A stretch of 64,000 nt of DNA from Chloroflexus aggregans DSM 9485 (GTDB lineage Bacteria > Chloroflexota > Chloroflexia > Chloroflexales > Chloroflexaceae), in NCBI RefSeq assembly GCF_000021945.1, contig NC_011831.1:62001-126000 (forward strand), in the 5' to 3' direction. Both the position numbers and the translations under genes were made by a program. The stretch's first letter is position 1; each line of letters starts with the position of its first letter. This document shows, one piece after another, positions 1-64,000 of the stretch. Under the pieces are notes generated by a model. It saw only the letters and a program-made list of their open reading frames with translations. It did not search any database and was not told the DNA's origin.

Positions 1-223
1 GCATCTTTACAAAACAGGCGCGCGAAAGCTCACACCCTTTAGGGGTGGGATGAAGCGCGATACTGATGTGGAGATACACATTGCACATCCACACAACATC
101 ATCGACACAATCTATGATATACTGTATCCTAAAGAAAGGCGAGGGCACCGCCTTCGGGGAGGCTCAGCCGTTAGGCGGGCCGCAGAACCGAGAACCCCAC
201 AGGCTTTAGCCGTGGGCGTGTCA
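1..223 (+). mobile_element. IS200/IS605-type element end region (partial or non-autonomous)
   Basis: No transposase gene is visible, but the sequence has the look of IS200/IS605-family ends. Positions 194-217 form a subterminal hairpin (CCCAC, GGCT / AGCC, TGGG with small bulges) in a block resembling the right end and omega-RNA 3' part that follows tnpB genes, ending near GTGTCA at 218-223. A second hairpin of the same style (CACCC-TTTA-GGGGTG) lies at about 34-45, and TGTGGA/TCCACA arms flank 67-93. The right boundary falls exactly where the kinase reading frame on the minus strand stops making sense. Either this is the 3' tail of an element that starts before the window, or a short derivative carrying both ends. 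Family assignment is from memory of end structure, not a search. Confidence 0.5.
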
Positions 224-324
224 GTTAACAACGGTAAGCACAGGCTGGTAGCCAGCGCTTGTGAAATGGTTGTTTTACCGGTAGCCGGATGCCCGGTGAT
301 AATGATCAACGTTGGTGTTTGCAC
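224..324 (-). pseudogene. Truncated P-loop kinase-like gene (5' fragment)
   Basis: A GTG start at 324 opens a frame whose first 33 residues are a good N-terminus of a small AAA_33/zeta-toxin-like kinase: a beta-strand TLIIITG followed by Walker A GHPATGKTT and a helix. After the next residue or two (about 223) the frame runs into the mobile-element end and continues as low-complexity Arg/Pro-rich sequence to a stop at 112. The C-terminal catalytic part is missing, so the gene is taken as broken by the element. A TATAAT on the minus strand at about 335 lies only some 10 bp upstream of the GTG, which would give a leaderless or very short leader. The rest of the gene is not seen downstream in this window. 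Confidence 0.6.
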
Positions 325-512
325 AGTTGTATATTATACTTCCTCTCTTTGCGATCGGAGAGGAGCCGATCATTGTTTACCAGGCTCTACTGCGTGGTGG
401 TTGGGGAAGAGGAAAAAAGTGTACGTACCAAAAGCCATGAAACAACTCATCCCTCGCTTCCTGGTTATCGGGCGAGGGGTGAGGGGCAAACGGACAAGAG
501 GTGAGAACTCCT
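325..512. other. Intergenic, no gene seen
   Basis: Nothing coding is supported here. It holds the putative minus-strand promoter of the broken kinase (about 330-345) and an inverted pair CCTCTC/GAGAGG around 347-364. The short open frames lack protein-like composition. Confidence 0.5.
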
Positions 513-541
513 GCCCCTCTTCCACCTACGGGAAAAGGGGC
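513..541 (-). terminator. Hairpin downstream of isocitrate lyase
   Basis: GCCCCTCTTCC (513-523) pairs with GGAAAAGGGGC (531-541), one mismatch in 11 bp, with a 7-nt loop. It lies 20 bp after the aceA stop on the minus strand. There is no T-tract, so termination activity is only likely. Confidence 0.4.
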
Positions 542-560
542 ATGGCATGAGGGATCAAAT

Positions 561-1835
561 CTAATGGAACTGCTCTTCCTCGGTGCTTCCGGTCAGTGCC
601 GTGGTACTGATCTCACCACCGGCGATCACCTGCGCTACCTCGTCGAAGTAACCGGTACCGACCTCCCGCTGATGGCGGGTGGCTGTGTAGCCGAACGCTT
701 CAGCGGCAAACTCCGCTTGCTGCAACTCACTGTACGCCGCCATACCGTGATCACGATACTTCCGGGCCAAATCAAACATGCTATAGTTAAGCGTATGGAA
801 GCCGGCCAGCGTCACAAACTGGAACTTGTAGCCCATTGCGCCCAGCTCACGCTGGAATGCAGCAATCGTTGCATCGTCGAGCTTCTTCTTCCAGTTGAAC
901 GAAGGCGAGCAGTTGTACGCTAGCAGCTTGCCCGGGAATTGAGCATGAATTGCCTCGGCGAAGCGTCGTGCCTCTTCGAGGTTTGGCTCGCTCGTCTCGC
1001 ACCAGATCATATCGGCGTAAGGTGCATAGGCTAAGCCGCGTGCAATTGCCTGATCAAGGCCGGCCCGTACTCGATAGAAGCCTTCGCTGGTTCGCTCACC
1101 GGTGCAGAAGGGCCGGTCGCGCTCATCAATATCGCTCGTCAGCAAGGTTGCCGCATTAGCATCGGTACGCGCGATAATAAGGGTCGGCACCCCCATCACA
1201 TCGGCGGCCAAACGGGCAGCCACCAAATTGCGGATCGCAGCTTGGGTTGGGATCAACACTTTCCCACCCATATGCCCACATTTCTTTTCGGACGCAAGCT
1301 GATCTTCAAAGTGTACGCCCGCCGCACCGGCTTCGATGTACGCCTTCATAATCTCGAAGACATTGAGCGGGCCACCGAACCCGGCCTCAGCATCGGCAAC
1401 GATCGGCGCAAACCAGTAAATATCGTTGCGTCCTTCACTGTGGTAAATCTGATCGGCGCGTCGTAGCGCGTTGTTGATAGCCCGTACCAATTGTGGGCCT
1501 GAATTTGCCGGATAGAGGCTCTGGTCAGGGTACATTTGGCCGGCGAGGTTAGCGTCAGCCGCAACCTGCCATCCGCTCAAGTAGATCGCCTTCAATCCGG
1601 CCTTCACCTGCTGCATCGCCTGATTACCGGTCAGCGCGCCTAAGGCATTGATATACGGCTCGGTGTGCAGCAGATCCCACAAGCGCTCGGCACCCATCCG
1701 CGCCAGAGTGTATTCGATCTGTACCGAACCACGCAAACGATAGACATCTTCGGCAGTGTACGGACGCACAATACCGGCAAAGCGAGGTGTGTTCCAACTG
1801 TCTGCAATTTGTTTGATTTGTGCGGCACGATCCAT
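561..1835 (-). CDS. aceA: Isocitrate lyase
   Basis: Cleaves isocitrate to glyoxylate and succinate, the first step of the glyoxylate bypass, in the cytoplasm. The protein of about 424 residues is typical of bacterial ICL and carries the family signature [11 protein letters not shown] with the catalytic cysteine (around residue 185), the Mg-site region [17 protein letters not shown], and the C-terminal [10 protein letters not shown]. The ATG at 1835 is preferred over one at 1841 because GGAG sits about 7 nt before it, whereas it abuts the other. Malate synthase is not in the window. The gene stands alone, with a hairpin after it and about 120 bp of upstream sequence before the MazG-like gene. 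Confidence 0.95.
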
Positions 1836-1962
1836 GTGCATTCTCCGGTTTCCTCATTGAACGTGACAGGCACGGTCAACTATTTCGATAGATAGGATGC
1901 ATTGTAATATCGGTCGTTACATCATAGTTACACGATTGTGAAAGGAAGTGCGACTAACCGAA

Positions 1963-2271
1963 TTATCCTTCCCACGTGCGTCCGTAGTTTTCGGCCAGTT
2001 TGGTTAAGATAGCCTGCTCAAGATCGATGTCGAGCAGGTACGCCAGTTGAAACAGATAATTGGCAACATCGGCCAGCTCACCGGCCAATGCTGCCCGGTC
2101 ACTCGGTTCATCGCGAAATTGAAAATGTTCAAGGATTTCAGCCGCTTCCACCGCTACCGAAATCGCAATGTTGCGTGGGGTTTGCGGGAAGATGCTGTCA
2201 GGTGCGTACCAACCTTTGTCGGTTACAAACCGGTTAATTACATCGGTTAGCTCAGCAATACTCATCGCCAT
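1963..2271 (-). CDS. MazG-like nucleotide pyrophosphohydrolase
   Basis: A 102-residue all-alpha protein of the MazG/dUTPase superfamily, predicted to hydrolyse (d)NTPs to NMP and pyrophosphate as house-cleaning. The metal-binding pattern is visible as EAAEILEHFQ followed by ELADVANYLFQLA, i.e. the EExxE-and-ExxD style helices. Length matches single-domain MazG-like proteins. AAGGAG lies 9 nt before the ATG at 2271. It is transcribed divergently from the small gene at 2368. Substrate cannot be told from the sequence. Confidence 0.85.
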   Translation of the reverse strand: MAMSIAELTDVINRFVTDKGWYAPDSIFPQTPRNIAISVAVEAAEILEHFQFRDEPSDRAALAGELADVANYLFQLAYLLDIDLEQAILTKLAENYGRTWEG

Positions 2272-2367
2272 CAGTATGACTCCTTTCCCTGTCTACGTTT
2301 GTCTCATTGTAGAGCAAGAATGGTATAATGTCAGCGGTATGTGCGGGTGCATAAGAAGAGGATGCCT

Positions 2368-2583
2368 ATGCTGACTATTGATGCTATTGCCCAGTACTGT
2401 GAGCAAGAAATTGCACGGTTACAACTGGCCGGTGATCGGGAAGAGCTACGTCGTCTTCAACTCGCGATTGGTGTGATCATGAAAGCTGCCGAGCAAGTGC
2501 GTGACCGCGAGACGGCAATGCGCTTTCGCGTACTGGCGGCACGCGCGGCCAATGCCCAAGAGTTGATTGCCGGCGAGGATTAA
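2368..2583 (+). CDS. Small conserved-looking protein, function unknown
   Basis: About 71 residues, mostly predicted helix and rich in Glu, Arg, Leu and Ala, with no membrane segment or known motif; I do not recognise the family. The start at 2368 (MLTIDAIAQY) is chosen because AGAAGAGG lies at proper distance, while the upstream GTG (2341) and ATG (2362) lack suitably placed sites. TATAAT at 2323-2328 could be its -10 element. Heptad-like spacing of hydrophobics suggests a short coiled coil or helical hairpin. Confidence 0.6.
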   Translation: MLTIDAIAQYCEQEIARLQLAGDREELRRLQLAIGVIMKAAEQVRDRETAMRFRVLAARAANAQELIAGED

Positions 2584-2885
2584 TACGCGGTCACTCCCGC
2601 CGCAAGACGGTCATGGTTCCGGTAAGGATCGGCTCTGTCGACTGCCTCATTCCTTGCCTGAGCTGAATGTGTGCCGTAGGTTACCCTTCATCGGGCACGA
2701 TTTGTACACCGGCGGTAGCGGCCCGTTCGGCACTGCAAAGCGTTCGTTCATTGTACCGTGTGTTACAATGTTGCCTCAGTAGGTGAAACGTAAACTTCCG
2801 GTTGTGTCGGCTCACGGTTTCTTTCACCGGATGAATAGCTATTCACAAACTCTCTCTTAATTTGCATAAGGAGCAATGACGTTCC
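2584..2885. other. Intergenic region upstream of threonine dehydratase
   Basis: About 300 bp without a convincing gene. It contains a possible promoter around 2757-2768 (TGTGTTACAAT, extended -10 like) and AAGGAG at about 2869 before the ilvA start. An ATG at 2876 is out of frame with ilvA. No clear dyad was seen. Confidence 0.4.
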
Positions 2886-4121
2886 ATGAATCGGTTTGCT
2901 ATCGAACTCGCCGATATTCAAGCTGCCCGGCGTGCCTTGCGCTCGATAATTTTGCCGACGCCGGTACTGCCTGCTACCCGACTCAGCGCGGAGCTAGGCG
3001 GGCCGATCTTTTACAAAGCTGAGAATACCCAACAGAGTGGTTCATTTAAGATTCGGGGCGCGTATAACACCATCGTTCATCTTTCACCCGAAGAAAAGGC
3101 GCGTGGCGTGATCGCACCCTCCGCCGGGAACCATGCCCAAGGTGTTGCCCAGGCTGCACAATTACTCGGCGTAAAAGCAACGATTGTTATGCCCGAACGT
3201 GCTCCGTTGACCAAAGTGGTTGCCACCCGTCGGCTCGGCGCCGAAGTCATCCTACACGGTGCGACGTTTGATGATGCAGTTGCTTACGCTCATACTTTGA
3301 AGGAAGAACGAGGTCTGACGTATGTCCATGCGTTTGATCATCCGCGTGTGATTGCCGGTCAAGGAACTATCGGGCTGGAATTGGTTGAAGCCCTCCCCGA
3401 TCTGCAACAACTCATCGTTCCGATTGGGGGTGGTGGTTTGATCGGCGGCATTGCCCTCGCCGTCAAGACCTTGCTCCCGCACGTCCGTATCGTTGGTGTA
3501 CAAGCCGCCGGTTGCGCACCGGTGCCGGCATCACTCGCTGCCGGCCATCCGGTTACGGTACCTACCGCACACACGATTGCCGACGGTATCGCCGTTAAGC
3601 GTCCCGGAGAACTAACCTTACCGATGATTCAAGCACTCGTCGATGAGGTGGTCACCGTCGATGATGAAGAGATTGTGATGGCGATAGCCCACGTCTTGCA
3701 ATATAGCCGGCTAGTGGTTGAGGGTGCCGGTGCAGCCGGTGTGGCAGCACTGCTCAGTGGGAAGGTGCCGGTCCAACCGAATCAGGTCACCGCGACCATT
3801 CTCTGCGGTGGGAATATCGACGCCAACCTGCTCATGCGCGTGATCGAATATGCGCTGGTGCGACAGGGGCGCTACCTCCTCCTCCGTACCAGTGTCGACG
3901 ACCGACCGGGTGGATTAGCAGCGCTCGTCAATCACGTTGCCTCGACCGGTGCGAGTGTAATGGACCTGTTCCATCGCCGGGGGATGTGGCGAGTGCCGAT
4001 TGACCGTGCCGGTGTCGAGTTGATCCTTGAGGTGCGCGATGAGGAGCATACCCAAGCAGTGATCGATTCCCTGGAACGGGCCGGGTTCCATTGTGAACGC
4101 GAATCGAATTGGCCGTTGTGA
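2886..4121 (+). CDS. ilvA: Threonine dehydratase, biosynthetic type with ACT domain
   Basis: PLP enzyme deaminating threonine to 2-oxobutanoate, the entry to isoleucine synthesis. The PLP lysine lies in SGSFKIRGAY (about residue 55), the phosphate-binding glycine loop is GGGGLIGG (about 185), and fold-type II features such as SAGNHAQGVA are present. After residue 325 an ACT-like regulatory domain follows (LLLRTSVDDRPGGLAALVNH). At 411 residues it is the short form with a single ACT domain, shorter than the E. coli IlvA of about 514 residues. Such forms can be feedback-regulated or catabolic (TdcB-like), so isoleucine inhibition is only probable. FtsW/RodA follows on the same strand. Confidence 0.93.
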   Translation: MNRFAIELADIQAARRALRSIILPTPVLPATRLSAELGGPIFYKAENTQQSGSFKIRGAYNTIVHLSPEEKARGVIAPSAGNHAQGVAQAAQLLGVKATIVMPERAPLTKVVATRRLGAEVILHGATFDDAVAYAHTLKEERGLTYVHAFDHPRVIAGQGTIGLELVEALPDLQQLIVPIGGGGLIGGIALAVKTLLPHVRIVGVQAAGCAPVPASLAAGHPVTVPTAHTIADGIAVKRPGELTLPMIQALVDEVVTVDDEEIVMAIAHVLQYSRLVVEGAGAAGVAALLSGKVPVQPNQVTATILCGGNIDANLLMRVIEYALVRQGRYLLLRTSVDDRPGGLAALVNHVASTGASVMDLFHRRGMWRVPIDRAGVELILEVRDEEHTQAVIDSLERAGFHCERESNWPL

Positions 4122-4197
4122 CCGAACGTGCCCCAACAATACGCTGTAGTGTCTTCACCCTCCCACGGCGAGCAGCGTATTACCTCAAGGAGTATCT

Positions 4198-5616
4198 ATG
4201 GCAACAATCCGTGCCGCCTTCAACCAACTGCGCCGTCTTCGCGCTGTCGAGTTGCAATTGCTGGTAACGGTACTACTCTTCTTTGCCGCCGGCTATCTGT
4301 TGGTGATAGTGGCTACCGGTCAGAGCGAACTGCAAACGACCCTCAGTGGGTTGGCCCGCCTCCTCTGGCCATCAAGCCTGCCCCTACTACTCTTTCTGGC
4401 GATCTCCCTCGGCCTATCGTGGCGTAGTCCGACCGCTGATCAGTTGATCTTGCCGCTGGTTGCTTTACTTGCCGGCCTGAGTCTCATGATGACGGCACGG
4501 TTAGAGCCGGGATTGAATCAGATTGCTATTTGTAGTAATGCTGCCGGTGATCGCTTTCCGTGCTACGAAGGGATTGCCGCCAAGCAGACTCTGTGGGTGA
4601 CGCTGGGCACGGTGATTATGGCAACCATCCTCTTCACCCCACTCGATCGTATCTGCATCAGACTGTTTCGCCTCTCGTTTATCGACGTGCTCGATCACTA
4701 CCGCTATCTCTGGTTGTCGCTAGGGCTTCTGCTCATTTTGGCGACGTTCATCTTCGGTGTTGATCCTAATGGTAGTGGGGTACGAGTCTGGTTCAATCTT
4801 GGCTTGTTCTATTTTCAACCGTCGGAATTGCTTAAAATTATTCTTGTCATCTTTATGGCTTCTTACCTTAACGAATACCGTGAGATTGTCCAATCGAGTT
4901 ACCGACTTGGGCCTTTGAAGTTACCGCCACTACCCTACATAGCCCCTCTCATCATTATGTGGGGGATTGCCATGCTGACCATCGTGTTTCAGCGCGATCT
5001 GGGAGCCGCCCTCCTGCTGTTCGGTGTCTTTTTGGCGATGCTCTACGTAGCAACGGGACGCGGGCTATACGTTTTTGTCGGTATGGCAGCCTTTGCCGGT
5101 GGTGCCTATTTGCTCTACCGTTTTCTCCCGATTGTCGCTTTGCGCGTCTCGGTTTGGCTTGATCCATGGGCCACGGCCCAAGGGTCGGGATACCAGATCG
5201 TACAAGCAATCTATGCCCTCGCTTCTGGCGGTATCTTTGGAGCCGGTCTTGGTCGCGGTGTGCCTGAGTACGTACCGGCTGTGCATACCGACTTTATCTT
5301 TGTCGCAATCGGAGAGGAGATGGGCCTGGCCGGTACGTTGGCGGTACTCATCGCCTACATGCTGCTGATCTTTCGTGGTTACCATGTGGCACTGACGATT
5401 CCCGGTCGTTTCCGCGGTTTTGAGCAGTTGCTGGTGGTAGGACTAACGTCGATCATTGCCGTGCAATCGTTCATTATTCTCGGTGGGAATCTGCGACTCA
5501 TCCCACTCACCGGCATTACGCTCCCCTTTATTTCGTATGGTGGTTCGTCGATTGTCATCAACTTTCTCATCATCGGCTTGCTGCTACGTATTTCCATCAG
5601 CGATAAGACGTTCTGA
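4198..5616 (+). CDS. SEDS peptidoglycan glycosyltransferase (FtsW/RodA/SpoVE family)
   Basis: Integral membrane protein of 472 residues with about ten or more hydrophobic segments, predicted to polymerise lipid II with a partner class B PBP during division or elongation. SEDS hallmarks are present: WFNLGLFYFQPSELLKI, the FQRDLGAALL motif containing the key Asp region, GLGRGVPEYVPAVHTDFIF, and the C-terminal PLTGITLPFISYGGSS. The ATG at 4198 follows AAGGAG. Length and a longer N-terminal part would fit FtsW-like proteins, but FtsW and RodA cannot be separated here because no PBP, mur or mre gene is adjacent. Confidence 0.9.
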   Translation: MATIRAAFNQLRRLRAVELQLLVTVLLFFAAGYLLVIVATGQSELQTTLSGLARLLWPSSLPLLLFLAISLGLSWRSPTADQLILPLVALLAGLSLMMTARLEPGLNQIAICSNAAGDRFPCYEGIAAKQTLWVTLGTVIMATILFTPLDRICIRLFRLSFIDVLDHYRYLWLSLGLLLILATFIFGVDPNGSGVRVWFNLGLFYFQPSELLKIILVIFMASYLNEYREIVQSSYRLGPLKLPPLPYIAPLIIMWGIAMLTIVFQRDLGAALLLFGVFLAMLYVATGRGLYVFVGMAAFAGGAYLLYRFLPIVALRVSVWLDPWATAQGSGYQIVQAIYALASGGIFGAGLGRGVPEYVPAVHTDFIFVAIGEEMGLAGTLAVLIAYMLLIFRGYHVALTIPGRFRGFEQLLVVGLTSIIAVQSFIILGGNLRLIPLTGITLPFISYGGSSIVINFLIIGLLLRISISDKTF

Positions 5617-5637
5617 TTCTTGTTTGCCAAAAACCAA

Positions 5638-5670
5638 TTGCCGCAGCCTCGTTCAGCGAGACTGCGGCAG
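5638..5670. terminator. Strong hairpin between convergent ftsW-like and sqr genes
   Basis: GCCGCAGCCTCG (5640-5651) pairs with CGAGACTGCGGC (5657-5668) around TTCAG, with one internal mismatch. It lies between two convergent genes and probably serves both. No long T-tract follows on either strand. Confidence 0.65.
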
Positions 5671-5702
5671 AAGGGGGAGGGAGGAGACCCGGGAAAAAAT
5701 CG

Positions 5703-6893
5703 TTACATCCGTCCGCGGAGCATACCGTTCCAGTACATTGCCGGCAGGCCGTAGGCCTTCAGCGCGTACATGCTATAGCGCTCTTGCGACTGATCGAACG
5801 GGAAGCTCTCTTTTGGCTGATTGGTGTAATCGAACTCGGCCAAAATCAAGCTGCCGTAACCGGTCACCAGCGGGCACGACGTATAACCATCGTAGGTTGC
5901 CGGCAGGGTCTCCTTGGCGATGGCTGCCATCAGGTTCGCTACCACCACCGGTGCTTGCTTGCGGACGGCAGCGCCGGTCTTCGATGTCGGCAGGCTCGAG
6001 CAGTCACCAAGGCTGAAGACGTTCGGGTAGCGCTTGTGCTGGAGTGTGTACTGATCCACATCAACCCAACCACCACTGTTCGCCAACGCACTGCTCTTGA
6101 TCACATCTGGCGCACTCTGGGGTGGTGAAACGTGCAGCATATCGAAGTGAACCGTCACCGTCTCCTGGGTTGCCAGGTTGCGGAAGACGGCCTCACGCGC
6201 CTCACCACGCACTTCAATCAGATCATGCTGATAGTGAACATTAATCCCCTTCCGCGCCACGACTCGGTTCAACGCATCGGCATACTTCTTAACGGCAAAA
6301 ATTGCAGCGCCGGCGTGGTAGAAATTGAGCTGGCTTTGCTGACGCACACCCGAACGGCGGAAGTAGTCATCGGCAAGGTAGACGATCTTCTGGGGCGCAC
6401 CACCACACTTAATCGGTGTGCTCGGATGGGTGAAGACTGCATTGCCGCCGCGGAACGTGCGAATGTTCTGCCACGTATACTCAACCGTGTCATACGAGTA
6501 GTTCGAGCAGACGCCGTTCTTGCCGAGCGTCTCAGGGAGACCCTTCACCTTGCCCCAGTCAATCTGAATTCCGAGGGCAACCACCAAAAAGTCATACGTG
6601 ATCGTTTCACCGTTGCTCAGCGTCACGCTATTGTTATCTGGATCAAATGCAGTAACTCGCTCCTTCAGCCACGTCACACCCGGTGGGATGTAATCGGCTT
6701 CAGGCCGTGCCGACTGCTCGCGTGGGAAGACGCCAGCGCCAACCAGCGTCCACAATGGCTGATAATAATGAACGGTCGATGGCTCGATCAGAGCAATCTC
6801 CGGTGGATTCGGTTGATCCATCAGTTGGGCGGCAACAGTCAGACCGGCGGTACCGCCACCGGCAATGACGACTTGATAGTGGCTCTTGGCCAT
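5703..6893 (-). CDS. sqr: Sulfide:quinone oxidoreductase, type II
   Basis: Flavoprotein that oxidises sulfide and passes electrons to the quinone pool at the membrane, here plausibly feeding photosynthetic or respiratory electron transport. The 396 residues open with the FAD Rossmann motif VVIAGGGTAGLTVA. Two cysteines sit in the contexts expected for the redox pair of type II SQR (human SQOR-like): PIKCGGAPQK near residue 163 and YTSCPLVTGYG near residue 342. The FAD-binding end motif is FSLGDCSSLPTSKTG. No N-terminal signal is seen; membrane attachment is peripheral in the family. It lies downstream of the DUF1641 and MBL-rhodanese genes on the same strand, consistent with a sulfide operon. 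Confidence 0.93.
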   Translation of the reverse strand: MAKSHYQVVIAGGGTAGLTVAAQLMDQPNPPEIALIEPSTVHYYQPLWTLVGAGVFPREQSARPEADYIPPGVTWLKERVTAFDPDNNSVTLSNGETITYDFLVVALGIQIDWGKVKGLPETLGKNGVCSNYSYDTVEYTWQNIRTFRGGNAVFTHPSTPIKCGGAPQKIVYLADDYFRRSGVRQQSQLNFYHAGAAIFAVKKYADALNRVVARKGINVHYQHDLIEVRGEAREAVFRNLATQETVTVHFDMLHVSPPQSAPDVIKSSALANSGGWVDVDQYTLQHKRYPNVFSLGDCSSLPTSKTGAAVRKQAPVVVANLMAAIAKETLPATYDGYTSCPLVTGYGSLILAEFDYTNQPKESFPFDQSQERYSMYALKAYGLPAMYWNGMLRGRM

Positions 6894-6966
6894 AGCAGTT
6901 CCCTCTCTCCTAGTGTAGGTTAATCCGCATTTCTTATCGTGACACCATGCGACACTATTTCACCGA

Positions 6967-7662
6967 CTAACCGGGCAATTTCTGTCCAAACCGTTCGGCG
7001 AAACTGAGGGCGAACCCAAGTGAGCGCTGTACATCGCGGTTGAAGAGTGCGCCCAACAACGACATTGGGCCAGCGCGGCGCGGTTCACGTTGCGCACTGA
7101 CCAACGCATGGGCAGCAGCTCCCATCACGTGCAGGGTCTTCGGATCAAGCACGCCTGAATTCATCAGCGCCTTCATCTCTTCCGACTCCATCAGCGCCAC
7201 CAGATTACGCAGCGCCAACAGACCTTGTCGTGCGGTATCCTCTAAATCGACCCCTTGCCGCTTAATGGCTGCGTACAGCTCATCGATCATGTCAACCGTC
7301 ATCGCGGCAAAACCGGGAGCTTGCTTCGCCAGATCGTTCAGAACCAACAATTGCTCACTCAATCCGGCCAAAGCCCGCAGCGTGGCCGGATCGGTTAGCC
7401 GTTCGAGGGCATGGAGGCCGATTTTCAACCGTTCATCAATGTCAACACCGGCCTTTGCTGCATCGCGGTACAAACCATCAATCGTGTCGGTCGCCATGGC
7501 CACTAGCGCTGGAGCCTCATCGGCTAGCGCATTGACCTTCGCCAAATGCTGCTCAAGTCGATCCATCCGCTCCATCATTTGGTTGAGCAGCTCGGCGATG
7601 TGCCCTGCATCGAGTGACTGCATCTCGGCGGTCGTTCCTCCATTGGTTTGTGTGTAGGTCAT
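6967..7662 (-). CDS. DUF1641 family protein
   Basis: A soluble helical protein of 231 residues with a duplicated pattern (two repeats of LxxLNxLAxxAPxxxAMxxDxIDxLY around residues 30-60 and 105-140) ending in a basic, aromatic tail. This matches my memory of DUF1641, often found near SQR and formate dehydrogenase genes. Function is not known. The ATG at 7662 is chosen since CCAGGAAAAG precedes it and the sequence before is non-conserved. Its position between SQR and the persulfide-processing protein suggests a helper or regulatory role in sulfide oxidation, which is inference from context. Confidence 0.8.
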   Translation of the reverse strand: MTYTQTNGGTTAEMQSLDAGHIAELLNQMMERMDRLEQHLAKVNALADEAPALVAMATDTIDGLYRDAAKAGVDIDERLKIGLHALERLTDPATLRALAGLSEQLLVLNDLAKQAPGFAAMTVDMIDELYAAIKRQGVDLEDTARQGLLALRNLVALMESEEMKALMNSGVLDPKTLHVMGAAAHALVSAQREPRRAGPMSLLGALFNRDVQRSLGFALSFAERFGQKLPG

Positions 7663-7680
7663 AGCTTTTCCTGGTTGTTG

Positions 7681-7701
7681 GGCTCGAAGATCGTTCGAGC
7701 C
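7681..7701 (-). other. Perfect 8-bp inverted repeat in the DUF1641 leader
   Basis: GGCTCGAA and TTCGAGCC flank GATCG, about 20 bp upstream of the DUF1641 start codon. It could be an RNA hairpin near the ribosome site or a protein-binding dyad. Confidence 0.45.
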
Positions 7702-7724
7702 AAGCCAATCGCCCACTTCATATG

Positions 7725-7767
7725 TCCTGCACCTACGACCGGTGGAGAGATGGTCGCAGGTGCAGGA
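7725..7767 (-). terminator. Long hairpin between MBL-rhodanese and DUF1641 genes
   Basis: Sixteen-base arms (7725-7740 and 7752-7767), differing only by one wobble pair, surround an 11-nt loop just after the MBL-rhodanese stop. No T-tract follows, so it may act as a processing or partial-termination signal inside the operon. Confidence 0.5.
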
Positions 7768-7781
7768 GAAGACCTATCTGC

Positions 7782-9182
<1,401 letters not shown>

Positions 9183-9307
9183 CGCTTTTGTCCCCTTTCT
9201 GACTACGGTGTTCGCAATGCAGTGTGGCGCCAACTGCTTTTCTAACGTGTTGGGATTTCTTGTACGGAGAATAACAAGAATTCCCCCTTGGCAGAAGCCG
9301 GTTCTTG

Positions 9308-9328
9308 CTTATACTATCTCTAAATAAG
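9308..9328. promoter_or_regulatory. LysR-type T-N11-A box
   Basis: CTTAT (9308-9312), eleven bases, then ATAAG (9324-9328), a perfect dyad with the classical LysR spacing, and a further CTTAT at 9331-9335. It is located between the divergent MBL-rhodanese (start 9182) and lysR (start 9453) genes, where an LTTR would both autoregulate and activate its target. Confidence 0.7.
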
Positions 9329-9452
9329 AACTTATATCTGACTTGTAGCCTGCTCATCGCATTCTGGCATAAATGGACGATTCAACGAATACTAGAGGCA
9401 TGTATTTCTTCGCTATTACCTATTCATAGATTCGCTGAAAAGGACTCGTGCA

Positions 9453-10349
9453 ATGATCGATCTCTATAAGCTCGATATTTTCACCCGTGTCGTGATGGCC
9501 GGTAGTCTCAGCAAAGCTGCTGAGCAGTTGCACATGACCCAATCCGGTGTTAGTCAGCATATCCGCGCTCTCGAAGATTCGCTCGGCACCGCGCTGTTTG
9601 TTCGTGGTCGGCGTGGTGTTGAGCTGACACCCGCCGGGCAACGGTTGCTGGCCTACTGTGAAGGTATCTTTCGCCTCGTTGCCGAGGCCGAATTGGCCGT
9701 TACCGATGTCGCCGGCTTGCGTAACGGTCTATTGACGATTGGGGTTACCCCCGGAGTGAGTGCGTATTTGCTACCCGAATGGGTGCAGATGTTTGGGCAA
9801 CGCTATCCGCATCTGTCTGTAAGCTCTCAGACCGGTACGACGTCGGTGATTGTCGCCGAATTGCGGGGGGGAACGCTTGATCTGGGGGCAATTGAAGGTG
9901 AACTCGATGGTACTATCACCGATATTCAGCAGCAGCCGTTGCGTGAATTTGATCAATACGTCGTGGTGGGGCGACGTCATCCGTGGTGGGGACGCCATGA
10001 AGTGGCACTGAGCGAGTTGACCGGCCAACCAATGGTGATGCGTCAGGCAAACAGTCAAACTCGGACATGGCTTGAGCAAGCGTTACGCGATCAAGCACTG
10101 GTGCCACGTGTTATTGCGGAGCTTGATAACCTTGAGTCGATTAAACGGATGGTGATGATCGGAACCGGTATCACGATTTTACCGCTCTATACCATTACCA
10201 CCGAGCAAGAACTCGGTGCGCTGCATCCGATTGCGATTACCGGAAGACCATTGCGGCGCACGTTGCGCCTGCTCTGGCGAGCAGCCCGTCCATTGACACC
10301 GGTAGCCTACGCCTTTCGTCAGTTACTCATAACTTACTATAGTCGCTAG
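9453..10349 (+). CDS. LysR-family transcriptional regulator
   Basis: 298 residues with the N-terminal winged HTH (LSKAAEQLHMTQSGVSQHIRAL, residues 18-39, then the RGVELTPAG wing) and a C-terminal periplasmic-binding-like effector domain from about residue 90. AAAGGA precedes the ATG at 9453. It is divergent from the sulfide gene set, with a T-N11-A box between, so control of sqr and the MBL-rhodanese gene in response to a sulfur compound is likely but unproven; the CysB/CynR-type ligand cannot be read from the sequence. Its TAG stop overlaps the stop of the convergent anti-sigma gene. Confidence 0.9.
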   Translation: MIDLYKLDIFTRVVMAGSLSKAAEQLHMTQSGVSQHIRALEDSLGTALFVRGRRGVELTPAGQRLLAYCEGIFRLVAEAELAVTDVAGLRNGLLTIGVTPGVSAYLLPEWVQMFGQRYPHLSVSSQTGTTSVIVAELRGGTLDLGAIEGELDGTITDIQQQPLREFDQYVVVGRRHPWWGRHEVALSELTGQPMVMRQANSQTRTWLEQALRDQALVPRVIAELDNLESIKRMVMIGTGITILPLYTITTEQELGALHPIAITGRPLRRTLRLLWRAARPLTPVAYAFRQLLITYYSR

Positions 10350-10612
10350 TAATGATACTTGTCTTGTAACCGGCGTTGCATCTGATCGATAAGCCGTTCT
10401 TCGAGAGCCGGTGGCAAAGGGGGTGGTACATCGTCGAGGTGGTGTAATAGTTCAACCGTTTGGCGGAGTGAGTCCAATATCTCCTGGCATTCGGGGCACT
10501 GGCGTAGATGCTCTTCTAACTCGGCACACGAGGTAGCACTGAGTTCGCCATCGAGGTAATCGTTCAGGACATCGATCAGATCGAGGCATTGATGGTGATC
10601 GAAGTGCTCCAT
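10346..10612 (-). CDS. Zinc-finger anti-sigma factor (zf-HC2)
   Basis: An 88-residue protein with the ZAS signature: HQC near the N-terminus (residues 6-8) and HLRQCPEC about 30 residues later, so His-x3-Cys-x2-Cys is present. After the zinc finger there is a proline hinge (DDVPPPLPP) and a basic amphipathic tail, with no membrane segment, so it is a soluble ZAS protein. ATG 10612 is used since GAGGGT precedes it; an ATG at 10654 overlapping the sigma gene is possible. It is encoded just downstream of the ECF sigma gene and should sequester it, probably releasing it on redox or zinc stress. Confidence 0.82.
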   Translation of the reverse strand: MEHFDHHQCLDLIDVLNDYLDGELSATSCAELEEHLRQCPECQEILDSLRQTVELLHHLDDVPPPLPPALEERLIDQMQRRLQDKYHY

Positions 10613-10640
10613 AGGCACCCTCGCTTCACTGTCACCAGCA

Positions 10641-11261
10641 TCAATCGGCTTCACCTGTCGTTTCCATATAACGAGCCAGCGCCTCGCGCAACCGTAGCCG
10701 TGCGCGATGTAACCGAACCTTGACCGCGCTGGGGCTGATGCCGAGCCGCTCGGCAGTCTCCTCTGTGCTTAACTGTTCAATATCTCGTAATACAATGACG
10801 GCTCGCAACGGATCGGGCAATTCAGCGATGGCTTTGGCAATTTCGCGTCGCAATTCACCGTCTAACACACTGCGCGCCGGATCGATTGCCCATCGCGATA
10901 TTGTCTTAAACTGACTCGTCGTCTCGTCCGACCCGATCTCGCCGACGGTATCAAGACCAACATGCGCCCGCTTTTGGCGTAAGAGCATCAGTCCTTCATT
11001 TGACGCAATCCGGTACAGCCAACTTCGCAAGCTACCGGATCCGGTATACTCAGGAAGGGCTGCACAGGCCTTGATAAATGTAGTCTGCAAAACGTTCTCG
11101 GCATCGTCTGCATCACCGAGCAGGTGCAATGCACGTGCATAGACAAGCGGCGCGAAGCGCTTGACAAAGCACGTACAAGCATCTGGATCACCACGACGTA
11201 ACCCGGCTAAGAGCGCTTCTTCATCGTCGTAGAGTGATAGATCGATAATTGGTCCCGGCAC
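10641..11261 (-). CDS. ECF-type RNA polymerase sigma factor
   Basis: About 206 residues. Region 2 spans roughly 25-100 (FVKRFAPLVYARAL, DADDAENVLQTTFIKA, SLRSWLYRIASNEGLMLLRQ) and region 4 the last 60 residues (LPDPLRAVIVLRDIEQLST, ISPSAVKVRLHRARLRLREAL). The GTG at 11261 is chosen because GGAGGG stands about 6 nt upstream; the longer frame to 11327 has no site. It is followed by its anti-sigma partner and preceded by a glutaredoxin-like gene on the same strand, which would fit a redox-stress regulon. Confidence 0.9.
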   Translation of the reverse strand: MPGPIIDLSLYDDEEALLAGLRRGDPDACTCFVKRFAPLVYARALHLLGDADDAENVLQTTFIKACAALPEYTGSGSLRSWLYRIASNEGLMLLRQKRAHVGLDTVGEIGSDETTSQFKTISRWAIDPARSVLDGELRREIAKAIAELPDPLRAVIVLRDIEQLSTEETAERLGISPSAVKVRLHRARLRLREALARYMETTGEAD

Positions 11262-11348
11262 AGCATTCCCTCCATTGCAGACGTGATCGTAGTATATCAC
11301 GCCTGCAACGGCTGGAAAACTCCACAAGTGTACGATGCAAGCATATCG

Positions 11349-12011
11349 TTAGGCCGCAGCGGCGATCGCCTCGCGTAGTTTGTTGACCATCATACCTTCG
11401 GGTACAGCACCCTCAATATGCACCAGATCGTCGATCACCGTCTTGGGGACACCCATCACCGCGTAGCGATCGCCAAGTTCAGGGAATTCAGTCACTTCGA
11501 TGCCCTCGGCGGTGATGTACGGGTTAGCCAGTGCTAATCGGTACGCCATAACTACCGCACGTGGACAGTAAGGGCAGGTCGGTGTGACAAAGACTTGTAA
11601 GTGCATTGGGGCTTTAATGGTCTCTAACAGCGACAGCGTTGCCGGTTGCAAATCGGGTTGGGTAGCTCCTCCGGCTAAGCGGATTGCCTCGATCAATGAG
11701 GCAAACTCGTAGCCGCTTGGTAGACCGGCAAAGCGTATGCCGTTGTCTTTGCGCTCTTCGCCGGACAAAAAGACAATCCCCGGTGCTTTATCAACACCGA
11801 GTTCGGCAGCATATGCGCCATCTTTTTCAAGATCGTAAACGTTCAAGCGCAATAGCGGGTTAAGCTCTACCACCTCTTGGAGCAGCTCTTGGGTTACTTC
11901 ACTGTATTCGCCACTGTCCGCTGAAGTAAACAACACCAACTCGACCGGATGTTGTAAACCTCTAAACGCTTCCCGCACCGCTTGCCGATCTTTTTCTTGC
12001 ATAAGGGCCAT
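11349..12011 (-). CDS. Two-domain glutaredoxin-like protein (protein disulfide oxidoreductase family)
   Basis: 220 residues comprising two thioredoxin folds in tandem, as in PDO proteins of archaea and thermophilic bacteria. The C-terminal fold keeps CPYC (TPTCPYCPRAV, about residue 148), cis-proline VPKTV, and the rest of the active site. The N-terminal fold has SADSGEY where CxxC would be, so it is redox-inactive. Likely reduces disulfides in the cytoplasm. It has its own ATG with CATCC-AGGATG context (AAAGGATG before ATG) and lies 88 bp upstream of the ECF sigma gene. Confidence 0.85.
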   Translation of the reverse strand: MALMQEKDRQAVREAFRGLQHPVELVLFTSADSGEYSEVTQELLQEVVELNPLLRLNVYDLEKDGAYAAELGVDKAPGIVFLSGEERKDNGIRFAGLPSGYEFASLIEAIRLAGGATQPDLQPATLSLLETIKAPMHLQVFVTPTCPYCPRAVVMAYRLALANPYITAEGIEVTEFPELGDRYAVMGVPKTVIDDLVHIEGAVPEGMMVNKLREAIAAAA

Positions 12012-12170
12012 CGCTCACATCCTTTCTCATCATAACTGTCGTCTTGCTACCAACAAGATGCACCTCAAACGCCGGTGGTTACAACGTGGTCGCTGGCAGT
12101 GCGGGATCGATCCGGCGAAACCGCACGGCTTTGCCTCAGTATCGTACCATACTCGAATACCGATTGGTAG

Positions 12171-13355
12171 TTATGCCCGACCTTCATGCATGAACCACCA
12201 TCCCATCCCAACCCCGATCAATACACAAATCCCGGCCAACGTACTATTGATCGTATAGCCGGCGATCGTGCTGAGCCATGGTCCGACCAGCGATCCGACA
12301 ATGCGGCCACCGCCGATACATGCGGTCATCGCCGCTAAAATGGCGCCACGATTCTGAGCGTTCAGGCCACTGATCAAGGGAAAAGTAGAGACAATCGCAA
12401 ACTCGAAACAGAGATCAAATGCCAACAGCAGCGAGAGAAAGACCGGCCACGAATGACTTTGCGGCAAGAGCAGGAGCCAGATGCCGACCAATGTAAAGCC
12501 GCCTAACACCGATCGGCGCTTACCGATCCGATCGGTAAACAGTGTCGCAGTCAATGAACCGAGTAGTTCGACCACGCCGAGCAGACCGAACACAAGACCG
12601 AGCTGAGTTGTGGTAGCGGCAAATGCACTACTCAACCAGCCGGCATAACTGACAAATATCAGTTCGACGGCGGCGAGTTGGATGAAGACAAAGCCAAGTG
12701 CTGCCAGGACATTCGATTGGCGTAAGGTTTGCAATGTACTCTGGAAGGAAGGTGGCGGCGTGGATGGCCCCGTAGCATGTCGATCGTTTGGTAATACCAA
12801 AAACAACAGAACGGTCGCGATGGCAGCAACGGTCAGCACACCAAAGGCGGTGGCGATGCCAAACCGTTCGGAGATCCACGTCACCAATGGTATACCGAGC
12901 AATGCCGATAGCGCCCAGCTCAATTCGAGAACACCGAGCATGCGCCCACGATGTTCATAGTGACTGCGCGTACTGACATAGCTCTGCAAGGCCGGCATCG
13001 CTATGGCGACGGCCAAACCAATAACAGCATAACCCAAGAGAAACCAACCAAAGCTACGGCTGAGGGCACAAATCAACGATCCGGTGCAGAAGATGATACC
13101 GCCCCACAGCATTGTTGCCCGATCGCCAATCCGATCGCTCACGAAACCACCGAGCGGACTGAGGAGCGAGGCTGCCACTTGCACAGTAATTAACAAACTT
13201 GCTACATTGAGATCGACGGTAAAGCTTGCTGCCAGCAAAGTAAGCAGTGGGTAAACGAGGCGAAATGCCACACTGATGAGCCAGCGTCCCCATACCAGAA
13301 TTATGATCGTCGGCCACGTCAGGGTGTGAGGTATCGTGGTAGGCAATGTTGTCAT
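12171..13355 (-). CDS. Major facilitator superfamily transporter
   Basis: About 394 residues with twelve predicted membrane helices. MFS marks: GGFVSDRIGDRATMLWGG between helices 2 and 3 (motif A-like) and TLFTDRIGKRRSVLGGF at the corresponding place in the second half. Substrate is not apparent; the overall look is of a drug or sugar-efflux-type DHA1 carrier. ATG 13355 follows AAGGAAC. The divergent esterase is about 150 bp away and may share the promoter region. Confidence 0.85.
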   Translation of the reverse strand: MTTLPTTIPHTLTWPTIIILVWGRWLISVAFRLVYPLLTLLAASFTVDLNVASLLITVQVAASLLSPLGGFVSDRIGDRATMLWGGIIFCTGSLICALSRSFGWFLLGYAVIGLAVAIAMPALQSYVSTRSHYEHRGRMLGVLELSWALSALLGIPLVTWISERFGIATAFGVLTVAAIATVLLFLVLPNDRHATGPSTPPPSFQSTLQTLRQSNVLAALGFVFIQLAAVELIFVSYAGWLSSAFAATTTQLGLVFGLLGVVELLGSLTATLFTDRIGKRRSVLGGFTLVGIWLLLLPQSHSWPVFLSLLLAFDLCFEFAIVSTFPLISGLNAQNRGAILAAMTACIGGGRIVGSLVGPWLSTIAGYTINSTLAGICVLIGVGMGWWFMHEGRA

Positions 13356-13501
13356 GTCATGTTCCTTATCCACTGTTGCAAACACAACAATCGCCGAAAT
13401 AGGCATCGTGATGCCAAAAAATGTGCATTGACAGATACTGAGGGGCAGGCTATCATTTGAACCATTGTCATCGGGATTTTGGAATAAAGCCTTATTTGCT
13501 T

Positions 13502-14218
13502 ATGCACCGACAATATCACGCATGGCACAGTCCTGCCCTCAATCGAACGATGGAACTATTGGTTTTTGGTCACGCTGGTGCGCCTGTACTCGTCTTCCCC
13601 ACATCGCATGGGCGGTTCTACGAGTACGAAGATCGTGGCATGGTGGCAGCTTTGGGTCATCATCTGGAGCAAGGATGGATTCAGCTCGTCTGTGTTGATA
13701 GTGTGTATAGTGAAAGTTGGTACAACTATAATGCCGATACTGATGCCCGCATCTGGCGGGAAGAACAGTATGAACACTACCTGATTACCGAGGTCTTACC
13801 GCTCATTCGTCATCTCAACCCTAACCCCTTTCTCATAGCGACGGGTTGTTCATTTGGCGCCAGCGAGGCCGTTATCTTCACCCTGCGCCATCCCGGTCTG
13901 ATCCGGCGCGTGATCGGATTATCGGGATTGTACGATCTCAAGCGGTTTTTTACCAACTACACGCAAGGCGTCTACTTTCATAATCCGGTTGATTTTATTC
14001 CGAACCTCAACGATCAGTGGGCGATAGACCGCTTGCGTGAGACCGACATTATTTTGGTTACAGGGCGTGATGATCCGTCGGCGTGGTCGAATGAACTGCT
14101 CTCAAGCCAATTATGGGCGAAGGGTATCGGTAATGCGCTCCGGATCTGGGATGGCTGGTGTCACGATTGGCCGTATTGGCAACACATGATCCTCAAATAC
14201 ATCGGCGGCCATGATTAG
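13502..14218 (+). CDS. Alpha/beta-hydrolase, esterase D-like
   Basis: About 238 residues. The nucleophile elbow is ATGCSFGASEA (Ser near residue 120), followed by GLSGLYDLKRF and a C-terminal acid (TGRDDPS) and His (WCHDWPYW). It belongs to the putative-esterase (Pfam Esterase) group of cytosolic carboxylesterases that resemble S-formylglutathione hydrolases. ATG 13502 (MHRQYHAWHS) is preferred; the longer frame would require a TTG at 13457. No signal peptide. Substrate unknown. Confidence 0.8.
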   Translation: MHRQYHAWHSPALNRTMELLVFGHAGAPVLVFPTSHGRFYEYEDRGMVAALGHHLEQGWIQLVCVDSVYSESWYNYNADTDARIWREEQYEHYLITEVLPLIRHLNPNPFLIATGCSFGASEAVIFTLRHPGLIRRVIGLSGLYDLKRFFTNYTQGVYFHNPVDFIPNLNDQWAIDRLRETDIILVTGRDDPSAWSNELLSSQLWAKGIGNALRIWDGWCHDWPYWQHMILKYIGGHD

Positions 14219-14342
14219 CAACTGCTGCATACTTATGCGGTAGATCCCCTCTGAAAAATCCGGTACCTTCGGACTATTCAGTTCATCATCTGCTCATCAT
14301 ATACTAATCACCAGAGGTAAGGTCTGTGCAGGAGTGCGTGCT

Positions 14343-14921
14343 ATGAAACCCAAACGCGGACAATCCATCGTTGAGATGGCGCTCTTGCTCCCCACGATGC
14401 TGATCGTGTTGTTTGGGATTATCGAGTTTGGCTATCTGATCTTCGCTTACTCGATGGTCTCACAAGCGGCTCGTAATGGGGCCGAAGCGGCAGCACAGTT
14501 GCCACCATACGAGACGTGGTTACAACTACGCAACAATCCGCCGGCTAACTACCCCGGTTTTACTGCCGATGCGTGTGTACGGGGCATTATGGAAGCCATC
14601 CGCTCCGATATTGTCCTCTTCGACGGTTCAGGGAATGAAGGTCGGCGGATCGAGGATTATGTGATTATCCGCTACCCCAACGGTGGTCAGACACGTAATC
14701 TGAACGATCGAGGTCCGATCGAAATTGAGATTAACTACCCGGTGCGGGGCATCACACCGCTCTTTGACTTAATCGGTCTAGCAAACGGAACAATTAACTT
14801 GCGGGTGGTGCAACGTCGCTCGATTGAAAATCTCGGTGTCGATCCGGCGAGTCCGCGAGGTGTGGCCTGTGCCCGTGATGTCGCCGATTGGCAAGAGTTG
14901 CAAGACCTGCGATCGCCATAA
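14343..14921 (+). CDS. TadE-like pseudopilin
   Basis: 192 residues: a short basic N-terminus KPKRGQSIVEMALLLPTML followed by one hydrophobic segment (to about residue 35), then an extracellular part. GQSxxEMAL is the TadE prepilin-type motif where the Glu lies 5 residues after a small residue, so it may be cleaved by a prepilin peptidase. AGGAG at 14329-14333 favours the ATG at 14343 over a GTG at 14334. First gene of a run with a second TadE and a TadG-like protein. No Tad ATPase or secretin is nearby. Confidence 0.83.
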   Translation: MKPKRGQSIVEMALLLPTMLIVLFGIIEFGYLIFAYSMVSQAARNGAEAAAQLPPYETWLQLRNNPPANYPGFTADACVRGIMEAIRSDIVLFDGSGNEGRRIEDYVIIRYPNGGQTRNLNDRGPIEIEINYPVRGITPLFDLIGLANGTINLRVVQRRSIENLGVDPASPRGVACARDVADWQELQDLRSP

Positions 14922-14933
14922 GAGAGGGAATCT

Positions 14934-15527
14934 ATGCGAAGCACACGACGTCGAAAAACTGCCGGTCAAGCCATTGTTGAGTTTGCCCTCTCGGCTACGG
15001 TTATTTTTCTGCTCCTGTCTGCCGCCGTTGACCTTGGTTTGATTTTCTTTACGTTGCAGGCGTTACGCGCTGCTGCACAAGAGGGGGCGACGTATGGTAG
15101 CTACCCAATCATCGTCACCAATAGTGGCCAAGTGACGGCGGTACGGCTCGATTATCAGGAGATTTATAGGCGGATTCGCTTTGCCGGTGGCGACCGACCT
15201 TCGGGGATTGCAAATTTGTTCGATTTGAACGGTGATGGGATTGATGATGCAGGACAAGATGCTGTGTTTAACGCAAGAAATCCGGCTAATCCGAACGGTT
15301 TCGTGATCATTGAAAATCCAAAAGGGCCGAATCCAGCTAATCTAAGTGGTACTTGTGCAACAACGACACCGCGGGTCGATATGCGCAATGCCGGACAGAA
15401 CTGCTGGATCCGCGTCACTATTCGCTACCGATATCGGCTCTTCTTCCCTTTTGCGCCGGCGTTTGGGCGCGAGATTATCTTGCGAGTTACCCACACGATG
15501 CCGATCCGGAGCCAATTTGTCGGGTAG
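14934..15527 (+). CDS. TadE-like pseudopilin, second copy
   Basis: 197 residues beginning RSTRRRKTAGQAIVEFALSATVIFLLL, again the GQAxVEFAL prepilin-like motif and one membrane segment. The extracellular portion includes a run of Asp/Asn (DLNGDGIDDAGQD), similar to a calcium-binding loop. GAGGGAAT precedes the ATG; it follows the first TadE by 12 bp, so they are co-transcribed. The two are distant paralogues, probably partners. Confidence 0.83.
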   Translation: MRSTRRRKTAGQAIVEFALSATVIFLLLSAAVDLGLIFFTLQALRAAAQEGATYGSYPIIVTNSGQVTAVRLDYQEIYRRIRFAGGDRPSGIANLFDLNGDGIDDAGQDAVFNARNPANPNGFVIIENPKGPNPANLSGTCATTTPRVDMRNAGQNCWIRVTIRYRYRLFFPFAPAFGREIILRVTHTMPIRSQFVG

Positions 15528-15589
15528 ATTGCCTGTCGCCGGGTTCGTTCGCGTCGCCATTTCAGATCACCCCAGCTTAGGAGGAAACT

Positions 15590-18133
15590 ATGCTAGACCG
15601 TCGTATCCGTACCTACCGTCTATCACGGCGAACACGGGGGCAGAGCATCCCACTCCTTGCCCTCATGATCGTCGTGCTGATCGGGATGGTAGCATTATCG
15701 GTGGATGTAGGGCGCACCTTCTCAGAAGAGCGCCGCGCCGTCGCCGCCGCGAACGCCGCTTCACTATCGGCGATGAATACCTATGTTCGCCGGCCCGCCG
15801 GTACAACCAATAAAGTTATCTATGACTCCATTGTGAATTCGCTGCGTTCAAACGGGATCGATATCGAAAATAATCCGAATATTCGGATGGAGGCCTATTA
15901 CCTCAACGGCCGTGGTGAGCCGATTGAGGGCGGTGCCCGTATCAATCCCGATGGTACGGTGGCACCTGATAACGTGGCGTACATTCAAGTCAACCTCGAA
16001 GGTGACGTCGATACCTTCTTTGCCCGCGTTGTGAATCAGAATCAGTTACCGATTGGTGCTACTGCATACGCCGGTACCTGCCCGCCCACCGATGGCGTCT
16101 ATCCGATTGCGGTGAATAATGAGTACATCAGTGGTAATGAGTTCCGTAATCCGGGTGACGCAAATGGTGACGGCAAGCCTGATAATAACTGGCAAAAACT
16201 GACCAGTGGGCCCTACAAAGGCTTTACCAAGATGCGCCTGTACCCGACCGATGGTAACCTGCCCGGTCAGTTTGGATGGTTACGCTGGCTTGACGGTCGT
16301 GGTGCGAGTGGTGCAAATGCCAACAGCAACCAAGAGCTAGAGTTAGCGTTAACCGGTACCGGTTCACTTTCCAAGGGCTTTATGGAGGTCGTTCCATGGC
16401 CGGCTACCAATCTTCCCCGTCCGGCTAGTTATCCCGAACGACCCGGTGAGTTAAATGTTGGTGACTGGGTTTACGGTAGCTCTGGCTACAACAACAGTGT
16501 CGGTGTGCGCAACGCACTTGACGCTCACATTGCTGCCGGGACGCGGATGGTACTGCCGATCTACGATATTGCTGTTGGTCAAGGATCGAATGCTGCCTTC
16601 CGGGTTGTGCGCTTCGGGTTGTTTGTGCTGACTGCATATGGGCAGGAGCGGGGTAAGCCTTATCTCGATTTCATCTTCCTCGGTGATCCGAATCGCCAAG
16701 GTACAGCCTGCTCGGCAACACCACCGCCGCCGGAGAATACCAGTGTTGTGCGCCTGACCGGGAGTGTTGAGCTGTGGCCGGAGTATCAGATTGTCGTGAA
16801 TGAGCGTCGTCCGGTGCAATATGTGGTCATTCTTGATGTCTCCGGTTCAATGAATGCCAACTTCATCGGCCAAGGTATCGTGAATGGGCGGGTGACCCAA
16901 TGCACAAATGGGCCGCCCGGATCGCCGCCAGCTCAAAGCTGTGGTCAGCCCCAATATGCATGGAACCCGGTGCAAGAGCGGCGCATTTATGTCGCCAAAA
17001 AGGCGCTTGAGTTGCTGATCCGGCAAACGAATATGCCCGGTAACCCCGGTTACGATCCAACCCAGCCAATTGACAGTATGGCGCTGGTCTGGTTTACGCA
17101 TAACGTTCCGAGTACGAATGTCGTACCCTTCAAATCGAATCCAAATGAACTGATTCAAGCCGTTAATAGTGCCGGTGCATATCAGGGTGATCCATACAAA
17201 ACAAGTGGTGGTACTAACGGTACCGGTGGATTGTACCGTGCCAGTCAATTGTTGGCTAATGCACCTAGAACCACCAACCAACTTGGTAAGGAGTGGATCT
17301 ATCGGCGGGCCATTATCTTCGTAACCGACGGCGTGACGAACACCTTCTTTAATGCCAATAACTCGAATGTGAATGGTGGAAGTAGTAACCAGACTACGTA
17401 CCCCACAGGCCATGTTTGTCGGAAGGCTGAGGTGCTCGAAGATGCACTGTGTCAGACAACCGAGGTCGGTGGTAAGTACAATGGGATGGATCGACCGATT
17501 ACGCAAATGGTGAACATGACCAACACTATCAAGTCTAACCAGTCGATCCAGACCGATATTTACGCACTAGCACTCTCGTCGATCCCGGCGACCGGTCTAC
17601 GTGATGGCGTTGCTAGTACACCGCGCCACTTCTATACTGCGGAAACGCTTGAACCGGGTCCTGATGGGTTGAATAACGTCGACCGCATCATGCTAGCAAT
17701 CAATGCTGAGATTGAGCGTGGACCGTGTATGAGCGGTAGTGATGGTGAGTGGCGCGCTACTATTCCGGGTAATCACTTCCAGTCGGTGGGTGGACTGAGC
17801 TATCCGAATGTCGGTGAGGTGATCTTACAGGATATCTCGACCAATAGCATCTATCGGGCACCGATTGTGGCCGGTACTGATGGTCGGGTACGGTACACCT
17901 TTGAGGAGATTCCACGCGGTACCTATCGGATGCAAGCTTATCTCTTCTACCGCCACCCACTTGATCCGCCAACAGCGGCACCGCGGATGTATAGCCAAAT
18001 CTTTGCCAATGGCTCGACCCAATCGGATATGGTGGTGGTGCTTGAACCGAATGGTCAGGGAGCTGGTTTCATCTCAACGATTGAGCAGAACCTACGCTTG
18101 CGCCTCGACGGTAATGTGTGCGCAGTGAACTGA
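15590..18133 (+). CDS. TadG-like surface protein with von Willebrand A domain
   Basis: 847 residues. The N-terminus has RGQSIPLLALMIVVLIGMVALSVDVGR, a TadG/Flp-type membrane anchor. A von Willebrand A domain begins near residue 405 with a full MIDAS start VVILDVSGSMNAN (DxSxS) and extends to about 660. The C-terminal 120 residues look like a carboxypeptidase-regulatory or SdrD-B-like beta domain (VILQDISTNSIYRAPIV, YTFEEIPRGTYRMQAYL). AGGAGG precedes the ATG. Likely displayed at the cell surface, perhaps for adhesion or gliding. No prepilin peptidase in the window. Confidence 0.82.
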   Translation: MLDRRIRTYRLSRRTRGQSIPLLALMIVVLIGMVALSVDVGRTFSEERRAVAAANAASLSAMNTYVRRPAGTTNKVIYDSIVNSLRSNGIDIENNPNIRMEAYYLNGRGEPIEGGARINPDGTVAPDNVAYIQVNLEGDVDTFFARVVNQNQLPIGATAYAGTCPPTDGVYPIAVNNEYISGNEFRNPGDANGDGKPDNNWQKLTSGPYKGFTKMRLYPTDGNLPGQFGWLRWLDGRGASGANANSNQELELALTGTGSLSKGFMEVVPWPATNLPRPASYPERPGELNVGDWVYGSSGYNNSVGVRNALDAHIAAGTRMVLPIYDIAVGQGSNAAFRVVRFGLFVLTAYGQERGKPYLDFIFLGDPNRQGTACSATPPPPENTSVVRLTGSVELWPEYQIVVNERRPVQYVVILDVSGSMNANFIGQGIVNGRVTQCTNGPPGSPPAQSCGQPQYAWNPVQERRIYVAKKALELLIRQTNMPGNPGYDPTQPIDSMALVWFTHNVPSTNVVPFKSNPNELIQAVNSAGAYQGDPYKTSGGTNGTGGLYRASQLLANAPRTTNQLGKEWIYRRAIIFVTDGVTNTFFNANNSNVNGGSSNQTTYPTGHVCRKAEVLEDALCQTTEVGGKYNGMDRPITQMVNMTNTIKSNQSIQTDIYALALSSIPATGLRDGVASTPRHFYTAETLEPGPDGLNNVDRIMLAINAEIERGPCMSGSDGEWRATIPGNHFQSVGGLSYPNVGEVILQDISTNSIYRAPIVAGTDGRVRYTFEEIPRGTYRMQAYLFYRHPLDPPTAAPRMYSQIFANGSTQSDMVVVLEPNGQGAGFISTIEQNLRLRLDGNVCAVN

Positions 18134-18146
18134 CCCTCTCATTCAC

Positions 18147-18186
18147 ACCGGCGCTATTCCTGCTTGGGGATAGCGCCGGTTCATTC
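18147..18186 (+). terminator. Hairpin after the tadG-like gene
   Basis: ACCGGCGCTAT and ATAGCGCCGGT form an 11-bp perfect stem (extended with GC pairs) followed by TTCATT. Located 15 bp after the stop codon. Confidence 0.6.
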
Positions 18187-18240
18187 CATAGCTGAGCTTG
18201 TGTCTGGTCATCCATTCTTCTTCTCGTCGGGAGGTCTTCA

Positions 18241-20853
18241 ATGGCCCTACCATTTCCATCCCGTCGCCCATTGCTACTCCTTACTATATGCATGCTTAGT
18301 TGCACTTTGCTCCTCGCGATGGTGCCGTTGGGGGTTGTACGCGCTTTGGTTGACGAAACGGGGACCGATCAAATTATCGATAACTCGCAGGCCGATTTTG
18401 CCAGCGGGGTGTTTCAGCGCACAGTCGTGGCGGCAGCACCAAGCTCGCCGAGTGCCCCAGATGTGGTCGGCGCTGTGGAGCTAGCACCGGTCGGGGCGTT
18501 AAACCGCAATAATTGGTCAACCGCGAGCACAACATTGCCATTGCCGTTGAGCGATGCTCCTGTAGTGTCACTTGGTAAATATCTGTTTGTCATCAGTGGT
18601 GCTACGACAATAGATAGTAATGGTGAGAGTGTCTCCAACTCAAACTATGTCTTTCGTGGTGAGATTAATCAGGCGACCGGTGCATTTGTGACGGTGACCA
18701 GTCCACACCCTGCACCGGGCAATGATGCGTTTAAGGCCTTTGTCATCCAAGGCGCCGATCCCGGTTCTGAATGTGACATCGAGATTGCCGGTCGGTCGCG
18801 ATCGGCAGCCGTGGCTGTACCGGCAACTACCGGATCGAATCTTGGCTATATCTTTATTGTCGGCGGTAATATGTACGATCAAAATTGTGCGACGTACAAC
18901 TTCTCGACTAATCTTGTGCAACGGGCAACGGTTGATGCTAACGGTGATATTACCGCTTGGAGCACACCGGATACTTGGCGGTTTCCTACCCTCGACAGTA
19001 ATGGTGAGATTATCACCAATCCGGCTTCGCCTGACCTCCGCGGAGTTCAGGACTTACAACTCGTGTATGTTCGGACCAGCGCAGGGAATGACTTTATCTA
19101 TGCGATAGGCGGCTTAAGTGTTGCGCCAAGTCAGCTTCTACAGCAAGATATTTATCCGTATGTCTTCTACACCAAAGTCGATACCAACGGTAATCTGACG
19201 CATCCCACTAATTCGTCTGCCGGAACGGTTTGGGCAAAGTTGGCCGATTTGCCGTTCCCCCTTCACTCTGGGACGGCGCTAGCCGTTAACACCACTCAGA
19301 TCGAAGGTGGCGCACCGGTACAGAAAGATGCGATCTTTTTGCTCGGTGGCTGTACTGAGATTGATTGTACGTCGCTTAATACCTCGGTACGGCGGGCCGA
19401 TGTCAATCCGACGACCGGTGCGTTAACGTGGACCAACCAGGTTGCTGCTACAGGTAGTGGGACGCAGGCGATTAACATTCAGGCTCGACATAACGTTACA
19501 GGTTTGAGTTTCAACAATCGTATCTATTACATTACCGGTTCGACGGTTGCCAATTTTCCCGGTGCCGGCGGGGCAACTGCAACGATCCCGGTCGCAATCT
19601 TTAACGATCAATTCTTGTTAGAAGATTTGACCAATAGTAGTATTTACTTCGTCGGTACCAATGAGACGAATGACCGTGTATTACCAGAACCATACCGACG
19701 GGTCGGTGCAGCAGCAGCACTTATCCCGGCAGTACCACCTGATAATGCGACAAGTCAAGTCTATGCAGCGTGGATGTATGTGATCGGTGGTGCTGATGAA
19801 AATAACCAGCCAACGTCAACCATCTTTGTTGGTGGTGTAGGCAGTGCAAATGAGACGACCAGTGCGACCCGGGCACCAGAAGGTTGGTACTATTCGCAAC
19901 CATTCCCGGTACTAACCGACAACGAAACATCGCGGCTACTGGCTCTCAAGTGGTTTGTCGATCTCAACCGTCCATCTAGCAATCCTGAGGCCGATATCCG
20001 CATTCAATTCCGCGCCGCCGTGACAAGTGGTACTTGCCGAGAGAGTGATTTTGATCCTTCGCCTTCTATTTCTAATCCAGAACGTTGGCGAGCAATAGAT
20101 GCGAATCCTGATCCTGTGTTGTACTCTAACAACGGGCTTAACCAGGTACGCTTGATCAATGCCTTCCCAGACGAAGAGATTCAAGCAACCTGTATGCAGT
20201 ATCGGGCGCAGCTCATTCAAGATCCCGGTGATCGAACCTTCTCGCCGAAGCTCCTCTACTTCGCGGTTGAGAAGATTGTCGCGGCTAAACCGGACATTAT
20301 TATCGACACCTTCGATGTTCAGACGAACAACGGAAGTTTTAGCAATATTGTCTTGACCTTGCGCAATCTGCGCAAGAATAGCCTTGCGGCGACGCGCAGT
20401 GTAGCGGCGGCGAGTGGGGATGGTGGTTTCTTTGTCGATCTCTGCATCGCTCGGCGGACCGATCCGGATGTTCCGGCGCTTACCTCTGTGCCGGCTCCTG
20501 ATCCAAACGCCGGTGCTTCAGCGACTCCGGCATGTGCGACAGTATCGGTACAACTCCCGAAGGGGCCATTTATACCGGGTGCATCGTACACCGTTCTATT
20601 AAACAATTGGGTTAACAGTAATAATGGTGAACCGGCGGACTGGAATACGATTTTCGGTACGCCGGGCACGTATGACATCGGGATTGTGGTGGATTACAAC
20701 GCGATGACCGGCGAAGATGTTGAAGGGCAAAGCAATAACCGTGGTGAAAGTCCATCGGCGCCGAATGGGATTATTCGGACTATCACCGTTGTTGCACCAC
20801 CCACACCTGAACCGGAGTCGATAAAGGTCTTTGTACCGGTCATTTATCGATAG
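18241..20853 (+). CDS. Large exported kelch-like repeat protein with Chloroflexota-style C-terminus
   Basis: 870 residues. Residues 10-35 form a signal peptide-like hydrophobic stretch after an Arg pair. Between about 95 and 560 there are repeated units with IFxxGG or VIGGxxxxN motifs (FIVGGNMYD, AIGGLSV, FLLGGCTEID, VIGGADENN) typical of kelch/galactose-oxidase propellers. From about 680 comes a CARDB-like beta domain (KPDIIIDTFDVQTNNGSF). The last residues PTPEPESIKVFVPVIYR consist of a Pro/Thr spacer plus a hydrophobic motif ending in Arg, as I recall from many exported proteins of this phylum. It follows the tad genes in the same orientation. Function is unknown; surface display is inferred. 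Confidence 0.7.
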   Translation: MALPFPSRRPLLLLTICMLSCTLLLAMVPLGVVRALVDETGTDQIIDNSQADFASGVFQRTVVAAAPSSPSAPDVVGAVELAPVGALNRNNWSTASTTLPLPLSDAPVVSLGKYLFVISGATTIDSNGESVSNSNYVFRGEINQATGAFVTVTSPHPAPGNDAFKAFVIQGADPGSECDIEIAGRSRSAAVAVPATTGSNLGYIFIVGGNMYDQNCATYNFSTNLVQRATVDANGDITAWSTPDTWRFPTLDSNGEIITNPASPDLRGVQDLQLVYVRTSAGNDFIYAIGGLSVAPSQLLQQDIYPYVFYTKVDTNGNLTHPTNSSAGTVWAKLADLPFPLHSGTALAVNTTQIEGGAPVQKDAIFLLGGCTEIDCTSLNTSVRRADVNPTTGALTWTNQVAATGSGTQAINIQARHNVTGLSFNNRIYYITGSTVANFPGAGGATATIPVAIFNDQFLLEDLTNSSIYFVGTNETNDRVLPEPYRRVGAAAALIPAVPPDNATSQVYAAWMYVIGGADENNQPTSTIFVGGVGSANETTSATRAPEGWYYSQPFPVLTDNETSRLLALKWFVDLNRPSSNPEADIRIQFRAAVTSGTCRESDFDPSPSISNPERWRAIDANPDPVLYSNNGLNQVRLINAFPDEEIQATCMQYRAQLIQDPGDRTFSPKLLYFAVEKIVAAKPDIIIDTFDVQTNNGSFSNIVLTLRNLRKNSLAATRSVAAASGDGGFFVDLCIARRTDPDVPALTSVPAPDPNAGASATPACATVSVQLPKGPFIPGASYTVLLNNWVNSNNGEPADWNTIFGTPGTYDIGIVVDYNAMTGEDVEGQSNNRGESPSAPNGIIRTITVVAPPTPEPESIKVFVPVIYR

Positions 20854-20884
20854 GTTAGGGTTTCGATCACAGAAGGTTTTGCCT

Positions 20885-20922
20885 GTGCGCCTTGGCGGAA
20901 AGCGTCAAGGCGCACCATTTTT
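20885..20922 (+). terminator. Intrinsic terminator
   Basis: GTGCGCCTTG (20885-20894) and CAAGGCGCAC (20906-20915) form a perfect 10-bp stem followed by CATTTTT. It ends the kelch-like gene unit. Confidence 0.85.
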
Positions 20923-21014
20923 AGTTGCCTTTCTATCCTACTCGACATACATCGGTGGATTTGTTATGATGCCAACGGGATCGGGCGTAACGGTAGCGAA
21001 AGGTGTTGGAGATC

Positions 21015-23747
21015 ATGCAACCACTCGATCATGCTAAAGCTGAGCAGGATTTTCACTTTTTGCTGACATGCTTTCAGCGTATGCTCCGTGATATTGGTGC
21101 GATCTCGGTTGCAGCAGCATTGCCATGGTTGCATGAGGGAACCGATCAGTCGGCAGTAGCAGTAAGGGAATTGGCGCAGGCATTTGGGATTGCCTTCCAG
21201 TTGCTCAACATTGCCGAAGAGAATGCGGCAGTCCAGCAGCGCCGGATGACCGACCGTGATCCCTCATTGCCGCCCGAATCGGGTCGTTGGCGTGATGCGT
21301 TGTTGAAATTACAGCGTGCTGGCTTCACGGCTGATGAGATTGCGGCGGCGTTGCCTGAAATACGAGTTGAACCGGTGCTAACCGCCCATCCAACCGAGGC
21401 AAAACGCACTACCGTCCTCGATCATTACCGCGAGCTGTATCTGTTGCTCGTCCGACGTGAAAGCCAACGTTGGTCTCCGGCAGAGCAAGCCGAGATCGAG
21501 ACCGATATTATAGCGTTGTTAGAGCGGTTGTGGCGGACCGGTAACATCTTTCTTAGTAAACCGGATGTAGCTTCAGAGGTACGAAATGTCCTGCACTACC
21601 TTGTGAACGTTTTTCCTGACGTATTGCCGGTCCTGGATAATCAATTGCGCTATGCGTGGCAAATGAGCGGATTTGATCCGACATTACTGACCGAGCGTTG
21701 GCCAAAGCTAACGTTTGGTTCGTGGGTCGGTGGCGACCGCGATGGGCATCCGCTGGTCACGGCCGAGATTACGGCGCAGACGTTACACGAGTTACGGTTG
21801 CAGGCCTTGCGCTTACTCCGGCGTCGGATTCGGCAGGCGGTGCGTCATCTGAGTATCTCGGATCTGCTGGTACCAACCCCGCCCGGTCTGGCCGAGCAGA
21901 TTCGGCGGATGACGAATGCCTTGGGGATGCGAGGGGTACAAGCGGTGGCGCGGAATCCGAACGAGCCATGGCGGCAGGCGTTACATCTGATGCTGGCGCG
22001 CCTACCGATCGATGATGCACCGGCGGAAGCAGCGCGTTTGGTTGATGAACCGGGACGGTATCGTAATGCAGATGAACTGCTGCACGATTTACAAGAATTT
22101 GCGCAGTATTTACGGGAGGTTGGTTGTGGGCGCCTGGCCGACGCAGAAGTGCGGCCATTGATGTACTTGGTGCAGACGTTTGGCTTTCATCTCGCTACCC
22201 TTGATATCCGGCAGAACAGCCAGTTTCACGATCGGGCGTTGGCTCAACTGTTGAAGGTTGCCGCCTTACCGACCGATGATCTCTTGGGTGGTGATCCTGA
22301 ACGGCGACGAGCATTGTTAGAAAGAGAAATCGTTTCACCGCGTCCGTTTGCCCATCCCGATACACCGCTCGATCCAGAAGCAGCGGCAGTGGTCGGTTGT
22401 TATCGGGTGTTGGCTTCTCATATTGCTCGCTACGGTACGAGTGGTCTTGGCCCGCTGATCATCAGCATGACACGTGATGTGACGGATGTACTGGTGGTGT
22501 ACTTGCTGGCGCGTGAAGCCGGGTTGGCCTATGCAACGCCAGAGGGGTTGGTTTGTCGGTTACCGGTTGTACCTCTGTTTGAAACCATCGAAGATCTCGA
22601 ACACAGTCCGCAGATTTTAGCCGAGATTCTCGATCATCCGGTGACCCGTCGTAGTTTACGGGCACAGTCTCAGAATGGTGAGCTGGTCCAGCAGGTGATG
22701 ATCGGGTATAGCGATAGCAATAAAGATGGCGGGATTCTCGCCAGTCAGTGGGCGTTGCAACGAGCACAACGTGCTATGAGCGAGGTCGGGGCGGCACGCG
22801 GAGTACGGATTCGCTTTTTCCACGGACGTGGAGGAACGATAAGTCGCGGTGCGGGGCCAACCAATCGGTTTATTGCGATGCTGCCACCGGGCAGTTTGAA
22901 CGGCGATTTGCGCTTGACCGAACAGGGTGAAGTCATTGCCCAAAAATACGCTAACCGTCTGACTGCTGCCTATAATCTCGAATTATTGTTGGCCGGAACG
23001 ACGACACATACGCTGTTACATCGGCGCCATCCACCTCTACCACATCCGCTTGAGCCGGTGATGGAACGGTTGGTGCAACAGGCGCGGGCAGCATACCGTA
23101 ATTTGATCGAGCGTGATGGTTTTATCACCTTTTTTCGACAAGCCACGCCTATTGATGTGATCGAGCAAAGTCGGATTGGTTCACGTCCGGCACGACGCAC
23201 GGGGCAAGCGACGCTTGCCGATCTGCGGGCGATTCCTTGGGTGTTTAGCTGGAACCAGTCGCGCTTCTATTTGCCGGGTTGGTATGGGGTGGGGAGTGCG
23301 CTGCACGCTTTGCGCGATACCGATCCGGCAGTGTGGGAAGAGCTTTGTGCTGCCCAGTGGAATTGGCCGTTCTTGAGCTATCTCCTGGCAAATGTGAGTA
23401 CGAGTCTCCTGACTGCTCATCGTCCGACCATGCACGCCTATGCGTCATTAGTCGAAGATGAGGTGCTGCGGCGAGACTTTCTGACCTTGATCGATGCCGA
23501 GTTTGAACGTACTGTAGCGGCACTGGAAGCTATCTTTGGCATGCCACTTGACCGACGGTGGCCCCAACTTGCTGAGACGCTCGCCCGTCGCCAGATCGGG
23601 CTGGCACCGTTGCACCAGCAGCAGATCGAGTTACTCCGGCAATGGCGCGCCCAGCGAGCGGCTGATGATCCGGCGGCGGAAACAACGCTCATCGATCTGT
23701 TGCTGCTGGTCAATGCTATTGCTGCCGGATTACGCACCACGGGGTGA
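21015..23747 (+). CDS. ppc: Phosphoenolpyruvate carboxylase
   Basis: Carboxylates PEP to oxaloacetate with bicarbonate, an anaplerotic reaction that also links CO2 fixation products to the C4 pool. 910 residues, full length. Catalytic motifs: VLTAHPTEAKR (essential His), GSWVGGDRDGHP, GYSDSNKDGG, FHGRGGTISRGAGP, and the C-terminal NAIAAGLRTTG. ATG 21015 follows GGAG by a few bases. No operon partner is tightly linked, since the next gene starts 130 bp later. Confidence 0.96.
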   Translation: MQPLDHAKAEQDFHFLLTCFQRMLRDIGAISVAAALPWLHEGTDQSAVAVRELAQAFGIAFQLLNIAEENAAVQQRRMTDRDPSLPPESGRWRDALLKLQRAGFTADEIAAALPEIRVEPVLTAHPTEAKRTTVLDHYRELYLLLVRRESQRWSPAEQAEIETDIIALLERLWRTGNIFLSKPDVASEVRNVLHYLVNVFPDVLPVLDNQLRYAWQMSGFDPTLLTERWPKLTFGSWVGGDRDGHPLVTAEITAQTLHELRLQALRLLRRRIRQAVRHLSISDLLVPTPPGLAEQIRRMTNALGMRGVQAVARNPNEPWRQALHLMLARLPIDDAPAEAARLVDEPGRYRNADELLHDLQEFAQYLREVGCGRLADAEVRPLMYLVQTFGFHLATLDIRQNSQFHDRALAQLLKVAALPTDDLLGGDPERRRALLEREIVSPRPFAHPDTPLDPEAAAVVGCYRVLASHIARYGTSGLGPLIISMTRDVTDVLVVYLLAREAGLAYATPEGLVCRLPVVPLFETIEDLEHSPQILAEILDHPVTRRSLRAQSQNGELVQQVMIGYSDSNKDGGILASQWALQRAQRAMSEVGAARGVRIRFFHGRGGTISRGAGPTNRFIAMLPPGSLNGDLRLTEQGEVIAQKYANRLTAAYNLELLLAGTTTHTLLHRRHPPLPHPLEPVMERLVQQARAAYRNLIERDGFITFFRQATPIDVIEQSRIGSRPARRTGQATLADLRAIPWVFSWNQSRFYLPGWYGVGSALHALRDTDPAVWEELCAAQWNWPFLSYLLANVSTSLLTAHRPTMHAYASLVEDEVLRRDFLTLIDAEFERTVAALEAIFGMPLDRRWPQLAETLARRQIGLAPLHQQQIELLRQWRAQRAADDPAAETTLIDLLLLVNAIAAGLRTTG

Positions 23748-23879
23748 AGAAGTGCTTGATCGGTGTTGGTACAAGCGAGGCAACTATATTCGGTATGGTA
23801 TAACCTATCGGCTATAATAAATCTCGCTATCAACCATAGCAGCGTTGATGGTGAGATGTGTCCAGATAAGGGAGGCGTC

Positions 23880-24518
23880 ATGTCCGAATCATTGATGCAA
23901 CAGCCACTCGGCGCCATTCTCGATGCGCTTGCCTCACGTGCCCCTACCCCCGGTGGTGGGAGTGTGGCAGCACTTACCGGTGCTATGGCAGCCGGTTTGG
24001 TGAGCATGGTGTGTGAACTGACCATCGGGAAGCCACAATTTGCCGAAGTAGAAAACGAGTTACGGGCTATTCACGCTCAGGCCGAGCAATTGCGTGCCGA
24101 ATTACAACGGCTGGCCGATGAAGATATTGCCGTCTTTAATCGTCTCGCAGCGGCGTACAAACTGCCGCGCACAACCGAGGCCGATGCAGCGACACGCAAG
24201 ACAGCAATCCAGCAGATTACCCGTTTGGCTGCCGAGGTACCGTTGCGAACTGCACAGGCCGCAGCAGCATTACTCCCGCTCTGCACGACCCTGGCAAACA
24301 ACTGTGCGCGCCTGGTGGTCAGTGATGTTGGGGTTGCCGCTTTATTGGTACGCGCCACCGTTCAGAGTGCTGCATTGAACGTTGAGATTAATCTGGCTGC
24401 ACTTGAGGATCAGATCTTTGTTCGCGAAACGCGCGCCCAGTTGCAAGATTTACTGATCGGGCTTGGTGATGAAGTTGATGGTATTGTCACCATTGTCCGG
24501 GGAAGGATGGTCGGATGA
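23880..24518 (+). CDS. Cyclodeaminase/cyclohydrolase-family protein (FTCD C-terminal type, FchA-like)
   Basis: 212 residues, all-helical, of the formiminotransferase-cyclodeaminase C-terminal domain family, acting on formimino- or methenyl-tetrahydrofolate. The motif [24 protein letters not shown] near the N-terminus is the family signature, with later [18 protein letters not shown] 23880 follows GGGAGG. Its stop overlaps the folD start by ATGA (24515-24518), so the two form an operon for C1-tetrahydrofolate interconversion. Methenyl-THF cyclohydrolase activity seems more likely than histidine degradation, as no hut genes are near. Confidence 0.85.
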
Positions 24519-25372
24519 GTGCGCGTATTCTCGATGGTCGTGTATTGGCACAAGCATTGCGTCACGAGTTGGCAGCACAGATCGCCGAACTACGCGAACG
24601 GATCGATCGGGCGCCGGTAATTGCCGTTGTGCAGGTTGGTGAAGATCCGGCGGCGACCCGTTATGTGCGTAGCATCGATCGGTTATCGCAGTCGTTAGGT
24701 GCTGCCTGTCGAACGATTATTCTTCCTGATGTTGTCACCCAGGCCGAACTCGAAGCGACCGTTTCGCGATTGAGTGCTGATGACCGGGTTGACGGCATCT
24801 TGCTCCAATTGCCGTTGCCGGCCGGTTTGTCCCTCGATGGCGTCTTGAGTCGGCTGATTCCCGAAAAGGATCTCGACGGTATTCACCCGATCAATGCCGG
24901 TCTTTTGGCACAAGGACGCCCGGCACTGATACCGAACACCCCCGCCGGTGGTATGGAATTGCTGCGTCGGTATGAGATTGAGGTACGGGGAAAACGGGCA
25001 GCCGTTGTTGGGCGCTCGGCGATTGTAGGGCGGCCGATGGCGTTGCTGTTACTACAGGCCGATGCGACAGTCACTATCTGTCATTCACGCACATCTGACT
25101 TAGGTGCGGTGTTGCGCGAGTGTGACATCATTGTGGCCGCAGCCGGTCGCCCGCAACTGATTACCGCTGAGATGATCAAACCCGGTGCAACGATCATCGA
25201 CTTTGGCACCAATGTCTTGGCCGATGGCAGTATGGTTGGTGACGTCGATTTTGCAGCTGCGGTTGAAGTGGCCGGTGCGATTACACCGGTTCCCGGCGGT
25301 ACCGGGCCGGTGACGAATGTGATGCTGATTCAGAACCTGATCAAAGCCACTCGTAGCCGGTTAGGCATCTAA
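24515..25372 (+). CDS. folD: Bifunctional methylenetetrahydrofolate dehydrogenase/methenyltetrahydrofolate cyclohydrolase
   Basis: 285 residues, the usual length. It interconverts methylene-, methenyl- and 10-formyl-THF with NADP. FolD motifs: [17 protein letters not shown] with the following catalytic region, [32 protein letters not shown], the Rossmann loop [14 protein letters not shown], and the C-terminal [16 protein letters not shown]. In many FolD a Lys follows the Tyr in YxxxK; here YVRSIDR replaces it (see findings). Translation is coupled to the upstream cyclodeaminase gene by a 4-bp overlap. Confidence 0.95.
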
Positions 25373-25435
25373 TCTTGCGCACGAGTTGTACCGCGCTCGC
25401 TACCACCAACACGTGTTTGCAAGGAACGGTGCGGC

Positions 25436-26737
25436 ATGAAAGTGCTCGTTCTCGGCCAGGATGGCCGCACACATGCATTAGTATGGAAGCTTTTTGCCAG
25501 TCCATCGGCTGATGTTCTGGTAGCACCGGGAAATGCCGGTGCGTGCCAGATTGCACCACAGGTCGATCTCGATCCGTTACAACCGGCGCAAGTAGCCCGG
25601 TGGGCATTCAGCGAAGGGATTGATCTGATTGTACCGGCGATCAGCGAACCACTCTGGGCCGGTTTGGTTGATGAAGTGGTAAGTATGCATATCGGTGTCT
25701 GTGGTGCATCGCAGCGCAGCACCCGTATCGAGTGGAGTCGCTGTTACGCCAAAGAGCTGCTCTTGCGCTATCAGTTACCGACCCCGGTAGGGCGTTGCTT
25801 TACCAGCTTACCGATGGCCGAGAAATATCTCGCCGCGCAACCGTTACCGGTGGTGTTGCGTGGCGATCATCCTGCTGCCGGTGAGGGTGTCTATACCGAT
25901 CGCTACGCCGCGCTCAAGGCGTTGCATGACTTGTTTGTTTCCCGACCGGTTGAGGGGAGCAGTCACGGGGTCATCATCGAAGAATATGTCGCCGGGCCGC
26001 TCGTCAGTTTTTCTGCCATCACCGACGGGAGTACGGTGGTGACATTATTGCCGGCGCGTCTCTACGAAGGGATGGGTCCGCAACCGAATAGCCCACCGGC
26101 GCCGGCGATGGGGGCAATTACCGGTAATTCGACCTACGCTCAAAAGCTGACGGCGTACCTGGAACGCCATATTATGCAACCGCTCGTTGCTGCAATCGCC
26201 CGTGAGCAACTTCCCTATTGGGGAATCATTGGGGTAGATTGTATCATCGGTACGCACGGGCCGCGCGTTGTAGGATTGCGCTGTAGTTTGCGTGATATGG
26301 AAGCGCAGGCAGTTTTGCCACGCTTGATCGATGACCTATTGCCGTATCTGGAAGCGGCAATTGCCCGTAGTTTGCACCGGTTACCACCATTACGCTGGCG
26401 GGAAGAAGCGAGTGTAGCGTTGGCGTTGGTCACACAGGGCTATCCGTATCATTACCCGATCAACGCTGCCGTTGAGGGGATAAGTGAGGTTGAAGAGGGG
26501 GTACTGGTTTTTCACGATCAGACCGAATCTTCGTTTATTCTGCGGTACGATCCAACACGTCATGACCGTATCTTGGGTGGTGGCGGTGGGCTATACCTCA
26601 CCGGTGGTCATGTGGTGACGGTTGTAGCCCTTGGCGCAACGCTAGCCGGTGCGCGAGGGCGGGCAATCATCAACGCCGAGCGGATCCGTTTTCCAGGACG
26701 CACCTACCGCGAGGATGTCGGGGCAAGTGAAAGATAG
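25436..26737 (+). CDS. Divergent PurD-like ATP-grasp protein
   Basis: 433 residues with the overall order of phosphoribosylamine-glycine ligase: VLVLGQDGRTHALVWKL (PurD: G-GxREHA), APGNAGA, GASQRSTRIEWSRCYAKELL, PLPVVLRGDHPAAGEGV and a C-terminal GGGGGLYLTGGHVVTVVALG. However, conserved residues are replaced: the ATP-binding PxVVKADGLAAGKGV lysines become Arg/Glu, the QDHKR motif is ARLYEG, and the metal-binding EFNxRFGDPE is GLRCSLRDME. A true GAR synthetase activity is therefore doubtful. It could be a neofunctionalised or regulatory paralogue. It lies after folD by 63 bp. An authentic purD is expected elsewhere in the genome. Confidence 0.75.
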   Translation: MKVLVLGQDGRTHALVWKLFASPSADVLVAPGNAGACQIAPQVDLDPLQPAQVARWAFSEGIDLIVPAISEPLWAGLVDEVVSMHIGVCGASQRSTRIEWSRCYAKELLLRYQLPTPVGRCFTSLPMAEKYLAAQPLPVVLRGDHPAAGEGVYTDRYAALKALHDLFVSRPVEGSSHGVIIEEYVAGPLVSFSAITDGSTVVTLLPARLYEGMGPQPNSPPAPAMGAITGNSTYAQKLTAYLERHIMQPLVAAIAREQLPYWGIIGVDCIIGTHGPRVVGLRCSLRDMEAQAVLPRLIDDLLPYLEAAIARSLHRLPPLRWREEASVALALVTQGYPYHYPINAAVEGISEVEEGVLVFHDQTESSFILRYDPTRHDRILGGGGGLYLTGGHVVTVVALGATLAGARGRAIINAERIRFPGRTYREDVGASER

Positions 26738-26748
26738 CGAGGTATAGC

Positions 26749-27210
26749 ATGTATAGCGAAACGCCTGCGCTACCGGTGATTGAACCGGTCGTTCGTGATG
26801 ACATGATTGCCGCGTGTTATGAGGTGATGCGGGAATTGCGTCCGCATCTCACTGCCGATGAGTTTGTAGCGCGTGTTCGGCAACAAGCAACGGCGGGTTA
26901 TCGGCTGGCTGCCGCATTCGTCAATGATGAGGTCGTGGCCGTAGCCGGGTTTCGGGTCTGTGAGAATCTCGCGTGGGGGCGTTTTCTCTACGTGGATGAT
27001 CTGGTGACGCGAAGTGATCGACGGTCACGTGGGTATGGTGCAGCATTACTCGCATGGCTCAAACAACAAGCTGTGACCGAAGGCTGCATACAAGTACATC
27101 TCGATTCGGGCACATGGCGAACGGATGCGCACCGGTTTTATGAGCGTGAAGGGATGCGGTTAAGCTCGTTTCATTTCGTCTGGGACGTTGTGGGAATGTC
27201 AGCATCGTAG
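26749..27210 (+). CDS. GNAT family N-acetyltransferase
   Basis: 153 residues with the acetyl-CoA binding motif A: LYVDDLVTRSDRRSRGYGAALLAWL (R/Q-x-x-G-x-G/A as RSRGYG) and the C-terminal DSGTWRTDAHRFYEREGM. Substrate unknown. It follows the PurD-like gene by 11 bp and is probably co-transcribed. Confidence 0.85.
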   Translation: MYSETPALPVIEPVVRDDMIAACYEVMRELRPHLTADEFVARVRQQATAGYRLAAAFVNDEVVAVAGFRVCENLAWGRFLYVDDLVTRSDRRSRGYGAALLAWLKQQAVTEGCIQVHLDSGTWRTDAHRFYEREGMRLSSFHFVWDVVGMSAS

Positions 27211-27246
27211 AATACTTCGCAACTATTGCGCTATTGATCTTTATGA

Positions 27247-27286
27247 CGCAGCGTGTTATAATCGATGTTGTATAACGCACTGCGTT
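27247..27286 (+). promoter_or_regulatory. Promoter and palindromic operator of the phasin-like gene
   Basis: TATAAT at 27257-27262 lies in CGCAGCGTGTTATAAT. Just downstream, AACGCACTGCGTT (27274-27286) is a perfect 13-bp palindrome where a repressor such as PhaR could bind. The same promoter word recurs before phaR and the same palindrome core before the acyl-CoA dehydrogenase. Confidence 0.55.
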
Positions 27287-27367
27287 ATTCGTCTACCGAA
27301 ACTCGGTAGACTGTGCTATGATACAAGCAGTTAACAACCGGTTACTCGTGAAAAGCAGGAGGTTGCT

Positions 27368-27847
27368 ATGAGCACGGTGGAAGAGATTGAGGTCAACGTT
27401 CGCCAGATCGACGAGACACCACCGCCGGTCAATCCGAGTGTCCAGATCTTTGAAGTGGTGCGCAAGCTCATCCTCGCGGGGATTGGTGCGTTTGCGCTCA
27501 GCCGTGAAGAGGCCGAAGCCTTCATCAACCGGCTCGTAGAGCGGGGCGAACTGGCGCAGAAAGATGCGCAAAAGCTGTTTGAGGAAGCGGCCGAGCGCTT
27601 CCGCAAGACTGCTCTGCCGCAAGTCGATCCGATGCAAACCAATCTAAACAATCTTGCTGCACAAGTTGAGACAGGGTTTGAGCAGTTCCTCAACCGGCTC
27701 AACATCCCCTCGAAGCGCGACATTGATGAGCTAAGTGCGAAAATCGCCCAACTGGCCGCGCGGGTAGAAGAGCTACGCCGCATTCAAGAGACACCAGCCC
27801 GCCACCGTACTCGCGGTGAGGCCAAGGAAGAGGGTGAGACGAAGTAG
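27368..27847 (+). CDS. Phasin-like PHA granule-associated protein
   Basis: 159 residues. A central helix ILAGIGAFALSREEAEAFINRLVERGE is the signature of the PhaF/PhaI-type granule-associated protein family, followed by amphipathic coiled-coil helices (ELSAKIAQLAARVEELRR) and a charged basic tail. It should coat polyhydroxyalkanoate granules. AGGAGG precedes the ATG. A hairpin terminator follows, and phaR lies next. No PHA synthase is in the window. The Lys/Arg/Glu tail could mediate DNA or PhaR contact. Confidence 0.8.
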   Translation: MSTVEEIEVNVRQIDETPPPVNPSVQIFEVVRKLILAGIGAFALSREEAEAFINRLVERGELAQKDAQKLFEEAAERFRKTALPQVDPMQTNLNNLAAQVETGFEQFLNRLNIPSKRDIDELSAKIAQLAARVEELRRIQETPARHRTRGEAKEEGETK

Positions 27848-27864
27848 AGTCGGGCCAAGACAAA

Positions 27865-27904
27865 CGCCGGCACTGTGGCGTTCGCTACAGTTGCCGGCAT
27901 TTTG
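27865..27904 (+). terminator. Hairpin terminator after phasin-like gene
   Basis: GCCGGCA-CTGTGGCG pairs with CTACAGTTGCCGGC through a TTCG loop, followed by ATTTT. It overlaps the promoter region of phaR. Confidence 0.7.
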
Positions 27905-27905
27905 G

Positions 27906-27921
27906 CGCAGCGTGTTATAAT
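27906..27921 (+). promoter_or_regulatory. phaR promoter -10 region
   Basis: CGCAGCGTGTTATAAT (27906-27921) repeats, base for base, the sequence before the phasin-like gene, with TATAAT at 27916-27921. Likely a shared -10 and regulator-contact element. Confidence 0.55.
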
Positions 27922-28005
27922 TGCCGCTGAGACTATCACCACGGCGCTCGACGCTATGGCTGCTGTATAGTCGGCTACCACGACGCAGCACAAGGCGGCA
28001 ATACG

Positions 28006-28533
28006 ATGCATGTTATCAAAAAATACGCCAACCGGAAGCTGTATCATACGAACGAGAAGCGGTATATCACCCTTGACGGCATTGCTCAGCTTGTTCAGAA
28101 GGGTGAAACCGTTCAGGTGCTAGATAACGAAACGGGTGATGATATTACGGCCAATATTTTGGCTCAGGTTGTGTTACAGGCCCGTGGCCGTAATTCACCG
28201 CTACCCACCAATTTATTGACCGGTCTGATACAGGTGGGTGGCGATACACTGTCCACTCTCCGGCGTACACTCTTTAGTTCGCTGGGCGGCGACGATCTGA
28301 TCGATGCTGAAATCGGTCGCCGGATCGATGTTTTGGTTGATGAAGGTGAGCTTTCGCCTGAAGAAGCCGATCGCTGGCGCAAACTGTTATTGCGCCAAGA
28401 GTTTGCCCGCGATGCGCGTGACCAGCTCGCCGATCGAATCGCTGATGTTCCAACTCGAAACGATGTTGAACGGCTCCACGCCCAGATCGACGCGCTTGCC
28501 AATATGGTTGAGCAGTTGTTACGCCGGCGTTAG
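28006..28533 (+). CDS. phaR: PHA accumulation regulator PhaR
   Basis: 175 residues. The N-terminal PHB_acc_N DNA-binding domain is clear: IKKYANRKLYHTNEKRYITL, then the domain end at about residue 62 (LAQVVLQ). The C-terminal half is helical and coiled-coil (VERLHAQIDALANMVEQLL), and contains a phasin-like block SSLGGDDLIDAEIGRRIDVLVDEGELSPEEADRW, akin to the phasin gene product upstream. PhaR represses phasin genes and is titrated by nascent granules. The start ATG 28006 is followed by the conserved KKYANRKLY, supporting it. Confidence 0.88.
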   Translation: MHVIKKYANRKLYHTNEKRYITLDGIAQLVQKGETVQVLDNETGDDITANILAQVVLQARGRNSPLPTNLLTGLIQVGGDTLSTLRRTLFSSLGGDDLIDAEIGRRIDVLVDEGELSPEEADRWRKLLLRQEFARDARDQLADRIADVPTRNDVERLHAQIDALANMVEQLLRRR

Positions 28534-28578
28534 CGTGTTGAAGAGCGGCCAGTAATACTACACGCAAAGAGGCAGTTT

Positions 28579-29796
28579 ATGCATCGTAGCACAACCGCTC
28601 TGGTTCTGGCCGGTGGTGGCGTTGCCGGCGCCGCGTATGAGATCGGTGCCCTTTGCGCTATCGATCAAGTACTCGATCACCTTTCGGTCAACGAGTTTGA
28701 TATCTATGTCGGTACAAGCGCCGGCGCATTGATCAATGCTTGTCTAGCCAATAATATGTCGCCGCGCACGCTGATTAGCGTGCTCGAACGTTCCTTGCTC
28801 GGCATTGATCAACTCGAACCACACCATCTCTATCAGTTGAACCTCGCCGATCTGGTGCGGCGTGGCTTGCAGTTACCCGGTGCCGTGGTGCAAGCACTCC
28901 GGCGTTGGTTGCGCGAGGGTCAGGAGGCGTCGCTGCTTGACCTTCTCGAAACGCTGGCAGTGGGTTTGCCGACCGGTATTTACGATTCACAGGCGCTCGA
29001 ACGCTATGTTCGTGTGGCCCTTGAACAGCCCGGTCGCTCGAATCGGTTTCACGATCTTGACCGTGAATTACTAATTATTGCCACCGATCTCGACAGCGGT
29101 GAACGGGCGGTATTTGGGTTGCCACCACTCGATCAGGTGCCTATTTCGCTGGCCGTTTGTGCATCGGCGGCGATCCCGATCTTCTATCGTCCGGTACGGA
29201 TAGGTGACCGGGATTACATCGATGGCGGTCTCCGCGGTACTGCCAGCCTTGATATCGCTATTGAGCGTGGTGCTGAGCTAATCGTTTGTATTAATCCGAT
29301 GGTACCGTTTGACAACCGTCGTCATCCGCCCGGTGCGGCGATTAGTGATCAGGGTATTCAGCGCATCGGCAATCAAGTATTCCGCACCTTCATCCACGCG
29401 GGCCTCCATTACCATATCAAGCAGGTGCGCCGTCGCCACCCAGAAGTGGATATTATCTTGATCGAGCCTTCACGGCACGACCGCATTATGTTTGCCGAGA
29501 ATACCATGCGTTTCCGTACCCGTATGCAAATTGCCCGCCACGGGTTCGAGAGCGTCGCCCGCCAATTGGTTGAGCACTATCCGTACTATCGGACCATGCT
29601 TGCTCGGCATGGAATTGCGATCAGCGATGAGCGGATCCGACAGGATCTGCGCAATCTGGCGGTCGCAGGTGATGATCCGCACTTGGTACGAGCAGCGTTA
29701 GTGACCGGTGGATCGTTGCATACTGCGCCGGAGGGGCTCGCCTCAACGCTGGCTGAGCTAGATCGGTTGTTGTCTCGGTTTGAGGTAGCCCGTTGA
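28579..29796 (+). CDS. Patatin-like phospholipase/lipid hydrolase
   Basis: 405 residues. Oxyanion hole ALVLAGGGVAGAAYEIGAL at the N-terminus, nucleophile motif GTSAG (Ser near 52), and the catalytic Asp in DGGLRG (near 217) form the Ser-Asp dyad. No signal peptide, so cytoplasmic. It sits 46 bp after phaR; an action on membrane lipids or on PHA-granule surfaces is possible, the latter being inference from context. The ORF ends 2 bp before the glycosyltransferase start. Confidence 0.87.
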   Translation: MHRSTTALVLAGGGVAGAAYEIGALCAIDQVLDHLSVNEFDIYVGTSAGALINACLANNMSPRTLISVLERSLLGIDQLEPHHLYQLNLADLVRRGLQLPGAVVQALRRWLREGQEASLLDLLETLAVGLPTGIYDSQALERYVRVALEQPGRSNRFHDLDRELLIIATDLDSGERAVFGLPPLDQVPISLAVCASAAIPIFYRPVRIGDRDYIDGGLRGTASLDIAIERGAELIVCINPMVPFDNRRHPPGAAISDQGIQRIGNQVFRTFIHAGLHYHIKQVRRRHPEVDIILIEPSRHDRIMFAENTMRFRTRMQIARHGFESVARQLVEHYPYYRTMLARHGIAISDERIRQDLRNLAVAGDDPHLVRAALVTGGSLHTAPEGLASTLAELDRLLSRFEVAR

Positions 29797-29797
29797 G

Positions 29798-31009
29798 ATG
29801 ATTGTCTACATTGCCTATCCGACGAGCCTCAATTTGCAGTCGGCCAATGCCCTCCAAACGTTTACCACGTTGCGGGAGCTGCGTGCTCGCCGACCCGATA
29901 CGTTGGCCCTTATTCCGCGCTGGGGCAATGAACCGAGCCGGTTTTTTGAGGTAGGTGTGGTGCATTTACCACGACCGGCGATCGGGAAGTTGTCACGTTT
30001 GTACAAGAGCACGTTGCTCTATTACCTTGAGCACTCGGCGTTTGCCGCGATGACGGCAACCGTCGTTGCGCTGCATCGCCACCATGTGCAAGCGGTGTAT
30101 ATTCGTCAGCCGATTATCGCGGCGTGGTGGGCCGGAGTCTTCGGGCCACGTCTCGGCTTACCGGTGATTTATGAAGCCCATGATCTTGAGTCACGCAATC
30201 CATCGCGGGCTAAGGAGCCATGGGCCCGCGGCCTCCTCGATTTGATCGATCGCACGGCGCTCTGTCGATCAAGTGCCGTCGTTTCGCTCACCGATAATTT
30301 TCGGCGTTTGTTAGCACAGATTGAGTGGCGTGATCCGGCCGAGGTAGCCGTCATTCCTGATGCGTATGATGAACAGGTCTTTCTGCCGCAGGACCGTGCG
30401 GCGTGTCGTCGTGGGTTAGGGTTACCCGCCGATGCCCCTATCGTAGCCTATGCCGGTATGACCTTTGCCCATCGTTGGCTCGATGGCCTGCTCAGTGCCA
30501 TTCGTCGGCTCCGGGCTATCTACCCGACGCTGATCGGGATTATCATCGGTGGGCGACCCGGTGAGCGAGCGGCGTTGGCGGCCCATGCGTTGAGCGAGGG
30601 GTTACGAGTTGCGGAAACGACGGCAATGCCAGCCGATCTCTATCTCTTACCACCGCGACCACAACCTGAAGTCGTATCCTGTTTAGGGGCAGCCAATGTG
30701 TTGGTGATTCCCGACACAGTGACTGATGTGACGGCATCACCGCTTAAGCTGTTTGAGTATATGGCGTTGGGCTTGCCGATAGTCCTACCAGCAATTCCGG
30801 CGCTCTACGAGATCTTGCCATCGCATTTGGCTTACAGCTTTACGCGACGCGATCTGAATGGGCTGCAAGCAGCTCTGACGGCTGCGCTGGCGGAGCGTGA
30901 TCCGGCATTGGCAACGGAACGGCAGCGGTTAGCCGCCGAACACACCTATGGTCGGCGGGCGGAGCGGATCATCGCTTTGGTTGAGCAGGTAGCGCAACGC
31001 ACGTTGTGA
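29798..31009 (+). CDS. Glycosyltransferase, GT-B fold (family 4-like)
   Basis: 403 residues. N-terminal Rossmann part (IVYIAYPTSLNLQSANALQTF) with the acceptor-side region PVIYEAHDLESRNPS, and a GT4-type C-terminal domain: VAYAGMTF, then PDTVTDVTASPLKLFEYMALGLPIVLP, close to the GT4 E-x7-E motif but with different spacing (SPLKLFEYMALG). Likely transfers a sugar to an envelope glycan or lipid. Translationally coupled to the patatin gene (start overlaps the TGAGATG junction). Confidence 0.82.
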   Translation: MIVYIAYPTSLNLQSANALQTFTTLRELRARRPDTLALIPRWGNEPSRFFEVGVVHLPRPAIGKLSRLYKSTLLYYLEHSAFAAMTATVVALHRHHVQAVYIRQPIIAAWWAGVFGPRLGLPVIYEAHDLESRNPSRAKEPWARGLLDLIDRTALCRSSAVVSLTDNFRRLLAQIEWRDPAEVAVIPDAYDEQVFLPQDRAACRRGLGLPADAPIVAYAGMTFAHRWLDGLLSAIRRLRAIYPTLIGIIIGGRPGERAALAAHALSEGLRVAETTAMPADLYLLPPRPQPEVVSCLGAANVLVIPDTVTDVTASPLKLFEYMALGLPIVLPAIPALYEILPSHLAYSFTRRDLNGLQAALTAALAERDPALATERQRLAAEHTYGRRAERIIALVEQVAQRTL

Positions 31010-31057
31010 ACGACGCGAACTCATTTCTAGAGGATGCAGAACGCAAGCACGACGTCC

Positions 31058-32926
31058 TTACGGTTCAGTCGGTGCTTGCCAGAGGCAGATTCGGCCATCG
31101 TGGGAACCGGTAGCCAGTAATTGACCATCAGGGCTAAAATTCAGGCAACTAACACCGGCGCTATGTTCGAGGATCAGCGGTAGTGGTTGCCCGTGTTCAA
31201 CATTCCAGAACCGCGCACTGCGATCTTCACTGACCGACGCAAGCAAAGGTGCGCGAGGACTAAACGCCAGCTCGCGGACCGGTGCAGTATGCCCTTGGAG
31301 TGTATCAAGAGGATGGCGATCTTTCAGTCGCCATAAGCGAATGGTCGTACCGCTACTGGCGGCAATGATGGTGCTGGCCGGATTGAAGGCAACGCTGTAA
31401 ATAAAGGTGTTAAAACCACTAATCGGATCGAGGGCTTGCTGATCGGCAATCTGCCAAAGATAGATCGCCCCATCGTAACAGCCGGCGGCCAAGAATGATC
31501 CATTCGGTGAAAAGCTCAGCGAATGCACGAATGGGCAGGAAAACAGGCCAATTGGCTCGATCTTCTCTTGCTTGAGCAGATAGAGCGTGATAGCATTACC
31601 CCAACCGCCGGCGGCCAGGTGACGACCATCAGGACTAAAACTAACACTCTCAATCGGGCAGCCGGGATGATGAATGATCTGGAGTGTCTGCCAATCGGAG
31701 GTGCGCCAGATGCGGACCGTCTCATCATCGCTGCCGGTAGCGATGAGTTTACCATCGGGACTGAACGCAACGGTTCGTACCGTGCTCTCGTGACCACGTA
31801 ACGTTACCTTCTGTTCACCGGTAGCGACTTCCCATACGCCGACGGTATAGTCGTCGTGACCGGCCAACAACCACTTGCCATCGGGTGAAAAAGCAATGCT
31901 CCGCACCGGACTGCCGGTAATCAGGCGCCGGATCATTGTGCCGACGGGTGGTGTTGTTGGTCGACTCGGCGTTGTTGACGGTTGGGCCGGGGTTGCCGTT
32001 GTATCGGCTTGCAGCGGTGGTGAAACTGATGATGGGGTGATTGGAGGAACAGAACTCGGAATGGCGGTCACTGCCGAACGCCCACGTAAGCGGTGCAATG
32101 CCTCGCGCATATCACGGGCCGATTGTGGCCGCTGATGAATCAGCGTCGCCATTCCTTGCTCGATGAGTTGAGCGAATCCCTCCGGTACATGCGGTGCAAG
32201 TGTACGGATGGGCCGCAAGGGATCGGGTTGTCCGTTAACGATACTCGCCATGCGAGTCATGGCATCTGGCGGTAACACGCCGGTCAGCAGGTGATAAACA
32301 GTAGCCGAAAGGGCATAAATATCGCTGCGGGGGTCGGGTTCGCCATCGCGCATCTGCTCATACGGTGCGTATGGAGGGGTAAAGCCATACACTTTGCGAA
32401 CATTCGGCCCCTCAAGTCCGGCGAAGACGGTCATGCCACCGCGGGCCAGCCCAAAATCGAGCAAAATAATGTCGTGACTTGCGGTGAGTTTGAGATTTTT
32501 CGGTTTAATATCACGATGAATAACCGGTATTGGTCGCGTATGCAGATAGTTCAACACATCGAGGAGTTGATCCGTCCACTTGACCACCATTGGCAATAGC
32601 TTTGGCGAAGCAAACCGGCGGCCAAGGCGGGCCAACTGGTTACCGAGATCTTCGCCGTGGATAAACTCCATCACCAGAAACTGACCTTGGGGATCGATGA
32701 AGTGGTCGATAACTCGTGGTAAGGCTTGATGGCGTAACCGGGCCAAGATTTGGGCTTCACGCTCAAATGCTTCTCGGTATGCCTCATCGGTAAAAAGGGT
32801 CTGTTTGAGCGCGACGTCGATGCGTAGCCGGAGATCGCGGGCCTGGTAGACGGCGCCCATTCCGCCCTTGGCAATTTGGGTGATGATACGGTATCGGCCT
32901 TGTAAAACTGTTTCCGGCGCAAGCAT
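31058..32926 (-). CDS. Ser/Thr protein kinase with C-terminal WD40 propeller
   Basis: About 622 residues. Kinase domain at roughly 10-270: glycine loop IAKGGMGAVYQA, VALKQ lysine, VIHRDIKPKNLKL catalytic loop and DFGLARG. Then a Ser/Pro/Thr linker (about 290-335), and seven WD40 repeats (VRSIAFSPDG, VRTVAFSPDG, IESVSFSPDG, VHSLSFSPNG, IYSVAFNPAS, VRELAFSPRA, VSCLNFSPDG) to the C-terminus. Without a transmembrane segment it is cytoplasmic. Start at 32926 is placed 8 nt after CGGAG; another ATG exists at 32932. Convergent with the glycosyltransferase gene. Confidence 0.9.
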   Translation of the reverse strand: MLAPETVLQGRYRIITQIAKGGMGAVYQARDLRLRIDVALKQTLFTDEAYREAFEREAQILARLRHQALPRVIDHFIDPQGQFLVMEFIHGEDLGNQLARLGRRFASPKLLPMVVKWTDQLLDVLNYLHTRPIPVIHRDIKPKNLKLTASHDIILLDFGLARGGMTVFAGLEGPNVRKVYGFTPPYAPYEQMRDGEPDPRSDIYALSATVYHLLTGVLPPDAMTRMASIVNGQPDPLRPIRTLAPHVPEGFAQLIEQGMATLIHQRPQSARDMREALHRLRGRSAVTAIPSSVPPITPSSVSPPLQADTTATPAQPSTTPSRPTTPPVGTMIRRLITGSPVRSIAFSPDGKWLLAGHDDYTVGVWEVATGEQKVTLRGHESTVRTVAFSPDGKLIATGSDDETVRIWRTSDWQTLQIIHHPGCPIESVSFSPDGRHLAAGGWGNAITLYLLKQEKIEPIGLFSCPFVHSLSFSPNGSFLAAGCYDGAIYLWQIADQQALDPISGFNTFIYSVAFNPASTIIAASSGTTIRLWRLKDRHPLDTLQGHTAPVRELAFSPRAPLLASVSEDRSARFWNVEHGQPLPLILEHSAGVSCLNFSPDGQLLATGSHDGRICLWQAPTEP

Positions 32927-33027
32927 GCGCATTACTCCGGTTAATCCGAACACACTGATCCGTATTATAGCAAATGATAGAACCCGCTACGGTAACATCT
33001 TTGTAAGGGATGGTGCAGCAACCGTCG

Positions 33028-33752
33028 GGGCAGGCACGGGGGCCTGCCCCAAGCCGGGGGTCTGCCCCAAGCCGGGGGTCTGCCCCGACCGCCCAAACGT
33101 GATCGTTGGGGCAGGCACGGGGGCCTGACCCGACCTAGGGGTCTGCCCCAAGCCGGGATCTACCCCAACCTGGGGGCCTGCCCCAACCTGGGGGCCTGCC
33201 CCAACCTGGGGGCCTGCCCCAACCTGGGGGCCTGCCCCAACCTGGGGGCCTGCCCCAACCTGGGGGCCTGCCCCAACCTGGGGGCCTGCCCCAAGCCGGG
33301 AGCCTGCCCCGACCCAGGGGTCTGCCCCAAGCCGGGATCTACCCCAACCCGGGGGCCTACCCCAACCCGGGGCCCTGCCCCAACCTGGGGGCCTGCCCCG
33401 ACCCGGGGGCCTGCCCCGACCCGGGGGCCTGCCCCAAGCCGGGGGCCTGCCCTAAGCCGGGGGCCTGCCCCGACCCGGGGGTCTGCCCCAAGCCGGGGGC
33501 CTGCCCTAAGCCGGGGGCCTGCCCCAAGCCGAGGGCCTACCCCAAGCCGGGGGTCTGCCCCAACCTGGGGGCCTGCCCCAAGCCGGGGGTCTGCCCCAAC
33601 CTGGGGGTCTGCCCCGACCCGGAGGCCTGCCCCGATCGCCCAAACGTAATCGTTGGGGCAGGCACGGAGGCCTGCCCCTACCGTTGGGGTCGGTACGGGG
33701 GCCGGCACGGGGGCCTGCCCCGACCGCCCAAACGTGATCGTCGGGGCAGGCC
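33028..33752. repeat. GC-rich 18-bp tandem repeat array
   Basis: About 700 bp made of 18-bp units of the type CCCCAAssTGGGGGCCTG. Seven exact copies stand at 33163-33288, with degenerate copies on both sides. Each unit can fold on itself (GGGGG...CCCC). A block CGCCCAAACGT.ATCGT.GGGGCAGGC occurs three times, at about 33090-33116, 33637-33663 and 33722-33749, framing the array. It lies between the kinase gene start and the glpC stop; its open frames (hexapeptide repeats such as LGQAPR) are artefacts of the period of 18. Confidence 0.9.
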
Positions 33753-33754
33753 TT

Positions 33755-34984
33755 CTATACCGCCAGCCCATACGCTTCGGCAAGGATTTCTATCGGGTGG
33801 CGTGTCGCCACACCGGTAGCGCCGCTGATTTGCCAGCGACAGGTTTCGCTGTCGCAGAGGGCAAGCGGTTGACCACTTGTGCGGACGAACTCGAACAACG
33901 GTTTGCCGACATCGATAGCGATCTGATATTTCTCACGCTTGAGGCCATACGTGCCGGCAATGCCACAACACTCGGCCCGACTCTCGATCAGGTGTAAGCC
34001 GGGGATCAGAGCAAGCACATCGAGCACGGGGCGCCCGATCCGATGGGCACGTAGTTGACAAGGGGGATGGTAGGGCAGTGTACGTTCGAGAGGCCGGAAG
34101 TCGGTGCGTAGGCGTCCTTGTTCGTGAAGATCGCGCAGGAACTCGAAGATGTCGTAGGTACCGGCGGCCACAGCACGAACATCGTCGCCGTGCAAGCCGA
34201 GCAGTTCAGGCGCTTCTTCCTTTAACGTCAGGGTGCAACTGGTACTGGTGCCGACAATCGGGATACCAGATCGAGCGTAAGGTAAAAGTTGGGCAACGTT
34301 GTATTCGTGGTGCTTTTGTGCCGCGGGAAAATCGCCGTTCGAGAGCAGTGGTAATCCACAGCAACGCTGCGGCGGCAGAATAACCTCAAAGCCGAGGTGC
34401 TCAAGCACGGCAATAGCCGCCTGACCGACGTGTGGTTCGTAGTAATTGGTGCTACAGCCGTGGAAGTAGACAATCTGTGGTCGGCGACCGGTTGTTGACG
34501 GTTTGCGTCGCTTGAACCAACTACGGAAGGTGTAGGTACTGGCCTTTGGGAGCGGCGCGTGGCGGTGAATACCCATCACCTGTTCGATTAACCAACGCGC
34601 CGGCGCAAAGCTGAGGGTGAAGTTGACCAGCGGCGCGTGCGGCCCACTACTGAGCCGTCCGACTAACCCCGAACGGGCAATGATCCGGTTGCGCAGCGGC
34701 ATCCCGCGTTCGGCGACCATTTGTGCTCGCGCACGTGCGTTCAATTCGGCGATGCGTACTCCGGTTGGGCAGACTTGATTACAGACGCGGCATCCCGAGC
34801 AGTAGTCTACCGACGCATCGGGCACCGGTTGAGCTTTGTGACGAAAGCGTTGGGCTTGAGGCCCGACGTATTTGGGGCCGGGGAAGGCATCGGTAACGGC
34901 TGCAACCGGACATGCCGAGGTGCAGATGTTGCATTTGATACAGTGATCGAGTGATTGGGTGAGTGAGAGTTCGATATGATCCAT
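33755..34984 (-). CDS. glpC: Anaerobic glycerol-3-phosphate dehydrogenase, subunit C
   Basis: 409 residues. Two 4Fe-4S motifs in the N-terminus (CIKCNICTSACPV and CSGCRVCNQVCPTG), followed by two CCG-type cysteine-rich domains (HGCSTNYYEPH...RCCGLPLLSNGD and PPCQLRAHRIG...AECCGIAGTYGLK). It links GlpAB to the membrane quinone pool. The last gene of the glp operon. It is separated from glpB by a 29-bp hairpin repeat array and its stop abuts the tandem repeat region. Confidence 0.93.
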   Translation of the reverse strand: MDHIELSLTQSLDHCIKCNICTSACPVAAVTDAFPGPKYVGPQAQRFRHKAQPVPDASVDYCSGCRVCNQVCPTGVRIAELNARARAQMVAERGMPLRNRIIARSGLVGRLSSGPHAPLVNFTLSFAPARWLIEQVMGIHRHAPLPKASTYTFRSWFKRRKPSTTGRRPQIVYFHGCSTNYYEPHVGQAAIAVLEHLGFEVILPPQRCCGLPLLSNGDFPAAQKHHEYNVAQLLPYARSGIPIVGTSTSCTLTLKEEAPELLGLHGDDVRAVAAGTYDIFEFLRDLHEQGRLRTDFRPLERTLPYHPPCQLRAHRIGRPVLDVLALIPGLHLIESRAECCGIAGTYGLKREKYQIAIDVGKPLFEFVRTSGQPLALCDSETCRWQISGATGVATRHPIEILAEAYGLAV

Positions 34985-35011
34985 AGTGGAGATTCCTCTA
35001 TTCTATTTAGA

Positions 35012-35198
35012 GCCGCACTGCCGTGCGGCTGTATTTTAGAGCCGCACTGCCGTGCGGCTGTACGAAATGCGGCGGCGAGCGGAGCTTTGTGGCGCCGCAC
35101 TGCCGTGCGGTTGTATTTTAGAGCCGCACTGCCGTGCGGCTGTATTTTAGAGCCGCACTGCCGTGCGGCTGTATTTTAGAGCCGCACTGCCGTGCGGC
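35012..35198. repeat. Six-copy hairpin repeat array between glpB and glpC
   Basis: Six copies of GCCGCACTGCCGTGCGGC, each a 7-bp perfect stem with a TGCC loop, start at 35012, 35041, 35094, 35123, 35152 and 35181. Four of the gaps follow a 29-bp period with TGTATTTTAGA spacer; the second gap holds a 35-bp variant. In copy 3 the last base is T. This sits inside the operon, in the transcribed leader of glpC. Confidence 0.93.
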
Positions 35199-35205
35199 TG
35201 TACGT

Positions 35206-36444
35206 TTATGCCTGCCCGGCGGCCCAGCCGGTGGCGATGGCAGCCCCTTCGAGGCAGCCTTCGCGAATCGGATCGTAGCCGGCCAGTGCGCCGCCAGTGA
35301 TCTGCACGTTCTCATACACCAGCCGACCCGCGGCATCGAGAGGGCGGAGGTGTCGATCAACGCGAACCCCACTTTGGAAGACGGGATGACCGTGTTCGTC
35401 GAGGAAGCGTGGTGCAAACCAGCCTGCCCGTGCGTCCGGTGTTTGCAGTGGTAAGTCGAGGGCCGTCTCGCGCAGATGACCTTCCGGTGTGGCACGCACA
35501 CCACCACCGAGAATACCACCGGTTGCCAATATCCAACGTCGTGCGGTGTGGCGTTGTGCACGAGCGGCCGCTTCACTAAACACGGCAACGAGGGTGTCAC
35601 CGATATGTTCGGCACGCATCACAAACCCACCTAACTGGATACGGCCACCGAGTTTGAGAAAGGCATCTTCCAACAGATGGTACAACCTCATACCGGGTAC
35701 TGAAACCGGTAGGGTTGGGATTTCAAAAATCAATGCACCGGCACGATTTTGTAGGTCACGCACAATCTCGGTAGCGTGTTTCAAGCCAAGGATGGCGGGG
35801 AGACCGATCCGAACATAGCCACCTTTGCGTACTAAGTCGGCAAGCTGCTCGCCAAGATGGGCGCGGAAGGTGGGTTGATCGCACAAGCGTGCGAGGGTGA
35901 CCGGACTAATATCGTGGCGATGGTGGGTTGGTGGTAAGGTGAGTTGCGCTGCCTCAGCAGGGATTCCTTGGGCGCGCAAATTAGCCGCAATAAGCGGCGG
36001 GAAAAAATCTCGCAATTCGGCAAAGCTGGCGATGAGCGTTGGCCGGCCATCACGCAGTTGTCGTGCATCACCGGCAATCATCGTCGCAGGCGCGAAGGCA
36101 GTAGGGCGAAGGGCACCCAACGCGGTGGGCAAGAGCAGGTTACGAGTAAAACTGCCGACAAGTGGATAGCCGGCAGCTTCGGCGATTGCGCGTAGCCGAT
36201 TGATCCCATCTTCGATCATCCGCGGCCCGGCCAATGCATACGGGTGTTGTGGGTTCTGAACCGCAACCTGGGCAATGGCCGCCCACGGGTCTTCTCCTCC
36301 GGCCAAGAGGTCAATACAGCCGGTTGACCAGTGGGTTGCGCCATGACCTTTCGCCAGCACGAGCACCCGTTCACCACGTTCAGCGCGCCCGATAGCAGCC
36401 ATCATTCCGGCCAGCCCGGCGCCAATCACAATCGTATCATACAT
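35206..36444 (-). CDS. glpB: Anaerobic glycerol-3-phosphate dehydrogenase, subunit B
   Basis: 412 residues, flavoprotein fold with N-terminal dinucleotide motif YDTIVIGAGLAGMMAAIGRAE. Anaerobic GlpB forms a complex with GlpA and GlpC. GGAGAG precedes the ATG. The glpA stop lies about 18 bp upstream of its start. The C-terminal GGALAGYDPIREGCLEGAAIATGWAAG is a typical family end. The next gene, glpC, is 220 bp away across the hairpin array. Confidence 0.92.
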   Translation of the reverse strand: MYDTIVIGAGLAGMMAAIGRAERGERVLVLAKGHGATHWSTGCIDLLAGGEDPWAAIAQVAVQNPQHPYALAGPRMIEDGINRLRAIAEAAGYPLVGSFTRNLLLPTALGALRPTAFAPATMIAGDARQLRDGRPTLIASFAELRDFFPPLIAANLRAQGIPAEAAQLTLPPTHHRHDISPVTLARLCDQPTFRAHLGEQLADLVRKGGYVRIGLPAILGLKHATEIVRDLQNRAGALIFEIPTLPVSVPGMRLYHLLEDAFLKLGGRIQLGGFVMRAEHIGDTLVAVFSEAAARAQRHTARRWILATGGILGGGVRATPEGHLRETALDLPLQTPDARAGWFAPRFLDEHGHPVFQSGVRVDRHLRPLDAAGRLVYENVQITGGALAGYDPIREGCLEGAAIATGWAAGQA

Positions 36445-36461
36445 ACCAACTCTCCAGGTGG

Positions 36462-38132
36462 TCAGGCCTGTACATACTCGGTTGCAATTGCCGGATGCTG
36501 GGTCACCAAGCCACCGCCCGGCTCCGCGAAAGCCCGTAAGTGTTGAATACCCAGCACACCGAGGTAGATCAGTTCATCAAGCCGTGCCTGCCGCAACTGG
36601 TCACCCCATAACACCGGTGTGAGGCCTTTCCATCGCTCTTGGAGGAAATGGAGGATTGCCTCATTGACATGCGAATGACTCAAACCGGCGGCGCAGCGTC
36701 GTTCGTACAACAGATTTGCAGTACGGTAGATACACCATCCGCCCTGGCATGGCCCCATACCCATTCGCACATCGCGTCGGATGTCATCGAGATTATGGGC
36801 GCCGGCGTCGATCGCTGCGATAATCCGGTCGCGTGTCACTAACTCACATTCACAGATCAGCTCACCGGCGGCGTGAGCACTCTCAATAAGGGCCAAAGGC
36901 TTCCCCAGCCAGTAGTGTGGTGTTTGTGCTGCCGGATCAGGCGATACCGTCACCGTAGCGTGGGCACGATGTTCAAAACGTGGTACCGGTAAGACCTCGC
37001 TGGCCGTGCGACACGGTTGAGTATTACCTAAGCGGCGGGCAATCTCGTTGACCGTCTGCTCGGCCATCAGACGATAGGTCGTCCATTTGCCACCGACAAT
37101 CGAGAAAATACCACTGACGCCATCGCGTGCTTCGTGATCGAGCAACTTGAAAGTCCGTGGAATATCGCGATCGCTAGCGACTTCTTTATCTTTGTAGAGT
37201 GGACGAACACCGGCCCATGCCCGGAGAGCGCGATACTGCCGGAACCCAGGAATCAGCTTCTCGCCTTCATCGAGCATAAACTGAATCTCCTCCGGCTCGA
37301 TCCCAAACACGTCAGGGTCAGGTACATGCACATCGGTTGTTCCGATCACCGCAACCGTATGGATCGGCACGATAATATCGCCGTCCGAAGGCAATTTACA
37401 GCGATTCACCACCGTATTGACCATACGGTGGTTCATTGCCACCATCGTCCCTTTACCGGGCACAACGGTTACCGTAACGCCGGCCATCGCCGCGATCTTG
37501 CCGGCCCATGCCCCGGCGGCATTGAGCACATAGGCACAATCGATACGGATGCGCTCACGGTTACGGAGGTCTTCGACGATAGCGCCCGTCACGCGGTCAC
37601 CAACTCGGACAAGTTCGACCACATGATGGTAGGTACGGATATCGGCACCGTATTCTTTAGCTGCCAACGCAACCGAATGCGTGGCGAGAAACGAGTCGGC
37701 AGAGGCATCGGGTACTTCAAACACCCGTGAAATACGAGGGTTCAGCGCCGGCTCACGACGGAGCATTTCGGCGACGCTAATCTCTTGCACCGGTACACCT
37801 GTGCGTCGGCAGTTAGCAACAAAGACATCGCCATAGCTTTCGTCGTCCCACGGTGTAATCACGAAGAAACCGGAGGTCTGCTCGATACAATGGGGCATAA
37901 TCCGGCGAAGGATAGCATTCTCTTGGGCGCATTCGGTGGCCGACTGCGGATCTTTCGTGACATAGCGACCACCAGAATGGAGTAAACCGTGGTAACGACC
38001 GGTGGTACCGTGGGTTAGATCACCTTTCTCAACTAACACACAGCGAATGCCGCGCATTGCCAGATCGAGCGCGCAACCGGTCCCGGTTGCCCCACCGCCG
38101 ATCACCAGCACATCGGTGGAGATGGTTTGCAT
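36462..38132 (-). CDS. glpA: Anaerobic glycerol-3-phosphate dehydrogenase, subunit A
   Basis: 556 residues, catalytic FAD subunit oxidising glycerol-3-phosphate to dihydroxyacetone phosphate. N-terminal VLVIGGGATGTGCALDLAMRG, the substrate region around HGTTGRYHGLLHSGGRY, VGGKWTTYRLMAE, and a C-terminal BFD-like [2Fe-2S] segment with cysteines in ELICECE and MGPCQGGWCIYRT. AGGAGT precedes the ATG. Followed by glpB and preceded by glpK. A full GlpABC set shows a quinone-linked, probably oxygen-independent enzyme rather than GlpD. Confidence 0.94.
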   Translation of the reverse strand: MQTISTDVLVIGGGATGTGCALDLAMRGIRCVLVEKGDLTHGTTGRYHGLLHSGGRYVTKDPQSATECAQENAILRRIMPHCIEQTSGFFVITPWDDESYGDVFVANCRRTGVPVQEISVAEMLRREPALNPRISRVFEVPDASADSFLATHSVALAAKEYGADIRTYHHVVELVRVGDRVTGAIVEDLRNRERIRIDCAYVLNAAGAWAGKIAAMAGVTVTVVPGKGTMVAMNHRMVNTVVNRCKLPSDGDIIVPIHTVAVIGTTDVHVPDPDVFGIEPEEIQFMLDEGEKLIPGFRQYRALRAWAGVRPLYKDKEVASDRDIPRTFKLLDHEARDGVSGIFSIVGGKWTTYRLMAEQTVNEIARRLGNTQPCRTASEVLPVPRFEHRAHATVTVSPDPAAQTPHYWLGKPLALIESAHAAGELICECELVTRDRIIAAIDAGAHNLDDIRRDVRMGMGPCQGGWCIYRTANLLYERRCAAGLSHSHVNEAILHFLQERWKGLTPVLWGDQLRQARLDELIYLGVLGIQHLRAFAEPGGGLVTQHPAIATEYVQA

Positions 38133-38150
38133 ACGGACTCCTAACGGGCG

Positions 38151-38185
38151 AGAAGACCGGCAGGATGGTGTTCCGCCGGTCTTCT
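38151..38185 (-). terminator. Hairpin between glpK and glpA
   Basis: AGAAGACCGGC and GCCGGTCTTCT form an 11-bp perfect stem (38151-38161, 38175-38185) with a 13-nt loop. No T-tract, so probably an RNA-processing or attenuation site within the operon. Confidence 0.55.
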
Positions 38186-38285
38186 TGCATAGCTAAAGCT
38201 TACAGGCGGTCGATCACGCACTCAATATCGGTATCATATCACGACCGATGGCGTTTTCGTACCGCAAAAAGGTATTGGTGTGAAC

Positions 38286-39782
38286 TTACTCGACCCAATC
38301 GAAGGTACGAGTAACTGCCTTCTTCCAGCCTCGATAGAGTCGCTCGCGGGTCGCCTCATCCATTTGCGGTGTCCACGTATGATCGACACCCCAGTTTGCC
38401 CGCATCTCGTCGGTATTCGACCAGAAGCCAACGGCCAAACCGGCGGCATAGGCTGCACCAAGCGAAGTCGTTTCAGCCACCTTGGGGCGGATCACCGGTA
38501 CCCCAAGAATATCGGCCTGGAACTGCATCAGTGTATTGTTATACACCATACCGCCATCAACCTTGAGTGCTGTCAGCTTCACACCCGAGTCCTGCTCCAT
38601 TGCATCGAGCACCTCGCGTGTTTGATAGGCCGTCGCTTCGAGCACGGCGCGGGCAAGGTGGCCTTTGTTGACGTAACGAGTCAGGCCAACAATCACGCCA
38701 CGTGCGTCGGAGCGCCAATACGGGGCAAACAGACCGGAGAAGGCCGGTACGAAGTAGATACCGCCATTATCTTCGACCAAATTGGCGAGTGCCTCAACTT
38801 CAGCCGAGGTCGTAATCAGACCGAGGTTATCGCGCAGCCATTGCACAAGAGCACCGGTAATGGCAATCGAACCTTCGAGCGCATACACCGCCGGCTGATC
38901 GCCGAACTTATAGCAGACGGTTGTGAGCAAACCGCTCTTCGATGGCACAATCTTGGTACCGGTATTGAGCAACATAAACGATCCGGTACCATAGGTATTC
39001 TTCGCCTCACCGACATCGAAACAGGTTTGCCCGACCATTGCCGCCTGTTGATCACCGAGAATACCGGCTACCGGCACTCCGGCCAACTCACCAACAGCCG
39101 TACCGTATACCATACTCGACGGCACGATCTTCGGCAACATCTGGCGCGGGATCCCCATAACGCTGAGAATCTCGTCGTCCCAATCAAGCGTTTCGAGGTT
39201 CATCAGCATCGTGCGGGAAGCATTGGTAACATCGGTAACGTGGACGCCACCGTTGGGTCCGCCGGTCAACCACCATGTTAGGAAGGTATCGATATTACCA
39301 AAGACTACATCGCCGGCCTCGGCAGCTTCACGTGCATCGGGCACATTATCAAGGATCCAGCGGATCTTGGGGCCGGAGAAATAGGTGGCGAGGGGCAAAC
39401 CAACCTTTGCGCGGAAACGATCCTGACCACCATCGGCGGCCAATTCGTTGCAAATCTGGTCGGTGCGCGTATCTTGCCACACAATAGCGTTATACACAGG
39501 GCGACCAGTCTTGCGGTTCCAAACCACCGTCGTCTCGCGCTGGTTGGTGATCCCCACCGCAACAATATCGCTCGCGCTCAGACCACCCTTGCTCAACGCT
39601 CCGCGGATCACACTCTGGGTACGCTCCCAGATCTCATCGGGGCTATGCTCAACCCAACCGGGTCGGGGATAGATCTGCTCGTGTTCTTTTTGGTCGTAGC
39701 AGATGACATTCCCACTGTGATCGAAGATCATGCAGCGGGTACTCGTCGTACCCTGGTCAATTGCAGCAGCATACTTTGCCAT
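38286..39782 (-). CDS. glpK: Glycerol kinase
   Basis: 498 residues, the standard length. FGGY family: [20 protein letters not shown] near the N-terminus, the FGGY signature area around [15 protein letters not shown], then [23 protein letters not shown] and [20 protein letters not shown]. Phosphorylates glycerol from GlpF, giving the substrate of GlpABC. AAAGGAG precedes the ATG. Confidence 0.96.
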
Positions 39783-39826
39783 ACGCTAATGACTCCTTTG
39801 TCTACACACACTGCACGGTGTGTAAC

Positions 39827-40471
39827 TTACTGCTGAGCCGCGCGTTCGAGAACCGCGAGCATTGCCTGTGCCATCAAGTAGGCAGAGGCAGCTCCCGGAT
39901 CACGATGCCCGATCGATCGTTCACCGAGATACGAAGCACGGCCTTTCGTTGCCAACATCGGCTCGGTCGCAATCATGCCTTGTTCACAAGCGGCGACTGC
40001 GGCACGCATGGCGGCCAGCAGATCACCGCTCGCTGCATACTGTTCTTTCAGCGTATCGATTGCCGGTGCGATCGCATCGATCATCGTCTTTTCGCCACGA
40101 GTAGCCTTACCGCGCGTCTGAATCCCTTCGAGAGCAGCACTGAGGGCGGTTATTAGCTCATTGGGACCAATGGTTTCGCGATCACCGATCGCCGTACCGG
40201 CACGGAGAAAAGCGGTCCCATAGAGAGGGCCACTTGCGCCACCGACAGTAGAAATGAGGGTCATGCCGGTCAGTTTCAGCAAACCACTAATACTGCGGTC
40301 GGTCGCTGATGGCAATTTACTCATCACCGTGCTGAAGCCACGGTCAAGGTTCACACCGTGATCGGCGTCGCCAATCGCTGCATCGAGGCGAGTCAGATAA
40401 TCGCGCTGTTCTTTTATCCGTTCGGCAACTAGCTCAAGAAAACTGATGACATGATCGGCGGTGATCTGCAT
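39827..40471 (-). CDS. dhaL: Dihydroxyacetone kinase, ADP-binding subunit DhaL
   Basis: 214 residues, an all-helical nucleotide-binding barrel. The Asp-rich metal site is seen in LDAAIGDADHGVNLDRGF, typical of DhaL (Asp ligands for Mg), with VGGASGPLYGTAFL and GDRETIGPNEL. In PTS-type systems DhaL keeps ADP bound and receives phosphate from DhaM; in the ATP-type it exchanges nucleotide. No dhaM gene is present here. Paired with dhaK immediately upstream. Confidence 0.9.
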   Translation of the reverse strand: MQITADHVISFLELVAERIKEQRDYLTRLDAAIGDADHGVNLDRGFSTVMSKLPSATDRSISGLLKLTGMTLISTVGGASGPLYGTAFLRAGTAIGDRETIGPNELITALSAALEGIQTRGKATRGEKTMIDAIAPAIDTLKEQYAASGDLLAAMRAAVAACEQGMIATEPMLATKGRASYLGERSIGHRDPGAASAYLMAQAMLAVLERAAQQ

Positions 40472-40490
40472 GGTTCCTCTGGTTCGTGTG

Positions 40491-40520
40491 ACGGCGGGGT
40501 ACGGTCACCGGCCCCGCCGT
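40491..40520 (-). terminator. Hairpin between dhaK and dhaL
   Basis: ACGGCGGGG (40491-40499) and CCCCGCCGT (40512-40520) form a perfect 9-bp stem 20 bp upstream of the dhaL start. It is followed by no T-tract and may adjust expression between the subunits. Confidence 0.45.
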
Positions 40521-40541
40521 GATCTTCTCCTGTAGACGAAT

Positions 40542-41540
40542 TTACATACCCCAACGTAATGCGGGCGTATGCACCGGCGCATCCCAGAGCTTGATCATCT
40601 CGTCATCGAGGCGGAGGAGTGTAAAGCTGACACCGGCCATCTCAAGCGAGGTGATATAGCTTCCTACCAGTGAGCGGGCAATGGTGATGTTACGATCCTT
40701 TAGGATGCGTGCTAATTCATTGTACATCACATACAGCTCGATCAGCGGCGTGCCACCCATGCCGTTAACGAATGCCAGCACGGCATCACCACTCTTGAAC
40801 GGCAGGTCTTCGAGGATAGGGCCGGCCAGCATCTCAGCAATATCGCGGGCCGGAGCCAACTTCTCACGTCGGCGGCCCGGTTCACCGTGGATACCGATAC
40901 CGACCTCCATCTCATCTTCAGCCAGCTCAAAGCCCGGTTTACCTGCCTGTGGCACCGTGCAGGGGGTCAACGCCATGCCCATGCTGCGCCCGTTGGCATT
41001 GACCCGCTCGGCAATCGCCTTGCAGGTAGCCAGATCGGCGCCAGCCTCAGCAGCCGCACCCACGATTTTCTCAAGCAGCACCGTCACACCAACACCACGA
41101 CGGCCGGCCGTCCACGTGCTATTTTCCACTGCCACATCGTCGTTTGTCACCACACTGGCAACCTCGATACCTTCAGCAGCGGCCAATTCGGCAGCCATCT
41201 CGAAGTTCATCACGTCGCCGGTATAGTTTTTGACAATGTGCAGTACCCCTTTGCCGCCGTTGACCGCCTTAGTAGCAGCCAGCATCTGATCCGGCACCGG
41301 CGATGTAAAGACGGCGCCGGGGCAGGCAGCATCGAGCATCCCGTAGCCGACAAAGCCACCGTGCATTGGCTCGTGGCCGGAACCACCGCCGGAGATCACA
41401 CCGACTTTGTTGTGGGGGGCACCCTTGCGCACGATATAGTCGGGGTCAAAGTGGACATCGATCAGATCGGCGTGGGCAATAGCCATTCCGGCCAATGCCT
41501 CTTTGACCACATTCTCCGGTGCGTTGATCAATTTCTTCAC
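40542..41540 (-). CDS. dhaK: Dihydroxyacetone kinase, substrate-binding subunit DhaK
   Basis: 332 residues. Family blocks: [27 protein letters not shown], and [17 protein letters not shown], and [12 protein letters not shown] with the active-site His that binds dihydroxyacetone covalently. GTG start at 41540 with GGAGG upstream. Makes DHAP from DHA. Encoded with DhaL after glpF. Confidence 0.93.
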
Positions 41541-41651
41541 AGGCTTCCTCCCTTGAAGCGAAGACTACTGACCGTTCAGGTGATGCATGGGCATCATACC
41601 AAATCATTCAGCGCGTTGCATAGCACACAGGCTAAGCAACGCGACCAGACG

Positions 41652-42386
41652 TTACATGCCGAGTGCATTCGCCAGCAGAGCGGCAATCGCACCACCAATG
41701 ATCGGGCCGACCACCGGTATCCACGAGTAAGCCCAATTGCTATCGCCCTTACCGGCAATCGGTAAGACGAAGTGCGCAATACGCGGGCCGAGGTCTCGTG
41801 CAGGGTTAATTGCATATCCGGTCGGGCCGCCGAGCGACAGACCAATACCCCAAACCAAGGCTGCCACCAAGTACGGGCCAAGCCCGCTGGCCGGGCTGCC
41901 GCCGGTGGCGCCATCGGCGCTGAAGATAGCGAAAATGATGAAGACGAGCGCGAAGGTGCCGATAACTTCAGTGATGATGTTGTTAACCGGATTGTTAATC
42001 GCCGGACCGGTGCTAAAACAGGCGAGCTTCAGGCCGGGATCTTTGGTAACTTCCCAGTGCGAGAGATAGGTCAACCACACGAGGGTTGCGCCGATGAAAG
42101 CGCCAATGAACTGGGCGACAATATGCATCACTGCGGTACCAACATCATAGCCGCCGCGCAGCATCACCGCAATCGTCACCGCCGGATTAAGGTCAGCGCC
42201 GGGGCTACCAAGCGCCGCGGCGGTAAAAACGCCAGTCATCACCGCGAAGGCCCAGCCGGTGGTAATCACGATCCAGCCACCGCCATTACCCTTCGATTGA
42301 GTCAACAAAACGTTGGCAACAACACCGTTACCGAACAAAATCAGCACCATTGTGCCAAATACTTCGCCCAAAAAGGACGCAGGCAT
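41652..42386 (-). CDS. glpF: Glycerol uptake facilitator (aquaglyceroporin)
   Basis: About 244 residues. MIP family with six helices and two half-helices: the first NPA motif is DLNPAVTIAVML, the second is AINPARDLGPRI, with Asp after the second NPA as typical for glycerol channels (GlpF) over water channels. ATG 42386 follows AGGAGG. First structural gene of the glycerol operon, so its upstream 460 bp hold the operon promoter. Confidence 0.94.
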   Translation of the reverse strand: MPASFLGEVFGTMVLILFGNGVVANVLLTQSKGNGGGWIVITTGWAFAVMTGVFTAAALGSPGADLNPAVTIAVMLRGGYDVGTAVMHIVAQFIGAFIGATLVWLTYLSHWEVTKDPGLKLACFSTGPAINNPVNNIITEVIGTFALVFIIFAIFSADGATGGSPASGLGPYLVAALVWGIGLSLGGPTGYAINPARDLGPRIAHFVLPIAGKGDSNWAYSWIPVVGPIIGGAIAALLANALGM

Positions 42387-42846
42387 AGAAGGTCTCCTCC
42401 TTACAACCACACATAGGCGGAACCAGTTCTAGCGAATCGACCCTGATCCAACGTTCAAACGGAGAACGTGATGCGCGCCGAACAGTGGCACGACGCAAGA
42501 TGTCGTGTTGCACGCGCAACGTGGCGTGTCGGCGCATCTGAACTAGGCGTGCGCGTCGTCAGAAACATTAGCGTCTGGCGACCCCGCCTTGCGCACCTCC
42601 TTTCTTTGCTTCATCTATGAGAACACGATGCATTGCACCGTGCAATGCACAACAGCACCCGCTCTGATCACCGATCGGTGTCAGCTATGGTGAGGCAGCT
42701 TTGCGTATCGAGAGCACACCACGAGATTAATCGTGGCTCTGCACAGTTGCTATGCTGTGCTGTTATCCTAGCAAAGTGCAGCGATCATCGTCAAGCTATG
42801 TGCAAGCACGACAAGGGGTGAAAATGTTTCACTATTGCAACATTGG
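42387..42846 (-). promoter_or_regulatory. glp/dha operon control region
   Basis: About 460 bp without a gene between the regulator's 3' end and glpF. It contains four dyads: TGCATTGCAC-C-GTGCAATGCA at 42629-42649 (perfect 10-1-10), CACCGATCGGTG at 42669-42680 (perfect 12-bp palindrome), CCACGA/TCGTGG at 42719-42736, and GCACAG/CTGTGC at 42741-42760. Close to glpF, 42486-42530 is rich in GTCGTG/CACGAC arms. This is where DhaR-like binding would be expected. No good -24/-12 (sigma-54) promoter was seen. Confidence 0.55.
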
Positions 42847-44724
42847 TCAGGCTCGTAATTCGTCACGTGAAATCTGATAGCGAGTAATCTTGCGCCAGAG
42901 GGTTGCCCGGCTAATCCCAAGTAGGGTAGCAGCTCGGCTCAGCCGTCCGCCGGCACTACGTACTGCCCGTACAATTGCGTCGCGTTCACTAAGAGCATGG
43001 GCCTCAGCAAGGCGTGGGTTATCGGCCATTGCCAGTGGTGTCGTATGCCGGGCAATTGCCGGTGGCAGATCGTGAACGGTCAATACACTCTTAGCCGTCG
43101 TTTGCACCGTTTGTTCGAGGACAACCTCCAATTCACGGACATTTCCCGGCCATGGATAGGAGTGAAGTGCGGCGAGTGCATCAGGAGCGAGTGCGATCGG
43201 GCGACCGAGCTGTTCGCTGAGGCGCTGCACCATATGGTTGGCCAGTAACAGCACGTCGTCACCGCGCCGGCGCAGTGGTGGGATATCGATAGTAAAGGCG
43301 CTGAGTCGTGCGTAGAGATCGGCCCGAAACCGGCCTTCTTGCACAAGCTGTTCAAGATCGTGGCCGGTCACAATGAGGCGCACATCGATAGGGATCGGAC
43401 GCTTTCCCCCCGACCGGATCACACGCCCCATCTCGATTGCGCGGAGCAGATTCGTCTGTTGATCGAACGAGAGCGCATCGATGGCTTCGAGGTACAGTAC
43501 CCCGCCATGAGCCAATTCGAGCTTTCCCGGCCGACCGGCTTGGTGTTCAGAGCTTTCAACGCCAAACAGCTCGCTATCGAGCAATTGGCGGGGAATGGCA
43601 GCACAAGCGACGCGCACAAATGGCCCACCGGCGCGGTTACTTGCGTTATGGATAGCCTGTGCGAAAATCTCTTTGCCTACCCCGCCTTCGCCACGAAGGA
43701 GTACCGGACCACGACCGGCTGCGGCCAGCCGTGCCTGGCGTAACGCTTGCCGCATTGCCTCACTCTGACCAATAATGTCACGAAACGTAAAGGTAGCACG
43801 AGCACCAACAACCTGTTGCACCAATTGACGCACACTTTCCGCCGGACGTAACGTAATCACACTGCCTAGATACCGTCGGCTCCGATCCCATACCGGTCGG
43901 ACGCTACACATCACCGCTTGTGGGCCAGAGCGTGTCTGCCAGATCACTTCCTGTTCATCGAGGGTGGTAAGTTCTTGCAGTGCAGTACTGATCGCCGGAG
44001 GTGGTGGAATAACACTTACTAACGGGCGACCGGCTGCCGAACGCACATTAATATCGAGGATGGAGGCGACGCGCCGGCTCAAACGGCGAATCTCACCGTT
44101 AGGACCGACAAAGATCAACCCTTCATTAATACTATCGAGGGTCGCGTAGAGTTCACTCAGTTGATCATTCGCTTCGTTGAGTAATCGTTCAGCACGAAGC
44201 TGGTTGTGCAACGCCTGGGCTGCGGCAATAACCATCCCTAGGGCATAGGGGTGTTGCATCTCGGCACGAGTAAGAATCGCCAGTGCTCCGAGCGCTCGGC
44301 CATCTGGGCTGAATATTGGTGCCGCCGCCAAACTAAACGGCTGCAACCAATTGCAATAATGCTCATCACCACTCGTCTGGTAGGGTAGTGCCTCGCGCAA
44401 CGCTAAATCAACGGCATTGGTGCCGGCTACTTCTTCGAGCAGACTAATACCGTATCCAATGCCAGATTGTTGCGCGAGACTAAGAATCGTGCTATCGCCG
44501 GCAACATCAATGATGGTAGCCTGTTCATCGCAGATTACTACGGCAAAACCGGGGTGTTCACTTAATTGGTACAGATCTTCAATCGACGAGCGAGCGAGGG
44601 TCTGAAGGTGGCTCCAAGCCGCTATATTCACCGGTCCCGTTTGGGGTGGGGTTGCCGGATCAAGACCGCGAGCCTGGCAGCGCATCCATGAGCGTTGGAT
44701 AGGCGGAAGGGATGGAAGAGCCAT
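42847..44724 (-). CDS. DhaR-like transcriptional regulator (GAF-PAS-AAA-Fis)
   Basis: 625 residues, matching the length of E. coli DhaR. GAF-like sensor domain at about 40-195 (IEDLYQLSEHPGFAVVI), a PAS domain at 205-310 (YATLDSINEGLIFVGPNG), AAA+ domain at 335-560 and a Fis-type HTH at the end (GGRLSRAATLLGISRATLWRKI). Walker A is GEGGVGKEIF. The GAFTGA region is replaced by GVESSEHQAGRPGKLEL, and Walker B, normally LFLDEI, is LYLEAI. Such changes occur in DhaR/TyrR-type regulators acting with sigma-70. Position before glpF-dhaKL supports control of glycerol/DHA use, possibly through DhaK and DhaL as co-regulators. Confidence 0.85.
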   Translation of the reverse strand: MALPSLPPIQRSWMRCQARGLDPATPPQTGPVNIAAWSHLQTLARSSIEDLYQLSEHPGFAVVICDEQATIIDVAGDSTILSLAQQSGIGYGISLLEEVAGTNAVDLALREALPYQTSGDEHYCNWLQPFSLAAAPIFSPDGRALGALAILTRAEMQHPYALGMVIAAAQALHNQLRAERLLNEANDQLSELYATLDSINEGLIFVGPNGEIRRLSRRVASILDINVRSAAGRPLVSVIPPPPAISTALQELTTLDEQEVIWQTRSGPQAVMCSVRPVWDRSRRYLGSVITLRPAESVRQLVQQVVGARATFTFRDIIGQSEAMRQALRQARLAAAGRGPVLLRGEGGVGKEIFAQAIHNASNRAGGPFVRVACAAIPRQLLDSELFGVESSEHQAGRPGKLELAHGGVLYLEAIDALSFDQQTNLLRAIEMGRVIRSGGKRPIPIDVRLIVTGHDLEQLVQEGRFRADLYARLSAFTIDIPPLRRRGDDVLLLANHMVQRLSEQLGRPIALAPDALAALHSYPWPGNVRELEVVLEQTVQTTAKSVLTVHDLPPAIARHTTPLAMADNPRLAEAHALSERDAIVRAVRSAGGRLSRAATLLGISRATLWRKITRYQISRDELRA

Positions 44725-44733
44725 ACAACCACC

Positions 44734-44764
44734 TTATAATATCTATCAGCAATAGATATTATAA
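44734..44764. promoter_or_regulatory. Perfect 13-5-13 palindrome before the dhaR-like gene
   Basis: TTATAATATCTAT (44734-44746), loop CAGCA, and ATAGATATTATAA (44752-44764) form a perfect dyad. It ends 9 bp upstream of the regulator's start codon. TATAAT words occur on both strands, so the promoter -10 lies inside it. Likely an autoregulatory operator or a leader hairpin. Confidence 0.7.
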
Positions 44765-44798
44765 CGGCATTTCAACGAACGAATGTGATGATACGGCC

Positions 44799-44828
44799 AA
44801 AAAAGAGGCATTGCGAAGCAATGCCTCT
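44799..44828 (-). terminator. Intrinsic terminator of the acyl-CoA dehydrogenase gene
   Basis: On the minus strand, an 11-bp perfect stem (AGAGGCATTGC / GCAATGCCTCT, 44804-44814 and 44818-44828) with a 3-nt loop is followed by six T's. Confidence 0.9.
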
Positions 44829-44857
44829 GGGGAAGTGTTATGGGTTCACCAAGCGTG

Positions 44858-46042
44858 TTACACGAACGCCGAGATACCGGTAATCTCGCGTCCGACCACA
44901 AGGGTATTAATCTCGTTGGTACCCTCGTAGGTATAGACTGCCTCAATATCGGCGAAGTGGCGGGCAATGTGCCGGTCGAGCAAAATGCCGTTGCCGCCGA
45001 GCACTTCGCGGCCTAACGCCACAATCTGGCGTGCTTTGCCGGCGCAGTATTGCTTGGCCAGCGAAGCCATGCCCTCAGTGATCTGGTTTTCGTCTTCGTC
45101 GCGCAGCTTGCTCAACCGCCACGCCATCAACTGGATCGCTGTTAAATCACCGAGCATCTGCACCAACTTTTGCTGCACCAATTGAAAGCCGGCAATCGGG
45201 CGGCCAAACTGTTCGCGCTGCAAGGTGTAGTCGAGGGCAAGTTCGTAAGCGGCCTGCGCGTGCCCAACCGCTTCCCACGCTACACCATAGCGAGTATTCT
45301 TGAGAATGTTAGCCGTATCGCGGAACGAGCGGGCCAATGGTAGCCGATTCGCTTCCGGCACAAAGACGTTATTCAGCTTAATATCGGCATTAATGACCGA
45401 CCGTTTCGCGATCTTACCCTCGATCTTGGTTGCTTGATAGCCGGGTGTTCCCTTTTCGACCAGAAAGCCGCCAATCCGCCCCGTCTCTTCATCTTTCGCC
45501 CAAACCACAATCACATCGGCAAACGTAGCATTGCCGATCCAGCGCTTTTCGCCGTTGAGCAGATAGCCACCGTCAACCCGCTTGGCGGTGGTGCGGATAT
45601 GGGCTGCATCCGACCCAACATACGGTTCGGTAAGCGCGAACGCGCCAATCTTTTCCAGCCGGGCCATCGCCGGTAGCCAGCGTTGTTTCTGCTCTTCCGA
45701 GCCGCAGGCGGCGATCGCTCCCATCGCCAAGCCGCTGGTCACACCGACAAACGTGCCCACGCTGCCGTCGCCGCGGGCCAATTCAGCAGCGATGAGGCCT
45801 ACTTCAACGCTGGTAAAGCCAGGGCAGCCGTAGCCTTGGATGGTGCCGCCAACGATGCCAAGCTCGGCGATGCGAGAGATCAGTTCAAACGGGAATTCGG
45901 CTCGCTCCCAGTAGTCGTTGATGATTGGCAGCACATGCTCGTTACAAAACGCGCGCACTTTATCGCGAAGCGCGCGCTCGCGCGGGGTAAGCAGATCGTC
46001 GAAATGGAAGATATCAATCCCGCGCTCGCTTGCGATCGTCAT
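44858..46042 (-). CDS. Acyl-CoA dehydrogenase, glutaryl-CoA dehydrogenase-like
   Basis: About 394 residues, FAD-dependent alpha,beta-desaturation of an acyl-CoA. Family signatures: [48 protein letters not shown], and the catalytic Glu in [20 protein letters not shown] near the C-terminus. This sequence style resembles glutaryl-CoA dehydrogenase and plant peroxisomal short-chain ACX4. Substrate is uncertain. ATG 46042 is preceded by AGGAGG. A palindrome also present before the phasin gene lies in its promoter. It ends before a proper terminator. Confidence 0.88.
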
Positions 46043-46076
46043 TGCTCGCCTCCTGATACACCTCAACAATAGTATG

Positions 46077-46098
46077 ACGCACTGCGTAATGGATTATA
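46077..46098 (-). promoter_or_regulatory. Promoter and palindromic operator of acyl-CoA dehydrogenase
   Basis: On the minus strand TATAAT (46098-46093) is followed after 5 bases by ACGCAGTGCGT (46087-46077), a perfect 5-1-5 palindrome. Same core ACGCA-N-TGCGT as the phasin-like promoter (27275-27285). Confidence 0.5.
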
Positions 46099-46271
46099 CC
46101 ATATTCTGCGGCGTATGGTGGAACAAGTTACCGAACGTGTTGCGGTCGATAGGTACAGATGAGGATTAGTACAAGAGATGGCTTCAAGCGGGCCTGTGTC
46201 ATCAACTGCGCTGCCCAGACCCGCCTGCTGCTGAAACGTCTCATCTACCGATTGATGAAGAGGTCGCCGTG

Positions 46272-48380
46272 CTAGAGTTCAAATTCACCTTCGAGACCAC
46301 TTTCACTGTGAGGTGCGATCCAAACCTTGTATCGGCCCGCTTCGGTTCCCCAACTGCCATCGGCGCGAGTGAAGGCTAAGTCCGCTTCGCACAACGTAAA
46401 TGTGACCCGCTGCGTTGCGCCGGGTGGCAAGGTGATGCGCTGGAAGCCTTTCAGTTCGCGCACCGGGCGGGTGAGCGATCCCACCAGATCGCGCACGTAG
46501 AGTTGGACTACTTCGGTACCGATCCATTCGCCAACGTTCGTGATGAGCGCACTCACTTCTAGCGTGTCGCGCATCCGTGAGCTGCTCAGACGCAGATCGC
46601 TGTAGGTGAAGCGGGTGTAGGTGAGGCCGTAGCCGAAGGGGAATAGCGGCGCGGTCGGGGTATCGATATAGCGGGTACGGAAGGGGCCATCATCGAGTAG
46701 AGGGCGTCCTGATGATTTACGATTATAGTAAAGTGGGGCTTGGCCGGTCGTGCGGGGCATACTCACCGGCAACCGACCGGACGGCGCAGCCAGGCCAAAT
46801 AGAATCTCGGCCAGTGCCGCTGCACCCTCAATCCCCGGATGCCAAGCGTAAATCACCGCTTGCGCCTGTGCTACGGCGCGGGTGATCGCCAGTGGTCTGC
46901 CGGCAAAGACGACCAGCACGATTGGTTTGCCGATTGCAGCCATGGCCGTGATCCATTCGAGTTGTCCCGGCGGCAGCCCAAGGTCGCTGACGTTGGCGTT
47001 TTCGCCGGAACGGGCGGGATGTTCACCCACTAGCAAGACTACCACATCGGCATAGTGAGCGCGGGACAGGGCTAAATCAGGCGCAGCGGCGAACCACAAC
47101 TCGACCCCCGCTGGCGCCACCTCTTGAAATGCCCGATCGAGCGGCGTCACATCTTCGGCCCGCCCATCCATCGTCCACGTGCCGAACAATTCAGCGGTGG
47201 CGTGGGCAAATGGCCCAGCGACGAGGATGCGGCGGAAGTCGCGCAGCGGCAGGAGGTGGTGTTCGTTCTTGAGCAGCACCATCGTTTCACGGGCCGCTTG
47301 GCGGGCGAACGCGCGCGCGTCGTGGGTGAGGATGTCACGTTGGGCACGTTCAGGATCGGTAAAGGGCCGCTCGAAGATGCCGGCGCGGAATTTGATACGC
47401 AAGATGCGCCGCACCGCTTCGTCGATTTCGGCGTGCGTGATCCGGCCTTGGTGCAAGTTTTCGGCCAGCGTGGTCTGATACGCGCCGCTCACCATATCCA
47501 TATCAACCCCGGCGCGCAAGGCGAGCGCCGCTGCATGCGCCTGATCTTCGGCCACGCCGTGCTGCACTAGTTCTCCAACCGACTCCCAATCCGAGACGAC
47601 GAAACCGTCGAAACCCCATTCGCCGCGCAGGACATCGGTCAAGAGCCGGCGGTTGGCGGTGACTGGGATGCCGTTGAGGTCGAGGAAGGCGCTCATCACG
47701 GTGCCGACGCCGGCAGCGACGGCAGCCCGGAATGGCGGCAAGTAAACGTCTCGCAGGGTTGGTTCAGAAATTTCCGCTTGTTCATAGTCGCGCCCGCCTT
47801 CGGCAGCGCCATAGCCAACATAATGTTTGGCGCAGGCGACCAAGCGGTCGGGCTGGCTGACATCATCACCTTGGAATCCACGCACCGCTGCCTCGGCCAT
47901 GCGCGAAGTCAGGTAGGGGTCTTCGCCATAGCCTTCGGCGATGCGGCCCCAGCGCGCATCGCGGGCGATGTCCAACATTGGGGCAAAGGTCCAGCGAATC
48001 CCGACTGCGCTGGCTTCGCGGGCGGCGATGCGGTTGACGGTTTCGATCAATGTTGGATTGAAACTGGCGGCCTGCGCCAGCGGGATCGGGAAGACGGTGC
48101 GTTGGCCGTGAATAATGTCGCGCCCAAAGAGCAACGGAATGCCCAAACGTGATTCGAGGGCGGCTTTTTGCAGCGCATTACACTGCTCGGCGCTGCTCAG
48201 ATGATCGAAACCTTGCCCGCTGAGCGCGCCGAAGGCGTTGATGATCGAACCGGCTTGGCCTTGCCGTAACAGGTCGAGGCCCGGTAGGCCATGGATCATC
48301 GGTTGGTTAAGCTGGCCGATCTTCTCTTCGAGAGTCATTTGCCCCAAGAGGTGGTTGATGCGATCTTCGATGTGGTTCAT
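46272..48380 (-). CDS. GH3 family beta-glucosidase
   Basis: 702 residues with the GH3 N-terminal barrel, alpha/beta sandwich and the C-terminal fibronectin III-like domain (LEVSALITNVGEWIGTEVVQLYV). The catalytic nucleophile Asp is in GFDGFVVSDWESV, and KHYVGYGAAEGGRDYEQAEI binds substrate. No signal peptide, so it acts inside the cell and presumably releases glucose from imported oligosaccharides. Last gene of the carbohydrate locus, about 140 bp after the GH35-like gene. BglX-type; the linkage preference is not readable. Confidence 0.9.
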   Translation of the reverse strand: MNHIEDRINHLLGQMTLEEKIGQLNQPMIHGLPGLDLLRQGQAGSIINAFGALSGQGFDHLSSAEQCNALQKAALESRLGIPLLFGRDIIHGQRTVFPIPLAQAASFNPTLIETVNRIAAREASAVGIRWTFAPMLDIARDARWGRIAEGYGEDPYLTSRMAEAAVRGFQGDDVSQPDRLVACAKHYVGYGAAEGGRDYEQAEISEPTLRDVYLPPFRAAVAAGVGTVMSAFLDLNGIPVTANRRLLTDVLRGEWGFDGFVVSDWESVGELVQHGVAEDQAHAAALALRAGVDMDMVSGAYQTTLAENLHQGRITHAEIDEAVRRILRIKFRAGIFERPFTDPERAQRDILTHDARAFARQAARETMVLLKNEHHLLPLRDFRRILVAGPFAHATAELFGTWTMDGRAEDVTPLDRAFQEVAPAGVELWFAAAPDLALSRAHYADVVVLLVGEHPARSGENANVSDLGLPPGQLEWITAMAAIGKPIVLVVFAGRPLAITRAVAQAQAVIYAWHPGIEGAAALAEILFGLAAPSGRLPVSMPRTTGQAPLYYNRKSSGRPLLDDGPFRTRYIDTPTAPLFPFGYGLTYTRFTYSDLRLSSSRMRDTLEVSALITNVGEWIGTEVVQLYVRDLVGSLTRPVRELKGFQRITLPPGATQRVTFTLCEADLAFTRADGSWGTEAGRYKVWIAPHSESGLEGEFEL

Positions 48381-48522
48381 GGTTGGTTCCTAAGTAACAT
48401 TTCAAGTATGGACGCACTGCCGTGGGAGGCACACTGGCTTCTACGGTGACGACGGGAAACGCAACTCGGGCCCACCACGGTGCGAGGTACACTGTTGTGT
48501 GGGGGCACGCGGCAGTGTACTC

Positions 48523-50742
48523 CTACGGGAGGGTGGCGCCGCCGTTGGTGAATTGCATAGTTTGAGTAATACCATTCTTTTCTACACAAACATGCCCGCT
48601 TGGTTGGGCGAATGTGACGACGATCTGGCCTTGTTCCTCGGTGATTGATCGGACTTCGGCGGTGGCGTAGCGAATGGTGAGATCGGGACGTATGCGCCAG
48701 TTGAGCGGTAAGATCGCTCCGCTGCGGGCCGGCAGATGGATCGGGTGGGCATCGAAGAGTTGCGTGCCGCGATACCTGATCTCGGTTGCCAGCGGGTCGT
48801 CGCCGTAGTGGTTGATGAAGAGGAAGTCGCCGTTCGGGCCACGACTGAGCCGCACATCGGCCCAGTGGCTGAGGGTGAATGGCGCTGGACAGCCGGCCCA
48901 ATCCGCCAGCGCGGTGAAGGCGCGTAGATCATCAAGGGCGATGATCGGGAAGGCTGCGCCGAGCACGATGATTTCACCGTTGCCAATCGGTTTGCGGAAT
49001 CCTATCGGCAGGCCATCAGCCGTCGCAAAGACCGTGCCGAGTTCGCCGTGGTAGGTCTGCACGAAACTGGCCGGAATATCAGCAATGTCAAAGACCTGCA
49101 CCCGGCGCGGGGAGAAGGGCGGGTCACTCGTGATCTGCACCGCTAGCGCCTGCGCCAGCTCACCCTCTGCGCGCAGGCGGCCAACGATCACCACCTTCCC
49201 GCCAGCACGAGCATAGTCCACTAGCTTGCGCTCGGTGGCCGGGTCGCTGGTGGTATCGAGCATGGCCCACATGAGCGGCATGCGGCCCGGATCGAGCGTG
49301 GCCTGTTGCAGGTCAACCGCGGTGAAGTCGCGATGGCTCAGCGCCAACCCGCGCGCGATGAAGTCGAACAGGATAACCTCGCGCTGATGGGTGATGATGT
49401 TGGTTGCTGCTTGGGTGCAAGGTTGGTTGACCTCGGTCATAAAATCATCTAAGCGGAAGCCGATAGCCGTTATCGTTTCTGGTCGTGCCAAGGTGAGTGC
49501 TTCGCCGTAGCTGACCAAGGTGCGCGACAGCAACGGGTAGCGGTGGTAGTGGCTGCGCAATGTGCCATCTTTGCGCACCGGGTGGCCCCAGTCGTGCCGC
49601 TTGACCGGACTAAGGAGCGGGTCGTTTTCGCCATCGAAAAAGAGGTAGTGGTTGATGGCGCGCATACCGTTCGATAGGCACAGGCGGGTATGGAGATCGT
49701 AGAAAGAACTCGACATATTGCTAAAGTCGAGGTTGCCGCCGGCCTGAAATTCAATCGAAAAGAGTGGTTGAGCGGGGTTTTGGATAGCAGCGGTCATGGC
49801 GTTGACCAGCACCAGTTGGTGAAAGGTGCCCTCGCCTATCTGGCTCGGATAGACATCGATGGCACTGATCACGTCGGGCATGCGTAACACATCGGCCAAT
49901 TGCGATAATCCGATTGGGAAGGTCTTACCACCGTTCGCAAAGCCGTGAATATTGATCACCGCCGGCACCTCAAGACCGTGCGCGCGGGCCGTTGCCAGCA
50001 TCCAGCTTGTGTAGTCGCGCAAATAGGTACGATAGAAACGGCGATAATCGGCCACTAGTTGCGCGCCTTCTGCGCCATCGGCGTAACGCAAGCGTTCGGC
50101 TAGCATCGCCGGATTGCTGGTTTGGTCAGCGCCGTACATTGCCTCTCGCCACGCAGCGAAATGCTCCATCGCCACCGGGTTGAGGTCGAAACTGTTGCGC
50201 ACCCAGTGCAGCATACCCATTTCATTATCGAGCTGCACCAGCACGATCGGGCCGCCGCGGGTGATCTGGCGCGATGCCAGCACGGCAAAGACAGCGCGGT
50301 ACCACTCAGCGACACAACTCAGAAAATCGGGATGCATGTAGCTGGCGATGTTTTCGGTTTCGCCGCGCTGGTTAATCAGTGCGATTTGCGGGTGGCGTTC
50401 AAAAACCCACGGCGGGATGCCTTCGTTGATCGTTTCGGCCATAATGTACGGGCCGGGACGGGCGATCACATAGAGACCCATACGTTGGGCTAGATCGAGG
50501 AATCCAGCAAGGTCGCGCATAGGATGGCTTGTGCCGTCCAGATCGACCAGCTCCGGTTGCGGTTGGTGCCAGAGCCACGGGATGTAGCAAGCAACTGCGT
50601 TAAACCCGGCTTGTACAATCAGGCTGAGCCGGCGTTCCCATTGATCGGCGGGGGTGCGGAAGTAGTGGAATTCACCCGCTTGCAGTAAAAGTGGACGTTC
50701 ATCGAGCCAGAATTGTTGGTTGTGAACGGTTAGTTTTGGCAT
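48523..50742 (-). CDS. GH35-like beta-galactosidase-family hydrolase
   Basis: About 739 residues. Start MPKLTVHNQQFWLDERPLLLQAGEFHYFRTP resembles the GH35 entry strand; the acid/base Glu is in GPIVLVQLDNEMG, and a nucleophile candidate is the Glu in PLFSIEFQAGG. Cytoplasmic (no signal). ATG 50742 is chosen; the extra 67 codons upstream lack protein character. Substrate may be a beta-linked oligosaccharide other than lactose. The last about 200 residues, with a beta-galactosidase-trimerisation-like part (VVIVGRLRAEGELAQ), fit GH35/GH42-like multi-domain enzymes. Confidence 0.8.
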   Translation of the reverse strand: MPKLTVHNQQFWLDERPLLLQAGEFHYFRTPADQWERRLSLIVQAGFNAVACYIPWLWHQPQPELVDLDGTSHPMRDLAGFLDLAQRMGLYVIARPGPYIMAETINEGIPPWVFERHPQIALINQRGETENIASYMHPDFLSCVAEWYRAVFAVLASRQITRGGPIVLVQLDNEMGMLHWVRNSFDLNPVAMEHFAAWREAMYGADQTSNPAMLAERLRYADGAEGAQLVADYRRFYRTYLRDYTSWMLATARAHGLEVPAVINIHGFANGGKTFPIGLSQLADVLRMPDVISAIDVYPSQIGEGTFHQLVLVNAMTAAIQNPAQPLFSIEFQAGGNLDFSNMSSSFYDLHTRLCLSNGMRAINHYLFFDGENDPLLSPVKRHDWGHPVRKDGTLRSHYHRYPLLSRTLVSYGEALTLARPETITAIGFRLDDFMTEVNQPCTQAATNIITHQREVILFDFIARGLALSHRDFTAVDLQQATLDPGRMPLMWAMLDTTSDPATERKLVDYARAGGKVVIVGRLRAEGELAQALAVQITSDPPFSPRRVQVFDIADIPASFVQTYHGELGTVFATADGLPIGFRKPIGNGEIIVLGAAFPIIALDDLRAFTALADWAGCPAPFTLSHWADVRLSRGPNGDFLFINHYGDDPLATEIRYRGTQLFDAHPIHLPARSGAILPLNWRIRPDLTIRYATAEVRSITEEQGQIVVTFAQPSGHVCVEKNGITQTMQFTNGGATLP

Positions 50743-50819
50743 GATGGCAGTATCCTCAGTGCCGCTTTCACGAAGCGTTACGGATGCGGGCACGCCGCCC
50801 GTGCTCCTGTCCGTCTTAA

Positions 50820-52058
50820 TCAGTGCGCTTTCTCGTGCTTGGTGAACCCCAACACGTTCAGCGCCCGTTGGATCGGCAAACTCGACGAATAGACATCCCA
50901 AATCAGGCCGCTGCGCGCATTTTCGAGCATCAGCAATGCACACCCTTTGTTAATCCCGTAAATCGTCCGGCTATACCACGGCGGCTTCACCGCGAGGTTA
51001 TAGGCATCGTAAAAGCCGTATGGCCCGCAAGTTTGCGGCTGCTCGTGGTAGAGGTAGTCAAGCATCGCCGGTACTTCAGCAGGTATGAATGGCATACAGG
51101 CAGTGGCATTGCTAATCGAGACCGTGCCGTCGGGTTCGATCGGTGCCAGCGCCGGCGGTGCGCCGGCAACGACGTAGCCGCGTGGGGTGTCGCCGCAGCC
51201 AATGCCCCAGCTCCGCTCGTGATAGGTGCGAAACTGATCGCGCAAGCTGAGGCAAAAGTCGCGGTTGACCAGCGCCGCTAGCCGCGCGTTGTTGAACCAA
51301 TCAACGCCATCGGGATCGCGATAGCTGCGGGTGTCTAGCCACGCTTCGGTGTACTGGTACGCGAAGAGCGTGCCGCCGGGGTTAATAATCACCGGCTGAC
51401 CTTGGTAGACGCCGATGTCACGGCGAAAGCCGCGGTAGAGCGCGCGAGCGGTGTTTGCCGGTACACAGAGTGCCGCTTGGATGTAAAGCAGCTTCTGCTC
51501 GGCGGCCATATCCCAATAGCTAATGAACCCCGGTGTATCGGTTACATAATCGCCATCGGCGTCAGAGTTATACGACATCCGCAAGACGGTATGGCCGGCG
51601 CGTTCGGTGATAAACGCCTTCCAATCGATCCGGTCGAGCAGGCGCATTGCTAGCTCATCAATCTCGGCGTCGCGAAAATAGGCGGCTGCGGTAATCACTC
51701 CGTTCAGGCAAAGGCCGGTATCGATCGTCGAGTATTCGCAGTGTTGCCAACGGGCTGCGGTATAGCGATCGAGAAAGTGGGCAAAGAAGCCGTATTGGTG
51801 CGGCACGCGCTCATAGAGCGTGCGGAGCGTGCCGCGGGTAATCGCCAGCCCCTCGGCGCGGCTCATCCGTCCGCGTTCGACTGCGATGACCCATGCGCTT
51901 AAGGCAAACCCAACCGAAGCAATCGAAGCGATGCGTGGACGATGGATGGCATCAACTGTCAGGCCATAACCGGGGCTGGCCGGATCGAGATTAGTGCCGG
52001 CCCGGAAAAAAGCCAGTGCCCCTTCAGTTTCAAATTCGCATAAGGTTGTTTCGTCCAC
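50820..52058 (-). CDS. Cytoplasmic Glycoamylase-domain (GH144-like) protein
   Basis: 412 residues, a predicted (alpha/alpha)6 barrel of the Glycoamylase domain (PF10091), which contains the GH144 endo-beta-1,2-glucanases and sophorohydrolases. Shared blocks with the lipoprotein paralogue at 53167: TNLDPASPGYGLTVD, RIASIASVGFALSA, EYSTIDTGLCLNGV and GPYGFYDAYNL. No signal peptide. GTG at 52058 follows TTGGAG, three bases after the lacI-type gene's stop. An intracellular hydrolase of imported oligosaccharides is likely, but the true substrate is not shown. Confidence 0.8.
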   Translation of the reverse strand: MDETTLCEFETEGALAFFRAGTNLDPASPGYGLTVDAIHRPRIASIASVGFALSAWVIAVERGRMSRAEGLAITRGTLRTLYERVPHQYGFFAHFLDRYTAARWQHCEYSTIDTGLCLNGVITAAAYFRDAEIDELAMRLLDRIDWKAFITERAGHTVLRMSYNSDADGDYVTDTPGFISYWDMAAEQKLLYIQAALCVPANTARALYRGFRRDIGVYQGQPVIINPGGTLFAYQYTEAWLDTRSYRDPDGVDWFNNARLAALVNRDFCLSLRDQFRTYHERSWGIGCGDTPRGYVVAGAPPALAPIEPDGTVSISNATACMPFIPAEVPAMLDYLYHEQPQTCGPYGFYDAYNLAVKPPWYSRTIYGINKGCALLMLENARSGLIWDVYSSSLPIQRALNVLGFTKHEKAH

Positions 52059-52061
52059 AAG

Positions 52062-53045
52062 CTACTCCAACGAGACCGGATGTTTAAGCGATGATGCCCG
52101 AGCGATAAACGAAGTGGGAATGCGTTGTGGTGGAAAGACCTTTTCATGCTCAAGGTAGCGCATGAGCCATTGGGCAGCCGTACCACCCCATTCCCGTCGC
52201 GACGCACCAATAGTCGAGAGCGGAGGTTGCACGTAGCGTGCAAGTAGAATATCGTCGCAGCCGACCACCGCAATGTCGCGCGGCGCTTCCAAGCCATGTT
52301 CGTGCATTGCTCGCATAAAGCCGATCGCCATCTGGTCATTGGCGCAAAAGACTCCTTCCGGCAGATCGCCTTCAGCGATAATCCGCTGCGCCGCCGCGTA
52401 GCCCGATTGCTCGGTGAAATTGCCGGGATAGACCCGCACCGAGAGCTGGTGGCGGGCGGCTTCGTTGAGAAACGCCTGCATACGTTCGTTATTGTCAAAC
52501 GAGTCGGGCGCGCCGGCCACGTAGGCCAAGTGGCGCAACCCTTGCCGGTAGAGATGGGCGAAGGCTTGGGCGACGCCTTGCCGGTTATCGAGCAACAGCG
52601 GGAAGACATGCTCCGCTTCGAGCTGCCGATCCATCACCACGATCGGGAATTTCGGCCCGGCTAACCGCAATATCTGCTCATCAGTGATACTCGTATCGAA
52701 AACGATAGCGCCGTCGACCTGTCGGTGGGTGAAGATGCGGCGCTCGACGCGCGTCTCCGGGCAGACGATTAGCTCATATTCGGTTGCCAGAATCACTTCG
52801 TGAATCCCATCGAGAATCTCTTCGTAGAACGCGCCGGCGAAACGGGTGATAAATACCCCGATCGTGCGCGATCGGCGCGCTTTGAGGTGGCGGGCAAAGG
52901 CATTCGGATGATAGTTGAGCTCCTCTGCCGCTTGCAGCACGCGCTGGCGCGTCTCTTCGCTGATGGTACCGGTGCGGTTGAGCGCGTATGATGCCGCGGT
53001 GACACTCACCCCAGCGCGGCGGGCAACATCTTTGATCGTGGGCAT
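52062..53045 (-). CDS. LacI-family transcriptional regulator
   Basis: 327 residues. The N-terminal HTH (TIKDVARRAGVSVTAASYALNRTGTIS) and hinge helix (YHPNAFARHLKARRSRTIGV) are clear, and the rest is a periplasmic-binding-like sugar sensor. GGAGGG precedes ATG 53045. Located among the enzymes, it should repress the locus and respond to a sugar from it. A candidate operator is at 53090-53103. Confidence 0.93.
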   Translation of the reverse strand: MPTIKDVARRAGVSVTAASYALNRTGTISEETRQRVLQAAEELNYHPNAFARHLKARRSRTIGVFITRFAGAFYEEILDGIHEVILATEYELIVCPETRVERRIFTHRQVDGAIVFDTSITDEQILRLAGPKFPIVVMDRQLEAEHVFPLLLDNRQGVAQAFAHLYRQGLRHLAYVAGAPDSFDNNERMQAFLNEAARHQLSVRVYPGNFTEQSGYAAAQRIIAEGDLPEGVFCANDQMAIGFMRAMHEHGLEAPRDIAVVGCDDILLARYVQPPLSTIGASRREWGGTAAQWLMRYLEHEKVFPPQRIPTSFIARASSLKHPVSLE

Positions 53046-53089
53046 TGTCCCTCCTGAATCAGCTACACGGTCTATCAACACGCTCTGGC

Positions 53090-53103
53090 AGCGATCGTTC
53101 GCT
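53090..53103 (-). promoter_or_regulatory. LacI-type operator candidate
   Basis: AGCGATCGTTCGCT has central CG and 5-bp arms AGCGA/TCGCT. It lies 45 bp upstream of the lacI-type start, where autoregulation would be expected. Confidence 0.4.
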
Positions 53104-53166
53104 GAATAGCCATCCTACGTTCTCTGTCCGTCCCTCCACCCGTGCGGCGGATGGCGCCAGATCATC

Positions 53167-54567
53167 TCACTTCGCCAATGTGAAACCCAGCCGCGCCAAC
53201 CCGGTCTGGATCACGGGATTAGCCATCATGACGCGGTGGATCAATCCATCTTGATAATTGGCCAGCATCAGCAAGGAAATGCCTTTATCGATCCCGATCA
53301 CATCAGTGGCGTACCAGTCGCGCGAGAGGTTGAAGGCGTCGAAGAAGCCGTAGCGCCCTTTCAGCCCTTCGAGCGAATAGTAGTAGCGCATCGCCTGCAA
53401 TGACTCTTCTGGCGTGAAAATGATCGAGCCGATTGCTCCTGCCGGTGGTACGGTGTCGTCGATATAGTGCGAACGGTTGTCATAACCTGACGGTGGCGCG
53501 CCGTACCGTCCTTCATAGCCGTTGGGGCCATCGCACGCGGTCAACCCCCACGCAGTGGGGCCAATCGTGGTGTATTTCGGGTCCATCGCGACGGCAAAGT
53601 CGTAGTGGGCACGTGAGGCGGCCACCGAGTTTTGATGCCAATCGACCCCCTTCCGGTCAACCAAGCCGCGAAAGTCGATCCACGCATGGCTGAACTGGTA
53701 CGTGAACAGGGAACCAAACCACGAGTGGATGAACGGCTCACCGGCACCGTACCGACCAACGTGGCGAATGAAGGTGTAGTAAGGCGTTTCATCGACCGGA
53801 TAGGTCGGCGATCCGGCTGCTAATACGTAGAGCATCAGTTGTTCGGCGTAAAAATCCCAGTGTCCGCTGAAGCCTTTTTCGGGGGTAAAGGCCATATAAA
53901 ACATCTGTCGATCCGAATCGAGGAACCATGGCCAATTGACTCGTTCGTAGATGGTAGTGGCTCGTGCTTGTACATCGTCGCCGAAATATTGCCCAACTGC
54001 TAGTACTCCCATCAGCAAGATAGCGGTGTCAATGCTCGATACTTCGCTCTGCCAGGCGCGCTGGCCCGTCTTGATATCGACAAAGTGATAGTAAAAGCCT
54101 TCGACCAAGGCCATCCGTTCCAGGGTCTGCAATGTGCCCAACGCCCGTTCGTAGGCTTGTTCGCGGGTAATGAAGCCACATTCGACTCCGACAATCAACG
54201 CGGTTAGCCCGAAGCCAACCGAGGCGATGCTGGCGATGCCGGTTGACCCCGGATAGCGGTCGCGGATCAGGCCAAAGCCGGGGCTGGCCGGATCGGTATT
54301 GGCCTGCTCCCAGAAAAAATCGAAGGCTGCGCGCAGTTCGTAGGCGATGATCTCGTCATCGCTGGCTGTGACCGGTACCGGCGTGATCGATGGCGCCATC
54401 GTGGTCGCGGTGGGTGACGATGCTGGCGTGGCTGGCAGCGGCGTGGGCGAAGCCGCCACCGGCGCAGGTGTGTCCGGCGGCGTAACATTTGGCCCCGCAG
54501 GTGCAGCGCAGGCGGCCAGCGCCAACCCAACTCCAAACAGAATGTGCCACAAGTATAGCTTATTCAC
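53167..54567 (-). CDS. Extracellular GH144-like (Glycoamylase-domain) lipoprotein
   Basis: About 466 residues. Starts MNKLYLWHILFGVGLALAAC, a lipoprotein signal with the lipobox LALAAC, then a Pro/Thr/Ala-rich linker (to about residue 70), and a Glycoamylase domain with NTDPASPGFGLIRD, GIASIASVGFGLT, EVSSIDTAILLMGV, and RYGFFDAFNLSRD. GTG at 54567 overlaps the stop of the upstream permease gene by 8 bp, so translation is coupled. It is anchored outside and likely cuts polysaccharide for the ABC importer. Same family as the cytoplasmic protein at 50820. Confidence 0.85.
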   Translation of the reverse strand: MNKLYLWHILFGVGLALAACAAPAGPNVTPPDTPAPVAASPTPLPATPASSPTATTMAPSITPVPVTASDDEIIAYELRAAFDFFWEQANTDPASPGFGLIRDRYPGSTGIASIASVGFGLTALIVGVECGFITREQAYERALGTLQTLERMALVEGFYYHFVDIKTGQRAWQSEVSSIDTAILLMGVLAVGQYFGDDVQARATTIYERVNWPWFLDSDRQMFYMAFTPEKGFSGHWDFYAEQLMLYVLAAGSPTYPVDETPYYTFIRHVGRYGAGEPFIHSWFGSLFTYQFSHAWIDFRGLVDRKGVDWHQNSVAASRAHYDFAVAMDPKYTTIGPTAWGLTACDGPNGYEGRYGAPPSGYDNRSHYIDDTVPPAGAIGSIIFTPEESLQAMRYYYSLEGLKGRYGFFDAFNLSRDWYATDVIGIDKGISLLMLANYQDGLIHRVMMANPVIQTGLARLGFTLAK

Positions 54568-55489
54568 CGGCGAGTCCTGATCGTTCAATCGATTCGACAA
54601 ACCAGCGTTGCAAGATGAAATACATCACCAGCAAGGGCAAAATGGTCAGAAATGTCCCGCTCATCTTGACCGCTTCGTTCAGGCGGTCGAAGATATTCAC
54701 CATACTGGCGGGGTAGAGATTCTCGTATGCTTGGGTAAATTTGGCCAGTTGCATCGGCAACGTCTGCATACCGCCTTCCAAAAACACTGTCGTCAGGTAC
54801 GTCTCGTTCCAATACCAAACCACCGAGAAGATGAACGAGACGATAAAGGCCGGCACTGCGCCGGGCAGCGCGATTCGCCAAAAGACGGTGAAATCGGACG
54901 CGCCATCGAGCCGGGCGGCTTCTTCGAGCGCGCGGGGTAGCGAGAGAAAGTTTTGGTAGAAGATGAGAATGAAGATCGCGCTCTTGAACCCTTGGCCAAA
55001 CACCGCCGGAATAAGCAGTGCCCAAATCGTTCCTAACAGATTGAGATAACGATAGTTGAGCATCTGCGGGATGATCGTATTTTGCGGTGGGATGACAAAC
55101 GTGGCGAAGATCAGGGCAAAGAGCAGCGGCTTACCCCAGAGCCGGTAGCGGGCCAAGCCATAGCCAACCAGCGCGCAGACCACCACCTGCAAGGCCGTCG
55201 GAGCCACACTGACCACAATCGTCGAGCGCAGCGTATCGAGGTAGTTGAGCACCCGGTATGCCTTCTGATAATTGCCCAGATACAGCTCGGTTGGCACCCA
55301 TTGCACCATTGGGTTGAGCAGATCATCTGGACTTTTGAAGCTGGTAATCGCCATAAATAGCAATGGGTAAAGGTAGACAAATCCGATGGCGATCAAGACG
55401 GCATAGAGCAAGACGGTCGGAATGATCCCCGTTCGGTTATGCGCGCCCCATGCCACTCGCCGTAGATAATCGAACTGTAGCCGCCGCAT
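54560..55489 (-). CDS. Carbohydrate ABC transporter permease (MalG-type)
   Basis: 309 residues, six membrane helices. The EAA loop for ATPase coupling is LPRALEEAARLDGASDFTVFWRIALPGAVPAF. Length and sequence order (PLLFMAITSFKSPDDLL) are MalG-like. Partner of the MalF-type permease at 55692, though an intergenic repeat of about 200 bp separates them. The ATPase is not in the window, so a shared MsmK/MalK-type ATPase elsewhere is expected. Confidence 0.9.
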   Translation of the reverse strand: MRRLQFDYLRRVAWGAHNRTGIIPTVLLYAVLIAIGFVYLYPLLFMAITSFKSPDDLLNPMVQWVPTELYLGNYQKAYRVLNYLDTLRSTIVVSVAPTALQVVVCALVGYGLARYRLWGKPLLFALIFATFVIPPQNTIIPQMLNYRYLNLLGTIWALLIPAVFGQGFKSAIFILIFYQNFLSLPRALEEAARLDGASDFTVFWRIALPGAVPAFIVSFIFSVVWYWNETYLTTVFLEGGMQTLPMQLAKFTQAYENLYPASMVNIFDRLNEAVKMSGTFLTILPLLVMYFILQRWFVESIERSGLAGE

Positions 55490-55507
55490 GTGCTCACCCT
55501 TCCAATC

Positions 55508-55624
55508 CGCGTGTATCTGTGTCTCATTGACGCTATCGCAGCGGTTCGTTCCCGCTGAAAGGGGAGATTGCTTCGGTCAGGCGGTACCCTGCTTCGCGAG
55601 TGGCCGCCCTCCCTCGCAATGACA
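55508..55624. repeat. Interspersed repeat, copy A
   Basis: The stretch shares with copy B the segment CGCTATCGCAGCGG, GTTCCCG, GGGGAGATTGCTTCGG and CCCTCCCTCGCAATGACA. Lies between the two permease genes. Its ends resemble the widely distributed TCATTGCGAG...GAAGCAATCTC palindromic repeat. Confidence 0.75.
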
Positions 55625-55691
55625 ATCTGTGACCCCTTCCACTCCGCATACATCCCCGTCCCATTGCCGCTGACTATCACCGCCAACCTGC

Positions 55692-56561
55692 TCAATCCTT
55701 CACCCGCGGGCGTAGTACCATAAAGGTTGCCACTAACAACACAATCAACGCCAGCGAATACAAAAACGCCATCGCACTGGCGTAGCCAATCCCGCCTTCA
55801 ACGTCGTAAATGCGGGCAGCGATGTATTTGATCACCTTGTTCTCAGAAAAATGCGAGAGCGTAATAACCGTATACAGCGCATTGATCAGCGTGGTCGTCG
55901 TCAGCGCCGGCAAGGTAATCTTCCAAAACGTCTCCCACGCCGACGCGCCATCGACGGCGGCGGCTTCGTAGACGAAGCGGTCAATTTTTTGTAATCCGGC
56001 CAGATAGATCAGAATTTGCACACCCGAAAACCACAAAATCAGAATGAACGATGTCAACAGATACTGCACCGGCTCGCGCAACAGCGCCGGCAGTTGGGCG
56101 ACAAAAGCCGTTACCGCCGCTGATGACGCCACTTGTGGCGCGGAGGTTGCCCCTTGTGCGACCAGTTCGCCGATCACCGGCCCGCTGGTGATCACGACCG
56201 GCAAAAAGAAGATGGTGCGAAAGATGCTTCTGCCCCAAAATGGCACGTTCAAAAAGAGGGCGATAATCAGCGAAAAGATTAAGATGATCGGTACCGAGAT
56301 CGCCATTTCAATCAGATATTCAATCAATAATTGCACAAAGGTCGGATCAGTAAACAGAGCGCGAGTGTAGTTTTGCCAACCCACCGCTGCTAACTCAATC
56401 CCAGTCACCGCAACTTTGACGTTGCTCAGGCTGTATTGAAAGGTTTGCGCCAGCGGCGCTGCCGTAAACAGCGTGAAGCCGATGATCCATGGCAGCAGAA
56501 AGCGATAACCTTGCAGGTTTTCGCGCAGGCGCAAGCGCCGCCATAATTCGCTCTTGCCCAT
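55692..56561 (-). CDS. Carbohydrate ABC transporter permease (MalF-type)
   Basis: About 289 residues, six membrane helices. The EAA-type loop is FVYEAAAVDGASAWETFWKITLPAL. ATG 56561 follows AAGGAG. Between two copies of an interspersed repeat, and upstream of the MalG-type gene. Which solute-binding protein it serves is unclear, as a second permease pair (61895, 60991) is encoded in the same locus. Confidence 0.9.
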   Translation of the reverse strand: MGKSELWRRLRLRENLQGYRFLLPWIIGFTLFTAAPLAQTFQYSLSNVKVAVTGIELAAVGWQNYTRALFTDPTFVQLLIEYLIEMAISVPIILIFSLIIALFLNVPFWGRSIFRTIFFLPVVITSGPVIGELVAQGATSAPQVASSAAVTAFVAQLPALLREPVQYLLTSFILILWFSGVQILIYLAGLQKIDRFVYEAAAVDGASAWETFWKITLPALTTTTLINALYTVITLSHFSENKVIKYIAARIYDVEGGIGYASAMAFLYSLALIVLLVATFMVLRPRVKD

Positions 56562-56627
56562 GCCGGTGCTCCTTGATAAGGCTAAATCACGCTCGCTCTT
56601 TCGATCCGTGTGCATACGTCCCGATCC

Positions 56628-56720
56628 GTGTATATCCGTGTCCTATTGCTGCTATCGCAGCGGATCGTTCCCGTTGAAGGGGAGATTGCTTCGGGGGCTG
56701 CGCCCTCCCTCGCAATGACA
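56628..56720. repeat. Interspersed repeat, copy B
   Basis: Second copy of the sequence described for 55508-55624, shorter in the loop between GAAGCAATC- and TCATTGCGAG-type arms. Preceded by two ATCCGTGT words. Placed between DUF5696 and MalF-type genes. Confidence 0.75.
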
Positions 56721-56746
56721 GGTTGGTATTGTCCTTGCGAGCATCA

Positions 56747-58876
56747 TCACCTCTCTAGCACCACCGCCTCGCGTGGCGGGATGGTTCTGCCGGCCAGCGT
56801 GACCGGCTGAGTGGTGTAGTTGACCACAATCCGTTTGCCGTTAGCATAGTCGGTGACGGCCACACCGGGCAGGGGCGTGGCGCGCGCGACGATGGCCGCT
56901 CCTTGCACCGGCCCCAGCACCCTAGCCAGCCGCGTATAGGCCCGTTGCACCTCGTCGCGCCATTGGCGATAGGCCGAGGTGTAAATCCAGTTCGAGCGGG
57001 TTTGCAACATCGCCGCCGTCGTTTCGTGGGTCAGCAGGAACGATGGATAAGCGCCATAATCGGCGTGGCGCAGCAGGTCTTCTTCCAGATTCGACGAGAA
57101 GTTGAGCGGCGGGCCGTAGTATGGGATATAACCGGCTAGTACGATCGGCACGAAGGGTACAGCTTGGGTGGTATAGATGTAGCCGCTATCACCGAGTGGC
57201 ATATCGTAGTAAGCACGGGTGGCCCCCCACAAATAGGTGTTGGGCCGGTAGATGGCGAAGGGGCCGTTGATCGCCAGCAGCTCTTGATAAGCTTGCAAGC
57301 TCGCTTCGCGGTTACGGCGGGTTTCTTCGCGAAAATCGCTGTAGAGTCGGAAGCCGATACCGTCGAGCGCGATGCCTAGACCGACAGGTTGGAAGGCTGC
57401 CCGCCAGGCGGTGATCCGGCGTTCGATGGCCGGCAGGGTGAGGTAGATCTGCTGCATACCGCGATGTGTACCGCGCACACTAGCCCGGTTAATCGCCATC
57501 GCTGTCTCGGCGCGGGTGTAGCCGCTCTCATCAATAATCCCGGCTTGTGGATCAACGTACAAACTCAGGGTTCCACCCTGCGCGGCAATTGTCTGGGCCA
57601 GTCGTTCCAAGTCTCCCCGGCTGCCCAGCGCTCCCTCGATCCGCAAGTCAAGCGGCAGCGGCGCGGTGGCGCCTTGCGGTTGCCAGCCGTAATAAACTAC
57701 TTCTACCCGTTTCGTGGGCAGATCGGCGAGTATGTCGGCCATCTCGGCGATGGTAGTCATCGGGATGGCCCGTTGCCAGAAGAGTACCCGCTCGCGTTCC
57801 GCCCCCAAAAACTCAACCCGCAACGGCACCTCGCCGCTAGCGGCGGTTGGCGGGTGCAAGACGCCTTGTTCGATCAGGTAGCGCTGGTATTCCCGCGCCA
57901 ATCCTACGTAATCCGCCTCGGCGCCGCTGAGGAAGCGGTAGTGCTGTACGATGTCGAAGGCGTTGGTCTGCGGCTGAATAACAGTTACTCCTGCACCGGC
58001 TCGATTGGTGGGTTGGAAGTAGCTCTCGTTGTAGATGAACAGGTTGTAGAGAAAGTTGAATTTGGTGATGATCCCTGCCGGGTGGGCCAGCAATTCGGCA
58101 AAGGCCGAGCCACGTTCAAGAATAGTGAGGAAGGCATGTTGCCCTTCACCATGTACCATCCCAAACACCGGCGCCGACAACGGGTAGGTAGGGCGGGTGT
58201 CGGGGTTGGTAGGCAATTCGCCGCGCATGCCCAGATCAGGACCGTAGTAGCGGCCATAGAACATGGTGCGGGCCGTGGTGCGTTCGGCGAAGGCGATCAG
58301 GCTGCCGCTGCCGTCGGGAATGAGCATATACCCCGGCGTGGCGGCTTCGCGGGTCGCGCCAAAGAAGGGGTAGAGGTGTAATTGGGCCAATCGGAAGTTG
58401 CCCGCTTCGCTGATCCCGCTGAACGGTACCGCCACCCGAACCCCTGTCGGTGTGAGTGTGACCTGTACCGTCACGGTGATGGCCGGTTCGGTAAAGGTGA
58501 CTTGCCCGCTAAACCCATCATTGAGCAGTGTAATCTCAATCCGATGATCGGCATTGGTGATCGATGCCCGCCGAGTATTGGTGCGCGCATCCATATACTC
58601 GATGCTGATCCCGCTACGTGCAAAGGCCGTCCACGTCCGGTTGAGCCGGTCGTCCGGTGTGACCTCATCGAGGTTCGATGACCAGAGATGCCCGCTGCGC
58701 CGGTCGAGCACCTTAAACGCCAGCGTTTCCCGGTTGAGATACAGCTCGAAACCGGCGTTGGCCGCCACCCGCTCGTAGCCGGCGGGGATGGCGGCGTCGC
58801 TCACGGCTTGGCTCGTGGCCGGCGCAGTTGCCAGCAATATTGCTACGATCAGGATGATGAATGGATACGCTTTCAC
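56747..58876 (-). CDS. Secreted DUF5696 family protein
   Basis: About 709 residues. GTG start at 58876 gives the signal peptide KAYPFIILIVAILLATAPATSQA; a longer frame from TTG 58900 is less likely. The body has GFELYLNRETLAFKVLDRRSGHLW, a beta-rich N-terminal half and a TIM-barrel-like second half (VEVVYYGWQPQG, LSLYVDPQAGIID, GIALDGIGFRLYSDF), as in glycoside hydrolase-like DUF5696 proteins. Function is not established in my knowledge. Encoded with NHL-TPR-Yip1 and permeases, which implies a part in glycan handling outside the membrane. Confidence 0.75.
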   Translation of the reverse strand: MKAYPFIILIVAILLATAPATSQAVSDAAIPAGYERVAANAGFELYLNRETLAFKVLDRRSGHLWSSNLDEVTPDDRLNRTWTAFARSGISIEYMDARTNTRRASITNADHRIEITLLNDGFSGQVTFTEPAITVTVQVTLTPTGVRVAVPFSGISEAGNFRLAQLHLYPFFGATREAATPGYMLIPDGSGSLIAFAERTTARTMFYGRYYGPDLGMRGELPTNPDTRPTYPLSAPVFGMVHGEGQHAFLTILERGSAFAELLAHPAGIITKFNFLYNLFIYNESYFQPTNRAGAGVTVIQPQTNAFDIVQHYRFLSGAEADYVGLAREYQRYLIEQGVLHPPTAASGEVPLRVEFLGAERERVLFWQRAIPMTTIAEMADILADLPTKRVEVVYYGWQPQGATAPLPLDLRIEGALGSRGDLERLAQTIAAQGGTLSLYVDPQAGIIDESGYTRAETAMAINRASVRGTHRGMQQIYLTLPAIERRITAWRAAFQPVGLGIALDGIGFRLYSDFREETRRNREASLQAYQELLAINGPFAIYRPNTYLWGATRAYYDMPLGDSGYIYTTQAVPFVPIVLAGYIPYYGPPLNFSSNLEEDLLRHADYGAYPSFLLTHETTAAMLQTRSNWIYTSAYRQWRDEVQRAYTRLARVLGPVQGAAIVARATPLPGVAVTDYANGKRIVVNYTTQPVTLAGRTIPPREAVVLER

Positions 58877-58909
58877 CCTCAGCCTCGTTGGTGGTACCAA
58901 GCAGCATTA

Positions 58910-60952
58910 TTACAGACCACGTAACCCGATCTCTTGCCAGACCGCGCTCACAAAGTCGAACAGTTGCCCAAACAGTAAGGACAAGATGTAGGCGGTCAAC
59001 GCCAGCATCGCCATCGTGAACAGCGTCTTGAGCACATTGCTCGTCGTTTCGGAAATGGTGTAGTTATGAATTTCCCGCACCATAATGAAAAGCATCAATC
59101 CAGTCCAGGCCAAGATGACCTGCTGCGAAAAGCTGACCAAAAAGACTTCGTTCAGTGTCAGCACATTCGAGGCCGCAATCACCACCGGCATGAACAGTGC
59201 ATAGGGAACGAGACTGTAGGCGCTGCCGATCACGACATCGCGCACCCGCCCTTCGCCGTCGCTGATGGTTGAAACCAGATAGTTAGCGGCGTTCCACAAG
59301 CCAAACAGCGCCACCAACAGCGCGATCTCGTTCTCGACCCGAATCTGGCCGGGATAGGCATACGGGTTGAATGGGAAGCCGATCAGGTAGAGCGAGGATA
59401 CATGCACTGCGATCACCCACAGGTAGATCAGCAGGGCAAAGCGCAGGCTGCCGCGCTGGCTGGCCTTGATGTAGTAAAAGCTATCAACCGGGTGGCGCAC
59501 GAAGCGCAGCAAGAAGATCGCGTCATCGACCAGCCGGTACCGACGCAGCCGGCGCATCCCGTCACGCAATGGCGTTAGCCAGCCGTGCCGGCGCTCGAAC
59601 CGGCGGAAGACGCTCTGCCCAAGTGCGGCCAGCGTCACCGCCACGATGAACGGGCCGAGGTACTGCTGCAACACCGCATTGCGCAGCTCCCAGAAGGCTT
59701 CCGAATAGCCGTTCCGGTCTTCGGCGTAGCGGTAAGCGGCCAGCGCAGCAGGGTAGTCTCCCGCTTTGAAATAGGCGTCGGCCAACCCCTGATAGGCCAT
59801 GATGAACGAGCCGTTGTAGTTGAGCACTTGTTCAAAGTAGGGTTTCGCTTCACGGTAGAAGCCGGCCAAATAGAGCCGCATCGCGCGATGCACGGTCTCG
59901 GCGAAGGCAGTCGTTTGGTAACGGATCAGAGCATTCTTCTCTTTGTCAAGCACATAGATTGTATCGCCGTAACGGGCAATACCGGTCGGATTAATGAGTG
60001 TACCGCGGCGTTGGTCGCCGTTGTCATGGGCATTGAACATAAACAGCAGGGTGCCGTTTTGGTCATACTCGAAGATACGCCCTTCACCGTCAACCACCAC
60101 CAGCAACCCTTCGGTATCGACATAGATGTCGCGGAACGAGGTCGATCCGTAGATGGTTGGGAAGATATTCCTCCCTGCCACCGTAAATTTGCGAATACTT
60201 TGATCGGCGAAGGTGCTGGCAGTGAGAGTGTAGAGCATTGATTGGCGATCAATGGCAAGGTTGGAAGGTGAGGCAGCTTCATTGCGTACCAGTTGAGCCA
60301 GTTGCTCTTCGCTCAGAAACATGCGCTGCAAGATCATGCGCAGCGACATCTGGGCAGTGTTGGCGGCGAAGTTGCCGATGAAGCGTCCGTCGGGGTTGAG
60401 CTGGATGACCCCTTGCACCGAGCCTTCGCTAATCACATAGAGATTTTTGCGCCGGTCAACTGCCACTTTACGCGGCAAGAAGGTGCGGTTCTTGCCGAAG
60501 AGCGGTTCGCTGGGCCGGCCAAATTGATGGCGCAACGTGCCGTCGGCGGCAAAGACCACGATCTGATTGAGGCCGGCATCGGCGACGTAGACCGTCCCTT
60601 CATCATCGACAAACACGCCGGTGGGCTTGTTCAGCACCCCTTTGCCATATTCCGCCGCCACGGCCAGCGTCGCGTCGAGCCGCACCACCCGCCCGTTGCC
60701 GGTATCGGCAAGATAGATCACGCCATCTGGCGTCACAAAGAGGTCTTCCGGTGCGTTCACCGGTAAGTTAATCTCATCCGTCGGGATGTAGGCGTCTTGG
60801 GTCATATACAGCTTACCGCCGGGACCGGGAGTCCACGTCACGTAGGGCGTGTCGGCCCGCGCCGATGGCGTGAGCAACGCCAATCCTAGCGCCAACCCGA
60901 TGATCGCGCCGATCAAAAACCCTCTTCGTTTGCGGGTACGCATCAGTGTCAT
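58910..60952 (-). CDS. NHL-repeat/TPR/Yip1 membrane protein
   Basis: About 680 residues. Signal sequence to about residue 35, then an extracytoplasmic NHL beta-propeller ([49 protein letters not shown]) to about 330, a TPR pair ([39 protein letters not shown]) near 360-420, and a C-terminal Yip1-like domain with several membrane helices from about 440 on. This domain order is unusual. Lies between a permease gene and the DUF5696 gene. Possibly senses or scaffolds transport; no function is known to me. Confidence 0.75.
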
Positions 60953-60990
60953 GCGGTTGCCTCTGCGTTGACCCACGCTCGCTGACGAGC

Positions 60991-61893
60991 TTACTTCAAC
61001 CCCGAATGCGACATCGTGCTCATCACTTGGCTCTGCAACAGGATAAAGATGATCAGATTGGGCAGAAAAACGATTAACGAAGCAGCAGCGGCCATCCCCT
61101 GGCCGGCGACCAAATTGGCTCCCGCCGTGGTTGAGGTCAGGCTGGACAGATAGAAGGCGAAGGTCTTGAGCTGTTCGTCATTGATGTACATCGCCGACGT
61201 ATCCACGTTATTCCACGAGGCCTGAAAGGCGAGAATGGCAATCGTCGCCAGTGCCGGTCTGGTTAGCGGCAAGATGATGTGCCAGTAGATTTGTAGATCG
61301 CTGGCCCCGTCAATTTGGGCGGCTTCGATCATCTCGTTGGGCAACGCATCCATAAACTGTTTGAGTAGGAACAAACCGACCGGCATAGCCAGCGTCGGCA
61401 AAATGTGTACCCAGAAGGTATTGAGCAGGCCAAGCTGCTGGATAATCAGAAAGCGCGGGATCGTCACCGCCACCGGCACAAACATAAGCGCGACGGTGTT
61501 GATCGCAAACAGCGTATTCTTGAGCCGGAATCGCTTCTTCGAGAGTGCAAACGCCGCTGTCGAGCCGACTCCCACCGAGGCCAACACGGTCAAGAGGGTT
61601 ATCATAACGCTATTGAAGAGGTAGCGGCTCACCGGTACTTCTGAGATTGACAGGCGGGCAAAGAGATCGGTAAAGTTCTTGAGCGTTGGCCGCACCACGA
61701 AAAAGCGTGGTGGATACGCAAACAACTCCTCTGGCGGCTTGAAAGCGTGCGAGAAGATAAAGACAATCGGCAGCAGCATAAAGGCTGCCAACGGAACCAG
61801 CACCAGATAAAACTTGAGCTGGCTCGGATGGAACCCGCGCGGGTTCATGCCGCTGTCACGCAGACTATAGCTCAACCAGTGTTTGCGCCTCAT
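60991..61893 (-). CDS. Carbohydrate ABC transporter permease (MalG-type), second set
   Basis: 300 residues, six membrane helices; coupling loop [30 protein letters not shown]. Its start follows one base after the stop of the MalF-type gene at 61895. The N-terminus contains a longer basic segment. Together they make a second permease pair of the locus. Confidence 0.9.
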
Positions 61894-61894
61894 C

Positions 61895-62809
61895 TCAATC
61901 CTCGCGGAACAGTTTGTTCGCCAGCCGGTTAAACAGCAACACCATCAACAACAGCACCACCGAAACGGCGGCGGCGTAACCCATTTCGTAGCGTAGAAAG
62001 CCGTAGTCTTCGATATGGTTGACAATCAGTTGGCCGGCGTATTGTGGTGTCGGGTTGCTACCTGACAGGGCAACCCCGATAGTACCGGCCTGAAACGCGC
62101 CGACAATTGCCATTACCGCGCCAAACAGCATCTGCGGCTTCATTGATGGGATGGTGATGTAGATGATCTCTTGCCAGCGACTGCTGACCCCATCGAGCGC
62201 GCCGGCTTCGTATAATTCGGGATTGATGTCGAGCATGCCGGCCAGCATGGCCAAAAAGCCGACTCCCATACTGCTCCACAAGGTGACGATGATCATAATC
62301 GTCATCAAATACTCTGGCGATTGCAGCCACTGGATCGGCGCTTGAATCAGGTTCAAGCTGAGCAGAAAACTGTTGAGGTAGCCGTTCTGATCGCCGCTAA
62401 ACAGCGTCTGCCAGACCACCGCCATCGCTACGCCGCCGGTCATCGACGGCGAGTAGAGGATAAGGGCGAAAATGGTGCGCGGCGTGCGCGGCAATTGGGC
62501 CAACATCCACGCCAGCAAAAAGGCCAGCACATAGCCCCCCGGCCCGACCAGCACCGCAAACTGGATCGTGTTGGGCAAGACGTAACGCATAAAGATGTCG
62601 TCTTGGGTCAGCAACACGATATAGTTGAGTAAGCCGTTGAATTGCGGCGGCTGGATCGAGTCGAAAAAGGTGAACGAGAGCAAGAAGGCTGCCAGCACCG
62701 GAATCGCGATAAAGATGGTGAACAGCACCGCATACGGGGCAATGAAGCCGTATGCGCTCGCCTCTTTGCGCCACTGTCTGCTTAGTTGGCTGCGCCACTC
62801 AGTTTGCAT
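61895..62809 (-). CDS. Carbohydrate ABC transporter permease (MalF-type), second set
   Basis: 304 residues with six membrane helices and the coupling loop [30 protein letters not shown]. Its ATG at 62809 overlaps the solute-binding protein gene's 3' end by 11 bp, so these genes are translationally coupled and form one transporter. Confidence 0.9.
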
Positions 62810-64000
62810 GCGCCATCCACTCCTTCACCGTCTCGATAGTCGGGATCGTCATCGTGCGCACCCGCTCGCCATTGCGGATGTAGCCGAACTCGGTCATCTT
62901 GCGCACGATCTCGCGGTTGATCACCGTCACCGCATTGTCGATCGCGACGCGCGGGTTAGCTCCCTGAAAGACGATCCGGTTCCAGACGTTGCTCAACTCG
63001 CGCTCTTGCATATAGCTGCCCGGCAGCTTGATCGGCTCTTGCAGCCATTGCCACTGCTGCAAAATCACGTCGCGGTGCGTCGCCGAAATCGGGGTAAAGC
63101 GAAACGCCTCGAGGTTCGCTGAATTCCACAAATATTCCAACCCAAAATTCATAATTAATTCTTGTTGGAAGGCGACCTGAGTCTCGGTTGACATCCACCA
63201 CTTGAGGAAGGCCCAGCCCTGTTGCGGCTTATCGGTGTTGGCAAACATCATCGCCGCCTGCGCCGAGCCGGTCGCATAGCGCAACTGCCTGCCATCAGGC
63301 AAGACGGTGGCTGGGTAGAGGGCGATATCCCACAACCCATCGATCTCCGGCGCCGCAGTGAGCAATTTGAGGTAGGTTTCAAAGTTCGAGATGCCGACCG
63401 GCGTTTCACCGGCGCGAAAACTGTCGTAGAAACTGGCCGTGGTCAGCGGCATGCCGTAGATGGTGAAACTCTCGGCCATAAACCGGATCGCCTGAATCGC
63501 TTCGTCCGACCCCAAGCCCGACATGCCATCGGGTGTGTAGAGCGACGCGCCGTAGTTGAAGAGGTAAGGGGCCGTGACCAGATAGCCCTTCATGCCGCCG
63601 CCGCTTGAGAGCGGCGTGTTGTAGTTCATGCCGAAACGCTGTAATTCGGGCAAAATCTCTAATACTTCATTCCACGTTTGCGGCACCGGCAAATTCAGTG
63701 TTTCCAGAATATCTTTGCGATAGAACGTCACCCAAAAATCTTGCGTTTCAGGAATGGCGTATACCGAGTCGTTAATGATGTAGCTCAAGAGCGAGCCGGG
63801 GGCATAGATGCGGATGAAGTGGTCAAAGTCAGGGAAGCTGCGCAAATCGTAGAGCGCATTGCGGATCGCCAGCTCATACGGGATGTTGGTGCTGACACCG
63901 AGCGCAATATCGGGTTGGGTGCCGGCGGCGCAGGCCAAGATCAGCTTCGATTCGTTGGGCATGATCGAAAACTTGACCTTGATCCCGCTTTGTGGTGTGA
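62799..64000 (-). CDS. Extracellular solute-binding protein, family 1 (partial at window edge)
   Basis: The 3' part of a solute-binding protein (at least 400 residues in the window). The frame stays open to base 64000, so the start and signal sequence lie beyond. It shows family-1 features: a TQPDIALGV hinge-region word, [22 protein letters not shown], and [25 protein letters not shown]. Binds an oligosaccharide for the permeases at 61895 and 60991. Only this one SBP is visible for two permease pairs. Confidence 0.92.

What the first reader, a model, noticed from the sequence alone, without database searches (positions are those of the whole stretch)
56747..60952. NHL-TPR-Yip1 fusion coupled to a DUF5696 protein
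One polypeptide puts an outer NHL propeller and TPRs before a multi-span Yip1 domain, directly followed by a secreted TIM-like DUF5696 protein. I recall similar DUF5696/YIP1/permease neighbourhoods in Paenibacillus. This suggests a conserved but unstudied module associated with sugar ABC importers.
Basis: partly seen in the sequence, partly recalled or inferred. Interest (0 to 1): 0.7.

Follow-up and report, generated by a model that had tools for sequence, protein, structure and literature searches.

The report
Conserved seven-gene sugar-import module
The two odd genes are the core of a seven-gene machine, kept together in distantly related bacteria, that probably captures and imports sugar chains (here probably beta-1,2-glucan), and one of them is an enzyme-shaped protein that seems to have lost its enzyme activity.

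Summary
Window 58910-60976(-) encodes signal-anchor, NHL propeller, TPR, TM and Yip1 in one chain; 9 bases later 56747-58900(-) encodes a secreted DUF5696 protein. Yip1 lies directly upstream of DUF5696 in 144 of 145 testable loci (138 of 139 without six duplicates) and two permease genes follow in 138 of 139, over Chloroflexota, Bacillota and Mycoplasmatota. The usual core is SBPbig-permA1-permA2-NHL/TPR/Yip1-DUF5696-permB1-permB2; in 27 loci NHL and Yip1 are separate abutting genes. Neighbouring enzymes differ: beta-1,2-glucan-type here, GH43, arabinofuranosidase, GH2, GH26 and others elsewhere, none in some Chloroflexota. DUF5696 has the GH129 fold (Z 28), but none of 133 non-redundant members has the exact GH129 Asp/Glu pair: probably a pseudo-glycosidase. 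DUF5696 and SBPbig mostly lack lipoboxes, which suggests that the NHL-TPR-Yip1 membrane protein holds them. A published Caldicellulosiruptor bescii operon, xloEFG-X-GH129-axoFGE, induced on xylan, has the same order and was read as two transporters plus enzymes. Best reading: a composite glycan ABC importer with a membrane scaffold and a non-catalytic glycan receptor. Conservation is shown; mechanism is inferred.

The parts
58910..60976 (-). NHL propeller + TPR + TM + Yip1 integral membrane protein (688 aa; ATG alternative at 60952)
56747..58900 (-). DUF5696 protein (717 aa), secreted, GH129-like fold, D513 kept, acid/base position is Y551
61895..62809 (-). ABC permease permA1 (EAA-type loop kept)
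60991..61893 (-). ABC permease permA2 (EAA loop kept)
55692..56615 (-). ABC permease permB1 (EAA loop kept)
54560..55489 (-). ABC permease permB2 (EAA loop kept)
62799..64000 (-). SBPbig, C-terminal part (951 aa in all; gene runs to contig position 127654, outside the window): long N-terminal region with a sub-threshold CBM35 match, then an SBP domain
53167..54600 (-). PF10091 lipoprotein, probable endo-beta-1,2-glucanase (accessory, substrate-specific)
52062..53081 (-). LacI-family regulator (accessory)
50820..52058 (-). second PF10091 protein (accessory; relatives show no lipobox, 0 of 42)
48523..50943 (-). GH35 protein, best solved relative a beta-1,2-glucosyltransferase (accessory)
46272..48380 (-). 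GH3 beta-glucosidase, near full-length match to Lin1840 (accessory)

Best explanation
The two genes belong to one composite glycan importer of the CUT1 ABC type, here probably for beta-1,2-glucan oligosaccharides. SHOWN by sequence: a core of SBPbig, four permeases in two pairs, NHL-TPR-Yip1 and DUF5696, kept mostly in one order over three phyla, with enzymes swapped around it. SHOWN: DUF5696 has a GH129-type fold and lacks that family's catalytic acid pair; SBPbig and DUF5696 mostly carry an N-terminal hydrophobic segment but no lipobox. INFERRED: the NHL-TPR-Yip1 protein is the membrane scaffold. Its propeller and TPRs outside hold SBPbig and DUF5696 over the permeases, and its Yip1 helices pack in the membrane between or beside the two permease pairs. 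INFERRED: DUF5696, whose gene sits where an SBP gene would sit for the second pair (DUF5696-permB1-permB2), is a non-catalytic glycan receptor, its old active-site pocket now a binding site tuned to each locus's sugar. Captured chains are passed from SBPbig and DUF5696 to the permeases, probably powered by a MalK-type ATPase encoded elsewhere, and degraded inside (here GH94, GH3, GH35 and a PF10091 protein).
For: Linkage: Yip1 upstream in 18/18, 76/77, 10/10 and 40/40 loci; two (once three) permeases downstream in 17/18, 71/71, 10/10 and 40/40. Co-occurrence in 400 Chloroflexota genomes: all 28 genomes with a strong DUF5696 (E<1e-90) have the NHL/Yip1 protein, and of 29 with it (E<1e-25) only G308 (69% complete, fragment at a contig end) has no strong DUF5696, taking the two draws to be the same as the handles suggest. 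All 23 SBPbig-positive of 281 Chloroflexota genomes are in the DUF5696 list. Natural fusion: 113 fused, 27 split with the two genes abutting (-133 to +9 bases) in all 27. Pseudoenzyme: exact D513+E551 in 0 of 133, acids at both columns in 3; D and E within one or two residues in 12 or 14; three GH129-like outgroup proteins keep D and E. The pocket varies with context: D/Y in 54 of 62 loci with PF10091 or GH35 genes, 10 of 70 others. Lipobox-like: SBPbig 7/119, DUF5696 13/147, SBP2 69/94, PF10091 GA1 group 42/52. In five genomes of one Chloroflexota genus DUF5696 carries extra hydrophobic stretches just after strand beta-4, two above threshold in four of them and one in the fifth. Mirror-tree partial correlations over 92 loci: permA1-permA2 0.60 and permB1-permB2 0.40 (known partners), then DUF5696-SBPbig 0.35, NHL-SBPbig 0.29, NHL-permB1 0.29, DUF5696-NHL 0.27, DUF5696-Yip1 0.26. 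Substrate. In a published C. bescii operon of the same order the locus is induced on xylan.
Against: No physical interaction was tested. D513 (nucleophile position) is kept in 70 of 133, including the window, so an altered mechanism is possible. In 10 of 36 testable Bacillota loci the permA pair is not directly upstream; of 32 with longer flanks six have SBPbig downstream and two have none in range. Deep Chloroflexota modules have housekeeping neighbours (RelA/SpoT, RNase J, a tRNA synthetase) and no sugar enzyme or SBP2 label near them, so a glycan substrate there is not shown. SBP2 in the C. bescii-type locus also lacks an obvious lipobox by eye, so a missing lipobox is not special to SBPbig and DUF5696 there. 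Mirror-tree values are confounded by shared inheritance and location, and Yip1-SBPbig is -0.14. All four window permeases keep EAA loops, which also fits two separate transporters. L062 has DUF5696 and permB but no Yip1, permA or SBPbig upstream.
Confidence: 0.5

Rival explanations
1. Two independent CUT1 transporters (SBPbig-permA and SBP2-permB) sit side by side, DUF5696 is a real secreted glycosidase acting through residues other than the GH129 pair, and NHL-TPR-Yip1 merely anchors it. This is close to how the C. bescii locus is annotated (XloEFG, AxoFGE, GH129).
For: EAA loops in all four window permeases; an SBP2-labelled ORF in 98 of 149 regions, and further SBPs among flanking genes (12 of 85); GH129-type fold; published annotation.
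Against: 0 of 133 members keep the exact D/E pair and the residues vary with neighbours; in 12 deep Chloroflexota regions (L044-L055) no SBP2 was detected while downstream permease genes were present in all 12 (a divergent SBP or one outside the stretch could be missed, and ten flanking ORFs scanned held none); two separable transporters would not need so constant an order over three phyla.
Confidence: 0.28
2. NHL-TPR-Yip1 is a sugar sensor or regulator: the propeller reads glycan outside and the Yip1 part signals or gates the permeases inside.
For: Conserved loops on the predicted inside (the 460-510 region and ISDGEGR); outward propeller plus multi-span domain.
Against: No Pfam signalling domain in the protein; the LacI gene near it is not a constant neighbour; NHL and Yip1 are separate genes in 27 loci.
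Confidence: 0.12
3. The Yip1 protein is an assembly factor that helps insert or pair the four similar permeases correctly and leaves the finished complex.
For: Position between the two permease pairs; Yip1-type proteins elsewhere belong to membrane trafficking and biogenesis (recalled).
Against: Does not explain the usually fused, well-conserved outward propeller and TPR; ordinary CUT1 pairs assemble without it (recalled).
Confidence: 0.08

Closest known systems
Caldicellulosiruptor bescii xylan degradation locus xloEFG-X-GH129-axoFGE-xyn... (PMC8579813)
   Same: The operon is induced on xylan, and a separate msmK ATPase is described.
   Different: The paper (passages and section 10 seen) treats it as two transporters plus CAZymes; X is unnamed and the GH129 protein is not discussed in what I saw. 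In L202 it has Ser/Thr at the two catalytic columns. Substrate xylan, not beta-1,2-glucan.
GH129 glycosidases (NagBb 5wzq, ZgGH129 5opq/8rzk)
   Same: Full-length fold; Z 27.9-28.4, 551-575 residues aligned, rmsd 3.5-4.0 A.
   Different: 12-15% identity; DUF5696 lacks the Asp/Glu pair, and almost always the Asp before GW (2 of 133) and the HD motif (H in 1, D in 12 of 133).
Listeria innocua beta-1,2-glucan cluster (Lin1839-Lin1841)
   Same: GH3 near full-length match to Lin1840; the SBPbig SBP domain has Lin1841 as best solved relative (43.6 bits).
   Different: Lin1841 is an ordinary-sized SBP and the known cluster has one transporter (recalled); [quoted passage not shown]
Ordinary CUT1 importers (MalEFGK type)
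   Same: PF00528 permeases with EAA loops, SBP_bac_1 binding proteins, a MalK-type ATPase encoded elsewhere.
   Different: Two permease pairs in one unit, plus an NHL-TPR-Yip1 protein and a pseudo-glycosidase.

Membership tests
CUT1 ABC sugar importer | MalF/MalG-type permeases (PF00528) with EAA loop | tested here: met
   family-wide loose EAA-like pattern in 101/105 permA1, 102/105 permA2, 105/131 permB1 and 121/131 permB2
CUT1 ABC sugar importer | extracellular solute-binding protein | tested here: met
   SBPbig and SBP2 match SBP_bac_1
CUT1 ABC sugar importer | MalK/MsmX-type ATPase powering it | tested here: inconclusive
   one OB_MalK protein in the genome at C1:345579, far from the locus; use by this module not tested
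GH129 | Pfam GH129 model (PF11308) matches the window protein | tested here: not met
   hmmscan at E<=1 gave only DUF5696
GH129 | GH129 fold | tested here: met
   model pLDDT 92; Z 28; Foldseek E 8e-32
GH129 | catalytic Asp nucleophile and Glu acid/base | tested here: not met
   window D513 kept, Y551 at the Glu column; exact pair 0 of 133
DUF5696 (PF18952) | match over the curated cut-off | tested here: met
   546.6 bits, cut-off 25.6
Yip1 (PF04893) | match over the curated cut-off | tested here: met
   37 bits, cut-off 28.6; L202 relative 77.6 bits
beta-1,2-glucan utilisation locus | endo-beta-1,2-glucanase homologue | tested here: met
   PF10091 proteins, best solved relatives 8xul and others, GH144-type 5gzh among them (that 5gzh is GH144 is recalled); C. 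aurantiacus Chy400_4164 is used as an SGL in PMC12102758 (passage); that it is the orthologue of 53167-54600 is inferred from position
beta-1,2-glucan utilisation locus | beta-1,2-oligoglucan phosphorylase of GH94 | tested here: inconclusive
   GH94 present; nearest to the cyclic glucan synthase GH94 domain, not SOGP
beta-1,2-glucan utilisation locus | import of beta-1,2-glucan shown by experiment | not testable with these tools
   five PDB entries of a close SBP2 relative exist (22hh-22hl), ligands not seen

The most novel reading that the evidence does not exclude
A new architecture of ABC glycan importer: two permease heterodimers work as one machine around an NHL-TPR-Yip1 scaffold, and a glycosidase fold that lost catalysis has replaced or joined the solute-binding protein as glycan receptor for the second pair. 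It handles chains too large for ordinary CUT1 importers and has spread across phyla with interchangeable enzymes.
Probability: 0.3. Interest if true: 0.85.

Novelty: new variant of a known kind. Interest (0 to 1): 0.64.

Why it matters
ABC sugar importers are textbook machines with one binding protein and one permease pair. A unit with two permease pairs, an unnamed scaffold and an enzyme-shaped receptor, present in distantly related bacteria and in several copies in some genomes, would be a widespread uptake system that annotation now splits into two transporters, a supposed GH129 enzyme and a hypothetical protein. It gives DUF5696 and a bacterial Yip1 protein a concrete testable role, and it warns against counting DUF5696 as an active glycosidase.

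Tried and rejected
Ordinary enzyme: considered first for DUF5696; set aside because the catalytic pair is missing in the members examined. D522, kept in 110 of 133, could still serve an unusual mechanism; D/E614, kept in 132 of 133, lies on the helix before the last barrel strand in the model, so I judged it structural. I could not inspect coordinates.

Chance linkage or local peculiarity: rejected. One recent transfer of a block: not a sufficient explanation, since sequences are far diverged (median corrected distance 0.86-1.88 among 92 loci). SOGP-type GH94: not the nearest solved relative.

Searches that gave little: GH129 model PF11308 in 201 Chloroflexota genomes (2 weak hits; one of them, L205, served as outgroup) and in 299 genomes of the phylum of G402 (none, and no control rang); paper searches for DUF5696 (0 papers), YIP1 with ABC terms, NHL+Yip1+ABC, Chloroflexus and solute-binding terms (whose listing held PMC12102758), Chy400, GH129/pseudoenzyme (which led to the C. 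bescii paper), Athe gene numbers, XloEFG, Yip1 domain+NHL terms (0 papers). PMC4867992 (passages) has one GH129 mention that does not concern this module. PHROGs gave one weak propeller hit. The tolerance-0 line is a script error (whole sequence searched) and is not used; the exact count of 0 comes from the line above it. The propeller fills the fold search of the NHL-TPR-Yip1 model, so the Yip1 part was not tested against known folds.

Sampling: one search kept the best 80 of 242 confirmed matches found with one peptide pattern, so it leans to relatives of the query. Phylum searches scored at most three candidates per genome for DUF5696 and two for the NHL/Yip1 profile. I fetched 20 Chloroflexota regions and 40 Bacillota regions chosen from the places listed. 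L056 (no module) was left out of the tallies. The flanking-gene Pfam tally used 85 of 185 listed ORFs, with ten Chloroflexota ones checked later. Lipobox and hydropathy tests are simple patterns, not a signal-peptide predictor, and their sets contain the six duplicate loci.
Full report
OBSERVATION. ORF 58910-60976(-) is one chain with an N-terminal hydrophobic segment, NHL repeats (Pfam 5.4e-13), TPR-like repeats (under Pfam's cut-off) and a Yip1 domain (37 bits, cut-off 28.6). ORF 56747-58900(-) is DUF5696 at E 1e-163. The AlphaFold2 models are good: mean pLDDT 88.3 for the first, 92.0 with pTM 0.91 for the second. The propeller is a clear NHL propeller (Z up to 31.8). Hydropathy and charge averaged over 68 aligned sequences put residues 38-439 outside and the charged 460-510 region inside, followed by about five membrane spans. 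The genome is a single contig of 4,684,931 bases; I take it for Chloroflexus aggregans from its recalled size only.

NEIGHBOURHOOD HERE. Reading upstream beyond the window the order is GH94, lipoprotein-like SBP2, SBPbig (951 aa), permA1, permA2, NHL-TPR-Yip1, DUF5696, permB1, permB2, a PF10091 lipoprotein, LacI, a second PF10091 protein, GH35, GH3. [quoted passage not shown] other beta-glucosidases score higher over part of it), SBPbig's binding domain nearest to Lin1841, though weakly, and SBP2 a close relative of five deposited structures, 22hh-22hl. Here the substrate is therefore most likely beta-1,2-glucan.

CONSERVATION. A first survey of 400 Chloroflexota genomes found DUF5696 over cut-off in 32. 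One scan of genome contigs gave 242 confirmed matches, of which the best 80 loci were kept: Chloroflexota, Bacillota and Acholeplasma-type bacteria (Paracholeplasma is Mycoplasmatota). A survey of 398 genomes of the Paenibacillus phylum found it over cut-off in 39. Profile scans of 19 Chloroflexota regions, the 80 loci, 10 paralogous regions and 40 Bacillota regions gave: Yip1 directly upstream of DUF5696 in 18/18, 76/77, 10/10 and 40/40; NHL upstream in 17/17, 74/75, 10/10 and 38/38; two permeases (three in one locus) downstream in 17/18, 71/71, 10/10 and 40/40; a permease pair upstream in 16/16, 68/70, 8/9 and 26/36; SBPbig upstream in 15/15, 65/65, 8/8 and 24/32, with six more downstream and two not found (denominators are loci with enough sequence). 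Six loci occur in two sets, so Yip1 adjacency is 138 of 139 distinct loci. The exception, L062, has unrelated genes upstream.

Nine Bacillota genomes whose sampled module showed no SBPbig directly upstream all hold at least one SBPbig: in G608 it is the copy beside the module, in G797 and G643 a single copy on another contig, and in the others several copies, some of which belong to other modules or are fragments. So the SBPbig-permA part can sit apart from the rest.

In the Chloroflexota survey, 28 of 28 genomes with strong DUF5696 have the NHL/Yip1 protein, and only one further genome (G308, 69% complete, contig-end fragment) has the latter alone (counted by me at E<1e-90 and E<1e-25; the other 15 of the 44 genomes match the NHL part only). 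SBPbig was found in 23 of 281 genomes, all in the DUF5696 list. G055, DUF5696-positive, is not in that list; its contig ends just upstream of permA2 and I do not know whether it was drawn.

The NHL and Yip1 parts are one gene in 113 loci and two genes in 27; in all 27 the two genes abut or overlap. This is a natural fusion. Paralogous modules occur: three DUF5696 genes in Paenibacillus darwinianus, five in a Lachnospiraceae MAG, three in Paracholeplasma (one with an internal TGA), one in Listeria newyorkensis.

SUBSTRATE RANGE. Many loci in Chloroflexus, Anaerolineae, Bacillaceae, Listeria newyorkensis and Acholeplasma-type bacteria carry PF10091, GH35, GH94 or GH3 genes; by profile label 74 of 149 regions have a PF10091 or GH35 gene. 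Others do not. Of 85 flanking proteins scanned (of 185 listed), the recurrent families were further SBPs (12), oxidoreductases (4), GH26, GH43, arabinofuranosidase and GH2 (3 each), GH32, GH28, GH30 (2 each) and others. The deep Chloroflexota modules (L044-L055) have no SBP2 and no such enzyme label near them; ten flanking proteins checked include RelA/SpoT, RNase J, a tRNA synthetase, a polysaccharide deacetylase and other genes without an evident link to the module. The core is thus general and the enzymes are interchangeable; for the deep Chloroflexota the cargo is unknown.

DUF5696. The model matches GH129 over its whole length (5wzq Z 28.4, 559 residues, rmsd 3.9, 14% identity; 5opq and 8rzk likewise; GH101 and GH36 further off). 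By sequence the profile reaches ZgGH129 and NagBb at E 5e-4 to 0.02. 8rzk is the D486N mutant by its title; that D486 is the nucleophile, and the pair D435/E478 in NagBb, are recalled. In an alignment of 133 non-redundant DUF5696 proteins with three GH129-like proteins found in Chloroflexota (L033, L034, L205; L033 is the same protein as L056:8591-10438, which matches DUF5696 at 2e-25 and GH129 at 2.5e-11), the outgroup keeps D at column 513, E at 551 and HD at 448-449. DUF5696 keeps D at 513 in 70 of 133, E at 551 in 14, H at 448 in 1; acids at both columns in 3, the exact D/E pair in 0. Allowing one or two residues of slip, 12 or 14 of 133 have D and E nearby. The window has D513 and Y551; D/Y marks 54 of 62 loci with PF10091 or GH35 genes but 10 of 70 others. 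I read this as a pocket tuned to substrate, not a conserved catalytic centre. The counter-reading, a changed mechanism, is not excluded.

ANCHORING. With a simple pattern, lipoboxes were seen in 7 of 119 SBPbig and 13 of 147 DUF5696, against 69 of 94 SBP2 and 42 of 52 of the GA1 group of PF10091 proteins; 104 of 119 SBPbig and 129 of 147 DUF5696 have an N-terminal hydrophobic segment, and about 1% have another. Uncleaved signal anchors are possible. In five genomes of one Chloroflexota genus the DUF5696 barrel carries inserted hydrophobic stretches just after strand beta-4 (two above threshold in four genomes, one in the fifth), a hint that this face lies at the membrane. Partial mirror-tree correlations over 92 loci recover the permease partners (0.60, 0.40) and next link DUF5696, SBPbig, NHL, Yip1 and permB1 (0.26-0.35); permA1-permB2 is 0.23 and Yip1-SBPbig -0.14. 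This is weak evidence, since genes that travel together and sit in the same place covary anyway.

PRIOR WORK. PMC8579813 (passages and section 10 read) lists the C. bescii operon xloEFG-X-GH129-axoFGE-xynF..., induced on xylan, in a locus described as two CUT1 transporters plus CAZymes. So the order is in print for one organism. A description of X and 'GH129' as a module conserved over phyla was not found in the library by my searches; most subscription papers are not held there.

VERDICT. The linkage is real and strong. The most likely role is a composite glycan importer with NHL-TPR-Yip1 as scaffold and DUF5696 as a non-catalytic receptor. Conservation about 0.95 certain; DUF5696 non-catalytic in most members about 0.7; scaffold role about 0.45; single machine rather than two transporters about 0.5.

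Noticed in passing
L028-L032, L055 (five genomes of one Chloroflexota genus): DUF5696 carries inserted hydrophobic, membrane-span-like stretches right after barrel strand beta-4 (two above threshold in four genomes, one in L032; L028 and L055 are the same genome).
   Followed up: partly
L033, L034; L056:8591-10438: A 615-629 aa family bridging DUF5696 and GH129 that keeps the catalytic Asp and Glu; the L056 copy stands without the import module. A possible active cousin of DUF5696.
   Followed up: partly
[quoted passage not shown] a stand-alone beta-1,2-glucan phosphorylase of another type is possible.
   Followed up: partly
L062:2854-5082: The only locus with DUF5696 and permB but no Yip1, permA or SBPbig upstream; rearrangement or misassembly of a metagenome contig.
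   Followed up: partly
L202:8597-10798: Caldicellulosiruptor-type DUF5696, apparently the protein called GH129 in print, has no acid at either catalytic column (Ser, Thr), so annotation as an enzyme is doubtful.
   Followed up: partly
L171-L173, L176, L177, L187, L189: Bacillota with NHL/Yip1-DUF5696-permB and no SBPbig-permA directly upstream; the genomes hold one to eleven SBPbig matches (some are fragments or in other modules), so one core might be shared by several capture proteins.
   Followed up: partly
L044-L055: Deep Chloroflexota modules lie among genes such as RelA/SpoT, RNase J and a tRNA synthetase, with no SBP2 or beta-1,2-type enzyme label nearby; what they import is unknown.
   Followed up: partly
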